Source of the DNA: Kingdonia uniflora
Taxonomy: Eukaryota; Streptophyta; Magnoliopsida; Ranunculales; Circaeasteraceae
Direction of reading: 5' to 3'
NCBI GenBank assembly: GCA_014058105.1
Contig: JACGCM010000357.1
Span: 1 to 64,000 of the forward strand
Length of the DNA stretch: 64,000 nt
The notes below the pieces were generated by a model that searched no databases, had not been told where the DNA came from, and saw only the letters and a program-made list of their open reading frames with translations. Each line of letters begins with the position of its first letter. The stretch's first letter is position 1. A program made the position numbers and the translations under genes. Below are positions 1 through 64,000 of this stretch, one piece after another.

Positions 1-741
1 TTCATACCTTCAGAGTAATGTGGGATATCAAAGCAGTTTATCCCTATTTGAAGAATTCCGAATATTTAACCTCTAGAGAAGCGAATGCTAGTGCAGAAAT
101 CTAGCTTCTTTGTGTACTTCTATTAGGGATAGTGTGCAAAACCACACCAACACCATATTAGTTGGCCATCACCTATAATAGAAAGAACCAATGACGAACA
201 TAATGGTTGCCAAACTCCCCTTAAGAGGAGGCAAATTTAGTTTTTCATTTCCTTAAATGTTTTTTTTATTTTTGTGCACTCGTTCAATAATTGTTAGATT
301 ATCGATTCGATCTTATGGTGTTTGCACAAAGTGGTCCATACTCCCACAAAGAATCTTGTAGTTGGAGAGATTAATGGAAAGTGAAACAAACTCATGATGT
401 GGCACTCTAGACCATCTTGATCAACAAGTGCTCAAAAGGTCCTAAATAGTCTGCAGAGTAAACTCCCGAGTTGATCTAATAGCTGATTTACGGAGATACG
501 AAGAAACTACCTCAAAGTCTCGGTGTCAGCACTTTCAAACAACCCTGACAAGAGAACCAACACTGCATTCTTTACACTCTGACTCAACATATAATAAAAT
601 ATAAATAACTGGCATTTCAAGTCATCGTCCAAATAATAATAATAATATGGAATTATCGTCATCATCGTCGCTTTAAAACTCGTAAATAATTACAAGTCAT
701 TAAATATGCAAAGTACTAACCAGTAACCACTGTTGCTTCTT
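1..741. other. Gene-free stretch
   Basis: No convincing exon, RNA gene or transposon end was seen here. The only simple repeat is a short AAT run near 632-648. The sequence is AT-rich and looks intergenic. Confidence 0.5.
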
Positions 742-957
742 TTATGCTTGAGCTCCAATTCGCATTTCCACTAGTTGTTCTTCCACCTTCTTCGCAGTCT
801 CCACAGCGGAGTTTGTAATTGCTTGAGTTTGATCCCTAAGAGAACTTCTCTCATCCACGGCCACACTAGATATTGCTGACTGAGTTCCATCAGACACCAA
901 ACTTACGAAACTTGTGCTATTGCTGGTAGAGTTGGTCCCGGTGATTTTGCATTAAGA
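742..957 (-). other. Possible orphan 3' exon
   Basis: On the minus strand one frame stays open for about 70 codons and ends at TAA (742-744). It reads as a Ser/Thr-rich stretch followed by a heptad-like acidic and basic helix ending MRIGAQA. There is no good start codon, an in-frame TAA lies just upstream, and no clean splice acceptor was found. It may be the last exon of a truncated gene or chance. I do not recognise the protein. Confidence 0.22.
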
Positions 958-1699
958 ACGATGCTGGTGGTTTCTAAGCTCTGGGCCGTGTTTGTTTTTT
1001 GTTTTTTTTGGGTAAGAAGAGCATAGGTTTAGCCTAAGAAGTTCTGAGGTGAGAAAATTGAAAAAATTAAAAAAATGGTGTTTTAGTGAAAAATTCTATT
1101 TAAATGGTTCATTTTTAACTTCAACATCACACCAGAGTCTGTTTTTTGGCTGAACTGTATAATTTTACCACAAATTAAAAGTAAACTATATTTTTCTCTC
1201 TAATTCATCGTATATTAATGCAACAATACAATTAAAACGGTAGTAAACTACCATTTTTATCTTTAATACATACATAATATAAGGCAAAAACAAAATTAAA
1301 ATATGCAAATCACATACCAAAATACCAAATATATAGGGGACGTCACTCATCATACCCACATATAGAGATGGAGAAACAACCATTGTAGGAGAGAGAGAGG
1401 TATGAGGGTGGAAGAGAGAGGGGTGGGAGAGATAGAGATGAGTTAGAAATTATGCATTAGTTTTAGGTGCACTAGTTTTATTAAGAAAAAGAAAACCGCG
1501 CATAAAACTTAAACATGAAAGTAGCACGAGGGACAAAGGCAAGTTTTTATATATATTTTTTGCATTTTTGCAAGTTTAAGAGGCATAATTTGCTCCTGGA
1601 GGCAATAATGGGTAACGGTGCATATGGAGACACATGGCTTTGAATTTAATAGCAACGGCAATTCAAATGTTATAGTTGTTACTTTACACTAAAATTTTA
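958..1699. other. Gene-free, AT-rich with a GA-rich tract
   Basis: No gene is seen. A GAGA-rich tract lies near 1388-1440. Confidence 0.45.
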
Positions 1700-2606
1700 A
1701 TTTTATAATCAATACGAAGATTACACATAGGATTCATAAATTTACCAATAACTTATTTCTCTTCTACGAATTCGACATCACTAGAATCTCTATCATTCTC
1801 CTCGTTACCTTCGTCACTCTCCTCCCCCACAACTCTTTTCTTCTTCATGCGTTGTTGTCGTTTTGTCAAAGTGGATGCTTTGTCAAAGTGAACTACCCAT
1901 CTTCAAATTCACGTTCTTCTTCGAGTTAGGTTTTCTGTGAATCTTCAACGGACTCATAATCTTCAAATTCGCTGTTGCCGGAGTCGGTCACGTGTAGAGA
2001 CCAAAAACCAACATCCCCGAGAATCATAATCCAAAATTTGATACCATTTAATCCATAATCAAATTAAAGATCAACCTGTAATGAAAAATAAACGAATACA
2101 AACGATTTGGAGGGATAATTTCCCCAATAAGATCTTCAATTGCTCAATGAATTGGTTTCAATTGAGTTCATCTTTCAAACGTTAAGTTCTAGATTACAAA
2201 CTTAAATCTTTTTATTTTGCCTAGCCTTACCCTTTATAAATGCTACAAGTTTCATAGTTACAAAATATGATAGATATGCCCTTAAACGCACTAAAATAAG
2301 AAATAGTCGTGATAGTCTTTCGAATGAACCCATAAATCGTTCGAATTACTGGTTCAATTAAGCCTGAAAATTGAGGCAAACATAATTGGTCCTCTGGAAC
2401 CCAAAGTCGTTCGAACGACTCCAAATGTCGTTCGAACAACATGCCAATTTATGCCTTGAAATCGATACAGCTAGAATCCCTTCTTTTGGTCTTCGACTCG
2501 TTCGAACGACCTAGACAAATAAGCCTAAAATCAGCAACATAACGATTGGTTTAACTTTCCTTTGAACTCGTTCGAATGACTTGGCGTATTTTTAAGAGAC
2601 GTATCA
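1700..2606 (-). mobile_element. Decayed non-autonomous LTR element (same family as the 12.2-20.1 kb element)
   Basis: On the minus strand the LTR spans about 2049-2606, beginning TGATAC and ending GGATTA. These ends match the TGATCC/GGATTA ends of the element at 12212-20134. Next comes a degenerate primer site (about 2034-2045). About 20 bases further in, a conserved GTCGGTC..GTGT.GAGACCA..AACCA stretch (about 1984-2010) is shared with the intact family member. At about 1780-1868 a short frame encodes a Lys/Arg-rich then acidic peptide like the one at 19376-19597. The distal LTR was not found. The LTR holds several GTCGTTCGAACGAC palindromes. Confidence 0.55.
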
Positions 2607-2759
2607 AAAAAAATATTGGCACCACTGTTCATTTTATTTTCACCTTGCCTCCTACATGAATGTTTTGAAGTAGAAAATATTAGATTTTTCATCTATACCG
2701 GCACTACTCAATGTTTTAATTTCCGGTTCACGAGCGCACATGTTAATAGGTCGTATAGG

Positions 2760-3078
2760 TGTTATTGGTTGTGTCCAATTGTTACACCAAGTTAAGGTTG
2801 ATAGGGCTTAGTGTTACTCTTTATTAGGGATTGAGGGGGCCTAATGTTACTCTTTATTAGGGCTTGAGGGTATAATAGGAAGACCAGTCAGGTTAAATAG
2901 AGGGAAAGTCCCTCTTGGAGGCTATAACATAGAAAACCATCCCATTGAGGTGTGCAACCAATCCAAGAGAAGATTTTACTCAAGAATAGAGGATTTTCAT
3001 AAAGTATGAGAAAATGTTAGTATAATCTACTTTAAAGATTCAGTTATTGATCATAATTAATTGCATTAATTCCCAACA
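2760..3078 (+). repeat. LTR upstream of a primer binding site
   Basis: The segment begins TGTTATTGG and ends CCCAACA, followed after two bases by a sequence matching the 3' end of initiator tRNA-Met. An alternative start is the TGTTAA at 2741. No recognisable gag follows, so only the 5' end of the element survives. Confidence 0.5.
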
Positions 3079-3080
3079 AT

Positions 3081-3093
3081 TGGTGTCAGAGCT
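3081..3093 (+). other. LTR retrotransposon primer binding site
   Basis: TGGTGTCAGAGCT differs by one base (G for A) from the usual tRNA-iMet-complementary TGGTATCAGAGC. It lies two bases after the LTR end, the normal spacing. Confidence 0.6.
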
Positions 3094-3780
3094 AGGATAC
3101 AAATTATTGTGGTTAAATAATTGTTCTCGTACTTTAATGGCTTTGTTTTTTAGTACCTGAGTTGTTTATGTTCCCGAAGAAGAGAGAGAAGAGAAAACAA
3201 TAGCAAATAAGTTCTTATGTTTACTGAGTCTCTATCTCTCGGTATTACTGTTTTTATTGCAGTTGACCTCATGGAGGGAGATTGAAGAGATGAATGAAAA
3301 CCCTCCTGTTAGCAGCATCAAGCAATGGGATTTGGCTAGATTTGTTATCTTTAATAAGTTGACTTCATGCTCTAATTCGACTAGAGCATGTTCTGGACCT
3401 AATGAGAAGGCCAAAGAAGCTAAAACTCTAGAGAGACAAAGGGCTAAGGAGGCTATGGAGGAAGAGAGCTATTTTCTTTCCCACTTAGTTATTTGGGCTT
3501 TTTTGTTTATTTTTACCCAGTGAGTATTTAGGGTTTTTCTTCTCTCTCCCTCTCCAATTTCACCAAAGCGATTTCAGGTTTCAGATCTGATTTCCATTGT
3601 TTGGGCTATCTCGTGGGAGAGTTTCGAATCTATAATCTGATTTCTACTGTTTTGAGAAAACAGATTTGGGGGTTATTTATAAATCTGATTTGAGAAGAGA
3701 TTAGGAACTTGCAGTTGGGTTTTTCGAGTTCGGTTATGCTTGGAAGGTGATGCTTGTTCTAGGTTTTGTCAACGTCTCAA

Positions 3781-3900
3781 TTTTTATTTTTATTTTTTAT
3801 AGGGATCTGTAACCCTGAGTTTCCAGCCCCATGAGGTTTTCGAACCCGCAACCTCTCTGGGTGGAGAGGTACTACCACCACTGGACCAAGAGCCCAATGG
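3781..3900 (-). mobile_element. tRNA-derived SINE with target-site duplications
   Basis: Read on the minus strand it starts near GGGCTCTTGGTCCAGTGGT (box A-like TGGTCCAGTGG) and continues to GGTTCGAAAACC (box B-like). These are the two internal RNA polymerase III promoter boxes of tRNA-derived SINEs. The 3' tail is A/T-rich (AAAAATAAAAATAAAAA). A 15-bp direct repeat flanks it: TTGTCAACGTCTCAA at 3766-3780 and TTGTCAATGTCTCAA at 3901-3915, one mismatch. Confidence 0.7.
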
Positions 3901-3915
3901 TTGTCAATGTCTCAA

Positions 3916-4562
3916 TTACTCTTGTTCTTTTCCTATTGATTAATGTCTCAATTACTCTTGTTCTAGGTACTTCCACATCCAAAGCACCACGATTACCAGT
4001 GTATATAACTGTCAATGAAAGTATGATGGCCGAGGTCTCACGGGAAGTAAAGGTTCCTAGTACCACTGCAACAAAAGACAAGGTCTCATTAGAGCATCCC
4101 AACCCCTTGACAGAATAAAATTTCAGAGGCCTCCAAAATACATATGTTGATAGTAAAACGGTGATGGCAATTACACAACCCCCTTCCTTAAGGGTTCCAT
4201 TCAAGAAAATACTTGGAAGACAGAAGACAAATTTTTTCGAAATTGCAGCTAAATTACGCAAAATAAAATAATGATGGTAAACACAACCGTGTTTTGAATA
4301 CATTTCAGTTTGCAGAATATTCTTAGTAATTTACCATTTTTCCTCTGGATGATTACAAGTACAAAAATCTCTGCCTTGTAATTTTGTAAGGAGCATACGT
4401 ACTTGCAACAACATTAGTAGACTTTGTGCTATAAAATTACAAAAATTCCATAAGGAAATCCTCAAAAACTATACCAGTCCAATCTTAGCTTCAACCCAAT
4501 TATATGATACAAGGGTGCTTTCTAGCCATAGTTCAATCCATGTTAAGCTCCTAACTGGGTTT
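3916..4562. other. Gene-free stretch
   Basis: A 38-bp imperfect direct repeat (ATGTCTCAATTACTCTTGTTCT) occurs at about 3907 and 3945. Open frames on both strands between 3831 and 4303 overlap the SINE and show no family signature. No gene is supported. Confidence 0.4.
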
Positions 4563-4649
4563 TTATTCCTGGAGTTTTTCGAGCAAAGCCTTCATTTTCT
4601 CTTCGGGGAGTGCATTGAAGAGGAATACACATTTGTCACCAATATCATT
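4563..4649 (-). CDS. Orphan terminal exon of an unrecognised gene
   Basis: A minus-strand acceptor (TTTTATTTCCAG) is followed by 28 codons and TAA. The peptide runs NDIGDKCVFLFNALPEEKMK and ends ALLEKLQE, which reads like an ordinary conserved plant C-terminus. The exon starts in phase 0. No matching upstream exon was found between 4650 and 5362. A donor-like AG|GTATGT lies directly after the NLR stop codon at 5363, so this could be spliced into the 3' UTR of that gene. I cannot name the family. Confidence 0.35.
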   Translation of the reverse strand, partial: NDIGDKCVFLFNALPEEKMKALLEKLQE

Positions 4650-5362
4650 CTGGAAATAAAACGGGGAGGATCAGGAGACTAATCAAATCTATGGGAGTGC
4701 GCGATTCACATAATGAAGGCCAAAAGTTCAAATATGCTTACTAAATGAAGGCCAAAAGTTCAAATAGCAAAGGCCTGCAAGGTATATTGAAATGAAACTA
4801 TTTTGTCAGGCAAAATTGAGACATCAAATAATCTTTTTCCATGGCTGAAAATTTTCTACTCTATGTGGAAATCGTACATTATTGACCACTTTTTACTTAA
4901 TACCGCCATGGCATTGCTTGAAAGCAATGTAAATGGTATCACGTAGTGGAAATCCATGCAAACCAAGGATTATTGACTTTAATCCAAGTTCTGCAATTAG
5001 GTGTATTGCTTCAACCTAGGATATCTTTTGTGGGTGGTAATCCTGGAGCAACACCCTGATCTATACCAGAGCTAAGCAATAGAAGAACCATAGTCGCGTC
5101 ATTTATTATATACATTTATGGGTTGAAATGATGTTTTTTGGCGAGATAAGCTTCATTTGGAAGAAAAAGAGAATTTGGGGAAACATGAAAAAAGAAGAAA
5201 CTTTTCCAGAGTGTTTTTTGTATTTTATAAAAAAGAAAAAAGAAAAAACGAAGTAGAATTATCTTTGAACAAAAATTCAGTTTAACATGAAAATAAATCT
5301 CATTGGAATAGAGAGAATAAGGATAAAACTTTAATGTTAAGTTAAAATGTTAGAGCACATAC
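4650..5362. other. Intergenic or 3' intron of the NLR locus
   Basis: AT-rich with no coding frame. A splice donor-like GTATGT just 3' of the NLR stop (minus strand, about 5357-5362) and the acceptor at 4650-4651 could bound a 3' UTR intron. Confidence 0.3.
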
Positions 5363-8054
5363 CTAATCCTTTGACAGAAACTGTTGTAGTTGCGACTTGA
5401 CACTAAGATCATCCCATTCCAGCGTTTCAAACAATTTAGTTTTTATTAAAAACTTTTCCAGTTTGGGTATGCTCTGGGGACCAAAGGGGAGCCAATTCAA
5501 ATTCGGGCATTCAGATATCTCAAGATCCTCCAAGGAAGGGCAATCGAGGAGGACACGACGATGGGAGAAGAAGCTCGAGAGTCTTGGTAGTTTCCATAGT
5601 ATTAAGTCTCTTAAACGGGGCAACCTTATGGTCATGCTTCCATCTTCAAATTCAAATAACTCTTCCATGTAAAAGCAATCGAATACTATCAACTTTTCTA
5701 ATTGCTGGAGACCTTGTAATATTCGGATCGGAAAGATGCACTTCAAGCCAAGGCACCTTTTGATATATAGATTTTTTAGGTTGGAGAAGATTGGAGGCAA
5801 AGCAATAAAGTTGATTGAAGATTTTATGGATCTTAATTTGAGAATGCTAGCATGCCCATCCTCAAAACCGTCCGACTCAAATACCTTTTCTAATTTATGG
5901 CAATATTGTATATCGATTTCTTCGAGATTTTGCAGCCTTGTCCACCAAAGAGACGGCAGAACATTCACTAATTTGCCACAATAACTGATACTTACGACTT
6001 TCAATTTTTCAAAGGACCTTTCTACAAGGGGCCCATTCCAGATTGCCTTCAATTCGTTCATGTACCCAAGTTCCAAAATCTCCAAATTAGGGAACATGGT
6101 TTCGGGTACTTGTTCCTCCACATTCACAACATATTCCATTTGCCAACACTCAAGGATAACAAGAGTTTTCAAGTTGTAGAACCTGCCCTTTGGATTGAGC
6201 TGTAAAACATTCTTCAAACCCTCACACTGGTCTAGATATAATTCATAAGTTGTATCCATCAAAACATTGACCCAAGCCGCAACTGGGAAAGAATCTGAGC
6301 TTGTTCCAAGGGACACCAACCTTCTGAATTTGAACACGGTCCGATTAATAATTTGAAATTTCTCGACACGGATTTCAAAATTTTCTAGCTTCTCCCAATG
6401 ATGACACGGCCCGATATCTGTGGACAACCATTTGGTATTATCTATATCCAACTGTAGACTAGTCAAATTAGTCAAGGATGCCACCTCAGCTAAACTAGCA
6501 TTATCTCCCGTGCCTTCAATCTCCCACTTCCTAAAGCTCCTCCTCATGTTCAACTGTTCCAAGTTAAACAAGCTTGATATCACCTTAGGTGGGATACATT
6601 TAAGATTCCTGGTATACGACAAGTCCAACATCTTTAAATTTATCAATCCGTTTATTTCTTCTGGCAACCTCGAAATTCTAGTACTTTGTAAACCAAGTAT
6701 TTCGAGCGTCTTCAGATTCCCAATCACAGATATATCTTGTAATTTGGTGCAATTGTCCAAATACAGTGATCGAAGGCAATTCTTAAGAGATGAAAGCGAT
6801 TCTGGTAGCGAAGAAATACCAATATTGCTCAAATCTAAAGTTGCAAGACATTTCATACCTTCAAAGAACCCATCTGGAATATCAGCCAACGACCAGTTAC
6901 GTGCCAAAGATAGAGTCACCAGTTGCGAGCATTCTGGTGTATCAGCAGGGACCTTACGGATATTGTTACTCATCAACGACAATCGCAAACACTTCCCTGC
7001 TTCTTTTAGTTTTGGCCATTTTTGCAGTCCCAGACCAGCATTCATGATCGACTCGCTTTCATTCTCACGAGCTATTGAAATTGCAGTATCACGAACGATA
7101 TCGTGCATCATTACATATCCTTCATCGTTCTCTTTATTGACTCCTTCCAACAGCAGCCCAGAAGACACGAGTGATTTCAGCATAATACGCAGGTTTCCCC
7201 TTGCTTCGCTCAAAGTTTCTACATCTCCAAGTAAGTCCTCACCCATCGCGTACCCTACAAGTGCATCCATTGTCACCTTGTGGTCTTCGGGAAACAAAGC
7301 ACAAAGCAAGAAACATGATTTGGTTTTGCTTGTTCTTAAGTAGTCGTAGCTCAGCTTGATGGAAGCATTGACGAGATCCATACCCTCAAACATGGACTTC
7401 TTTAGTTGTGGAATAACATCAGTCCAAAAGCCTTTGTCCTTATTTCTTAAAGTTCTTGCCAGCGTAACAATCGCTAAAGGCAACCCTCCACATTCATTAA
7501 CGATTTTCTCGGACATCTCACGCAGGGCATCGGAGTCTACATCACCAACTTCCTGTCGAAATAGCTGGAGGGAATCGTCCTTTGATAGTACCTTGACGTC
7601 AATGTTCTTTGTGGTCTTCATGGAATTACATACATCTAATTTCCGTGAGGTGATTACCACTTTGCAACTGCCTTCGTCAAGGTCTATTCCCACATCACTT
7701 AATTCCAATCTCGTCCATAGATCGTCAAACATTAGAAGGATACTTTTTTCTTGCTTCAATCTGTTCGATAGTCTTGCGGCCCTTACTGGTATACTTTGTT
7801 CTTCGATTTTCATGCCCAAGCTCTCTGCGATCTGTGTTTGGATCCCTCTCAAGTCGGGGTTTTGAGAAACCGTTGCAAACACAACCTTATCGAAAAGCTT
7901 TGTTTCTTCGACTTGTTTGCATATTTCCTTCATCAAGGTCGTTTTGCCAACCCCTCCCATTCCGTGAACCCCAACCAATTTGGTATTACTATCTTTCAGT
8001 GCTTTGATGACTTTTTTCTTGGTGACTTCTCTTGATGCGAAAGCATCAAAATGC
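5363..8054 (-). CDS. CC-NB-ARC-LRR receptor body (3' half of the kinase-NLR fusion)
   Basis: This is the NB-ARC and LRR part of an intracellular immune receptor of the At4g27190/At4g27220 (RPS2/RPS5-like) class. Counting from an ATG at 8200, the P-loop GMGGVGKTT is at about residues 80-88, kinase-2 LLMFDDLW at 155-162, RNBS-B CKVVITSR at 179-186, GLPLA at 239-243 and MHD in MMHDIVRD near 365-367. Irregular LRRs run from about 400 to the end (FLSKD). All switch motifs look intact. The first 49 codons of the open frame (8055-8200) are an out-of-frame reading of the coiled coil encoded by 8046-10580. The real sequence starts at HFDAFAS. Against the upstream copy, a 20-nt deletion near 8052-8060 separates the two frames. 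It could be a translated second ORF, an assembly error or a broken gene. Confidence 0.85.
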
Positions 8055-10580
8055 AGGTGCAGGATTTGATACAATACTGAAGCTTCTCCCCTCAACAAGG
8101 AGCTCGTCAACGACAACAACCTTCTTTTCCGATTCTTCGCAGAGGCGATGACAAGCAGAATGCCGCCCTTTGAAACAGCTATTGATCTTCTCAGCTTCAT
8201 GATGCAATTCGTTCATTTCATTTCGAACTTTGGCCACATTGTCTAGCCATTGTTCAACTACTTTGTGAATCACATCTCCATTTTTTCGAGCTAAATCAAC
8301 TTTGGCCTTAAGATCAGTTTCCAGCCTTACGAGATCATTTTGGACTTTTCTTTGGAGGTCGTCGAATAGAGACATCCCTTCAAAGAGGGACTTTCTAATC
8401 TGTTTAATAATATCAGGCCACACAGCTTCATCGCTGTGTTGCAGAGCTCTTGCAAATGCAAGAATTGCAAAGGGCAACCCTTCACATTCACTGGCGATGT
8501 CCGCAGAAATTTTACGTAGAGCTTTGCAGTCTACACCGCCGACATTCCGAAGAAATAGTTCCAGTGAATCTCGCTCCGATAACCTCTGGACTTCAATATT
8601 TTTTGTAGTCTTCATGGAACGACATACATCAAGGTTCCTTGACGTTATTAAAACTTTGCAAGTATTTTGACCGTCTCTGCAAGGTATAATTCCCACTTCA
8701 GCTAGTTCCAACGTCGTCTGTACATCATCCAAGATTAAAAGGATACTTTTCTCCTGCTTCAATCTCTTTGATAGTCTTTGAGCCCTTATTTTCATGGCAT
8801 CTTCTTCAATTGTCAAGCCCATGCTCTTTGCGATCTGTGTTTGGATCCCTCTCAAGTCGGGATTTTGAGACACTGTCAACAAGACAACCTTATGAAAAAG
8901 CTTTGCTTCAACTTCCCGGTAGATTTCTTTCATCATAGTCGTCTTGCCCACCCCTCCCATTCCGTAAACCCCGATTAAGTGGGTATTTCTATCCATCAGT
9001 GCTTGAATGACTTCCTTCTTGGTGGGCTCTCTCGATGCAAAAGCATCAAAATGTTCCACTAACTGTGGTGGTACAGGTGCAGGATTTGATACACTGCTGA
9101 AGCTTCTCCCCTCCGTAAGGAGCTCGTCAACGATGACAATCTTCTTCTTTGAATCTTTGCCGAGGCGATAACGAGCAGAAAGCCACCCTTTGAAACAGCT
9201 TTTGATCTCTCCAGCTTGACAATGCAATTCCCCCACTTCGTCTCGAACTTCGTCCACTTTCTCCAGCCAGTGTTCAACAACTTTATGGATCACATCTCCA
9301 GCATCTCGAGCCAAATCGACTTTTCCCTTAACATCATTTTCCAGTCTTAGTAAATTGTCTTTCACTTTGCTTTGAAGGTCGTTGACATATTTCTTGTAAC
9401 AAAAACGATAGCTGATATGACGATAAACCAGAACTGCAGCAGACTTGGCAATGTCAAACACAGCTTGTGAATTCCCACTGAGCTTTCTCGCCTCAAGCAT
9501 GCCAACCACCTTTTGCATATCACCCGGCCTTTTATTAGGGTCCTCATCAAGGCAACATAAAACCACATGTACTAAAGTACTTGCTTCCTTTTCATTGATT
9601 GCTTCCTTATCCTCGATAAGTCTCTTATCAATCAGATCCCTCAGTTTCTTTCCTTTTAAGCTCTTTTGCATAAAGGCATGAAAGATTTGCTGTTGTGAAA
9701 AGTCATATTTGGTATAAAAATCATCTCGTCCGCCAAAGAATAAATCCAGAAGTACCTTACCAAAACTATGGATATCACATGTCTCAGAGATCTCATGTCC
9801 CAAGCCACTCTCAGGCGGCGTATACTCATCTTTACCCATCAACTTAGGAAAGCCGAAATCGGATAATACTGCTCGAAAATTGTCATCAATAAGTATATTC
9901 TTCAGCTTAATTTTAAGATGTAATATCCGAGGGCGGCAATCATGATGAAGGTAAACAAGCGCCTTAGCAACATCTAATGCAACCGTGTACCTCTTTTTCC
10001 AGTCTAAATATCGACCACCTTGAATCTTGGGGATTATCCAAGAATCCAACGACCCGAATGGGTAAAAATCATAGACAATTAAGAAAATATTCTTACCCGT
10101 TTCTGTCATATGACTACAATATCCGCGAAGGTGTACAAGATGATCATGTTTTACCATTGCAACTGTTGAGATGTCCCTTTGGAATTCCCACTCTCCATAT
10201 TCCGACGGTTCAACTCTTTTTACCGCTACCGATGTCCCATCATTCAATTTTCCCTTGAAGACTGAAGACGACTCACCACTGCCAAGCTTATATCGAAAGT
10301 TATTGGTTGCCGCTATCAGGTCTTCGTAAAGAAATCCCGTAGGAAATCTATCAACGAGCTGCTTTCTTATTTCTGGTATAAATTGTTGCTCAATTGGTCC
10401 CAGGTCATCCCCAAGGAAGTGGAGAAACACCAACGTGATGATAGAGAGAATCCCTAATATATCAGCTGCATGGATGAAGAAGAAGCTTATTGAGAGTCCA
10501 TTGGAAATCGCAAATATTATAAGCTGGATGTTGGCAATTAACACTACAAGCGTAATGATCTTCCATGCTTTTCGATCCAT
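8046..10580 (-). CDS. Membrane pseudokinase fused to CC-NB-ARC and a second CC (5' half of the fusion)
   Basis: The 844-residue frame has two hydrophobic segments (about 8-27 and 29-56), then a kinase-like domain (about 85-365) of the At5g20050-like type, then NLR sequence. The Gly-rich loop LGSGESSSVFKG (99-110) and VAVK Lys121 are present. The catalytic loop reads HLKIKLKN (221-228), with Lys replacing the catalytic Asp. DFG is kept (241-243), the activation segment is short and APE is degenerate (PPES). It is therefore probably catalytically dead. From about 380 the protein becomes an NLR coiled coil (CC 390-500), then NB-ARC with GMGGVGKTT (540-548), LLILDDV (614-620) and GLPFA (701-705). 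The domain stops near 735, without ARC2 or MHD, and a second CC follows (738-835). The frame ends after SNPAPAF, where a 20-nt deletion shifts into the downstream NB-ARC-LRR frame. The ATG at 10580 matches the ancestral start of the kinase at 20.9-22.2 kb. Confidence 0.85.
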   Translation of the reverse strand: MDRKAWKIITLVVLIANIQLIIFAISNGLSISFFFIHAADILGILSIITLVFLHFLGDDLGPIEQQFIPEIRKQLVDRFPTGFLYEDLIAATNNFRYKLGSGESSSVFKGKLNDGTSVAVKRVEPSEYGEWEFQRDISTVAMVKHDHLVHLRGYCSHMTETGKNIFLIVYDFYPFGSLDSWIIPKIQGGRYLDWKKRYTVALDVAKALVYLHHDCRPRILHLKIKLKNILIDDNFRAVLSDFGFPKLMGKDEYTPPESGLGHEISETCDIHSFGKVLLDLFFGGRDDFYTKYDFSQQQIFHAFMQKSLKGKKLRDLIDKRLIEDKEAINEKEASTLVHVVLCCLDEDPNKRPGDMQKVVGMLEARKLSGNSQAVFDIAKSAAVLVYRHISYRFCYKKYVNDLQSKVKDNLLRLENDVKGKVDLARDAGDVIHKVVEHWLEKVDEVRDEVGELHCQAGEIKSCFKGWLSARYRLGKDSKKKIVIVDELLTEGRSFSSVSNPAPVPPQLVEHFDAFASREPTKKEVIQALMDRNTHLIGVYGMGGVGKTTMMKEIYREVEAKLFHKVVLLTVSQNPDLRGIQTQIAKSMGLTIEEDAMKIRAQRLSKRLKQEKSILLILDDVQTTLELAEVGIIPCRDGQNTCKVLITSRNLDVCRSMKTTKNIEVQRLSERDSLELFLRNVGGVDCKALRKISADIASECEGLPFAILAFARALQHSDEAVWPDIIKQIRKSLFEGMSLFDDLQRKVQNDLVRLETDLKAKVDLARKNGDVIHKVVEQWLDNVAKVRNEMNELHHEAEKINSCFKGRHSACHRLCEESEKKVVVVDELLVEGRSFSIVSNPAPAF

Positions 10581-10789
10581 TGAATCTAAAGCACTTCTTG
10601 ACGTCTGGGCAACGATTTGTCAGAGAGAAATAGTGGAAGGAGGAGAGAGGAGGGAGATCTGTATTGGACCCTTTACTTTCTTGATATTGAACTATGAGTC
10701 AACTCTTCTCGACTGGCTTTAACTTTGATATTTTTTCCTTCTCAAAACCCAACTCCAGGCTTTTGTTCAGAGATATTTTTTTATTGCAA

Positions 10790-11247
10790 GAGAAACAAGG
10801 TCACATTAAAGTATTAAAATATCCAAACTAACTGAGTTAGATGAGTAATCCATGCCACCGGGATACTAGCACTCTCAAAAGTTCGGGGGATATGTTTGCC
10901 AAGAGCAGCAAGCTCATGAGCAAGTCTGTTGCCATCCCCACTAACATAAAATAACAAACATCTACTACTATTACAAGTCTCCTTAACAAGCTGAAGAGTG
11001 GCTGAAGTTTTCCAAGAGGTGTCCTGGACAGTTTCTCTACGAAAATCGATGCAAATCTTGTGGTAAGCCACCAACACGAAATTATGAATTTCAAAAGTTC
11101 TGCTTTTGAAATGACATGTTGTTCAAGCTGTCTCAAGATCTTCCAGGGGTGGAAATTTCTAGAAGAAGTGTTAAAGTAAAAGGGGAAGCAAACCAAATTC
11201 TTCTATCCCAGTGACACTGGAAGATGGCATGTGTGATGGTGTCTGGG
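10790..11247 (-). mobile_element. LINE 3' part (zf-RVT and RNase H-like), interrupted
   Basis: On the minus strand a peptide with HAIFQCHWDRRIWF resembles the zf-RVT segment of plant LINE ORF2. Further on, RNLAHELAAL-type residues (NRLAHELAALGK, about 10865-10910) match the end of the RNase H-like RVT_3 domain. The element ends in an A-rich tail near 10790. Its upstream part continues beyond the solo LTR (12066-12206) and beyond the nested LTR element (20140-20560). Confidence 0.6.
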
Positions 11248-12060
11248 TGTCATGGCCCAGTCCGGGTCTGCCTCTACAGTGCCCGGAGCACAGCGAAATA
11301 AGGGACCGTGCGGCGTACACGCACGTGCCGTCGGCGTGTACCAGCCATCTTCACGGGCGCGGCGACGCCAGTGGAATATAACCCACGGATGCTAGAGCGA
11401 CATCCGAATAATCCTGGATACTCGTGAGGGGTCATCGAATATGTATTCGGAATAGACAACAACGCTGAAGGTTCCCTCAATAATCCATACATCGTAATCT
11501 CTCGTGACGCGCACGAGGTACGTAAAGCACACATGTTCGGTAGCGGATCAGGGTAGCTCAATATGCCGGGTTTCAGATATGGGACATGTATATCTCAAGG
11601 GGTGACGAGCCTGGACTAGTTAAAAAGTCCATTTATATGGTCGGTGCGTCTCGGATAGCCCGTGGGGCATAGCGGCGCCATATACAACCCTTTCTGGAAA
11701 AGTGACCCGCATTGCGAGACAATGTCCCCTAGCCTTCCCTGGGCTTAGGGGAACTCATGACTATCCCTTATAGATAGCCCATGAGCCGGGGTCCTTGATG
11801 ACCAAGCATTAAAACTTTTTTAGTCATGGGGAGGATTGGACCAAAGTTCCTCCTTAATATAGCTACTAAGTAAATAGTTAAATTTCCAAAGGAAACGTTA
11901 AAACTGGAGACGAAGCGTACTAGCCCTTTTCGCCCCCTTAACCGAATCCGTTTTCAATGAAACTTGGCGTACAACTATATTAGGATATAAAGAACATATA
12001 TCCGAGGTCAGAACTCAAAACGCTCAGGTGGATTTGGCCGGCGTTCGGTAGGCCGTCACA
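11248..12060. mobile_element. Solo LTR, GC-rich, inserted in the LINE
   Basis: The 813-bp segment starts TGTCATGGCCC and ends GGCCGTCACA. It is flanked by CTGGG (11243-11247) and CCGGG (12061-12065), a 5-bp duplication with one mismatch. It is clearly richer in GC than its surroundings. No primer site or internal domain adjoins it, which fits a solo LTR left by LTR-LTR recombination. The open frame at 11274-11561 lies inside it and is not taken as a gene. Confidence 0.65.
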
Positions 12061-12065
12061 CCGGG

Positions 12066-12206
12066 GCTGAATGGTAGATAGAGCAGAGATCATCCTGAAT
12101 AATTTGGTTCATCTTAAGGATAGTGCTACCCAAGGAGTGGCTGTTGTAATGATGCTGGAGAGTGTTGAATTTGATCTAACAGTAAAGATACCATTAGTTT
12201 TAGGTT
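12066..12206 (-). mobile_element. LINE segment between two later insertions
   Basis: This short piece lies between the solo LTR and the LTR element with ACCAT duplications. Removing both insertions makes it contiguous with the LINE parts on either side. No clean domain can be read in it. Confidence 0.4.
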
Positions 12207-12404
12207 ACCATAATCCACAATATGAATAAAGAAACCCTAAATAGAAGAAATAGTACGAAGAACACACAATTGGTGGGAAAATTCTCTTTTAGAGCTTCAA
12301 TTGCTTAATCAAAATCAATTACAATCGAATTCCCTTCAAACCCTAAGTCTCACTCTTAGAATTTGCATTGATCTAACCTCCCCCCTAGTATTCTTGCCTA
12401 GCCT

Positions 12405-13398
12405 TGAAACATTCATATTTAAAGTTTATTTTATTCCGTGTCTAGTTTAGATGTCAGCATTAACTCGTGATTACTCGTCGTCAGAGATTGCACCTTGAGC
12501 GACTACAACTGGACTGACACTGAACAGGTAAGTGGGATTCTAACTCCTTGTTATAAATATCAAGCCCTTTGTACTTTTACAGAGTATGAAAAAAAGTAAT
12601 AAGTATGTCTATTTAAGATAAACAAAACTTCTATTCGAATAGAAATGTTCCCATTTCTATTCGAATAGATTTTATTGTATTCGAATAAAATGCCCTAGGC
12701 TGATTTTTATTCGAATACATTCATTTGTTATTCGAATAGATTGGCTCAGCTTATTTTTTATTAGAATAAATTTCTTTTTATTCAAACAGAGAACGTGATT
12801 TTAGTTTTCCTATAAAAGATAATTTTCCTTTTCTCAGAACTCACCTCTTCCAAAACCTATTTTTTTGGAGCTTGATATTTAGAGAGAGAAGAGATTTCTT
12901 TGAGAGATTCAAGAGAGAATTAACAACTCGAATTTAAATCAATCATTGATCAAGAAACCTAAATCATAATTTGTAAAGATTGAACGATTAAAGCTTTAAA
13001 GTTTTGGTGCGTTATCCGAGGTGAGACGTTGCGAGAACGAAGAGGCGTTGCGAGAACGTGGAATTGATTACGAGAAGTTCAATTATAAGAGAGGTAACTA
13101 TGGAATGTGTTTATCGAGTCTGTAAGTAATTGAATACTTGTAATTTGATTTCTATAGTGGATTATTTAGTTGTCGGGTGATTCGACAGCGACTTGTGGGT
13201 TTTTCTCCTGAGAAAGGTTTCCCACAGGGTTAAAATTGCTTGGTCTTGCGGTTAATTTTATATTGCTTGCTTGACACTAGATAATTGAACCAATTTATTT
13301 TAGGTTAAGCGTAGACCATTAATTCAAAGGAATTCAGACCTATCGATTTAGACCTAATTTATTCAAAATCAACTAGTCTCAAGCGTCTAGAAATTTCA
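12405..13398 (+). repeat. 5' LTR of the Copia-type element
   Basis: 994 bp, TG...CA ends. At 12640-12790 it holds a cluster of CTATTCGAATAG-like palindromes, also present in the 3' LTR. Confidence 0.8.
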
Positions 13399-13400
13399 AT

Positions 13401-13412
13401 TGGTATCAGAGC
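13401..13412 (+). other. Copia primer binding site
   Basis: TGGTATCAGAGC, the standard complement of initiator tRNA-Met, two bases after the LTR. Confidence 0.85.
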
Positions 13413-13471
13413 TGTCACGCTTCGAGAATTATCAACCTGAGCGTGGATCCTTACTCGATTGCTTGAGATTA

Positions 13472-14500
13472 ATGGATTCTAGAAATTTTGGAGGTCCCAT
13501 AAATCGCCCGCCCCTCTTCGATGGTAAAGACTATCCTTATTGGAAAATCCAAATGATTGCATTCTTATAATCATTCGGAGAAGATGTCTGGATTGCTATT
13601 GAAGATGGATGGATACACCCTACCATGTTGAAAGGTTTAGGTGATGAAACTGAAGAGGTCCTTAAGCCTAAGAATAAGTGGTCTAAGGATGAAAAGGAAG
13701 CTGCTGGTTCCAATAATAAGGGTCGTAATGTTATTTTTATGGCTGTGAGCCCAAGTGAGTTTCGACACATATCTGCTTGTACCACTTCGAAAAAAGCTTG
13801 GGACATTTTAGTTCGAACTCATGAAGGCGATGATACAGTTAAGAAAAACAAATTGTAAATGCTCACCTCACAATTCGAGAATATTCGAATGGATGAGAAT
13901 GAACCATTTGATGAGTTCTATGCGAGACTAAGTGGCATTGTCAATACTAGTGCCGCATTAGGTGCAGCTTACTCGGATGCTCAAATTGTTTACAAAGTAC
14001 TAAGATCCCTTCTTAAGAGCTTTAGATCCAGATTCGATGTTATAGAGGAAACTCAGGATCTTAAGAAAATGAAAACAGGTACATTAGCTGGTAAATTGTG
14101 AACTTTTGAACTTGAGATGAAAATGAAAAATCCTGAGAAGAACAAGAATACTGCTTTTAAATGTTTATCTTATTCTTCTTCTTCTAGGGTACCAAAGAAG
14201 CTTATAACTCATATGATTATGGTAATGATGATGGGTTCGATATGGATTCACAGATTGCCTCTATAAGCAATCAGCTTAAAAATCTTGTGAAAAATTGTCC
14301 ATTTCAAAAACAAGGGCAATCGGTAAATTACAAATCGCGAACTCATGACCATCCTAAATTGAATAACCGGCAGACCCACCTTGACACTGACCCGAGTCAA
14401 GTTGAATGTTAGATGTGTCATAAGTTTGCTCATTATGCCCATAACTGTCCTAATAAGAAATCTAGAACCAATCACAGAGCTATGAATATCAGTGTTACTT
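13472..14500 (+). pseudogene. Copia gag remnant (DUF4219/UBN2-type, CCHC knuckle)
   Basis: The frame begins MDSRNFGGP and continues FDGKDYPYWKIQM, the typical N-terminus of plant Copia gag. A TAA interrupts it at 13568. Open blocks follow at 13625-13858 (KKAWDILVRTHEG) and 13859-14101 (FYARLSGIVN), each ending in a stop. A CCHC knuckle (C-x2-C-x4-H-x4-C, about 14404-14451) has a TAG between its first two Cys. The protein cannot be made intact. Confidence 0.7.
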
Positions 14501-14906
14501 GGGATGATAACGATGATGAGAATAATAACAATGAAAGTCATCCCGAAGTAGTTGATAATTAAAATTATTGTGCATATCCTGCTTTTATAAAATGTAGAAA
14601 TAATAACTTTGACATTTTTGAACTTGAAAATTCTGAAGAAATTTAGAGTAATCAAGAACAAAATGAGTTTGAGGATCTGAATCTTGAGGTCTTGTATGCT
14701 TAGACTCTCGCTAAGTGTATGAAACTCGGTAAACTTAACAAAGTCTTGAAAGACCAAGTTAATACACTTACGTGCAAACTTCAAGACAAAATTGAGAATA
14801 TAAGTCATAAGATAGAGGTACTTGAGAATGAGAAACAAGGCCTTCATGACAAAGTTGTGTTTTAAAAAGAAGAAGTTAATGATGCAAATGAGAAAATGAA
14901 ATCAAC

Positions 14907-15437
14907 TTGGATGAACTTCATTCGGCCAAACTTGATGTAGTTCCATCTCAGCAGAAACTTGAGAAGTTCTGTCATGGGGCCAAAAACATTGATAAAATAT
15001 TATGTATGGGAAAAACGGATAGTGACAAAAGAGGTCTAGGATATGAGGAACCTCTTCCTAATGCCAAGACTTCTCAAATTACAAAGTTTGTGAAAGCAAC
15101 TGCTTCTACTTTGGTGCCCAAACATAACATGATATCCACTACTCATAATCACTCTAAACGGTTATCTTACTCTCAGATTTATTATTGTGGATTTTGTGGT
15201 CGAAATGGTCATATTGTATCTTATTGTAGATTTGTTGGACCCTATCAAACATATGCTTGCCCTTTCAATGGATATAGATATAATTCTAATGTGATTTCTA
15301 CTAATATGAAAAAAGAGAATGTATCTAGATGGTTTGCACAGGAAACCTCAGCTCGAAGGATTCTTCGAAGTATTTGGGTACGAAAGGCTGATTTGGCACC
15401 ACATATATGGTGCAATGTTACTCAAATAAGGTACTAA
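14907..15437 (+). pseudogene. Copia gag/pol-junction remnant with a second zinc knuckle
   Basis: 176 codons. It contains LCMGKTDSDKRGLGY, a motif commonly found before the knuckle in plant Copia polyproteins, and a zinc knuckle YCGFCGRNGHIVSYC (C-x2-C-x4-H-x4-C). No protease or integrase follows. It is a relic of a larger polyprotein. Confidence 0.6.
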
Positions 15438-15838
15438 ATATCAATTGAGAATGGTTATCAGTATGCTTCATTGATTAGGTACGTTTTCTTACCCTGTCTC
15501 AGTTTGTTCTTAGTTTTTTTTGCTTCTTTTTAGGACAGTAGGGTACCGTTTTGATTTTATTTTGTACTTTGCACTTTGCACTTTAGGAGCTTTTGTATGT
15601 AGAATATTCTTGCTAGACTTGGATTTTGCTTGTGTGTTATATTCATTTATGGGATAATTATTTGGTAAAACGACATTTCACAATAGTCATTGATTCTATT
15701 GTTTAAACTAAAAGCTCATCGTGATTAGATCCATGTGAGGATAACTGTAGAGACTTCGTACCTAATGCTATGTGAGGATCTGACCTTTTTATAATCTTCG
15801 AGTGTTATTGCATAAATTCTTTCGAGATTCAGCATTTT

Positions 15839-16332
15839 CTTTTTCGATCTCATTTTTTATAATTAATTGTCGATGGTAACTTTAAGTTCAAGTTAGTCTA
15901 ATAGAACAATCTCTATACTTGATTTGAGACGGAAAAAATACTACGTGAGACCGAAGATATGATAATAAGCATTTTATTATTATACCTTTTTGGCCTTCGT
16001 CTGTGCTTACCCAAAAGTTTATTCGCTTGCAGCCCCTTGTGCCTTAAAATATGCCGCTCATTTTTCTACCCAAATCCTTTACTTTCTTTTTCGATCTCAT
16101 TTTTTATAATTAATTGTCGATGATAGTTTTAAGCTCAAGTTAGTCTAATTGAACAGTCTCTATACTTGATTTGAGACGAAAAAAATACTATGTGAGACCG
16201 AAGATATGATAATAGGCGTTTTATTATTACACCTTTTTGGTCTTCGTCTGTGCTTACCCAAAAGTTTATTCGCTTGCAGCCCCTTGTGCCTTAAAATATA
16301 CGGTTCATTTTTCTACCCAAATCCTTTACTAA
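15839..16332 (+). repeat. 247-bp tandem duplication inside the Copia element
   Basis: Two copies, 15839-16085 and 16086-16332, each beginning CTTTTTCGATCTC and ending CCCAAATCCTTTACT. They differ at about a dozen positions. The region is non-coding, between the gag remnant and the 3' LTR. Confidence 0.8.
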
Positions 16333-17577
16333 CCGTTTGTTATGAGACTTTTCAGTGAAAAAAGAAAAGAAAAAAAATGGAAGTAATTTTTGGGGGAAAG
16401 ATGAATACTGAGAATAGAGTTTGTATCCTCAATGTGGATTTAGTGGTGGAGATGGATATAAAGGGAGGTGGACTCAAAATGAAGGAGAAGTATGAGTAAT
16501 TGTTACTCACTAAAGAAAATAGTGAAAGAAGGCGAGCTCAAAATGAAGAAGGAGGGGATGAAGTGTTCTATTTCATGTGTATTTCATAAGATGGGGAGTT
16601 AGTGTAACTGTTAGTATCAGAATGCCAGCAAAACACCTAATCCGTCATGTCCCTTCCCTTGCCTTCATTATAACATTTTCAAGACCTGTTTGATCTTGAG
16701 TTTAATATAGTCAGTTTAGTGGAGATGAGAGATAGAGATTCTATGTTAGTTAACTTGACACCATCTATGACAATTAATTTTTTGTCTGTGAGATCTTTTA
16801 ATTTACAGTGCGCCATTTATTTGATGAAATTAAATTTTTTCTATTCACATACTCATATTCATATTTCACACAGAGTGTTTGCTAGTCAATTCTCAGTGAG
16901 TTTTGAGTATCCACCCTAGTGAGGCCTAAGTTGAAACAACTTTTCAATATAGTATTCTAACTGTGGCTGGATAATATGTTGAAAACTGGGTATCTCTTTG
17001 ACTATGCACACACACATACCAAGTAATTCATTTAGTGATTGTTTTATAACACATTGACAATGTCTTGGTCTTTATAGGATATTTTAGATTCATTATCTTT
17101 CTATCATGCCTTGTATTAGTGGGAGTGTTGTATTCTTTTGCTTACTTATTTCAGAGACACTCCCCATGTGTATTTTCCTTTTATTTCATTTTACGGGGGT
17201 TACCATTATTTTGAGGGGGAGATACATATTATTTTGTGGTATTGGTGTTTTAGTATTTTTCCTAACTACATTTTATTTTACTGGTTTGTTTCTTCTTTTA
17301 TCTGTTATTTTCCCTTTGTTCATCTGTACCAAAAAAGGGGAGAGATGATCCTGACAGGTAAGCCAAGTAAGTTATGTCTTTTTTTTTTTTCTGGATCTTT
17401 TATTTTATTTGAACGGTTAAATGATGTATCTTGTTTAGTGTGCAGGGATTCTAGAATATATGCTATAAGATGAAAGTGGAGCTTTGAGTATGGATGTTCA
17501 GTGATTGAGTCAGTCGATCGAGTTGTATTTTTTTTTGCAGGTCTTATTTTGACATGAAATGAACCAAAGGGGGAGAT

Positions 17578-18592
17578 TGAAACATCTATATTTAGAGTTT
17601 GTTTCATTCTGCGTCTAGTTTAGATGTCAACATTATCTCGCGGTTACTCGTTGTCAGAGATTGCACCTGGAGCGACTATAACTGGACTAACACTGAACAG
17701 GTAAATGGGTTTTTAACTCCTTGTTTTAAATATCAAGCCCTATGTAATTTTACAAAGTATGAAAAAAAGTAATAAGTATATCTTTTTAAGATAAACAGAA
17801 CTTCTATTCGAATAGATTCTTTTTATATTCGAATAGAACTGAGAACATTTATATTCGAATAGATTTTATTGTATTCGAATAAAATGCCCTAGGCTAATTT
17901 TTATTCGAATACATTCATTTGTTATTCGAATAGATTGGCTCAGTCTATTTTTTATTCGAATAGATTTCTTTTTATTCGAACAGAGAACGTGATTTCAGTT
18001 TTCCTATAAAAGATAATTTTTCTTTTCTCAGAACTCACCTCTTCCAAAACCAATTTTTTTAGAGTTTGATATTTAGTGAGAGAAGAGATTTCTTTGAGAG
18101 ATTCAAGAGAGAATTAATAACTCAAACTTAAATTAATCATTGATTAAGAAACCTAAATCATAATTTGTAAAGATTGAGCGATTCAAGATTTAAAGCTTTG
18201 GTGCGTTATCCGATGCGAGGCGTTGCGAGAACGAAGAAGCGTTGTGAGAACGTGAAATTGATTGTGAGGAGTTCAATTAGAAGAGAGGTAACCATGGGAT
18301 GTGCTTATCGAGTCTATAAGTAATTGAATACTTGTAATTTGATTTCTATAGTAGATTGTTTAGCTGTCGGGTGATTCGACAGCGACCTGTGGGTTTTTCT
18401 CTAGAGAAAGGTTTCCTACAGGGTTAAAATTACTTGGTCTTGTGGTTGATTTCATATTGCTTACTTGACACTAGATAATTGAACCAATTTGCTTTAGGTT
18501 AAGCGTAGACCATTAATTTAAAGGAATTCAGACCTATCAATTTAGACCTAATTTATTCAAAATTGACTAGCCTCAAGCGTCTAGGAATTTCA
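17578..18592 (+). repeat. 3' LTR of the Copia-type element
   Basis: 1015 bp. It follows the purine tract AAAGGGGGAGAT and carries the same TTCGAA palindrome cluster (17815-17985) as the 5' LTR. Confidence 0.8.
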
Positions 18593-18872
18593 AGTCTTGC
18601 GCCTTTTTATAAGAGTTACAAGTTCCTAGTTCCAATAGGACTTGCCTAACTTTGCCCCTTTTATAAGGGTTACAAGTTCTTAGTTACAATATGACTTACC
18701 TAGCCTTGCCCCTTTTATAAGGGTTACAAGTTCCTAGTTACAATAAGACTCCTACTGCTAAATTAGAGTAATACTCTAAATAGAAGTATGACACTAAATT
18801 AGTGATACTTCATAGATCCTCTTGGATCATGGCTCCCCTTTTAGGAACCTTGAGCTCCTGCTCAAGCTAGAA

Positions 18873-19316
18873 TTAAAGATGTGGGAACTTGGAATTCCCC
18901 GTATCATGAGTGTACCACTTCGATTTGTTGAGAAGCTTGCCCTTTCTACCGCTCCTGGTCGCAGTCACCCCCTTCTCTAGAATATCGTACTCCTTTAAAA
19001 GAGTTTCACGCTCAATCCATAGATTTTTAACCGATGGTAGTCGTGCGTCTTCTGTGAAGTCTTTATCTAGTAGAGATACGAATATATAATCGCTTCTAGA
19101 TCTGATAGTAGTCAATACTCCCTTAAAATCCATCGAAGTACTCTTCCAATGGTCATTAGGAACTGTTAATTGAAGATCTAGTCCCAACTTCTGATTGGAA
19201 GACTTCAGCTGGTACTCGCAATTCTTCCTCCATAGTAGCTTCTTGTGAATCACCCTAATCTTTAGACTTGTATCATACTCATGAGGTACAATCGGCTGAA
19301 TATGTATAACCTCCAA
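18873..19316 (-). CDS. Unrecognised ORF of the non-autonomous LTR element
   Basis: 147 codons, uninterrupted, in the internal region near the 3' LTR. The peptide is mixed basic and acidic (a WIERETLLKEYDILEK helix, then a basic RSGRKGKLLNK stretch) with no zinc knuckle and no protease or RT motif. It could be a captured host fragment or a divergent element-specific protein. I do not recognise it. Confidence 0.35.
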   Translation of the reverse strand: MEVIHIQPIVPHEYDTSLKIRVIHKKLLWRKNCEYQLKSSNQKLGLDLQLTVPNDHWKSTSMDFKGVLTTIRSRSDYIFVSLLDKDFTEDARLPSVKNLWIERETLLKEYDILEKGVTATRSGRKGKLLNKSKWYTHDTGNSKFPHL

Positions 19317-19375
19317 TAATGCGGAACTTACTAGTATTGGCCATCTACCAAAATAATTGTCATTTTTTTTGGCAT

Positions 19376-19597
19376 CTACAAATCCATGTAAAATGGTGAT
19401 GCAAATCTTAAAATCAATTTTATGATTTTTTTTCTAGGATTCGTTAACTTACCAACATCCGTGATTTTATCGAATTTGGCATTTTTGGAATCTCTAGATT
19501 CATCGTCTTCCCCCTCATTCTTTTTGCTCCATTTCTTCTCTTCACGATCATGTCGTCTCTTGGAAGTAAAAGCTTTTGAGATCTTGGCGGTAAACAT
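19376..19597 (-). CDS. Basic/acidic ORF near the primer site of the non-autonomous element
   Basis: 73 codons starting MFTAKISKAFTSKRRHD. A Lys/Arg-rich stretch is followed by an acidic one (EGEDDESRD). A similar arrangement occurs at 1780-1868 in the decayed family member, which suggests it belongs to the family. Function unknown. Confidence 0.35.
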   Translation of the reverse strand: MFTAKISKAFTSKRRHDREEKKWSKKNEGEDDESRDSKNAKFDKITDVGKLTNPRKKIIKLILRFASPFYMDL

Positions 19598-19696
19598 GAT
19601 GTTCTTATTCTTCTAATTAGATCTTTTCTTAGATTGCTTAAGTCGGTCGCATGTCGAGACCATAAACCATAATCTCCCAATGATGAATGGAACATC

Positions 19697-19708
19697 GCTC
19701 TGATACCA
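19697..19708 (-). other. Primer binding site of the non-autonomous LTR element
   Basis: Minus strand TGGTATCAGAGC, next to the 5' LTR at 19712-20134. Confidence 0.75.
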
Positions 19709-20139
19709 CTTAATTCACAATACGAATAAAGAAACCCTAAATAGAAGAAATAGTACGAAGAACACAAAATTGGTGGAAGAATACCCTTTTAGAGCTTCAA
19801 TTGCTTAATCGAAATCAATTACAATCGAATTCATCTCAAATCCTAAGTCTCTATCTTAGAATTTGCATTGATCTAACCTCCCCCTACTAATCTTGCCTAG
19901 CCTTGCCCCTTTTTATAAGGGTTACAAGTTCCTATTCCAATAGGACTTGCCTAGCCTTGTGTTTTTTATAAGGGTTACAAGTTCATAGTTACAATAAGAT
20001 TTGCCTAGCCTTGCCCCTTTTATAAAATTTATAAGTTCCTAGTTATAATAAGACTCCTACTGTTAAATTAGAGTAATACTCTAAATTGAAGTATGATACT
20101 AAATTAGTGATACTTCATAGATCCTCCTGGATCAACCAT

Positions 20140-20560
20140 CTGGGGATATCCTCTTACTGAAGGTTGATAGGAATGGCTAAGATGGCCTGAATTTTAGTGG
20201 GATGAAAAGTTGATTGAGCAGACAATAGTTCCAGTGGTCATTTTATATCAGGCCAGACACCCAAATAAGATTAGTTCAAGGTTTTAAAGGTTGAAAGATT
20301 GATAGATTTTCAATTAGGTCAGAATAAAGGATGAAAAGGTAGGGGGAGAGAGGGTCCCCTTGTCTTAAGCCTCTTTGAGGTTGGAAGAATCTGTAAGGCT
20401 TGCCCATTAAGCTTGATAGATTTCCTATAACCCCCCTAGCTTCACTCCTGGGTGCGACTCCTATGGATGAAAATAGATTTTTAAGAGACAAATAGATCTG
20501 CCCATCTGGTAAGACTCTTGTGGCTCAAGAAAAAAAATCTCATTCACTCTAGATTTTTCG
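20140..20560 (-). mobile_element. LINE reverse transcriptase segment
   Basis: The minus-strand frame at 20276-20491 includes [18 protein letters not shown], the hallmark finger and palm motif of LINE reverse transcriptases. Neighbouring frames are broken. It is the upstream part of the LINE whose 3' end lies near 10790. The two were separated by the solo LTR and the 7.9-kb nested element. Confidence 0.75.
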
Positions 20561-20868
20561 CATATTGTTCTATTGTTATGGTGTTAAATAGGTTGGTCCA
20601 AGCTTCTACCATCTCGATTGCTTTCCTGGTTGACTCTAAGGTTAAATAAATAATTGGAAGAGGTTGTGGCGCCAAATGAGTAATGAGAGTTAACATTGAA
20701 TCTCCTCTCTCATAACTTATGCATGTAAAAGAAAACTTGGAATTAAACATTACATAGTAGGTGAAAAATAGTTGCCAAAGCGTCCACATTTGATTGTCCA
20801 AGCTCAAAGTCTTGCAACGCTTAATAAGGCTTTAGAAAGTTCTATATAACAACAGCCAACAAGCTTTG

Positions 20869-22140
20869 TCAAGCAGTAACTGATGACATCGGTAACGATA
20901 AGTCTGCCGGAGGTTGATTACAACATTCCTTTAGGTGCTCAAGCATGTTGACTACCCGCTGCATGTCACCCGGCCTATCATTGGGGTTCTCTTTAAGGCA
21001 CCATAGAGCTGCATTAAATAAAGTAGTCGCTTCCCTCATATCAAATTCAACCTGGGTAAGTCTTTTGTCAATCAAGTCCCGAATTTCCTTCATTTTCAAT
21101 TTATGTTGCATAAATTTGTAAGAATCTGACCATTCCGGTTGTGAATTACGACAGCTGTTGTCATAACGATTGCCATTAATGTCGAAAGAAACATAACTCT
21201 GACCGAAAAACAGATCTAGAAGTACCTTACCGTAGCTAAAATAATCACATTTCTCTGAGATCCCATTGCGCGAGAACCATTCAGGGGCCATATACCCAGG
21301 TGACCCTCTTGTAATTTCTGGATAAAATCGGATATATTCTTCATTCATCAATTGAGAAAGCCCAAAATCGGACAAAATTCCTCGAAGATCTTCAACAATT
21401 ACATCATCTATCCGAATAGCCTGATGTATTAACTTTCGTTTGATATCATGACAAATGGGCTCAAGTAGAATATTCTCCGGCTTAAGATCAAGATGTAATA
21501 TCGGTTGACAGCATTGACGATGAAGGTATATAAGGGCCTTACCAACATCAACGGCAACTTCGTACCTTGATTTCCATGATAAAAATGGACTAGTGGGACT
21601 GTCATTTTTGGGGAAAATCCATTTTTCCAAGGAGCCTATCGGATAAAAATCGTAGACAATGAAAAAAGATTGCATCCCTCCTTTCTCCATATGAGTACTA
21701 TATCCGCGAAGGCGTACAAGGTTAATATGGTCTACACCGGCAATTGCTGTTATTTCCGCTGTAAATTCCCCCTCACCATATTCAGGCCGGACAACTCTTT
21801 TTACCGCCACCGATGTCCCATCATCCAGTTTGCCCTTGTAGACTGCACCCGACCCACCACTACCAAGCTTATATCGAAAGTTATTGGTCGCCTTTTCGAG
21901 GTCTTTGTACTGGAATTCGATAGGGAGTCTAGAAATTCTCTTGTACTCTATTTGAGTTTTAACATGTTGCTTAGTTGCTCCCACATCATCTTCTTGGAAG
22001 ACACATATGATGATGAAGATAATCACTGAGAATACAAATACATGAATGAAGATGAACAATATGCTTTTTGAGAATCCAACATAGAAAAAACCAGCGCCAT
22101 GACGTGAGCGAATGATACTACGAGCGTAATGAGCTTCCAT
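20869..22140 (-). CDS. Receptor-like protein kinase, At5g20050-like
   Basis: 423 residues: one N-terminal membrane segment (about 27-47), then a Ser/Thr kinase domain (about 85-410). Visible motifs are the Gly-rich loop LGSGGSGAVYKG (92-103), VAVK Lys114, catalytic HLDLKPEN (216-223, Asp218), DFG (258-260) and MAPEW (284-288). All catalytic residues are present, so activity is likely. Between PENILL and DFG there are about 20 extra residues compared with the pseudokinase paralogue. The nearest homologue in the window is the kinase part of the fusion at 8046-10580. An ATG at 22154 opens MDQKAWKLITLVV, closely matching the fusion's MDRKAWKIITLVV, but in another frame. A 4-nt difference in the membrane segment means the present product must start at 22140 or at a later Met, unless this is a sequencing error. 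Confidence 0.85.
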   Translation of the reverse strand: MEAHYARSIIRSRHGAGFFYVGFSKSILFIFIHVFVFSVIIFIIICVFQEDDVGATKQHVKTQIEYKRISRLPIEFQYKDLEKATNNFRYKLGSGGSGAVYKGKLDDGTSVAVKRVVRPEYGEGEFTAEITAIAGVDHINLVRLRGYSTHMEKGGMQSFFIVYDFYPIGSLEKWIFPKNDSPTSPFLSWKSRYEVAVDVGKALIYLHRQCCQPILHLDLKPENILLEPICHDIKRKLIHQAIRIDDVIVEDLRGILSDFGLSQLMNEEYIRFYPEITRGSPGYMAPEWFSRNGISEKCDYFSYGKVLLDLFFGQSYVSFDINGNRYDNSCRNSQPEWSDSYKFMQHKLKMKEIRDLIDKRLTQVEFDMREATTLFNAALWCLKENPNDRPGDMQRVVNMLEHLKECCNQPPADLSLPMSSVTA

Positions 22141-22154
22141 GCTTTTTGATCCAT

Positions 22155-23105
22155 TAAATCTAAAGCACTTTTGGCAAGAAATTAAAAAGAGATGGCTTTT
22201 GAAATTGTGTTATCTTTGTATAAGAAGATAACCAAATTGCTTATTTAAGTCTTCACCATAGAAGGTTGTCGGCTGAAAGTTTGACTTCCAAATTTTTTGC
22301 AATATTCTTTATTCGGCTTATTTACATTTAAGAGATGCTAAAACATTTTGTATTTACCCTTTAAAATTTTTCACCGTGTAGATACCTTGTTAATATTTTA
22401 TTTGGCCAAAAACATACAAAATTTTAGACCCTCAAGATAAACTCTGGTTAAGACCTAATACAGTACTACTACTAGTTATACTTTTCTCCATGATGTTGTA
22501 AGATCATAAGATTCTCTTTCAACTGTGAACAGAATGTACATTAGTTTAGGAGGGAAATGTCTACACTCCTATTTAGAAATATAAGGAATCTTCATGCTGA
22601 TAGCTGACACCCTCTTTTTTAATAGGAAATTATTACAAAATTGCATTAACCTTCTAGAGAACATAAACTATTCCAACATGAATTTTACATAAACTATTCC
22701 AACTTACAATAAAGGAAATATTTAGCTTACTTTAGGAGATCCAGAGAACGCGGATCCACTACTATTACAATATGAGGCTTGGCGAGCCTACAGTGCCAAG
22801 CAATGGTGAACGACGATTCAACAGCCGGAGACCACGTAATTTCCAAACGATCCAGAGAAGGCATACATAATTAAGCCATTTTTCATGAGGAGAATAAAAT
22901 AAATCACTTGTCACTACAATCTCACAAAGTGAATACAATGACAATTTCCCCCAATTAGCCATTCAGATCCCCTAAAAGGCACTTTTCCTACTATGGGAAA
23001 AGGGTAGCACCTTGTCACAATAGATGCTTCATGGCTCCAAAACAGGCCTTCTAGTGGCGTTGGATACGTAATTTAGAATTCTAATTTAAATATTATTCTT
23101 GCAGG
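22155..23105. promoter_or_regulatory. Kinase upstream region with a duplicated block
   Basis: The part from about 22400 to 22620 resembles 31685-31930 (shared GACCCTCAAGAT.AACTCT, GTGAACAGAATGTACATTAGT and AGGAATCTT blocks). In both places it is oriented as the 5' flank of a minus-strand gene. No individual promoter element is claimed. From 22736 on, LINE-derived sequence begins. Confidence 0.35.
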
Positions 23106-23510
23106 ACATGACACTACCCATGCAGCCGGCACGGAAGCTGCAGAGGCTATAGCAGTTCTCAGAGGATTGATAGCGGCGAAGGACTTGGGAATAGGGAGAT
23201 TGGTATTTTTGTCAATTGTCAGCGTTTAGTTAAAGCTTATGAGGAGAAATCAGTGAACCTCTCTTAGGGTGCCCTTTCTAGAGCTCCAGATATCATGTAC
23301 CATGCATCTTATTTTGACGAGTTTCGTTTTGAATTTATTAGCAGGACGCACAACATGGATGCGCACTTTTTATTGGTTTGGGGGTTTTGGCCCCTCCGAT
23401 TTGCTGTAACTTGCCTGCTGCGGCGGCTAACTTGATTGACCTTGTATCTCCTATTTCACCCCTCGGGGTCTAGTTTATATATGTTTTCGCTTTAAAAAAA
23501 CAAAAACAAG
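23106..23510 (+). mobile_element. LINE 3' fragment (RNase H-like)
   Basis: The plus strand encodes AEAAEAIAVLRGLIAAKDLG and, after a break, FEFISRTHNMDAHFL. These are the start and end of the RVT_3 RNase H-like domain of plant LINEs. It ends in an A-rich tail (AAAAAAACAAAAACAAG, about 23493-23510). Stops and at least one frame change are present. Confidence 0.6.
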
Positions 23511-24660
23511 TTGAATACAATACTCACTATGCCTAGTATGGGGGCATACCATAAGAAAAAGTGAAGTAAAAAAGGAAAAAACATGGAAAAACTTCACATT
23601 GTCTCCACAACATAGTTGCACTCGACTTGTCATCTTCTCTTTAAGTCATTTATATAGAGGCAAAACGTAAAACAAGAGCTACATTTGAATTGCCAATTAT
23701 AAGCCAAATTGGTTAAAGCCAAATTTCCTTGCCAAATTTGACAACCTATATCACTGGCCAAAAACTCCTGCATAGCTCATTTTTAACAAACTTTCAAAAC
23801 AAGTGATGTGGATGAGGTGTTTTCACTTTGGATTTTGTAGAAATATAGGTTAGTTATTTAGGATTGGATGAAGTGTATCCACTTTGGATGGAAGTATGAC
23901 ATGGAAGTTTTGAAGATGTACTTTTGGAGATTTGAATGCAACCACAAATATTATTTGCCTTTTTTTTTAAGCTTTACACTTTTCTTTTAGTTATCTTTTT
24001 CATCTTTACACCTCCGAGCTCTAAGGTTTAAGAGTACCTCCATCACTATTTTTTCAAGAAAAAGACCAAAGATATCCATGACTATAACAAAGAGGTAGAG
24101 AAATATAGGATCTCCCTGTCTAAGGCTCTTTCCCCTTTAAAGAACCCTTCACAAGACCTGTTAACATTAATTGGGGGGGTGGGGATACAGGTTTTGATCT
24201 GTACTAAACAAATTTGGGTGTCCATTTTGTATTCTCTTTTCATGATATATACATTTATTGATATACCTATTATTCTCCTATAACTTTAGTTCATAGGGCA
24301 TGTAAGAATGGAATCTCAACATGTAAGAATGGAATCTTAACTTTAGTTCAATTTGGGTGTATGCATTTACATCTTTGATCCAATCATATGCTCCAAATTT
24401 TGTTGTTTACTGTTATTTTGGAATACAAGAATATGTCCATTTTGTGTATGCATTTAAGTCCATTTTGTGTATGCATTTACTGTTATATCTTCTTGTGTAT
24501 GCATTTACATAAGTCCATTTTGTGCATCTGTTATTTTGGAATGAGCTTGTCACCCCATTACTCTTTATTGTAGTAACTCTTTACTATGATCCTTGTGGAG
24601 TGTTGTTTCAGTATTCTCCACATTATTTGTAATCTCCAAGGCAATTGGTTATTGTTGAAA
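23511..24660. repeat. Gene-free stretch with short dispersed repeats
   Basis: No gene is seen. Between 24366 and 24535 the motif GTCCATTTTGTG(TATGCATTTA) recurs several times. The same motif recurs at 25540-25680. Confidence 0.4.
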
Positions 24661-24669
24661 CTCAGCACA

Positions 24670-24880
24670 GTCTAACTAGAGTCAGAAAACCACCCAGCTT
24701 TAGTAGCCCTTGCCAGACCTTCTATAACAGCAGTGCACTCTGCTACATAAGCTGTAGTATTTGGCAGATTCACAGAGATGACCTGCTTTGATTGAAGATT
24801 AATCTTGAATTCTGTTATTCATAATGCCAAGACATCCATATTTTTGCCTCCCCGCCCACTGTTTGAAGTATAACCCTCAC
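24670..24880 (-). mobile_element. RNase H-like LINE fragment
   Basis: The minus strand reads VNLPNTTAYVAECTAVIEGL with ARATKAGW after it, typical of the first half of an RVT_3 domain. Only this fragment can be followed. Confidence 0.45.
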
Positions 24881-25529
24881 ACTGGAATTTTTAAGCTACA
24901 AAAGCTAGCTGGCCATGGAAGGTCTGGTTTTGTGTAAAGTTGCATGGTCTGGCATAAGAAAGCAGCCAATTGGATCCACAATGGATTTAAGCAGAGAGGG
25001 GTTAAAAAACTATAAAGCAAACCATAATAACATCTTTTAGCATAAAGCAAACCATAATAGTATCTTTTAGCATCTTTTAACATAACATCTTTTACCATTG
25101 TGATATACTGTATGTAGAATATATTGCTGACATTTTTGTTTTGATCTCTTCATCAGGTTTTACCATCCCTCCAAAGAATAAGAAGGCTCAGCAAGAAGTG
25201 ACTGGTGACCTAAGCCAAGATACTCCCAAACACGCAAAACAACTTAATGGTGAGATGTTGTATACTTATCTTGCATTATGCAAGCGTGAACTTGACACAA
25301 GTAAAGATGCGGGGTCTGGACTTTCGAAATCCTCTTGACACAAGTGACTGGTGACCTGATGCAGTTTCTCAAAGTTTAGCTTTCTATGCATTAGTTTGCT
25401 ATTTTGGATTATCTTGTTTTTCGGATTTATAAACTATGTTGATGTTCGACTATTTGCTATTTTAGACTATGTTGGTTTGTGTTATCTTAAGATTCGTACT
25501 TCAGACTATCTTTAATGCTTATGATCTGT

Positions 25530-25790
25530 ATAAACCATTTTGTGCAATGATGTCTTTTATATGTCAATTCTTTTTTGTCCATTTTGTGCAATAATGTTTT
25601 TTATGTCCATTTTGTATATCCATTTTGTCCATTTTGTGCAATGATGTTTTTTGTATGTCCATTTTGTTTATTTTGTTCGAACAGAGAGGGGCAGACAGAA
25701 GTTTGTTCGAATAGATTTTGAGTCTATTCGAATATGTGAATGCTATGTTAGAATAGACTTTTGTTAATTCGAATATGCTTCAAGTTGTGT
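25530..25790. repeat. GTCCATTTTGTG repeats and TTCGAA cluster (probable LTR remnant)
   Basis: At least four GTCCATTTTGTGCAATGATGTTTT-like units are followed by GTTCGAACAG, GTTCGAATAG, CTATTCGAATATG and AATTCGAATATG. This TTCGAA clustering is seen elsewhere in the window only in LTRs, so a decayed LTR is likely. The ends are not defined. The open frame at 25141-25338 upstream has no recognisable family. Confidence 0.35.
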
Positions 25791-26057
25791 TCTTTTATAA
25801 CAAGGGTATTTAAGACTTTTACTAGTTTCAGCACTTCTTAGAAAAGAAACACCATAACTAATTCAACAATTTAGTATTCAGGATTCAGCACTTGAATTTT
25901 TTTTCTTTAGCACTTGAAAAACAAACGCCACCTTAAGGGGTAATTGTATTGCAATGCTTTCGTCTTCTTCTTCAACCTCTTCAATTAGCTTTTCCATCTT
26001 ATTGCAACCGATTACTCTAAAATCTTCTAATTGTTCACTGCACGGTGCTGTAATTGA

Positions 26058-28140
26058 CTAATTGTTCACTCTAAAATCGTCCCATTCCAGGCTTTCAAAC
26101 CATCGATCATCATCTATTAAAAACTTTTCCAGTTTGGGTATGCTCTTGGGACCAAAAGGGAGCCTCTTCAAATTCGGACATTTTTGTATCTCAATTCTCT
26201 CCAGGAAAGGGCATTCAAAGAGGACATGAGGTAATCTCTTCGAGTGGGAGAAGAAGCTTGTGAGTCTGGATAGGTCCCACAGTTCCACAATCCTTAAACA
26301 GGGTAACAGTATTGTCTTGCTGTCATCTTCTTTTAATTGCATGAGACCTTGAAAGATTCGGATCGGAAAGATGCACTTCAAGCCATGGCAGTATCTGATC
26401 TCAAGCCTTTTACGGTTGGAGAAGATTGGAGATGAATTGATTTCCATCCCTTCCGCTTCCTCTGCTATTGATGAGTGAGTTGCATTCTCATATAGTAAGC
26501 TCTTCCAATTGTTGGAATCTTTGCTCAAATCTAAGGTTACAAGACGTTTCATACCTTCAAAGAAGCCATCTGGGATCTTTCTCAACGATTTGCTACTTGC
26601 CAATGATAAAGTCATAAGTTGCGAGCATTCTGGTACATCAGCAGGGACCTTGTGGATATCGTTACTCATCAACGACAATCGCAAACACTTCCCTGCTTCT
26701 TTTAGTTTTGGCCATTTTTGCAGTCCCAGCCCAGCATACATGATCGACTCGCTTTCATTCTCACGAGCTATCGAAATTGCAGCATCACGAACGATATCAT
26801 GCATTATTACATATCCTTCATCGTCCCCTTTCAACAGCAGCCCAGAAGATACGAGTGTATCCACCATTATATGCAGGTTTCCCCTTGCTTCGCTCAAAGT
26901 TTCTACCTCTCCAAGCAAACCCTCCCCCATCGTGTATCCTACTAGTACATCCATTGTCACCTTGTGATCTTCAGGAAACAAGGCACAAAGCAAGAAACAT
27001 AGCTTGGTTTCGCTTGATTTCAGGAAGTTGTAGCTCATTTTTATTGAAGCGTTTACGATATCCATTTCTTCGCACATGGACTTCCTTAGTTGTGGAATAA
27101 CAGCATCCCAAAAGTGTTTGTCCTCCTTTCTTAAAGTTCTTGCAAGTGTAACAATCGCTAAAGGCAAACCATCACATTCATTAACAATTTTATCGAACAT
27201 CTCACGCAGGGCATCGGAGTCTACATCACCAACTTCCCGTCGAAATAGCTCGAGGGAATCGTTCTTTGATAGTACCTTGACGTCAATGTTCTTTGTGGTC
27301 GTCATGGAATTACATACATCTAATCTCCTTGAGGTGATTATCACTTTGCAACTGACCTCGTCAAGGTCTGTTCCCACATCAGTTAATTCTAATCTCGTCC
27401 AACATTAGAAGGATACTTTTTTCTTGCTTTAATTTCGCCGACAGTTTTGCAGCCCTTGCTGGTATGCTTTGTTCTTTGATTTTTATGTCCAAGCTCTCTG
27501 CGATCTGTGTTTGGATCCCTCTCAAGTCGAGGTTTTGAGAAACCATTGCAAACACAACCTTATCGAAAAGCTTTGTTTCTTCGACTTGTTTGCGTATTTC
27601 CTTTATCAAGGTCGTTTTGCCAACCCCTCCCATTCCGTAAATCCCGATCAAGTTGATATTACTATCTTTCAGTGCTTTGATGACTTTTTTTTTGGTGGCT
27701 TCTCTTGATGCAAAAGCATCAAAATGTTCTGCTATTCTTGGTGAGACAGGTGCAGGATTTCATACACTACTGAAGATTTGTCCCTGTGCAAGGAGCTCGT
27801 CAAGCCTCTTTTCCAATTCTTTGCCAAGGTGCTGACAAGCATAACACCATCCCTCGAAACTGCTATTCATCGATGTAGCTTGATGATCCAAATTCTCCAC
27901 TTCGCCCTGAACTTCGACAACCTGCTCCAGCCAGTATTGGAGAACTTGGAGGATCACATCTCCATTTTTTCGAGCTAAATTGACTTTCATTTTAACATCT
28001 TTTTTCAGCCTTAGCAGATTTTGCACTTTGTTTTGAAAGCCGTTCACATGTCTCTTGCAACGAACATACTAGTTGTTATAAAGAACAGTCGGATTGGCAA
28101 GTTCTTTCATAAGAGTAGCTACAATAGCAGCACCTTCCAT
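26058..28140 (-). pseudogene. Broken CC-NB-ARC-LRR immune receptor
   Basis: A paralogue of the NLR at 5.4-8.1 kb. The ancestral ATG is at 28140 (MEGAAIVATLMKELANPTVL). A TAG stops it at 28069-28071, before most of the coiled coil. The CC continues to QIFSSV, where TGA (27760-27762) replaces a Ser codon. The NB-ARC has GMGGVGKTT (about 27610-27635), but an 11-nt deletion near 27400 removes part of LWxRLEL after kinase-2 and shifts frame. The 26058-27377 frame then carries the RNBS-B, GLPLA and MHD (IMHDIVRD) motifs and a shortened LRR. The LRR jumps from the second repeat to near the C-terminus, losing over 300 residues relative to the paralogue. With two stops, a frameshift and a large LRR loss it cannot make a normal receptor. 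Confidence 0.85.
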
Positions 28141-28326
28141 TGTTGTTGCTCAAGTAGATGAAAATCAAGTATCAATACAGGTATAGAACAAGAATATACA
28201 CTCAACACAGATGAAGTAGTAGTAGACATGTCGGGTAATAAATAAAAAAGTATCCGATATGACGTAAAGCAGTAGTAGCCATCTTCATTGTTATTTGCTG
28301 TAGTTGATGAAAGATAAATGGTTAAG

Positions 28327-29402
28327 GGGGGGAGGATTCGCCTACACTCTCTCCCCGCTACACTCTTCGCTACACTATCTCGTAGCCTCTCATTTTGCCA
28401 ACTCGACAACTCTCTCTCTCCCACTCAGCTTTCTAACTAAAAAAAAAAAAACTCTCTCTCTCTCTCAACTCTGTCACTCAACTCTCTCTCTCACTTGCAC
28501 CGCTCCGACAACTTGTCGCTCTCTCTCTCGCTCAATTTTGAACTCACTCATTGTGTCTCAGTTTCTACTGAGCTCAACAACTCATTCTCTCTGTCAACTC
28601 AGTCTCTTTGTGGATTTCATCCCAAACAGCAGAACCTATCCGTCATAATCAAGTATAAGATTTTGCCTCAGTTACAAGCTTGAAGATGTAAGTTGAAACC
28701 TCCGTCATAAATTGTAGAATGGTTAGAATTCGACAATTTCTTGTCGAATTCTCTAACAATTCAATAATTTATTGTCGAATCCTCTAACTATTTGACAATT
28801 TATTGTCGACATCTCTAACAATTTGATAATTTATTGTCTAATCCTTTAACAATTCTACAAATAAACAATAAATTTCATTTTTGTCGAATTCTACACATTG
28901 TTTCCTTTTTGTTTCTTTTTGTCGATTTTTGGAGTAGATATTGGTAGATGTTCGGATGCCGTCCACTGACCACCTGTTATTCAAGCAAGATCAATAACCA
29001 TGTTACCTCCGTAACACAATTCCATTCGGTTCACGAAATACAGTTTTGACATGGTAATGAAAATAATGAGAGACACTGAGAAAGCTTCGTACCTTAACCA
29101 GAGCCACAAAAAATCAAAGTTGGAGGCTGACAGAGAGTGACTGAGTGGGAGATTCAGTGGCGGGAAACGACGGGAGAGAGAGAGAGATAGAGTAAAATTT
29201 AAATTTAAATTTGGGCGTACAGAGCGATTGAGAGAGAGAGAGAGTCGAGTGGAGAGAGAGAGTTTTTTTTTTTTTTTGTTTATAGAGAGCTGAGTGGGAG
29301 AGAGAGAAATGTTGAGTGGGCAGCTGAGTTGGAGAGATGAGTGGTGAGAGGAGAGTGTAGCGGGTGTGTAGCAACAAAGGGAGTGTAGGCGAATCCTCAC
29401 CC
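28327..29402. mobile_element. Mutator-like non-autonomous element
   Basis: Long terminal inverted repeats begin GGGG(G/T)GAGGATTCGCCTACACTC on both sides and continue, imperfectly, through CT/GA-rich sequence for about 300 bp. The element is flanked by ATGGTTAAG at 28318-28326 and 29403-29411. An exact 9-bp duplication is the signature of the Mutator superfamily. It encodes no transposase. It sits about 180 bp upstream of the ancestral start of the broken NLR. Confidence 0.75.
28727..28900. repeat. Palindromic tandem repeats inside the Mutator-like element
   Basis: Several units of about 36-38 bp contain GACAATTTATTGTCGAAT and CTCTAACAATT. Each unit carries an inverted TTCGACAAT/ATTGTCGAA pair, so single strands could form serial hairpins. 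Confidence 0.55.
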
Positions 29403-29900
29403 ATGGTTAAGAGCTTTCTGTGTTTTGAAAGAGATGATCGAACAACTTTTGGAAATATCGTTTGATAATTATAACTAAAATGGCTTCCTCTCCTAAAGTC
29501 AATGCTTGAGTTTCAGAGTAAATCTGCTTAATGGGTTCTCATGAGTTAGTCCCTGAGATGAGATTGTCAACCTTCATAACTTTATTTGCATTGTATGACA
29601 AATGGGTAGTTACTAATTGCCTCGAGATACTTACCGGGTGCAGATCTAACGCACCAGAATAGTCGACTGTTGCTTGTCGGTGCATTTTAAGCTTAAACAC
29701 CGGCAATTCACGTGATTGGCAGGGTTAGGCATAAGGGTATTTGTAGATTTTGTGAAAAAACAAACAGGTTTGAACTAGGTGAACTCCAGTTAATTGCAGT
29801 TTACTTGAGTCAAACACTACAAATCAAGGACCTATATTTGCATATTTGGTAAACCAAAGTACTTAAGTCTAATATGTTCTTTTTGATCTAAATCACCCGT

Positions 29901-30048
29901 AATTTATTGAACATTACAATGTAAGATATTTAGGAGAAAGTGGGGTTGCTTGCTGAAGAACTACAATAAACAAAAATTTATTGAACATTACAATGTTAGA
30001 TATTTAGGAGAAAGTGGGGTTGCTTGTTGAAGAACTACAATAAACTTT
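29901..30048 (+). repeat. 74-bp tandem duplication
   Basis: Two nearly identical units, 29901-29974 and 29975-30048, starting AATTTATTGAACATTACAAT. Non-coding. Confidence 0.75.
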
Positions 30049-30169
30049 TGTTTAGGTCTGCTCATCACTCTGATCTTTCAAATTTAGTGTGTACATGCGG
30101 TTCCTATCAGAGACAAATCAGATATCTATCTCACTGATCGTCATATTTAGACACTTTTTTTCTTTCTTC

Positions 30170-31940
30170 CGGAAGTCATATTTAGAGGACATTCACTACT
30201 ATGCACTATATGCTGCTTCACACGGCTAGCGATCAGCAGTTGGAGCCGGCTTTGCTCTTTTAAGTTACTTGAACACAGCCAAGAAAAAAAGCTCTAAATT
30301 GGCCCCAAAGACAAACTCTACTCCTACCACGTTTTGTGATCCAACAACCCTTTCATTATCAATTTCTCCTTCTTTCTTAGACCTTTTGATAAACTGAGAT
30401 TAAGTCCTACTACACTAAGCACATTACTTTTCTATTCTATTCTATTCGTGCTGGCATACAAGCAGCCTCCTCGATATAACTAATGTGGTTTTATTATAAG
30501 TTTCAAAGGATGTTGTACGACCACCATTCCTTTGGGAGTTGGGACTGTGAAATGAATGAACATTAGCAAGGAGGAGTTTCCATTGCCCTATTTGAAAATA
30601 AAAGGAATCATCACATTGATAATGAAGCATACTTGGCAGCAGTAGTAGCCATCTCCATTGTTGTTGCTCTAACAGATGAAAATCAATGGAATAAGTATAT
30701 CACTACGGGTACAACAACAAGCATACATATACAACACAAAAGGACACTAAATGCTTGTATTTACCTTGCAGTGCATTGGAAGTGATGATAAAGAACAACT
30801 CTTCTTGTCCTGAGTTTCAATGCTTGCGTTTCAGATTGAATCTGCATAAATGTGATGAGTTCCTCAACCTTCATCTTTTTAATTCTTTAATGTGATAATT
30901 AGGTTTAGTGGGGTTGTTTGCTTGAAGGACTAAAATAAACTTTTGTTATCACTATCATTTTTCAAAATTTTCTAGAATGTCAAAGAAGGTATTGTTGTGT
31001 AGTCCAACCCATGACGAGGCCTATAAACTTAATGGGACTAGTTCTTATCTTGAAAAAGGTAAATAGAGACTTCTAGAAAAGCCTTGTCTTTTCTAATGTA
31101 GTGTGTAGTAGAAAGTTATAGAGAGAGAGAGAGAGAACTTTTGGAAACCAAACTTAAAAAAAACAAATCCATCCATTGGTGTGAGGTGAAGAGAAAAATC
31201 AATTCAAGTATTTTTTGTGCTCTGATCAAGCAACAAAATAAGGTGTTCTCCAACGAGTTTGTCGACAGAAAGGGGATTGAAGGTGTTCTTTAAAGTTGAA
31301 GGTAAACAACATTTAATAACTCTTGTTTGGGCATACAAGGTGCTGAATTTTATTGTAACCCTCACGATTGAAGACGTTTGTTATCCGTTTATTGACATAG
31401 TGGATTCAGATTTGCCCCGTAGTTTTTCTTTGTTTGCTTGCTAGTTTATTTGTCGTTAAATTTCTCTTGCTTATCGTCGAATTACACATAGTGGAAAAGT
31501 CGTGATTTCCCAACATGTCATAATCACACTGAGCATTGTATCTAGAGGCCATTAAACGTAATCAGCAATTGGAGTTGGTTGTGCTCTTTTTTATTTACAT
31601 AGACACAATTGTTAAAGATTCCAAATTGGCCCTACACACGAAGTCTTCTCCTACCGCGTTTTGTGATGCAACAACCCTCTCATATTAAGACCCTCAAGAT
31701 CAACTCTTGTCAATATATAATACTACTATAGTACAGATAAGCATTAAATTTTCATGTTAAGACCCTCGAGATGAACAATATGGTCAAGTTATACTTTTTC
31801 CCGATAAAGTTGTACAAACCATAATATTCTTTTCCGATTGTGAACAGAATGTACATTAGTAAGGATGAGTCTACAAGTCCAATTTCAAATATTAAAGGAA
31901 TCTTTACGCTGATAACAAACACTTTCTTTATTTAATCAGG
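30170..31940. repeat. Duplicated 5'-flank segments of cluster genes
   Basis: About 30170-30620 and 31500-31940 are diverged copies (shared GCAATTGGAGTTGG, CCTACC.CGTTTTGTGAT.CAACAACCCT and AAAGGAATC blocks). The second also matches the upstream region of the kinase at 22.4-22.6 kb. In addition 30640-30740 resembles 28119-28290, the 5' end and flank of the broken NLR. These are traces of past tandem duplications whose gene bodies are gone. No gene is seen in 29412-32398. Confidence 0.5.
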
Positions 31941-32869
31941 GCAAGTGTTGTTTTAAAATTGAGCATACACTATTTCAACTTGACCTCATTGTATTAGAGA
32001 ACTGGTTGTCTATAATGCTAAGATGGAATTAGTCCTCTCACCTCTGGATTATTGAATAAATGTCTCATGGGGCACAAAAATGTTCAAGCTTTGTATTGTA
32101 AGAAATATGGTTATAGGGGTCCTTGCCTAACTCTTAGCTTGCATTAGCCAAAAAAATATTGGCACCAATGTTCATTCTATTTTCACCTCGCCTCCTACTT
32201 GAATGTTTTGAAGTAGAAAATAGATTTTTTTTGAGAGATTATCTTTCTTTAAATGGCTTTTATTGAAACCACCAAGAAACTATCAACGATTGATTGTAAC
32301 GGTTATTGTCCATAGATTGACATTGCAGAATACCATCAAGAAGACCTTCAAGTACCATCATAATCCCACCAAGATGATTATAATTTGAGAGAAGGTAACG
32401 TGAATACTATGAACGCGGAAGCGAGATTCGTATGAAAATCACGTTGTATTTGAGAGTTAGAGAAAACTAAGGTTTCAACTAAACAAATCAACTTACTTTA
32501 ATCAAAATCAACTGAGAAATAAATAACCTAGACCTCCCCTTTTATAGAACACAAAGGGGGTTAGAATTATGAACCCTAATAACTCACATTGGACCTCTCC
32601 AACATAGCTTAAGCTAAGCATAAAACATAAAACATCAAATAAATATAGGTCACACGGAGGTAGACGACCCTATGAGGAATGTACCACATAAAACCCTCCG
32701 TCTGAGAAGATTTTGTCTACAAAATCAAGGGGGCAATGCTCCTGAGGACTCACGCACGTATGTAGTACGCATCCCAGTTTCTTATTCATCTTCATCATGC
32801 AGAACACGTTGAACTGTTGCTATCACGCTCTCACACATGCCATCCACGACTAGGCCGACCTTTCTAGCA

Positions 32870-35013
32870 AATGCAGGACAATCACGTTTTTGGTGCCCTG
32901 GTTTGCCACATCCATAACAGTTACCTAAAACAAAGGTGCATGGTGCAGTGGCTGCTAGAATAGTTGGGGTTGCTGGTGTTGTTGATGGAACCAGAGGGCG
33001 ATACTACGCGTGTAACTCGATCGTCTGTTTGGCCAACTGTACAATTTCAGCAAGACAAAAGACAGGTTGAAGTGTTATTGCCTATTGGAGTTTCTCTGTC
33101 AGACCAGACTTGTACCTACTAACCCGCTGCTGTTTAGTCTCATGGAGGCGTGCATGCACCTCAAGGAGATAATACTGGTCAGTGTAATCATCAAGGGAAG
33201 AGAGACCCATTTTGAGGGACTGAAGTTTCCCAAATGCAACCTCGTCGTAGTTCATAGGGATAAACCTCTCCTTCATATCTCTCCGTATTTTCCACTATTC
33301 CAAAATAGGACGATAACCCGCTGTATGCCTCGCTGGTTGAACATTGTTCTACCAAGTGAGAGCAAAACCAGTAAGGTGGGATTCAATGATCATTACTTGC
33401 TTTGGGTCCCCATATTTCCTGTAGTTAAAAATACGTTCAAACTTATCCAACCACTCGATGAAGGCGTCTGCATCAGATTTTCCAGTGAACTCTGGTACTT
33501 TGAGATGAACATCATACGTCTGTTCAGAAATAGTTTTGGCCAATGCTTCAATATCATTCGTTTAACCCTTTCGACGCACCTGTGGTCACAGTTCTTTATC
33601 AGAGTCTGAGTTGTACTCATCGTCTTGCCAAGTTGGCATACGAATGCCTTGGCAAATGAGGAGGTGAACCAAGTGGACGCTTTCGGTAATGGTCACACAA
33701 TGGGGTATCAACCGGGGGGTGAGAACCACGGCTCTGGTCTCGCCCGCTGAATTGCCGCTCTCTCTCTCTAACTGGAATATAATGAGAACCTGCAGTTTTG
33801 CGTCTCTCAATCGACTAAACATTTAACACATCATCATCCTGTGGTTCCCATCCATCAACGTAGGGTGCTTGGTATTCGAAACCATATTTGGGGTTTAGCC
33901 CCAGCGCCGTTTGCCATTTAATGAAGTCGGTATGAAGTTTGTCGTGGTATGTGTCTGTTGGGGAAAGGGTTGTTGCATGTGTGCCCAACGGGGATGTCAA
34001 GGAAAGAGGTCGGTGACGGTTACTTCCAGCCGATGGAGGGGCTGTCGGTGGCGCTGTCATAATTGGTAAGCCAGTTTGGTATGTCCGATTTGTTAGAATT
34101 TCTGGTGGAACTCTCGGGTCGAAGCCGTGGTTCAATTACCCTCTCTCTTGGTAAAGAGGTGTCCTCTCTACACCGGCTGTTCTCCTCGGCGAGCATAATG
34201 GTTCATAGTAAACCGGTGTTGGTGATGTTGATCATCGGTTGGTGTTTTTTGTGAAGACTTCTCGCGGTGGATCTGTTGTCACGGGGTGGGCATGACAACC
34301 AATCCTAGTCAGAGGAGAGACGGCCAAAAGAGGTGGGTAATTGAACGTCGGAGGGGCGTGAGGGAAAGCTACACCGGTGGTTGCTTGGCGAAGAGACCAC
34401 CACTCCAGATCAATGTTACCAAACTCAGGGCCTTGGCCTGAAAAAGCTTGGTGCGGTCCAGATTTGTTACAAGTTGGATCTGATTCGAGGTTTTGGATTA
34501 TGGCCTGCTGGGTTTGATTCAGATCTGGCAAGAGAGGGTGATGGTTTGGGCTGTAAAAGCTTGGGCTGAAAAAGCTTGGGCCTGCTGCTGACTCGCCCAC
34601 ACTAAAAAAATTGCTTTTGTTAACGCAACCGGGGCAACCGCTAAAGTAGCTGTTGTCGGGGCTAAGGCCGGCAAACTTAGGTCTTGTTGAATTGTCTCTC
34701 TATGTGCATCATTAGCGTGGTGGTTGGTTGTTAATGCCGAGTTGTTAACACTGGTTTGGGTATTGATTCCCTCACTTTTGTGAACTCTGGTTTTAACGTT
34801 CAAGTTCGCGAAAGGATTATTTAGGTTGTCGCTCCTCGCGGCGACGCTTCTCTCTCTCTCGAGATCTTTGGCTACGCCCAACGGAGGTGGTTGGGGGAGC
34901 GGGAAAAAGACTCTACTACCCAAAGCCTCGATAAGCTTATCATGCTTATCATCTATCCTTGATACGTCTTGAGCTAGGGTAGGTTTTTTCATCGCGGTTT
35001 TTCCACGAGGCAT
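32870..35013 (-). pseudogene. Retrotransposon gag gene, broken
   Basis: It starts MPRGKTAMKKPTLAQD at 35013. A Gln/Pro/Ala-rich linker and broken frames lead to the capsid-like core at 33349-33543 (VPEFTGKSDADAFIEWLDKF), then 33082-33276 (DYTDQYYLLEVHARL..QQRVSRYKSGL, the conserved end of the retrotransposon gag domain). A knuckle CYGCGKPGHQKRDC (C-x2-C-x4-H-x4-C) lies at about 32875-32920. The frame is interrupted by several stops and shifts. Confidence 0.65.
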
Positions 35014-35050
35014 CTTTGCTCTTAAAACTGTCTACTCTTAGATCTAACAC

Positions 35051-35063
35051 AGCTCTGGTACCA
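35051..35063 (-). other. Primer binding site of the gag-only element
   Basis: Minus strand TGGTACCAGAGCT, one mismatch (C for T) to the tRNA-iMet type, next to the 5' LTR at 35069. Confidence 0.65.
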
Positions 35064-35401
35064 ATTGATGTGAATACTGCGAACGCGGAAGCGAGATTCG
35101 TATAAAAATCACGTTGTATTTGAAAGTTAGAGAAAACTAGGGTTTTAACTAAACAAATCAACTTACTTTAATCAAAATCAACTGAGAAATAAATAACCTA
35201 GGCTTCCCCTTTTATAGAACACAAGGGGTGTTAGAATTAGGAACCCTAATTCTAATTGAAATAAAATTCTACTTAAATTGGGAAACTGCTAATAACTCAC
35301 ATTGGACCTTTCCAATAGAGCTTAAGCTAAGCATAAAACATAAAACACCAAATAAACATAGGTCACACGGAGGTAGACGACCCTTTGAGGGATGTGCCAC
35401 A

Positions 35402-35963
35402 TCAAAAGGGATCTAGTTGCAACTTTAGCAGTCGTTGATAGGATAAGGAGATAGGTATTATTACTATTCGTACAGCCGTGCAGATGTGTCACCCTCAAAC
35501 ATAAATCGTGTTCCCTAATAACTGTATATTAAATATTAGGACTTACCTTTACAATTCACATACCTGTTGTAAATCAAACGGAAGCCCAGATGTATCATGT
35601 ATTTAAAGGGTAATATATCGGATATACCCTGGTTTTTGCATTTTTAAAATTAGTTCTATCTCATTTGCTAAAGTCCTCAAAAAGATTGCCTATGAGGATG
35701 TAAGTAAGCAGTATTGCTTTATTTGCTATCGTTTTGCAAAAAATAGTTAAATCAATTTCTTTCCGAATAGGTATAACTGATAATGCCATCAAAACATAAA
35801 ACAAGAAAAGATATAAAATAAGGAGAAGAAATCAATAGGGTTCCTCTTGTAGGTGGCTGATTTGCGTTTGTCTCAGGCAATGCGTAAGCCAATTAGTCAG
35901 TTTGTCAACAACATCTTGATCACTTCCCACATGTCAAGTCTTTCCTTAAGGTCCTCTTGAAGG
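35402..35963. other. Gene-free stretch between LTR elements
   Basis: AT-rich, no coding frame and no transposon end beyond the bordering LTRs. Confidence 0.45.
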
Positions 35964-36646
35964 TGTTAAGGTATGAACTCGAATTAAGTTCATGGAAGTT
36001 CATCGGAGTTCGTGCGACATACGAGGATCGAAGATGAATGAAAAAAATATTTTTTCTTTGTTGTGTTCGAATAGATTCAGAGTCTATTCGAACAGAAGAG
36101 GCAGAGGAAGATTAATTCGAATAGACTTTGAGTCTGTTCAAATAGAAAATAGTTTGTTCGAACGTTCGAACAGACTTTGAGTCTGTTCAAATAGAAGACA
36201 CAAAACCCATTTTGTTTGAACAAACTCTGGGTCTATTTAAATAGACTTTGTAAAGTCAGTTTTAGAAGTTTGTTCTAGAGGCGTTGGTGTGTCTCGTGAT
36301 CCGTACTTTGAGTCCATCTTTATGTAATAACATCCCAATATTTATAAGGGATACTTGTGTGTGTTTATAATATTATCTTGTGTGAGTTTAACTCTAGATA
36401 GACTAGGGTTTGAAGAGACTCCATTAAAGCTTGAGAAGTTTGGATAAGATCGTTGTGTAGCCTGTTTGATCATAGTGGATTGTTCGCGGGGAGTGGTTTT
36501 TTAATCTGTATGGGTTTTCCACTTCCCTCATCCGGGAAAATACTTGTCTCTCTTTATTGTTCTGTGTTTTGTCTATTTCTTGATTCGGCGTATTCTTTGT
36601 ATTTCTCTAGGTATAGAAGAGAGAGTAGCTATCTTGATTCTCAACA
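35964..36646 (+). repeat. LTR with TTCGAA cluster and primer site
   Basis: It begins TGTTAAGGTATGAACTCGAATTA, as does the LTR entering at 63582, and ends TTCTCAACA. A primer site TGGTGTCAGAGTGC follows at 36649-36662. Between 36065 and 36245 there are repeated TTCGAATAGA...GAGTCTATTCGAA palindromes. The element is truncated about 90 bp after the primer site, where a Gypsy fragment begins. Confidence 0.7.
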
Positions 36647-36747
36647 ATTGGTGTCAGAGTGCTTGTTACATGGCTTGTGTGGTAAAGAACGATTGTCGAT
36701 CGGGAGAAATTAACGATCACAAAGTTCAATGGTTCGATTTTTAGAGT

Positions 36748-36987
36748 GTGGAAGATGTAGATATAAGAAATATCCAAGTTCAAGTCGAGCTGCCCTTGAC
36801 GAAAGATGATGATGACTCTCTCTATCCTAAACCGCAAGCTATTCTTGATCGTCGTATTCATAAGAAAAAGGAAGAAATTTTGATTCATTGGCAAGGTTTG
36901 TCACCAGCGGAGGTGACATGGGAAGAACTAACTGCAATGAAAGAGCGGTTTCCAGGCTATAGCCTTAAGGTCAAGGCTGCTATTTAA
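36748..36987 (+). pseudogene. Gypsy integrase C-terminal chromodomain fragment
   Basis: The plus-strand frame contains ILDRRIHKKKEEILIHWQGL and PAEVTWEEL, the conserved chromodomain tail of chromovirus-type Gypsy integrases. It ends in a stop, then the purine tract AAGGGGGGAAGAA (about 36987-36999) and the start of an LTR. Only this 3' end of the polyprotein remains. Confidence 0.7.
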
Positions 36988-37004
36988 GGGGGGAAGAATT
37001 ATTA

Positions 37005-37200
37005 TGTGCTTTACTTTTCATGTTTATTGTTAGAGTTGTGCCCTATTAATTAGGAGAGAACTAGTCTTTTTGCTTTAGAAGTTGAGGGCTAATAATTAAG
37101 AGTGAATTAGTCTTTGCGATTCAGTAATAGTATCTTACTTTATTGGTAATCAGTTGTAACTCAGCACCTTTAAATAGTGAAGAAGGTGATGAATAAAGAA
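37005..37200 (+). repeat. Gypsy 3' LTR fragment
   Basis: It starts TGTGCTTTACTTTTCATG after the purine tract. About 145 bp is nearly identical to 61154-61300. The 3' border is unclear. Confidence 0.6.
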
Positions 37201-37220
37201 GAGCTTAGAATCATTTTATC

Positions 37221-40200
37221 TCAACCTTGAGTTGAATTGAGGTTAAGGTTCCTCCATAAACCTATTGTTCTCTTATTTTCCCAATTTAAACATAAGTCCG
37301 AGTACAAAGAAGATTGCCCCTCGGCGACCTTCTCTTCTGATTCCCCCAAAGGTTTGACCCTCCTCCTCTTCCCTTTCGCGGCCTCACCACTTCCAGTGGT
37401 ACCAGAGGCCGGCAGGGCCTTTAACATCTGTCTCTTCAGAAATTTTGAAGCTATTTTGCTCGTCGTAAGATTCGGCTGTGCCGAACTGCCCGACCCAGGA
37501 GTCTTAGCTCGAGCCTCCTCACCACTTATTTGCTTTATGCCTTCATCGACCCCTGCCATTGACCTGGTAGACTAAGCCTTCCTAACCTTGTCCAACTTAC
37601 TATCAACTCTCTTCTTTCTACTCAGGCCGAGTTCCTCTAAATTGAGTTCAAGTTCAGTCTCATCCTCCGCAACTTCGTCCAACATGGATTATTTCCTTTC
37701 CACTGTAGACTTCACACCGGTAATAACACATTTTACTATTAACTACAGTTGTCAACAAAACATAACGATAATTCTATATCTGCATGTCTATACTTACTTT
37801 GCTTTACAGATCTAAATTGAAGGTCCAAAGGTTCTTCATCATCTCTTTGAAGGCAATTACCCTTCACCCATATGATGTTGTTATTCCAGGTTTAACCTGC
37901 TCAATTTAGATCGAAAAACGACGCCGATTTATGCTCGCACAGAAATAGGACTCCCCACTGGCCTTAAAAATTTTCACCCCATAAAACTGCAGAACGTCCT
38001 CAGGGGTTATCCTCATTACTTTTCCTCCCTTTTCCCACCTTTCATTCAGTTGGTCACACACAGCTATTACCTCCCACATGTTCCCGTTCATTTGAATAGG
38101 ACATACCCCAATTGCATTCATAATCAATCCCCTTCACCAAATTGGTGAGGGGAAGGCTCAACCCATACTCTAATTGAGATAGGTAACACAAAAAATCCTC
38201 TGAGAGGTCACTCCGGACATCTCCATCAAAATACTCTAACGAGATCGATTCATCAATACCCCTATCTCATTTTTCTACTTCCAAATCTGCCAACAGATAT
38301 AAAATACTTTCCCCCCTCCACTACCGTACAAACCCTAAACTGCCTACCTGCAAACTCTACACATTTACTCCACTTCACTCTTACAACCGCCTTGGTTTTA
38401 CAAAATTCTCTAAAGGCATCAGAACCTGGAGGATAACACACCAACTAACCATGGAAACCTAGGAATTGTTCCAATCCTCCATCCCCTTCGTTATCAGACT
38501 CATTCGTCTGACCAGAGGTCAAAACCTCATTAACAGATGAACTACCCATCTTAAAAATAGATCCTACAGGCACACTTTCAACCTACAAAGATGCCTCTCA
38601 CGCTCGACCTACATACAAGTTAAGGTATTTATCATTCTTCCATCTATGTATGTATGTATATATATTCAACATATATCTCTGATCAATCATTCACGTATAA
38701 CATATATCTTTAACTATAGAAAATCAACATATATCGCATATATATCTACTAACCTTTAGTATCCGAATGTGAATCGGCAGTAGAGTCAAGCTTTCCCCTC
38801 ACAATGCTGCTGCATTGCCACCTACGAGATCCATAATCTTTTGCCATCTTCAACCGTTTATCGTCTTCAGATAACTCTTTATCGAATCTCTTGATTTCTC
38901 GTCTTTCTCTCTGAGTGCTCTCCAAGTTTTTTGTGATAAAACGTTTGTCCGGAGACGAAGAAGAACAATTTATTCTTTCTCTCTCATGCAGCTGGCATTT
39001 ATTGCTCCTCGTACGAACTGTCATCGATTTAAGAACTGAGGCGTCCTTTCAACTATCCATGTCAGACGCCTTGTACCTTTTCGATAAAACCATCTTTCCA
39101 TCATTACAACTCCTCTCATTTTTTAACATATTTTTTCTCCCTATTTCCATATCTTTTCCTGACCATCCCGCACTCATGATGACTCACTATACGATGTCAG
39201 AGCTCTATTTCCTTTTGCATACAAAACAAAACTAAAAGCTTCTGCATTTTTCATATTTTTGTTTCTCAGTCCTTGTTTATCATACTTATAGTGACTGACG
39301 TCATTTTCTAAATTGTACAAATGTTCAAATTTATTCAAAATGTTTGCTAAAATAGTCTTAAAGCAGATTCGCCCCTATAGAGGATCCAATTGACTTATAT
39401 TATTTCTGTTACATTCACAACATTTATATTATTCATAAGACACACACTTAACACATCATCCAATTACATTATTCATCGGTCTTCAGATCGTTGAATTCAA
39501 TTTTAACTTTAGCAATCAAACTAGCCAACTTCTCTTAATCTACCTATCCCCTCACGAACTTCGACAATCTTTATAGACAATAGTCCTTCCAAGCAACACG
39601 AATCTTTTGAGATCGAGCTGTACCATCCTAAATCTTTCCTCTATTTTTCTTCCATCCTACCCATATTTATACGTTCCTCACTAACTTTCTACTAAAAGTA
39701 CGTGATTTTTTTCTTTTATCTCATAACAGAAACCCCAAATCTTAAGATCAACTATTCAAACTTATGCCCTCACCAGTATACAAAATAGCCACTGTATTTG
39801 ACCTTACGCTACCACGGGTATTCCCCCTTTCGACCTATAACAGCTCGAGTTTACATATTTCCTACAATTTCTATTCATCACCTGTTAAACATAAATTATT
39901 TATATCAGCACTACATTGACAACACGTATTCATCTCAGTTCAAACAACATTGCAGCATTGCTTTATCACTTATCAAACAGTTATTCAACTAACATCCAAC
40001 ACATTTTAGGTCGATTCAAGAAGTTTTTCTATGCACAATTTCATGAAAATCAACTTTTATTCATATCAAAAATAGTACGTATGATTTACAGATAACAAGT
40101 TTTTACACAGGAATACAACAAAATGTTATTTGTCCAGCACCGAACTCTAGGTAATTTACAGATAACAAGTTTTCCCTATTTGTTAAAAGCTACATGTCAG

Positions 40201-40945
40201 TCAGGCACGGCAAGGTATCATGTTTTTCAATTCTTCTTACTTCAGTGATTTTTACCCTGATGCAAAGAAGACAGTGGAACCAACAAAATTTGTTCCTCAC
40301 ATGGCTCGGTTGAATCCCAGTCGAACTTCAAGCGGGAACTATGCAAGCAGTGGACTCAGTGTTGGTACCCACAAAACAAGATGAAAGGTCTTCTGAGCGC
40401 AAAAACACCATGGAAATGCATCAGCAGGATCTCCCTTCCAGTTCTCCTCCTCCACTGCCATCACCACCTCTTCTATAACCACCACCACCGAAGAGTTGGT
40501 AGAGATGAAGAGGGCTTAACCTTAGAATCTTTGGCAACACAAGAAATCAGTGTATCTACCCCGCAGATACACTTTTCCCTGCATATGAAGCTCTAACCCT
40601 GTCTTCCGCAAGGGTACAGAGACAGGCCCAACGTTCCTCACCTGTAAAGACGAAGACATGAAATCTCCACTTATAGTAAAAATCTTCCTCAGCTTCAACC
40701 GCTTCCTCTCCCGACAAGCCTTGGTACGTCAGAGGAACAGGGGATGGGATTGCCATTTCCAAGGAATGATCACCAAAGTACTTCAACTTTAACCTCTGCG
40801 CTTCAGACGCAATCCTTTCTTCAAGAGCCATACTCCAAGTTTTTACCATCTCAGAGAATGTTACGCATGCAAGAATTATTCTAAAGAATTGATCAAGATA
40901 CTCTTTATATAACCCTAACTTTATTGTGCAGGTTTCTTTTCTCAA
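37221..40945 (-). pseudogene. Antisense reading frames of a Tat-lineage Gypsy element
   Basis: Several minus-strand frames read coherently: 40556-40945 (PVPLTYQGLSGEEAVEAEED), 38749-39024 (Arg/Lys-rich), 38262-38560 and 37906-38250. The last includes EYGLSLPLTNLVK, then MNAIGVCPIQMNGNMWEV, resembling the plant 'putative gypsy type transposon' domain (PF04195-like: G-L-x-L-P-L...G-V-x-P-x-Q-x-x-x-N-x-W). 37221-37559 is Lys/Glu/Ser-rich. They run opposite to the LTR and purine tract at 41132-41723. Tat-lineage elements are known to carry antisense ORFs in this position. Stops separate the blocks, so introns or decay must be invoked. Confidence 0.5.
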
Positions 40946-41144
40946 GCGTCATCATTTATTACAGACGGGACTATTCAAACGCAACCGTCACATACATCCC
41001 CATCATCATTTAATACCCATCACTTCCCAATATCACGTAACTTCCACCTAGTCAAACGCCATTATTGCTTCGTTTTGAATTTAAAACTTTTAGCATATTC
41101 TATCTCAACCAAAGCCACTCGCGACTTCGGTTGCGAGGGGGCAA

Positions 41145-41723
41145 TTATAGGGACTTATCCCTCGATCTCACTCATAATCGAGTTCACGCAGTTCAATTTA
41201 CCTCTATCTCAGGCTCACGCAATTTTAGCACTTAACACTTCAGTCAAATATTTCAGCCAGCCCCAATAATTACTCAAGAACGTGGGTCGAGCTAGTCCTA
41301 GAAAATGTTATTCAGTCAAAGACACCTGTCTTACACGAACTCGTTAGTTATTTAGTCAACCGCCACGAACCACATTATTCAGAAAACGTGTTCTAGCATG
41401 ATGAAGAGCTGTGGAGAAGCCTATAAAAAGGAAAAGTTCCAGAAGAGACAGAGACTAGAAAAATTACTCAAACTTCTTATTTACGAGATCAAAAACATTT
41501 CTATATTCTAGAGATCACTTGTAATAAATATATCTACTTCAAACAATAAATATACTTTTACAAAAATCCTCCATACGAGGTCGTGGTTTTTTACCTGTTC
41601 AGAGGTTTTCGACGCTAAAAACACATGTCTTCAATTCTTGCTTTGTAGTAGAGTATTGTAACAAGTTCATTGGTGTGATAGCTAATTCTTAATCGTATCG
41701 AGCTACGGAATTTGGCCATTACA
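41145..41723 (+). repeat. Tat-lineage 3' LTR with purine tract
   Basis: The purine tract TTGCGAGGGGGCAA (41131-41144) precedes TTATAGGGACTTATCCCTC. The segment ends TTTGGCCATTACA. It is homologous, on the opposite strand, to the LTR at 59334-59950 (shared GGGACYTATCCCTC, AACGTGGGTCGAGCT, AGAAGAGACAG, ATCACTTGTAATAA and TTCAGAGGTTTTC). No primer site follows, so it is read as a 3' LTR. Confidence 0.65.
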
Positions 41724-42052
41724 ACTTTAATGATAACGGCCTGAGCTTCGGTCATCTATAACCAAACCCAATCATGTCGGTTTAACCATAGAATACATAG
41801 AGTTTGGCGCAGTGGTTTGGACGAATTTATGAAACCGGACCGGACCGGACCAGTTTTACCCTGAAGTCCTAGGTCCCCGGCTACCTTCTAAAACAAAAGA
41901 TCACATACATTCCCCACTGTTGGAGATGGTATCTCTTGCGCAACTCCTTGTGCCCAAAGAACTCTGAAGTTTTCTCTCTCTTTCCTCTTTCTTTCTTCTT
42001 CTCTCTGAGAAATCCCCGCTCTTTGTAGTAGAGAAGAACACCAAAGAGAGAG

Positions 42053-42196
42053 ATGGGTTCTCAAAAAATGTTACATTATAGCATTGATGATTTCAGCATG
42101 GAGGCAAAGAGGAATAGAAAGAGGCAGATCGATTTTCGGGATCAATGGTTAGAAGAAGGACGTGTTGATCATCGCTCTGAGGTCGTCTCTTAACCT
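42053..42196 (+). CDS. Short ORF or first exon of an unknown gene
   Basis: It begins MGSQKMLHYSIDDFSMEAKR and is 47 codons long, ending TAA. A CT-rich, 5'-UTR-like leader precedes it. The charged peptide (RKRQIDFRDQWLEEGR) reads like a real exon, and a splice donor may lie before the stop (GAG|GTCGTC, weak). No downstream exon was found. Family unknown. Confidence 0.3.
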
Positions 42197-42199
42197 TTC

Positions 42200-43739
42200 A
42201 CATTATTTAATTTTTCTTCTTCTTTCCTTTTGAGTAGAAACCCTAGATTTCATGATATAAAACTTCAATTAGAAATCTGTGTTTCGTTTGGGACCATGCT
42301 ACTCTTATTAAAATTGGGTTTCCTTCAATTTTTTTGTTGTTGCTATTTTCTGTCTTAGATCATTTGTTAACGACGGAGTTTCTAAATGGGAAGAAGTTTT
42401 CCAGTAGATAGAGGGGGAGAGTTGAACTCTCCTCCAATTTCGGCTCGTGGGATGGGGAAACCCCCTTTAAACATCGAAGTTCAACTTAGCACTCACGCTT
42501 ATATGATAGTCGTTGCACTTATTGAATTGGCTCCCAAAATCATAGAAAGAGTGTAGTGTAGGGGCCTAATCTCGTAGAAAAGAGATTAAACTTGTACACC
42601 ACTGAGTTTAGTAGAAGTCAAGAGGTTTTAACCGATGTATTTAACCGAAAAATAAAGGTTTTAGTAACACACTTGCGTGGAGTTCTAGAATGAGATCTTC
42701 CGCGACCTTTAGTGAGGATTTTTAAGTTGTGATTGTATAAATGGTTGAGGTTACTGTGGGGGTTCGAGTAGAGCTGAAGCCTCAAGCTTGGAAAGGAGCT
42801 AGAAAGTTTTCGAAGTTTCTCAAGAGAATTTGGGAGAAATTTTCTCAGCCTCTCTTGGTGGATCTCCTCTCCCATTTGTAGAGCATAGGAGAGTGATGTC
42901 AGTATAGAGAAGTTAAATTACAAGTGTATCCTTCTAGGTTAGCTCCCTTCCATTATCTTTTATCTGCATAGCTGTCTTCCATTATCTCCTATCTACATAA
43001 CTGTCTTCCATTGTTCTTGACTTGACTATAAAGATTGAAAACACCATTGAATTTAGACATTAAACTCTCTCTTATTGAATAATCAAATAACCCTAACCCT
43101 ATAACTAAAATAGCCCAAAATAACAGTGAAGAACAATGACTAACCAAGGTGGCTTTTATATGATTAGTAAGCCTTAACCCTAATCCTACTAATATTAGGT
43201 TTAAATTAAGGAGACCTTCTCCAACAGTTTTCCCACTAACCTATTACACTAATAACTAGAGAGAAAAAGAGCCTATATGGGTAGTTGTTGGGTTTGTACA
43301 AACTACAAAGTACATTTAACGAGTAAATGAGGTATACTGTTCGGTTCGGTTTTAATCGGTCATCTAAAACTGGAAACCGAAACCGAACCACATCTATTGA
43401 TTTTCATTATTTTCAAACTGAAACCGAACCAGCTCTATAAAGAACCGGCATAAACCGTCGGTTTTGGTTCGGTTCGGTTTTTAGTTTCACAGTTTTTCAT
43501 GTACAACCCTAGAGGGAGGTCAAGGGTAATTGCATAGTTCTAGTAGTGTAGCTTGGAGCGAGTGAGAAAATGCTTGCCCTTCTTAGCTTGGTTCGAGTTA
43601 GTTTAATGGAGGTGCGGAAACATATTAAGGTAGAGGGGAAATTTTTTGGTTTCTCAGAAAAAACCGGTGTGGATAGATAAAGTTGGTAGGGAGATTCAAC
43701 AAAAAAAAATTCTTTCATTTTCACAGGCCGAATGGTGTT
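42200..43739. other. Gene-free stretch with a GGTTCGGTT-rich inverted repeat
   Basis: No gene is supported. At 43335-43490 the motifs TTCGGTTCGGTTTT and GAAACCGAAACCGAAC recur on both strands and could fold back. The stretch 42560-43240 has LTR-like features (CCTTTTATATG, AACCCTAA blocks) but no clear ends. Confidence 0.35.
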
Positions 43740-45097
43740 ACAAAGAAGTTTTGCGGTTGGCAGGAAGGGATGAAGTTCTCAATGAGTCGTGCAACTAATT
43801 TGAGGGTGGAGGCGGAGTGTCTCTACTAGTTTTATTCAACCGAAGATGGAAGTGTATTAAGCTTTCGGTGGTGTTCAAGTTTCGTAAATCTCGCTTTATT
43901 CTCATTCTGTTTGTAGAAGATGGCAGAGGATGGAGTGCGTTTGCGTTGGCCCTCAAACATCTGCTAGGTGGTAATAAAGAGTTCACGGAGTTTCGAAGTA
44001 GGGTTTGCTGCGACAGAGAGTATTCTATTGTGCGTATGCTCGAAGTAGACATAAAATTTGTTTCAGTGGTGGGGTTTATTAGTAAGGGTCAAAAGCGTTA
44101 TAAGATTGTGGAACGTAGCCCAATGTTGCATTTCGAGGTCATGGTTTCGGCATTGGTGGGATTTTGGCTGGCTGATATGGCAAAGTTGGTGATCCTCAGG
44201 CTGCACGGATTTTAAGAGAAAGTTTAATTGGAGCACAATTTTTTGTGTGGTGTTGTCTAACGAGAGAGGGAAATATATAAGTCTAAAGTTTTTTCGTGCC
44301 TCAAACAACATAAACACTTTACTATTTCCCGATGGCTTTGAAATGACGGGGTTGAAGTTATTGGAGGAGGCTCTCCACAACACAATCTCTGGTTGTAAAG
44401 GGGTTATGAATTCTAAAGGCAAATCCCATCTTTCTAGTGGGTTTGGATATCCTGACCGAGACTCAATGGTCTTTTCGGGTGAAGTGAATATGAGAGTACC
44501 AAGTGCCTTACCGTCACCGTGGAGAAATGTTAGAGAACTTGGTCCTCTATGCCTCAAAATTAGTAACTCATTTTCTTATTGTCAATTTATGTTATGTGTA
44601 TAAAGGATCGGGAGTTCATTGATCATCTTTTTCCTTCTTTGCCCATTCGTTGAGAGTGTAATTTAGATTGAATTATTTACTGGGTTTGGCATTCCGTGGC
44701 TGCATTTTAGGAGTTAAGGAGCTCTTAACAAATTGGAAGACTCTGAACCTTGATGGTTGTGGTATGGTGTTGTGGTGCTTCTTCCTTTTGCGGTGATGTG
44801 AGCGATTTGGCTTGAACGTAATGCAAGGAAGTTTGAAGGGAAGGAGAAGTCAAAATCCTTAGTGCTGGTGTCTATTAAAGCTTTAATCTTGTGGTGGAGC
44901 AAAGTCGCCTCGGATATGTCGGGGACATATTTTGAGTCGGTTATGATTAAATGGAGGGAGACTATCACGGGTTACACTAGATGGATCTTAGTCTAGCTTT
45001 ATATATTTTTCTTCTCCTATATAGGCGGTTTTTTATCCCTTCTTGTTCTTTTTTTGGGGTGTTGTGTGCGTTCTTTCATCAATAAAATTTTATAATT

Positions 45098-45126
<29 letters not shown>
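43740..45126 (+). mobile_element. LINE fragment with 3' A-rich tail
   Basis: The plus frame at 43817-44215 contains FKFRKSRFILILFVEDGRGW, resembling LINE ORF1-like proteins of plants. 44247-44603 continues in another frame. At about 44800-44990 AIWLERNARKFEGKEKS and ALILWWSKVA match the C-terminal end of LINE ORF2. The element ends with repeated AAATAAAAAT units (45096-45126). The RT core is missing, so it is internally deleted. Confidence 0.55.
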
Positions 45127-45128
<2 letters not shown>

Positions 45129-45717
45129 CTTTCACTTTTAACGCATGTTGTCATACATTGTTGTTTCATTAATAGATTATCCTCCTGTTATTTTCTTCTT
45201 TTTTATGGATGCATTCAATAATTCTCGAGGAATGTTGTTAATGAAATAACAAGTTTCTTGGTCTTTTGTTATCAAATCTCCCAAAGAAAATGATAGTAGA
45301 ACATCGTATTTCATTCTCCATCGTGCAAAGAATGGCATAGTCACTATTCCATGTCGTCTTCCTACAGTACTTGATTCTTTGCAGAGGGAATGCAGTTGAT
45401 TATCCTATTGTACCAAACACAGAACGAGAAGAACACCATAGCCACGAAACAACATACAAAATGCGAAGTACATCTAGGCCATTTTGTAACGAAGGAGGCT
45501 TCAATTTATCGGGAGATTATTATGTTGAAGATCATGCAGTCCATTTGGTCAATTTATCATTTGTATCAAATTGCGAAGTGTTGAAACCAAGCTTTCATTG
45601 TTTATAATGAGATATTTGCCATGTGTTACTACCGAGATTTTTCCTTACCGTCAATGTTTAGCTATCTTTATCCACATGATATTTCTTTTTCTGTTAGCTT
45701 GATATATATCTTTTTAG
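45127..45717. other. Gene-free upstream region of the ABCF chimera
   Basis: No NPF N-terminal exon could be read here. A pyrimidine-rich stretch ending CTTTTTAG (about 45708-45717) serves as acceptor for the exon at 45718. Confidence 0.35.
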
Positions 45718-45821
45718 GGGATAAAAACTCAGTTATTCCTATTTGATGTCACCTCATCATGGCAGAGTTATTTTGAAAACACTGGATTGGATGGGACTGA
45801 AGCTCTACATGTAACCCAGCA
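45718..45821 (+). CDS. Upstream exon of the NPF-ABCF4 chimera
   Basis: The acceptor TATATATCTTTTTAG precedes it and a strong donor GTAAGTAA follows. The 104-nt exon is open in phase 0 and ends phase 2, joining in frame to the exon at 46024. The joined reading passes through GTEALHVTQQ and [13 protein letters not shown]. This resembles the VTQVEE.K.LLRLLPIW stretch found in the middle of plant NRT1/PTR (NPF) transporters. Exons further upstream were not found. Confidence 0.5.
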
Positions 45822-46023
45822 GTAAGTAACCTTTAGTTACCACTAATGATGTAATTTTGTGTCATTGCTGCCCTTATTAAAGGTATCAAGGTTTCTTCGC
45901 TTAGTTTTTTCGCATGTTGTAAATTGCTGTATTTGGTTTTTAAAGTCGTATTGCTAGGTATATTTTCAAGTTCCTTTTTTCTTTCAATTATTCCCCGTTT
46001 GCTAATCTGTGCTACTTATGCAG

Positions 46024-48571
46024 GAAAGAGTTTCATTTTTTGCTCAGACTCTTGCCATTATGGTTTATCGGCACTTTTACGTTCTTTGGATTTTTCCGTA
46101 CAATTGCTGATTCACGCAATAACTCAAAGACTAAGTTGAGACATATATCAGACTACACGGACATATGGTTTTCTGTCCCCACTTTCCTCATCTGTGCTAC
46201 TCTATCGTACTTGGTCAAAAACAAGGGACCAAGATGGTTTGCATTTAAAATAGGGTTCTTCTTCCTAGTATCTTCCACTGTTATTGGATTCCTGTCCATT
46301 ATAGAGGACATCATTGGAAATATACCTTCTGGAGACTTGTATCCAATAATGATAACATGCTTCTCCCTTTTGTTTGGTCCTCAGTTGCTCACACTTATCA
46401 TAGTCGTGGTATGGAAGGGTGCAAATTTTGGGTTAAGGGATTGGTTCGAGAACAAGGCGCCCCAATCCAAATTTGATTTGTGTATTTATTTCTGGACCGG
46501 GGAGTCGATGTTCCTTATCTTGGCCATGTGGTTGATCCGCTGGATCCGAGAAGGGGTATTTATTAACGATATCAATGCAAATTATAAGAATGTTTGGATT
46601 CTTTCTGCAGTATCGAATGTAAACTTTGTAGTTTTTGTTCTAAGCTGCCGGGTAGCGGGGCCCTACCTTTCTCCGCCAAATGAGGAAGACGATGGGTACT
46701 TTGAAGAAGAACAACTAATAAGCAGAAGCGAACGAAAGAAACCCGATCATCCCTACTTTTTTCCGCAAAATGAGGAAGACGATGGGTACTTTGAAGAAGA
46801 ACAACTAATAAGCAGAAGCGAACGAAAGAAACCCGATCATAATACATTTGAGCAAGCCAAGCAAAAGGCTGTTAAAGTTGATGGAAGCAACTTTACTATT
46901 GACACTGATAGTCAGTCTTCTTTTCTTGATGGTAAAGATAGAGCTGATCAAAATGTTCAGGGTGTGAAACTCCTGAATCATCTTGATAGATATGCTGCTA
47001 AGCAAGCTAACCAAAATGTTCTAATAGCTGATGGAGATGTGTTTACTGTTGCCATTGGTAGTCAGGCTTCTCTTGTTGGTGAAGATGAACCTGATGGTAA
47101 TGTTCAGGACATAACTGTTGATAGTTTTTCAGTTTCTGCTCGTGGCAAAGAACTTCTAATAAATACTTCGCTGAAAGTCTCTCATGGAAAGAGGTACGGT
47201 CTAGTTGGGCTCAATGGAGTGGGTAAGTCTGCGCTATTGAAGCTTCTTGCTTGTAAGAAAATCCCATTACCCAAAAATATTGACGTGCTTTTAGTCGAAC
47301 AAGAGGTAGTTGACGATGAGAGAACAGTGCTCGAAGCTGTTTTAGCAAATGAAAAGTTTATTAGGCTTCGTCAAGATGTTGAAGTTGATGGCAATGTAGT
47401 AGAGAAGCCCACTTATTGCCTTGATAGGTCAAGGGCTAGCGGTGATTTAGTCGAGGCTCAGGCATCAAAGATCCTTGCAGGTTTGGGTTTCACAAAAGAT
47501 ATGCAAGGACGTGCTACTAAATCTTTTAGCGGTGGGTGGAGGATGAGGATTTCGTTAGCTAGGGCACTTTTTGTGCAACCAACTCTTTTGTTACTTGATG
47601 AACCCACCAATCATCTTGACCTTAGAGCTGTGTTTTGGCTGGAAGAGTACTTGTGTCGCTGGAAAAAAACTCTTATAGTAGTTTCAAACGATCGGGATTT
47701 CCTAAACACTGTTTGTAATGAGATTATCCACCTCCACGATCTAAAGCTCCGGTTTTTCCATGGAAACTTTGATTATTTTGAGAGTGGGTACGACTGGAAG
47801 GATATGAACGAAAAGCTTAAGAATTATAATAAGCAGGTGAAAACTGTGAAGAAGACTGGAAACTGGATTCAAGAGAAAATCTTTGCAGCAAAGAAAGCTT
47901 TAATGAACAATTCAAAGGGGAATGTCGATGAATTTATGGCAGTGACTAAAAAAAAGTGGAGGATTTACAGTAGTGTGGAGTTTCACTTCCCTGACCCTAC
48001 CTTCCTCGGCTCGTCATCTTCGTTGCAGCTTATAGATGTTAGTTTTAAATATCCAAACTCGGTTGATTTTATGCTCACAGATGTTAATTTGAGTATTTTT
48101 ATGGGGAATCGTGTTGCTATTGTGGGGTCAAATGAAGCTGGAAAATCCACATTGCTCAATCTTCTTGCAGGTGATTTGGTGCCAACGGAAGGGGAAGCAC
48201 GTAGGAGTCAGAAACTAAGCATTGGGAGGTACTCACAGCACTTTGTGGATCTCTTGAGGGTGAAGGAGACCCCAGTCCTTTATCTTCTTCGGCTTCATCA
48301 AGACCAAGAAGGACTAAGCAAGCAAGAAGCTATAAAGGCAAAGCTTGGGAAGTTTGGGCTCCCCAGCCATAACCACCTTACTCCTATTGTGGAACTGTCT
48401 GGATGGCAGAAAGCTCGTGTTGTTTTCACGTCAATCTCTATGTCAAGACCCCATATTTTGTTGTTAGACGAGCCCACCAATGACTTAGACATGCAAAGCA
48501 TTGATGCACTGGCTGATGCACTTGATGAGTTTACTGGTGGTGTTGTGTTAGTGAGCATGATTCTAGGCTAA
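46024..48571 (+). CDS. Chimeric protein: NPF-like membrane half fused to ABCF4/GCN4-type ABC ATPase, frameshifted at its end
   Basis: After the acceptor TTATGCAG the frame runs about 848 codons. The first 210 residues hold about six hydrophobic segments and NPF C-half landmarks ([33 protein letters not shown]). From about residue 250 the protein is ABCF4-like. From the TTG at 46040, Walker A1 [11 protein letters not shown] is near 390, signature SFSGGWRMR near 495, Walker B1 [12 protein letters not shown] near 516, Walker A2 GSNEAGKST near 695, signature 2 LSGWQKAR near 786 and Walker B2 [10 protein letters not shown] near 806. ABCF proteins normally have no membrane domain and act at ribosomes; Arabidopsis GCN4 is tied to RIN4/14-3-3 and stomatal defence. 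Decay signs: H-loop 1 reads SND instead of SHD, signature 2 has Trp for Gly, and a 1-nt deletion near 48555 destroys H-loop 2 and the C-terminus. The ABCF4 part has no introns. Confidence 0.75.
46661..46840 (+). repeat. 90-bp in-frame tandem duplication
   Basis: Two copies (46661-46750, 46751-46840), almost identical, each encoding PY(L/F)(S/F)P(P/Q)[12 protein letters not shown] and the following [12 protein letters not shown]. It lies at the junction between the membrane half and the ABCF4 body. Few substitutions means a recent event. Confidence 0.85.
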
Positions 48572-48699
48572 TATCACGGGTCTGTAAGGTCGAAAAGAAG
48601 AGCAAAATTTGGGTTGTAGAAGACGGAATTGTAAGAGTTTATCCTGGAACATTTGAGGTGTATAAAGAGGAGCTACAAAGAGATCTAAACAGAGATTGA
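48572..48699 (+). pseudogene. Shifted C-terminal tail of the ABCF4 part
   Basis: In the +1 frame the sequence continues [20 protein letters not shown] and ends YKEELQREINRD-like, stopping at 48697-48699. This is the normal ABCF4 C-terminus, lost from the present reading frame by one missing base in GTGAG(C)CATGATTC. Confidence 0.75.
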
Positions 48700-50277
48700 T
48701 GGTTGATTATCTGTGTACATAGGTATTCCTGTTATCATGAATGACTATTTACAGCAATTTTGGAAGCACAGGCAAGAGCTGAAGGTTGACGTTGGAATTG
48801 CTGCTCTTTTCAGGTTTTAAGTGTTGTTGCGGTTTCTGTGCGGGGGAAATCTTTGGAATGGATTTATATTCACTGTTATCATGTCTTAGTGTATCTCCTT
48901 CTAGAGAAATTCATTTTTTTTTTTTTTTTTCCAACAAAAACATGCTTAGTTTTGTGGTTTGTTGCTTTTTCCCACATCCAATTTTTGTCTCTCACCTGTA
49001 ATACATTTGAGCAAGTAGATAATTCTAGGATTCCTACTTTAATTTCCTGTTCTATTACGCGAATTCTAATATGTTGCAGTGCATTCTGCCCTCTTTTTAA
49101 GATTTGCACCTTTCAATGAATTTATTTTTGTATGTTGAAATTTAATGGGTTATTGGAGCATCCACAGTAGATTACCTAAAAGTGTTTTTAGCGCTTTTGC
49201 CTCTCTAAAATAGCTTTAGGGAGGCTCTTGTTGATGCTCTAGGTTTTTGGTATTTAAAATTATGTATTCACTATAGTTAAAATAAAGAGGAGAAAGTGCT
49301 AAAAATCAAGTTTTTAGCGTCCTCAACATGTACTTATTTTGGGTTTCAAGACTCTCAACAATGAGGAGAGAGAAAGAAATTCTCTTTTTAACTAAAATCA
49401 ATATGTGAAAAATGTTTGGAAAAGTTAAAATTTCTATTACCCAATAGATTTATGAGATACTTATTAAACTTGTTATTTTGAAGAGTTTGGTTTTTGTAGG
49501 ACATTCAAATCTAATATGCACGTCATACCACTAGCTAAAATTATAGATGATCTATAGTGGATGCTCTCAGATGTGCGAGATTTAGTAATGTATTAAGGAT
49601 AACTGGACAACTTCTAAGGACAAATATTGCCCAATTTTTGTTTATTGATAACTGATTTTAAGAGATGATGGAGGTTTTAGTCAAAACAGTTTGAAAATCA
49701 GATCCATCTAAAAAAAAATTATACATAAGCTATTAAGTGAAATATTACTAACAATTTATATTAAATAAGAACCACTTGTACAATGTGATTATAGGCAGGG
49801 TTATTAACCAAAAAATTGTTCGACAATGCTATTGTTGTGAATCTAATTTTACCAATGTATCATATACATTTGGTTTATGCCCAGGATTTTTTTTTCAAGT
49901 TTGAAACTCCTACAATTCTTCAAAGTTACCCCAAGAGATAATTGTTTGAACCAGATAGAATAAATAAATAACAAAGGCGCTTAGAGATTTTGAACATAGA
50001 ATTATACCAAAAGTGCTTGGATATTCCACATGCAAGGATACTAGTATGGCAGTCAAACGTAGGGCCACGAAAGGCCGGGATCATTGTTTCTAAGGATAAA
50101 CCTAGCTGGCCTATCCTGGATATGTATAAATCTGAACTAGTTCAGTTTAATATGTTGTTTGGGTACTTGTATCGTAAACCAGTTCTTATAATTATTTTTA
50201 ACTTTTTCTAATAAAATACTCAAATTAACTTTGTTAAAAACATCAATACATGTACTCAAAATTATAACAAAATACTC
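48700..50277. other. 3' flank, AT-rich, containing a MITE
   Basis: Apart from the MITE at 49156-49566 no gene is supported. The frame at 49990-50211 shows no family signature. Confidence 0.4.
49156..49566. mobile_element. MITE with GAGCATCCAC inverted ends
   Basis: The left end GAGCATCCACAGTAGATTA and right end (reverse) GAGCATCCACTATAGATCATC form terminal inverted repeats around 411 bp of AT-rich sequence. No coding potential. No clear target duplication, so the superfamily is open. Confidence 0.5.
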
Positions 50278-50655
50278 ATCATAACTCGTGTATGCATATG
50301 ACATCAACTTCAACCAGACGGTGCTAGCAAAGAGCATTAATGTAATGCCGACCAAAACAGAAGAATCAAACCCAATAATCATAAACACTGGATACAATAT
50401 TATAGAGGTGGCAATCAGTACATAAAGACAAACAACAACCATCTCAGATATTAACTTATTTTGAGCAAACACTTCCACCATAAAAGCTGTAAGTGGAAAA
50501 ATAGGTAAGGTAAGACAACACATAAAAAGTGGCTATACTTCATTAAATTCTCGATGATAAGCCTACTGTTTACCGCGACAAGCACAACAATACATAGGTT
50601 GAATAAACCTGCATGACTTTGTTTAAAAGAATTAAAATGGCGTCGGAGCTTTTAT
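50278..50655 (-). pseudogene. DGAT1 fragment (diacylglycerol O-acyltransferase 1)
   Basis: The minus strand reads SSDAI, then after a 1-nt shift FKQSHAGLFNLCIVVLVAVN and SRLIIENLMKY. It then jumps to PLFMCCLTLPIFPLTAFMVE and ends near VWLKLMSYAYTSYD. This is the core of plant DGAT1, the ER membrane enzyme for the last step of triacylglycerol synthesis. About 20 residues between LMKY and PLFMC are missing, with no intron in their place, and the frame changes there. Everything after YD is unrelated. The catalytic C-terminal half (with the MBOAT His) is absent. Confidence 0.7.
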
Positions 50656-50902
50656 CTTTCTTTCCATAATTCCGTAAACATGTCTCATACACAATTTGCT
50701 AAAGAATAGCATAAGTGAGAACGAATTCGTCTCCGATAATACGTTTATTACAAACATAAATGAATCTATACTGCAAGAAATAAATCAATATTCAGATGGA
50801 TCAGATCACCCACGACGTACATCGGATAATACTAACCAAATAGTGCTAGCATTCTACCCATGAGCCTGACGACTTCTTTTGGTCTCAGAAACTCGGATAA
50901 AT

Positions 50903-51472
50903 TTACAACAATCTATTGCTTCTGTGGTGAGTCAATAAAAAGAATGTATATATGAGCGAAAATAATTGAGCTGACCTAGGAGCTGCAACAGTGACAAGTA
51001 CCAATAATGTCGTAATTATTGAAATAATTGTGTTGCAACCCTTAGGTCCAAGCCGACGTTGTACAAACCACGTCAGAAGAGCCTTCATCACACAATGGAA
51101 CAGTCGTCAGAATTAGGCGAGTCAACTTACCTCCTCCCCGATTAAATCGAGACCAACCACCAAGAAACTGATCCCTTCAAACAGCAAGAAGTAAAAATGT
51201 ATGCCTTGCGCAGATAACAAGCTTCTGGCTAATGCAGTTAAAAGAATAAAAGCAAGCACAAGTTCTTTCCTAAATAAACGATTTCGCTTCCTTTTCCCAT
51301 TTTTCTTTGTCATCTCTAATTTGCTCAGTTCAAGTAGACCTGATTCTGAAGATGCCCTATGCCAACTAGAGCTTACTCGCAAGAGGAAGAAAATAAATAT
51401 CAAATTGGCCTTTTGGGACATAGTAACCTTTGAGCGAAGGATGTCAAAAAAGTACAAGCGGAATAGTTGCAT
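50903..51472 (-). pseudogene. Unrecognised membrane-protein fragment
   Basis: Frames at 51122-51472 (a charged stretch SKLEMTKKNGKRKRNRLFRK followed by two hydrophobic segments, ending DLIGEE) and 50903-51091 (WFVQRRLGPKGCN, one hydrophobic segment) run in the same direction. A donor-like GAG|GTAAGT follows DLIGEE, but the gap to the next frame is under 60 bases. It may be part of a captured or decayed gene. I cannot assign a family. Confidence 0.3.
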
Positions 51473-51955
51473 CGGAACTAAATGCCAGCGATGTTGATGC
51501 TTCTTGTAAGCCTCATAGGACTCTAGGAGTTCACAAAAACATTTTACATCATGTCTAAAATTTCAAATCATGACTAAAGAATGGGTTTCTTACCATTAGG
51601 CACATCAGTTCAGATTGCAATCTGCAACATATAAAAAATACAAGAAATTAGCATAAACCAATCATCTTAATTGGGACTTATGAATGACGCAGATCCAATT
51701 CCTTTTGATTTAGTTCTCGAATTCATTCCTTTAACTGTCTCCTAGCATGGCAGCAATGTAAGCTAATGCATCGGCATGACGATTTTCTTGTCGAAGTAAT
51801 TAAGAGATCGATGCTTGTTTGAATTTGTTCATCTTCTCTTCGACCATGGCTGCATATCAACCATCTTTCTTAAGGTGCGAAACGTTTTGTTGTAATGATT
51901 GGCCGCGAGTAAAGAATCGATGTAAACTGCTATTTCTTCTGCTCTAAGAGTGAGT

Positions 51956-52915
51956 CACTACACCAAAATATTGAAATTGCCACAGTCTATATTTTATTTT
52001 TCCACAGATATATTCCATGGTATCCTTGATATAGAGTTTGTCCATAGCAAATAGCCTTTCTGTCCGTGGTAAATTTGATTTTTCCTTTCCCTCATGGCTT
52101 CTTCTATTGCTGGAGCTTGTAACTTAGATGAGATCAAAACTAGAGTCTCCCCATGCAATTTAATTATTTAAAACCATACATCTCGATCTAAAGTAAACCA
52201 CAAAATATGGATCTGAAACATTTCCATTTGAGAGTGGGAGAGTTGCACTAAGAGATCTCACTTGTATTTTCATGGATTCAATAAGCTTAAAGGTATGGCT
52301 AATTTCCATTAATCTACTTCTCTATCATCTCTAATTTTATGCATTTTGTTTTATTTACAATTTGGGCATCTATTAATCCGAGTTTAATTTATTGTTTCTG
52401 GGAGACACGGTGATGGAATGATTATTGGGTTTTATCATTTTAAGTTTATTTGGGGGGCATCAGAGTATGTTTTAAAACTTATGGATTTTGGTTCTATGGT
52501 GAATTTGGATTGTGAATTTCAGGGAAAAAAACCCCATTTTTGTTGATTTGCTGTATTTACTTGAACCCTTTTTAATGGTAAACTATAATTCTCTCCAATT
52601 TCTGGAAGGCCAAAGCCCTAAATATGCAAGCCACTATTTTTAAACATGCTAATAAAGTGTGAGAGAGCTTTTAAAAGAGCAACTAGCTAGCTGATAAGTG
52701 TCATAAGATATACGTAATTAGAAACCGATATACTTAAGAGTACTATAGGTAAACTTTCATTTGTTTATTTCTTTCCAAGTTATAGTACTACCAGTGAGGG
52801 TCCAGGGGAAGATGCTTAAGGATCGATTAGGGGAAAGTGTGGCTAACCTCCCAATAATAAAAAAGAATTCTTTCTAGTTATTGTAAATGTGACCTGAAAA
52901 AGTATCTGTCGCAGA
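51956..52915 (+). mobile_element. CACTA transposon left end (partial)
   Basis: CACTACACCAAAAT at 51956 matches the conserved tip of plant CACTA (En/Spm) elements. Subterminal CCACAG and CCGTGG short motifs follow for about 120 bp. The right end (..TTTTGGTGTAGTG) was not found. No transposase is visible. Confidence 0.45.
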
Positions 52916-53560
52916 CATATTGAGAACTAAAAACTAGTTTTACCTTTGTTTTATCTTATGTCTGGTAGAGTTCTTCGATTGAAAACTAGTATTACCTTTT
53001 TTTAAATCTCGGAGTATAATATCGCAGCCATATTGAGTGAGATGAAAGCTAGTTTTACCTTTGCTTTATATTATGATTGGTAGAGTTCCTCGATTAAAAA
53101 CTAGTATTACATTTATTTTAATCTCAGAGTATAATGTCGCAGCCATATTGAGTGAGATGAAAGCTAGTTTTACCTTTGCTTTATCTTATGTCTGGTAGAG
53201 TTTTTCGATTGAAATCACGCATTACCTTTGTTTTAATATCGGAGTGTAATGTCGCAACCATATTGAGTGAGATGAAAACTAGTTTTACCTTTGCTTTATC
53301 TTATGTCTGGTAGAGTTCCTCGATTGAAAACTAATTTTACCTTTGTTTTAATCTCAGAGTATAATATCGTAGCCATATTGAGTAAGATGAAAGCTAGTTT
53401 TACATTTGTTTTATCTTATGTCTGGTAGAATTTCTCGATTGAAAACTAGTATTACCTTTGTTTTAATCTTGGAGTATGTATAGAGTCGATCAAAGAAAGT
53501 GTTATCCTTGCTTTAATCGGAATAGAGGTCGATTGAAAGCTAGTATTACCTTTGCTTAAT
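52916..53560 (-). repeat. 115-bp tandem repeats in the 3' region of a Tat Gypsy element
   Basis: Units start at CATATTGAG at 52916, 53029, 53144, 53259 and 53374, a spacing of 113 then 115 bp, plus a partial unit to about 53560. Each contains GAAAACTAGTTTTACCTTTG, TTTATCTTATGTCTGGTAGA and TAATCTCGGAGTATAATGTC. They lie just 3' (minus strand) of the integrase end. Confidence 0.85.
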
Positions 53561-53729
53561 CTATGTATTATCTACGTAAGTAGAGAGTTGTGTGAGAAAA
53601 AACTTGAAAGTTTTCATTGAATAGAAAATGATATACATTGTATGGAGATAAAAATTTTACTTTTGGAATGGAAAAAACGAAAATTTGAAATGGAGTAGTA
53701 AGGGACTTAACGATAATACCGTTTTAGTC

Positions 53730-54800
53730 GCCTAGTGCTCCAAGGATTGGAGATATGAACTCCCTCATCGGTTATGAGGTAATATGATCCCAGGCTTGTG
53801 AGACCTATGATTAGGAATGGATCCTCCCAATTTTCAACTAGTTTCTCGGCATGAGGCTCTTTTCTGCGTTAACAGATTTCTCTAAGAACGAGATCGTTAA
53901 TTTGGAAAGTACAGTTTCTGACTCGTCTGTTATACGAACTAGCCAGCATCTGGTGATATCGACCTAGGTTAGCAATGGCGCGTTCGCTGGTCTCATTGGT
54001 CTAATTGAGGTTGCAAGCCAATTCAAACTTATTTTCTTCGTCAATTAGCTCATGATCTTTGACTGGATGATGGTATTCTAATAGAATGACGACTTTGGTC
54101 CCAGAGGCAAGAAGGAATGAGGTGCAGCCGGTTGATTAACGCAGAGTGATACGATATGCCTATAAGACATGAGGAAGTTCACGTACCCAGTTCCCTATTT
54201 TCTATGAGTGAAGCCTTTTCTTAAGTCCATTCACGATGGTTTTGTTGGTAATTTTGGCTTGGTCATTGCCTTGAGGGTAGTAGGGGTAGGATGGTGAGTG
54301 GATGATATTGTGTCTATTGAGGAAAGCTGCAACTTTTTCTCCAACGAATTGTAGCCCATTATCGATATGAATTAAGTAGGGGCATCCAAACCGAGTAATG
54401 ATGTATTCCCAGATAAAAGAGATGATCTATTCTTCTCTAGTTTGATAGAGTGGAACTGCCTCTACCCATTTTGTAAAATAATCTATAGTTATTAGTAGGT
54501 ATTGGCGGTTAGCTAGGGAATTAGGAAATTTACCGGCAAGATCGAGCGCCTATCTTTTGAATGGCTAAAACACATTGCTTGCATGTAGTTTGAGCGTAGG
54601 GGCGCGTATCATTTGGCCATGTCGTTGACATGTATCACATTTGCGTGAGTACTCTTCTTCTTGCTTACGCATGCCTGACCAGAATTCTTCTTGTGTAATG
54701 GCTCTGTTTGCGAGTGATCGACCTACGGCGTGGGAGCCACAAGTCCCTTCATATAAATTACAGAGCATCTCATCTGCTTTCTTTCTATAGAGGCACTTGA
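53730..54800 (-). pseudogene. Gypsy integrase remnant
   Basis: The zinc-binding part at 54565-54768 has the HHCC layout (CGSHAVGRSLANR..CDTCQRHG). The catalytic core follows toward lower coordinates (DYFTKWVEA, FGCPYLIHIDNG, PYYPQGNDQAK). The C-terminal tail ends near 53730. Several stops interrupt it. Confidence 0.65.
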
Positions 54801-55454
54801 GGTAAGCCCCATGACTGAACGACGATATAAAAAAATATTTTGATTAGTGCAGCGCTTTGAGTTGTCGATCAGCTGTTGGCGCTCCTTTTGATCTGCTGGA
54901 AGGGGTCCTTTGCATTATTTGTCGATACCAAGGAAGGTTAGGAATAGCTTTCACCAATCGTCGTCTTCCCCTTTATCGCCCCCAGTGTTGATCATGCATA
55001 CAAAAATACGATCAATGCTGGGGTTGATATTACTTTGATCTGGAAATATCGAGCTTTTATTCCCAAGACCCCGGTTAGATATGCCAAGGAATCGGCGGGT
55101 CTGTTTTCACCCGAGGAAGATAATCAAAAGTTGCTTGCTCGAACTTACTCATCCTATCTGCAATGAAGGCTGCGCATTATATCATCTTGCAATTCTTCTT
55201 GTATTGCTCAAAGTAATGGTGGACGATGAGTACGAAATCTATGTAAATTAAAAGTTTTGTAACGCCAACTCAAGTGCGAGGTCGATTCTATAAATGAGAG
55301 CTTTGTATTCGGTGACATTGTTGGAGGCTTCAAAATCCAAGCTGATTGATTTTTTAATTCTTCCGTTAGAAGGTGTAATCAATACGATTCCAATTCCTAA
55401 CCCTGCGGGTCCTGCTGATCAATATGTATGAAGTCTCCACCCTTTCCTTAAAAT

Positions 55455-55959
55455 CTATTTAGCTGACTCGTCAAATGCTTTGGGGGGTGTATCTTCTAAA
55501 ATTTCATCTGCAAGGTCAGGATTGTGCTCCACCCACCTGGGATCTTCTATTGGAAAATCTATAAGAAAATCGGTAATGGCCTGACTCTTTTTGGAATGAC
55601 GTTGTTCGAACTTGATGTCATGTTCTCCCAAACTAACTGACCATTTTTGCACTCTCTTTGATTTTTTCTTTCTTGGGCAGAACCTCCCAAAGTGGGTAAT
55701 TCGTCATGACTTTGACTGAATGAGCTTGAAAGTAGTTCATCAGTTTCTATGAAGTGTAAACAAGAGTTAGAAGAAGTCTTTCAATTTTAGAATACCTCGT
55801 TTCTGCTAGAGTGAGGGTTTTGCTAATAAAGTATACTGGCTTCTTAATTTTAGCTTTAAGTCGAATGAGAACTGAGTTGATTGAAGTATCTGTAGCTGCT
55901 TGGTAGATTATCAGTTCCTCATTATCTATTGGGGTGCTCATTATGGGAGACCTCCCCAA
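55455..55959 (-). pseudogene. Gypsy RNase H remnant
   Basis: Frames contain IYQAATDTSINSVLIR, KKPVYFISKTLT and ETRYSKIERLLLTLVYT, followed by QKWSVSLGEHDIKFEQR. This is the order seen in the Gypsy-type RNase H domain after RT. A stop separates two parts. Confidence 0.65.
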
Positions 55960-56340
55960 ATAGGTTTTGAGATCTTAAGAAGATGTTGCGCATTCTAATA
56001 TCCATTGGACCTCTGTATTTGGTAGAACCTTTCCTCATTTGGTATAACTGTGAAGTAGTAGGAATAGTCAATAACAGCGGTCTGAAGAATTTGAAACGAA
56101 TCGGTTGATAGCGGCAATCTTGCCGACAAGTTTTTGGACGTCTTTCATCGTCTATGAAAATAGCATGTTAAGGAGAGCCAAAATTTGATCAGGATCGGCC
56201 TCAATCCCTTTATTACTGATAAGATAACTGAGGAATTAATCTAAATGTACTCCAAATTGATACTTATCTGGATTGAGTAGCATCCTGTAAGATTAAAGAA
56301 TGTTGAATATTGTGTTGAGATCTGTGATGTGGTTGGCTGA

Positions 56341-56909
56341 CTATATGCATTTGTATAAGAGATCGTCAATGTAATCTTCTACGAATTTCCCAAGATGTGC
56401 TTTGAACATAGTAGTCATCAGCAGTTGATAAGTCGCGCCTGCATTTTTGAGTCTGAAGGGCATGACTTTATCGCAGTAAAGTCCTCTTTCAGTGATGAAA
56501 GTAGTCTTTTCTTGATCTTCTTTCAAGAGTAGAATTTGATTGTATCCAGAAGCAACGTCCATCATAGATAGGAGTTCATGGCCTACTGTAGAATTAAGGA
56601 TTTGATGGATGTTGGCGAGAGGAAAGCTATCCTTTGGAGTATGTTTGTTTAGATCTATGAAATCTACACAAACTCGGACTTTTCCATTCTTTTGGGGGAC
56701 AACGACTACGTTGGATATATAATCTAAAAATTTGGTTTTTCGAATGAATCCCACTTGATATATTTCTCAATTTCCATGTTAACTTCGAAGGTGAGGTGAT
56801 AGTCATCATTGTTTCTGTTTGACTGCCGTGGCATTGCTGTTGATGGCCAATTTGTGACATGCCTTGGCTGGATCGACCCCAGGCATCTCTTCGAAAGTCC
56901 ACACAACAA
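56341..56909 (-). pseudogene. Gypsy reverse transcriptase remnant
   Basis: The 56341-56754 frame contains VPQKNGKVRVCVDFIDLNKH, MDVASGYNQI and VEDYIDDLLY. Here YIDD is the catalytic box (usually Y-V/I-D-D). A stop follows directly. The N-terminal part lies in other frames (56627-56909). It is typical of Gypsy RT. Confidence 0.75.
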
Positions 56910-57285
56910 TGTCTTAATTTAGTCGTATGAGCTAAATGAGAGAGTCTTTATCGTACTAGATTAGCTTACCTATGCTAGGTCAATCAATATTAACGTATTT
57001 TGTAGCCTCTTCTGTTTAAGGTTGATCATCAAGGTGATTAGCTTTCTGTAATTGCTATGCAGCGTATCTGTCTGAGGTATCTAGAATTGCTGAGAGTGTA
57101 TTTTCGCAAACTCAAGAAAGCTTTTGACTACCCTTGATTTCATAGATGTCATCATTGTGTTTGAAGTGGAGTGCTTGATGATAGGTGGAAGCAATTGCTT
57201 CCATGTTGTGAATCCTGCAGCGGCCCATAATCCTGAGATAACGAGATTTGGCGCTGATTACCTAGAATATGACATCGATGGTGGC

Positions 57286-57690
57286 TCATTCTGTGGTAAT
57301 AAGTAAGGTGATCTTGCCTACTCGCTCTTCTTTAGAACCATTAAATCCACTTATATTGGTATTACTTGGAATAACTTGATCGGCCAATCCCATTTGGTCG
57401 ATAGTACTCTGAAAAGTAATCTCAATACCGCTTCCAGTATCGATCATCATTGTGTGCATGACAAACTTCTTCATCTTGAGCATTATGTCTAATGCATCAT
57501 GATGTGGAAATTTTATATGACTAATTCTGTAATCTTTGAATGAGATCCCAAGCTGGCGATTGCTCAACTCAGGCAAAAGCTTGGCTTCTTTGTCTTGAGG
57601 TGTGAGTTCATAATATTCTGACATTCTCCTGTGCTTGAATCGGCAAGGGTTGATAATCTGGGGAATTTTGATCATGTTGTTATGGTTCAT
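57286..57690 (-). pseudogene. Gypsy aspartic protease remnant
   Basis: The frame contains MMIDTGSGIEI, with the D-T-G-S catalytic triad of retropepsins, preceded by HHDALDIML and followed by a GFNGSKEERVGKITL flap-like segment. The order upstream of RT agrees. Confidence 0.65.
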
Positions 57691-58391
57691 ATGGTAGAGA
57701 TGTTTCTCCTCAGCTTGATCTTCGGCCTGGATGACTTTAAGCTACTTCTTATAGTTACAATCCTTGTATGATTCTAGGTTGATAATATATTCGAATATCC
57801 GTCCCTCCTTGAAAATGAATTCCAGCAACCTCTGTAAAGCATAGTACTTATCAGTATAATAATGGTTTACCTTGTGATGCATGCAGTACGAGCGGTTCTC
57901 GAGCATTCATCCTTGGGAGGACCGGTTTGGGTAATGAACTGCCTTTCTGAGGGTTGCCAGTGTTTCCCTTAGATCACTTTTAATCACCCTGATCCTCCTT
58001 TGGTTCAGTGCTTCGATCTGTGGATGGAACTTTTGTGGTTAGGAAAAATTTAGTAGATTTATGCCTTTCGGGCATCATTCTTTCCAGGTCGACGTAACTA
58101 TTCACCTTGGTGATCATATCTTCTAAGGTCACAGGTTTGTTGAGGAAGAGGTGTTCTTTGGCCTTGTAGTCGAGCTAGAGCGTGTTGGTGAAAGCAGTAA
58201 CAGCTATTTTCTGATCGAGATTGTCTGCTTGACGCGTGAGCTCCAAAAACTTCTTTGCAAAAGCCTCAAGATTCTCTCTGTGTGACTGTTTAAGACTGAT
58301 AAGAGAATATAAATTCAACTCTTTGTATCTGTTATGAGCATACGTCTTAATGAATTGTTTATGTAGCTGGTCAAATGTGTGTATGGAGTCT

Positions 58392-58676
58392 TTAGGTAAA
58401 GTGGAACCACCGGAGCAATTCCTCCTGTAGACTTGTTACGAACAAATGGCAGAGGATGTGGTTGAGATTGGAATACAACCCTAATGAATCACGGTATTGT
58501 TGAATGTACTCCTTTGGATCGGTGCCCTTGTATTTGCAAATTTTCTGAGTATGGAAACCTTTCGGTATTTCCATATCAAATAGTTCTTTGGCAATTAGAC
58601 TCCCTTGTAACTTGGTAAGGCTGTCTATAGTGCCCAAAATTTGTGCTTCGATCAACTCCTTGATACGCTGAACCAT
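58392..58676 (-). pseudogene. Gypsy gag remnant
   Basis: The frame contains KGTDPKEYIQQYRDSL and the LRWF box of the retrotransposon gag domain (L-x-x-E-x-L-R-W-F). It ends soon after in a stop. Confidence 0.6.
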
Positions 58677-59333
58677 ATGCTCTTGTGTAACGTATTGACG
58701 TATTGGTTGAGTGGTTTGACGAGGAGGTTAAGGATTGTGAGTACCAGTACCTTCACTCAAACGATCACGTGCTGGAACTCGAGGTTGAGGTCGTTATTCT
58801 TTTTCCTGTAGTTTGGAAAATCGGTGACCTCAGCTGATCTCAGACTGAACTTCACCACCCAAATGAATGGAAGACGGAGGTTCATGCTGAATATTTATGG
58901 AAATAACTTTGTTGGTGGCTCCTCGAGGTCCAAACCTTTCCCACGCAGAAACCCAGGAGGTTTCTGGCAATTGATCACGATCCCTTATTGGAGAAGCCTG
59001 CTGAGTATTTTACAGAGCTTGTAAGGCAGTCTGCATGGTTGTCATCTTGTTTTCATGTCGTTTGAACACTGTTAAACGAGCTTGCCACTCGTCTTCGAGC
59101 TTTTTCTCGCAGAGCTCTCAGTCAAGAGTTAATTGACGTTCAAGCTCATTGGGCTTCTCTATTTCGGCATTGAGATTCGCCCGTAGCTTTGTAAGTTATT
59201 CTAGCTTAACTAAAAGATCGAGCTAGATTCCGATTGTTGGTCGTCTAGAAGTGACCATGATTGAAATTTGTAGTAGAGTGAATGTATGCCTTAAGATATC
59301 ATGGAAATCATCTATCCCACAGGCTACACCAAA

Positions 59334-59950
59334 TGTAATGGCCTAATTCTGTAAGCTCGAGATGGCTCGGAATTAGCTCTTACACCAATGTTCTTGTGAC
59401 AAAAACTAACATGAAATAAAAAAATGACACAGGTGATTTAGCATGGAAAACCTCTGAATAGGTAAAAAAAAACCATAACCTCGAGTTGAGAATTTTTGTA
59501 ATAGTGACTTTTATTGCTTGAGGCAGATATCTTATTACAAGTGATCTCTCGAACTTGAAATACTTGATTTTGTAAATAAGAAGTTTGATGTTTTGAGAAT
59601 CTAGAAAATGTAGTTTTCTTAGTAATTTCACATGTTTTTTTTTGTCCCTGTCTCTTCTGAAACTTCCTCTTTGTATAGGTTCTCTCTGCAGTTCTTTATC
59701 ATGCTGAAGCACGTTCTCCAAACAACGTGGTAAGAATTGCTTTACTGAGTAACTGTTGAGTTCATGAAAGACTATTGTCTTTAACTTTTTCATGTTTTTC
59801 TGTTGAGCTCGACCCACGTTCTTCATCAGTTCGTGGTTCAATGCTGATTATCTATGCCACATATGAAATACGTGAGTCTGATATGGAGGTAGTTCGAACT
59901 GGAAATAACTCGAATTGGGTTAGATTGAGGGATAGGTCCCTTCATGTACA
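59334..59950 (-). repeat. 5' LTR of the Tat Gypsy element
   Basis: 617 bp; on the minus strand it runs from TGTACATGAAGGGACC to GGCCATTACA. TTTGGTGTAGCC follows as a possible primer site. It is homologous to 41145-41723. Confidence 0.65.
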
Positions 59951-60590
59951 GTTCAAATGATCTACCATTTTTAGTTCAAAAATATTATGTTAATCTATTA
60001 CCATAAATAACTATTTTTCACATGTTACATAACACAATTCGACCAATTTTGCTTTCGATCTAACCTTATATTTTACAGCTCGATATAATCCTTTTCATAT
60101 ACTAATTCAGAGTTTATGATGTTTGCTATCATAATAATCTTTTCATTAGCTCGAAACTGCACACTACAAAATACTTTAAAAGAAATAATAAGTTATAGAT
60201 ACTTCCTACATATTGTTCTACAGATTACAATCACTATCAGGTATCAACAAGATTTTCCAGTATGAACACCAACAGCTTCGTTCACCTCTGAAACGACCAC
60301 TTTTGCACGAAAACGAAGATGGTTGTAACAGAGATCTTCCGCCACCTTTGAAACCATCACCTCCACAAGAAAATGAAGATGGATGTAACATACATACTTC
60401 TACCACCGTCTTCTCATACATAGCCTAATCACTCGTAGGATAGCGACAAGGCTTTCTGGCACGGACGCCAACAACCTCATTCTCCTCAGTTATGACATCC
60501 TCTACAAGCAGATGAAGGCACACCCTGCGCTCCTCCTCCTATACCATCAGATAATGACATCCTCTACAAGCAGACGAAGGATACAACCTT
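59951..60590. other. Gene-free, with short direct repeats
   Basis: A 60-bp period repeat (ATGACATCCTCTACAAGCAG at 60494 and 60554) and a pair of GAAAA.GAAGATGG.TGTAACA units (60305-60400) lie just inside the minus-strand element whose LTR begins at 60605. They encode Pro-rich repeats if translated, but no family is recognised. Confidence 0.4.
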
Positions 60591-60604
60591 GATCTGATAC
60601 CAAT

Positions 60605-61146
60605 TGTTGAGCCACACAGTAGAAACCAAACACTGATTCAATCTGATTAGCAGTGAACAAACTAAAGGAATAAACACAATCAAACGAGGTCACACAATTT
60701 ACCGTGGTTCGGTAAATTGACTACGTCCACATCAATAGAGAAAAAATGTTTTATTTGATAATTCGAGGTTACAATCACCCACCAATAAATTAAGGTCTCT
60801 CTAGGTTTTCTCTAGAAAATAATTTACCAAAAGATGGCTACCAAATACCCTAAGTCTCCCTTATACACTTAAGAGACTTATTACATTAACACGGATCACG
60901 AGGCAAAACCAATGGTCTAATTAAATGACCTCTCAAAACAAACTTTTGCATCATCATTCGAATGATTATGACTCTCGTTTGAACGAATTCAAGCAAACCA
61001 AAAGAAGGTTGTTAATGGGAAAAAAATTGACCGTCGTTCGAACGATTATGAAGCTCGTTCGAATGACTATAGGACTCCAACAAAAGATTGTAACTAGCTA
61101 AATTTTTAAGCAAAAAATTGATTGTCGTTCGAACGACTATTGACAA
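60605..61146 (-). repeat. LTR with primer site and GTCGTTCGAACGAC cluster
   Basis: On the minus strand it runs from TGTCAATAG to GGCTCAACA, 542 bp. The primer site TGGTATCAGATC is at 60591-60602. Four TTCGAA-type palindromes lie at 60955-61140. The internal region toward lower coordinates is only a short remnant. Confidence 0.7.
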
Positions 61147-61153
61147 CCTGTTA

Positions 61154-61300
61154 TGTGCTTTACTTTTCATGTTTATTGTTAGAGTTGTGCCCTATTAAGT
61201 AGGAGAGAATTAGTCTTTTTGTTTTGGAAGTTGAGGGCTAATAATTAGGAGTGAATTAGTCTTTACGATTCAGTAGTAGTGTTCTACTTTATTGGTATTA
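61154..61300 (+). repeat. Gypsy LTR fragment (second copy)
   Basis: Starts TGTGCTTTACTTTTCATG and is nearly identical to 37005-37150. It is cut on both sides, next to the 60605-61146 LTR. Confidence 0.65.
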
Positions 61301-63581
61301 ACCATAATATGACCACGGAGGGTACATTTTATGGGTTCTTAAGGGAACATCAAGGGATATTTTACATTTAATGAAAAATCTTGGATTTTATCATTAAAAA
61401 GGGTATTTACTTAATGTATAAAACATGAATTAAATGGGTTTGAAGATGTCCTCCGAAACATTTCAATCCATGTTTTTTTCAGGACTAGATGGATTGAGGG
61501 TTTGCTAGGCAAGAGATTATAAAGTTATCTTGCTACATTAATCCAAAATTACCTAGCAATTTTATATTGACTAATAATTCTTAGGGTGCGTAAATTTTGT
61601 TTTACTCCTAAATAAACCCCTACCTTGAGGGCCATTTTAAAAATGTTGTTTAACTTTTTTTTTAACTATTTCAAAATAAATATGATAAAATTGTACCTTA
61701 TAGGGATATGTGGAGTAGTTTTCATTTTTGTTCTTCTCTCGTAATCGCCTTATTTACAGTAATTATATATTATGGAAATATCTGCCCTGCTATGAATTAT
61801 ATTGAATTGTTTGATATTCATAAATGATTATAATTGGAATTGCATAACAAATACATGTGTTCAAACATCAATTTTTAGGGTCTTCGCCTCGCAAGTGGCG
61901 AAAGGTTTTCATTTTCTATCTAGGATCCATAATAGCCAAATAATACATGGGTACGAAAAGTGGCCTTCAGTAACGCTGAGGTTCCTGACGAAGGTCTCGT
62001 TGTACCACGATCACCTGATTACACGCTCGACAGTCCAACTACATGGGCTAACCAGGAAGGATTGTACATAGGAGGTATGACCCTAGGTGGACTTCACAGA
62101 TGAGGTGTGAACTAGCGCGGATGGCACGGAGGAGGTGCGAACAACAATCGTTTCAACGAACAGGCGTCTGGCCCATTACAATAGACGTAAAAAAACTAGG
62201 TTTTTTATGGATCCAAAGCTCCATTGGTATGGGAACTCGACTGCATCTAAAGGTAGCTACAAATGCAGTAGCATGTATCACGATGAACTCGACTGCATAT
62301 AACCTATTCAAATTGTTGAAAACATCTCTGAGTCAAGGGGTCATCTAGAAGGGGTTCTTCTATCATTATAAATAATGAAGAGTTTGGGCAAGGAAAATTA
62401 ACTCATGAGAGGCTTTTTGTGTCCTCTAGAAAAATGCCCTCTGAAAGTATGGTTGTCGAATTGTAGCACAGATAAGTGAGATCGAATCCATAGGGAGGTT
62501 TGGGAAAACAAATACTTTCTAGACCGAATTATAATTTTGTAAAAAATTGTTTAAAAAGAAGGAAACTAAAACAATAATTAACAAAAGAATAGTTACGACT
62601 AGAATTTGGCCCAACCAAAACAATAATAGTAATTATGTAGTTTTACTAGGCAGATTACTCATGACAAAAATCTTTGGTAAGGCATGTTCGATGTAAATAT
62701 CAGCCATAGATCTATGGTTAGACATCTAAGATTTAGTCATATTATATATGTTTGCCTAAACCCGATATGTAGGAGGGATTCTTCCAACTATGGTTAAGCT
62801 TGGTCGAATCTCTTCGAACGAGTCATGTCTATTTTTGCCATAAAATCCGGTTTAATAGTTATAACACCGGATTTTGGTTTAATAGTGCAAATCCACTTAC
62901 TAGCTAAGGTTAAGCCTTGAAGTAGATTTAACTAATTTTAGAGATGTGTGCAAAGAGAACTAATCCTAAAACCTTGCATAGATTTTTACCCAAGGGAGTT
63001 TTGTTAGGCGGAGGTTTTGATGAGGCTAGTCGTCCTGTTATGGAATACCCCAAATAGGAGTATTAGGGTTTGTGGGGAGAGAACTCTAATACCCCAAAGA
63101 GGAGTATTAGGGTTTTGATGAGGCTAGTCGTCCTATTATGGAACACCTCAAAGGAGAGAACTCAACTGGGCCGGGGTATCTTTATTGGACCCCTAATAGG
63201 CCCATATAGCTAGAGTTTGTGGGGAGAGTTTACTGAGAAATATATATCCCAATAAGGGTTCAATATTGTAATATACAACAAATCTCAGGGTTAAAATCAA
63301 TATCAAACTCTCTATTTTCTCTCATCTTTATGTGTATGTGCATGATTGCTTAGTAGATTAGCTTGGTATCCAACAATTTACACTTCACATACCACTGGTT
63401 TGTGTTATGTTACTTTGATGCGTAACCACATTTATACAATGATATTCATTTATCGAATATCGGGCAAGACCTAAATTTGTATTGAGTTGTAAAGTTCACT
63501 TCATTATACTATACACAATTTTATTTCTAAAGCGAATGCTAAGCACTTCATATTTGCAAGATGGATAGAAGTAGAAAACTG
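61301..63581. other. Gene-free stretch with local repeats
   Basis: Frames at 61802-62071 and 62100-62348 have no recognisable family. A 100-bp period direct repeat (TTTTGATGAGGCTAGTCGTC at about 63014 and 63114) lies with repeated AGGAGTATTAGGGTTT units near 63055-63115. The stretch ending GGTATCCAACA (near 63377) is LTR-like, but a start and primer site are not evident. Confidence 0.4.
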
Positions 63582-64000
63582 TGTTAAGGTATGAACTCGA
63601 ATTATGTTCGAGGTCGTTTTAGTTCGAGTTATTTCAGTTCAAGGATTGAAGTCGGATTAAAACGGATTTAAAAATGAGATTTTCAATGTTCAGATTCGAA
63701 CTGGTTAATATCGACAGAAGTTCAAGCTGGTTAAGTTACCTGAAGATTCAAGCTGGTTAAGTTACCTGAAGTTCAAACTTGTTATGTTACTTGAAGACCC
63801 GAGCTGGTTCTGTTCAAAGTGCTGAAGATGAACTCAAAGTAGGTCGAAGTCGTTCAAACGAGATTGTCTTATTTTACGCTTTGATTCAAAGGCCGAAGAA
63901 GTCGTTCAAACGAGATTGGATTTCGGTCGAACGACATGTATGTTTTTTAGGGTTGGAATCTTTAATCGCTAAAGTCGTTCGAACGACTTTATATTTCATT
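63582..64000 (+). repeat. LTR running off the window edge
   Basis: Begins TGTTAAGGTATGAACTCGAATTA like the LTR at 35964. Contains three to four units of about 26 bp (TTCAAGCTGGTTAAGTTACC) at 63716-63810, and GTCGTTCGAACGAC-type palindromes at 63850-63990. The 3' end lies outside the window. Confidence 0.65.

Follow-up and report, generated by a model that had tools for sequence, protein, structure and literature searches.

On the general view, NLRs gain their integrated domains through gene fusion, a step that is seldom caught. A locus of Kingdonia uniflora, in which a hydrophobic N-terminus and a kinase-like domain run into a tandem CC-NB-ARC receptor, raises the question of whether such an arrangement represents a new family of membrane-anchored NLRs or a single fusion event. 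The locus lies in a window of 64,000 nt (positions 1–64000 of the 99,298 bp contig C2033) from a genome of approximately 1.0 Gb in 2693 contigs. The anatomy of the locus, its junction, its frameshift, a kinase-free collinear copy and intact tandem relatives lead us to consider it probable that this is a recent chimeric gene, the receptor half of which has been cut off. The parts of the locus are as follows.

8046–10580, minus strand: ORF1, 844 codons with an ATG start, encoding in turn a hydrophobic N-terminus, a pseudokinase, CC1, NB-ARC1 and CC2, up to the frameshift stop.
8212–5363, minus strand: ORF2; NB-ARC2 and RPS2-type LRR.
10401–10571, minus strand: hydrophobic region (amino acids 4–60), one continuous stretch by hydropathy.
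9519–10289, minus strand: kinase-like domain (Pfam Pkinase, amino acids 98–354, E 9.2e-25).
9463–9492, minus strand: fusion junction; kinase similarity up to 9492, NLR similarity from 9463, in frame.
9080–9463, minus strand: CC1 of the tandem NLR, without only the first ~10 residues and the start codon.
8370–9029, minus strand: NB-ARC1 (amino acids 518–737, Pfam E 4.1e-38); P-loop to GLPx present, no MHD.
8052–8369, minus strand: CC2, in the same frame as NB-ARC1.
8050–8056 (about 8053), minus strand: net loss of 20 nt relative to the tandem relative L010; frameshift between CC2 and NB-ARC2.
5363–8040, minus strand: NB-ARC2 (7343–8029) with an RPS2-type LRR, both in the ORF2 frame.

The domain order given in the preliminary description (membrane segment, kinase-like domain, CC, NB-ARC, CC, NB-ARC, LRR) was borne out by Pfam matches and hydropathy. 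A domain search of the two frames detected Pkinase, two NB-ARC and LRR_RPS2 matches (in ORF2, NB-ARC at E 1.8e-44 and LRR_RPS2 at E 1.7e-37), and the two frames together come to 1739 codons, in agreement with the ~1,740 first proposed. Two Pfam domains with such E values in one frame, together with the recurrence of the tandem at other loci, are far beyond chance. Pkinase and NB-ARC share one 844-codon frame, as in an NLR with an integrated domain, but the frameshift ahead of NB-ARC2-LRR parts the LRR from the NB-ARC of ORF1. The second unit holds all the pieces of an RPS2-type CNL, including MHD, with CC2 out of frame with NB-ARC2. The CC labels were assigned by position and by resemblance to the relatives rather than by coiled-coil prediction, and the RNBS-D pattern matched nothing, relatives included, and is thus uninformative for NB-ARC1. 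Visual inspection suggests two putative helices in the N-terminal hydrophobic region, as does a low-confidence structure model of the kinase (residues 3–26 and 38–55); the model, built from two sequences, had a mean pLDDT of 40, and no fold search was based on it. The tandem unit contains a direct repeat, 7379–8365 matching 8373–9385 at 74% over 1016 bp.

An NB-ARC profile search of the genome, with 123 of 593 candidates scored, provided 20 NLR loci, chosen mostly as matching profile positions 2–247, and approximately 10 kb of each was read. At four of the 20, CC-NB-ARC-CC-NB-ARC-LRR runs through one open frame without a kinase (L010, 1434 aa; L011, 1554 aa; L013, 1444 aa; L016, 1547 aa), and two others, L014 and L025, carry the tandem in broken frames. 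No kinase domain was found at any of the 20 loci, and none of L001–L032 matched at the cut-offs used. Kinase-query matches in L010, L015, L020, L021 and L025 (E 1.8e-6 to 5.2e-5) were rejected, as they involved only residues 373–400 of the 400-aa query, which contains 27 aa of CC1. The window copy is 82% identical in amino acids to L010 over 443 residues of CC1-NB-ARC1-CC2; its N-terminus is replaced, and through the 20-nt loss it has no single frame through the LRR. Genes with the tandem CC-NB-ARC-CC-NB-ARC-LRR order thus form a real subfamily, whose intact members led us to reject a chance pile-up of pseudogenes; as the tandem relatives seen have no kinase, we likewise rejected the reading of the whole arrangement as a new family. 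A short NB-ARC1 is common to the window copy and the four intact relatives. In L010, L011, L013 and L016 the P-loop and kinase-2 motifs of NB-ARC1 vary (GMEGVGKSY in L013, LDAVW in L010). The sequences hint that the first NB unit of tandem CNLs may no longer be a working switch.

What can the window copy encode? Aligned with L010, it lacks 20 nt at ~8053, which confirms the one small deletion across which the locus was originally read, and this loss between CC2 and NB-ARC2 ends ORF1. A crude splice scan, using a dicot consensus and an arbitrary cut (five donors and one acceptor kept), found no intron joining ORF1 to ORF2, and rescue of the receptor frame by an intron is therefore unsupported. 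With the receptor half out of frame, the window copy would give no 1740-codon membrane NLR, barring a change of frame at the RNA level; as a complete receptor it is most likely dead. NB-ARC2-LRR contains no further stop, so that the frameshift is probably recent, although function is not proven thereby. At most, the locus would be able to encode an 844-aa membrane-pseudokinase-CC-NB-ARC-CC protein. The suggestion that an NLR is placed at a membrane thus falls for the full-length product and could still hold for the shorter ORF1 product. If made, this product would most likely act as a membrane-held bait or as a partner of the intact tandem NLRs.

The state of the kinase was judged by alignment with two relatives, the kinase L033 and a standalone gene in the window.

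9897–9920, minus strand: catalytic loop of the fused kinase, HLKIKLKN, where the standalone kinase and L033 have HLDxKPEN; catalytic Asp lost.
20872–22209, minus strand: standalone kinase of the same family; HLDLKPEN and full activation segment, with a membrane-region start in another frame.

The fused kinase retains the ATP-site Lys and DFG. Its activation segment (~9835) is 13 residues shorter than that of the standalone kinase and 11 shorter than that of L033, and the loss of the catalytic Asp and of part of this segment, features of an active kinase, makes the domain a pseudokinase by motif, as had been claimed. It is 45–48% identical to the standalone kinase of the window and 60–63% identical to the best-scoring of the genome matches listed; that search returned at least 108 matches, with 104 of 1572 candidates scored. 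The membrane kinase family of the standalone gene, which may resemble Arabidopsis At5g20050-like kinases, shares with the fusion a hydrophobic N-terminus followed by a kinase (45–63% identity). Both the standalone gene and L033 keep HLDxKPEN and more of the activation segment than the fused kinase does, and neither was seen joined to an NLR.

Substitution patterns were compared between the window copy and its relatives. Against L010, CC1-NB-ARC1-CC2 gave a dN of 0.102 and a dS of 0.240 (dN/dS 0.42), and NB-ARC2-LRR gave 0.065 for both (dN/dS 0.99), a value drawn from 34.5 synonymous changes; dN/dS in the other 18 pairwise comparisons was 0.43–0.60. Over CC1-NB-ARC1-CC2 the four intact copies gave 0.43–0.52, and the window–L010 pair is no looser. 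When changes were polarised by L016, synonymous/nonsynonymous counts for window and L010 were 30/48 and 26/52 in CC1-NB-ARC1-CC2 (Fisher p 0.62) and 20/50 and 11/51 in NB-ARC2-LRR (Fisher p 0.16); polarised by L011, they were 37/69 and 20/31, and 20/60 and 14/39, respectively. Branch lengths vary with the outgroup, a pattern as after gene conversion, which is likely in such clusters, and the samples behind these estimates are small. For the kinase, pairwise dN/dS was 0.24 (window–L033), 0.54 (window–standalone) and 0.32 (standalone–L033), with dS near 1 in the pairs involving L033; the fused–standalone value is 0.45 over 287 codons and 0.54 over 358 codons including the membrane region. The window kinase branch (35/62) is looser than that of L033 (57/59), not significantly so (p 0.07).

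With ORF1 open over 844 codons and dN/dS in CC1-NB-ARC1-CC2 like that among intact copies, decay outside the frameshift is not demonstrated. The same observations would suit a functional ORF1 product, a membrane-held protein in which the pseudokinase is a bait for kinase-targeting effectors and CC-NB-ARC-CC docks on signalling, intact tandem NLRs. An intact ORF1, a constraint on CC1-NB-ARC1-CC2 like that among intact copies and, in the accessible parts of two sources, the finding, for NLRs from 105 species, that kinases rank among the integrated domains met with most often (PMC12787737; also PMC5067614), all favour such a protein. We nevertheless think it unlikely: a recent frameshift would predict the same constraint, and no second copy with the same junction was found among the kinase and NB-ARC matches listed. 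It is a shade more doubtful still that a working bait with a CC-NB-ARC-CC docking arm puts partner tandem NLRs at the membrane and that full-length forms exist in other individuals; such a protein would be an integrated decoy separated from the receptor that signals for it.

The surroundings of the junction bear on a second alternative, namely that a full-length kinase-to-LRR fusion is functional elsewhere, whether in other individuals or in other species, with a broken allele in the window. Contig C2682 of the same assembly is collinear with window 4–9463, non-coding sequence included (86–98% nucleotide identity over the main pieces), and holds L010 intact, with its own ATG. Similarity between C2682 and the window stops at the junction, at 9463, where NLR similarity starts in both L010 and L016, whose proteins begin ~10 residues before the start of similarity to the window. 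As similarity to the window's standalone kinase ends at 9492 and NLR similarity starts at 9463, the seam is in frame and falls within ~30 nt. No kinase domain was found in the 29.9 kb of C2682 read (4701–34600). The 5' flank of L010 has no counterpart in the window upstream of 9463, fragments of ~50–70 bp at 28113 and 30636 being the sole matches elsewhere. The preliminary description had named separate intact genes as evidence against a fused receptor, and part of this was found within the same genome: the tandem NLR of C2682 has its own start and is kinase-free in the 30 kb read. Such a collinear, kinase-free contig argues against a full-length allele elsewhere, which we regard as improbable. 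Judged from the sequences, the kinase appears to be an addition at this copy, seen only here among the loci listed; a recent, single fusion event seems to fit the locus better than a new and conserved family of receptors.

Two smaller features touch on the same region. The piece at 30636–30705 (70 bp) is 79–81% similar to the 5' end of L010 and L016 and may be what is left of an NLR start, stranded there. C2682 also carries a second duplicate of window 8–3036; the 2-kb stretch beside it, looked at for another NLR, had no similarity to the window.

Under the reading that we prefer, that of a recent chimeric gene, the order of events that we infer, like any expression, membrane location or function of the fusion, is put conditionally. 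In a region shared by membrane kinases and RPS2-type CNLs, a rearrangement would have fused the 3' end of a membrane-kinase gene (~9463–9492) in frame with an already existing tandem NLR, at about its codon 10. The join would have removed the start codon and 5' region of the NLR, so that NLR transcription here would come from the kinase side, and the 20-nt loss between CC2 and NB-ARC2 would have cut the full reading frame. That the junction is instead an assembly artefact joining a kinase locus to an NLR locus is very unlikely: C2682 does diverge at 9463 and the contig begins just ~9.5 kb from the junction, but chance would put an artefact in frame in no more than a third of cases, and an artefact would seldom lie ~30 nt or less from the point where the similarity of one gene ends and ~10 codons from the start of another.

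Among the kinase and NB-ARC matches listed, a kinase within ~2.5 kb upstream of an NB-ARC was found at this locus only. The nearest other pairs among the listed matches are on contig C499, with a kinase 7.8 kb upstream of an NB-ARC and another 4.4 kb downstream, on the same strand, and contig C2436, with kinases within 61654–68989 followed, ~8.5 kb on and on the same strand, by an NLR of the same clade at 77526. From an order like that on C2436 a deletion could give rise to a fusion of this kind, and it may well be the precursor order. On C499 and C2436, family kinases stand among NLRs on one strand at a spacing of ~4–13 kb in the matches listed. The remainder of contig C2033 (64001–99298) had no NLR or kinase match by tblastn. 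The window itself holds one further NLR.

26061–28140, minus strand: standalone single CNL from the same clade; own ATG present, reading frame interrupted by stops and a frameshift.

Other features of the window are repeats and one long frame. Between the fusion gene and the standalone kinase lie LTR-retrotransposon-like direct repeats, 12206–13399 and 17577–20134 (89–91% identity), and 11248–12060 is a repeat of ~814 bp, 87% similar to two places further along C2033 (L007 and L008). At 45944–48571 on the plus strand, an 875-aa frame, open from stop to stop, has two ABC_tran stretches; ahead of them are ~250 aa that look hydrophobic and match no Pfam domain, and there is a 90-bp tandem repeat at 46661–46840; by the order of the ABC_tran stretches the frame is presumably ABC-F-like.

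How new is the layout? In Rpg5, likewise a kinase-NLR fusion, the kinase is at the C-terminus, the other end from that seen here, and the NLR is single. The accessible parts of the sources describe barley Rpg5 as an NLR with a kinase (PMC9528084, PMC5067614), and place an N-terminal kinase on wheat Tsn1 (kinase-NB-LRR) and on the moss Pkn-NLRs/PpKNL, the cell-death response of the Tsn1 kinase domain depending on its HRD motif (PMC11218826, PMC3991678). The kinase of the fusion occupies the same position as in Tsn1 and the moss proteins, but has a hydrophobic N-terminus, precedes a CC and a tandem NLR whose receptor frame is broken, and reads HLKIKLKN where HLDxKPEN would be expected. Tandem NLRs too are on record in the portion of the source available, as TNTNL (including RPP2a), CNNL and CNLNL, with RPP2a cited as showing that tandem NLRs can work (PMC3782705). 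Like these, the Kingdonia proteins have more than one NB-ARC module; unlike them, both units are of CC type and NB-ARC1 stops before the MHD region, and, among the copies seen, an N-terminal kinase occurs only in that of the window. For algae, NLR-like proteins with membrane signatures have been reported, according to the accessible part of that source (PMC7145615). No plant NLR with a membrane-anchored N-terminal kinase was recognised in the literature within reach, a scope that leaves out most subscription papers and makes this weak evidence of absence. The claim that no family of this layout had been described therefore does not stand as a whole, given Tsn1, the moss proteins, the known tandem NLRs and the intact, kinase-free tandem CNLs of this genome: N-terminal kinase-NLRs and tandem NLRs are known, and what is new is a membrane segment and a tandem NLR joined to an N-terminal kinase.

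Several relatives of the fused kinase show two or three successive kinase matches sharing one open-frame length (939–1081 aa).

C500, 2383943–2386915: successive kinase matches.
C500, 2297249–2300185: successive kinase matches.
C670, 2173738–2176605: successive kinase matches.
C436, 334098–336140: successive kinase matches.
C436, 343449–345491: successive kinase matches.
C1883, 39883–41916: successive kinase matches.
C686, 282692–284776: successive kinase matches.

These look like an expansion of tandem-kinase proteins, a class that includes some wheat and barley rust-resistance kinases, and this expansion is possibly of more interest than the fusion itself. As for the fusion, one assembly contains relatives of the kinase and of the NLR partner, a collinear copy free of the kinase, and a sharp junction that is in frame, which makes the birth of a kinase-NLR fusion datable and testable. 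If the membrane-anchored product is made, it would represent a membrane tether on an NLR module; if it is not, the locus would be a clear example of a failed fusion.
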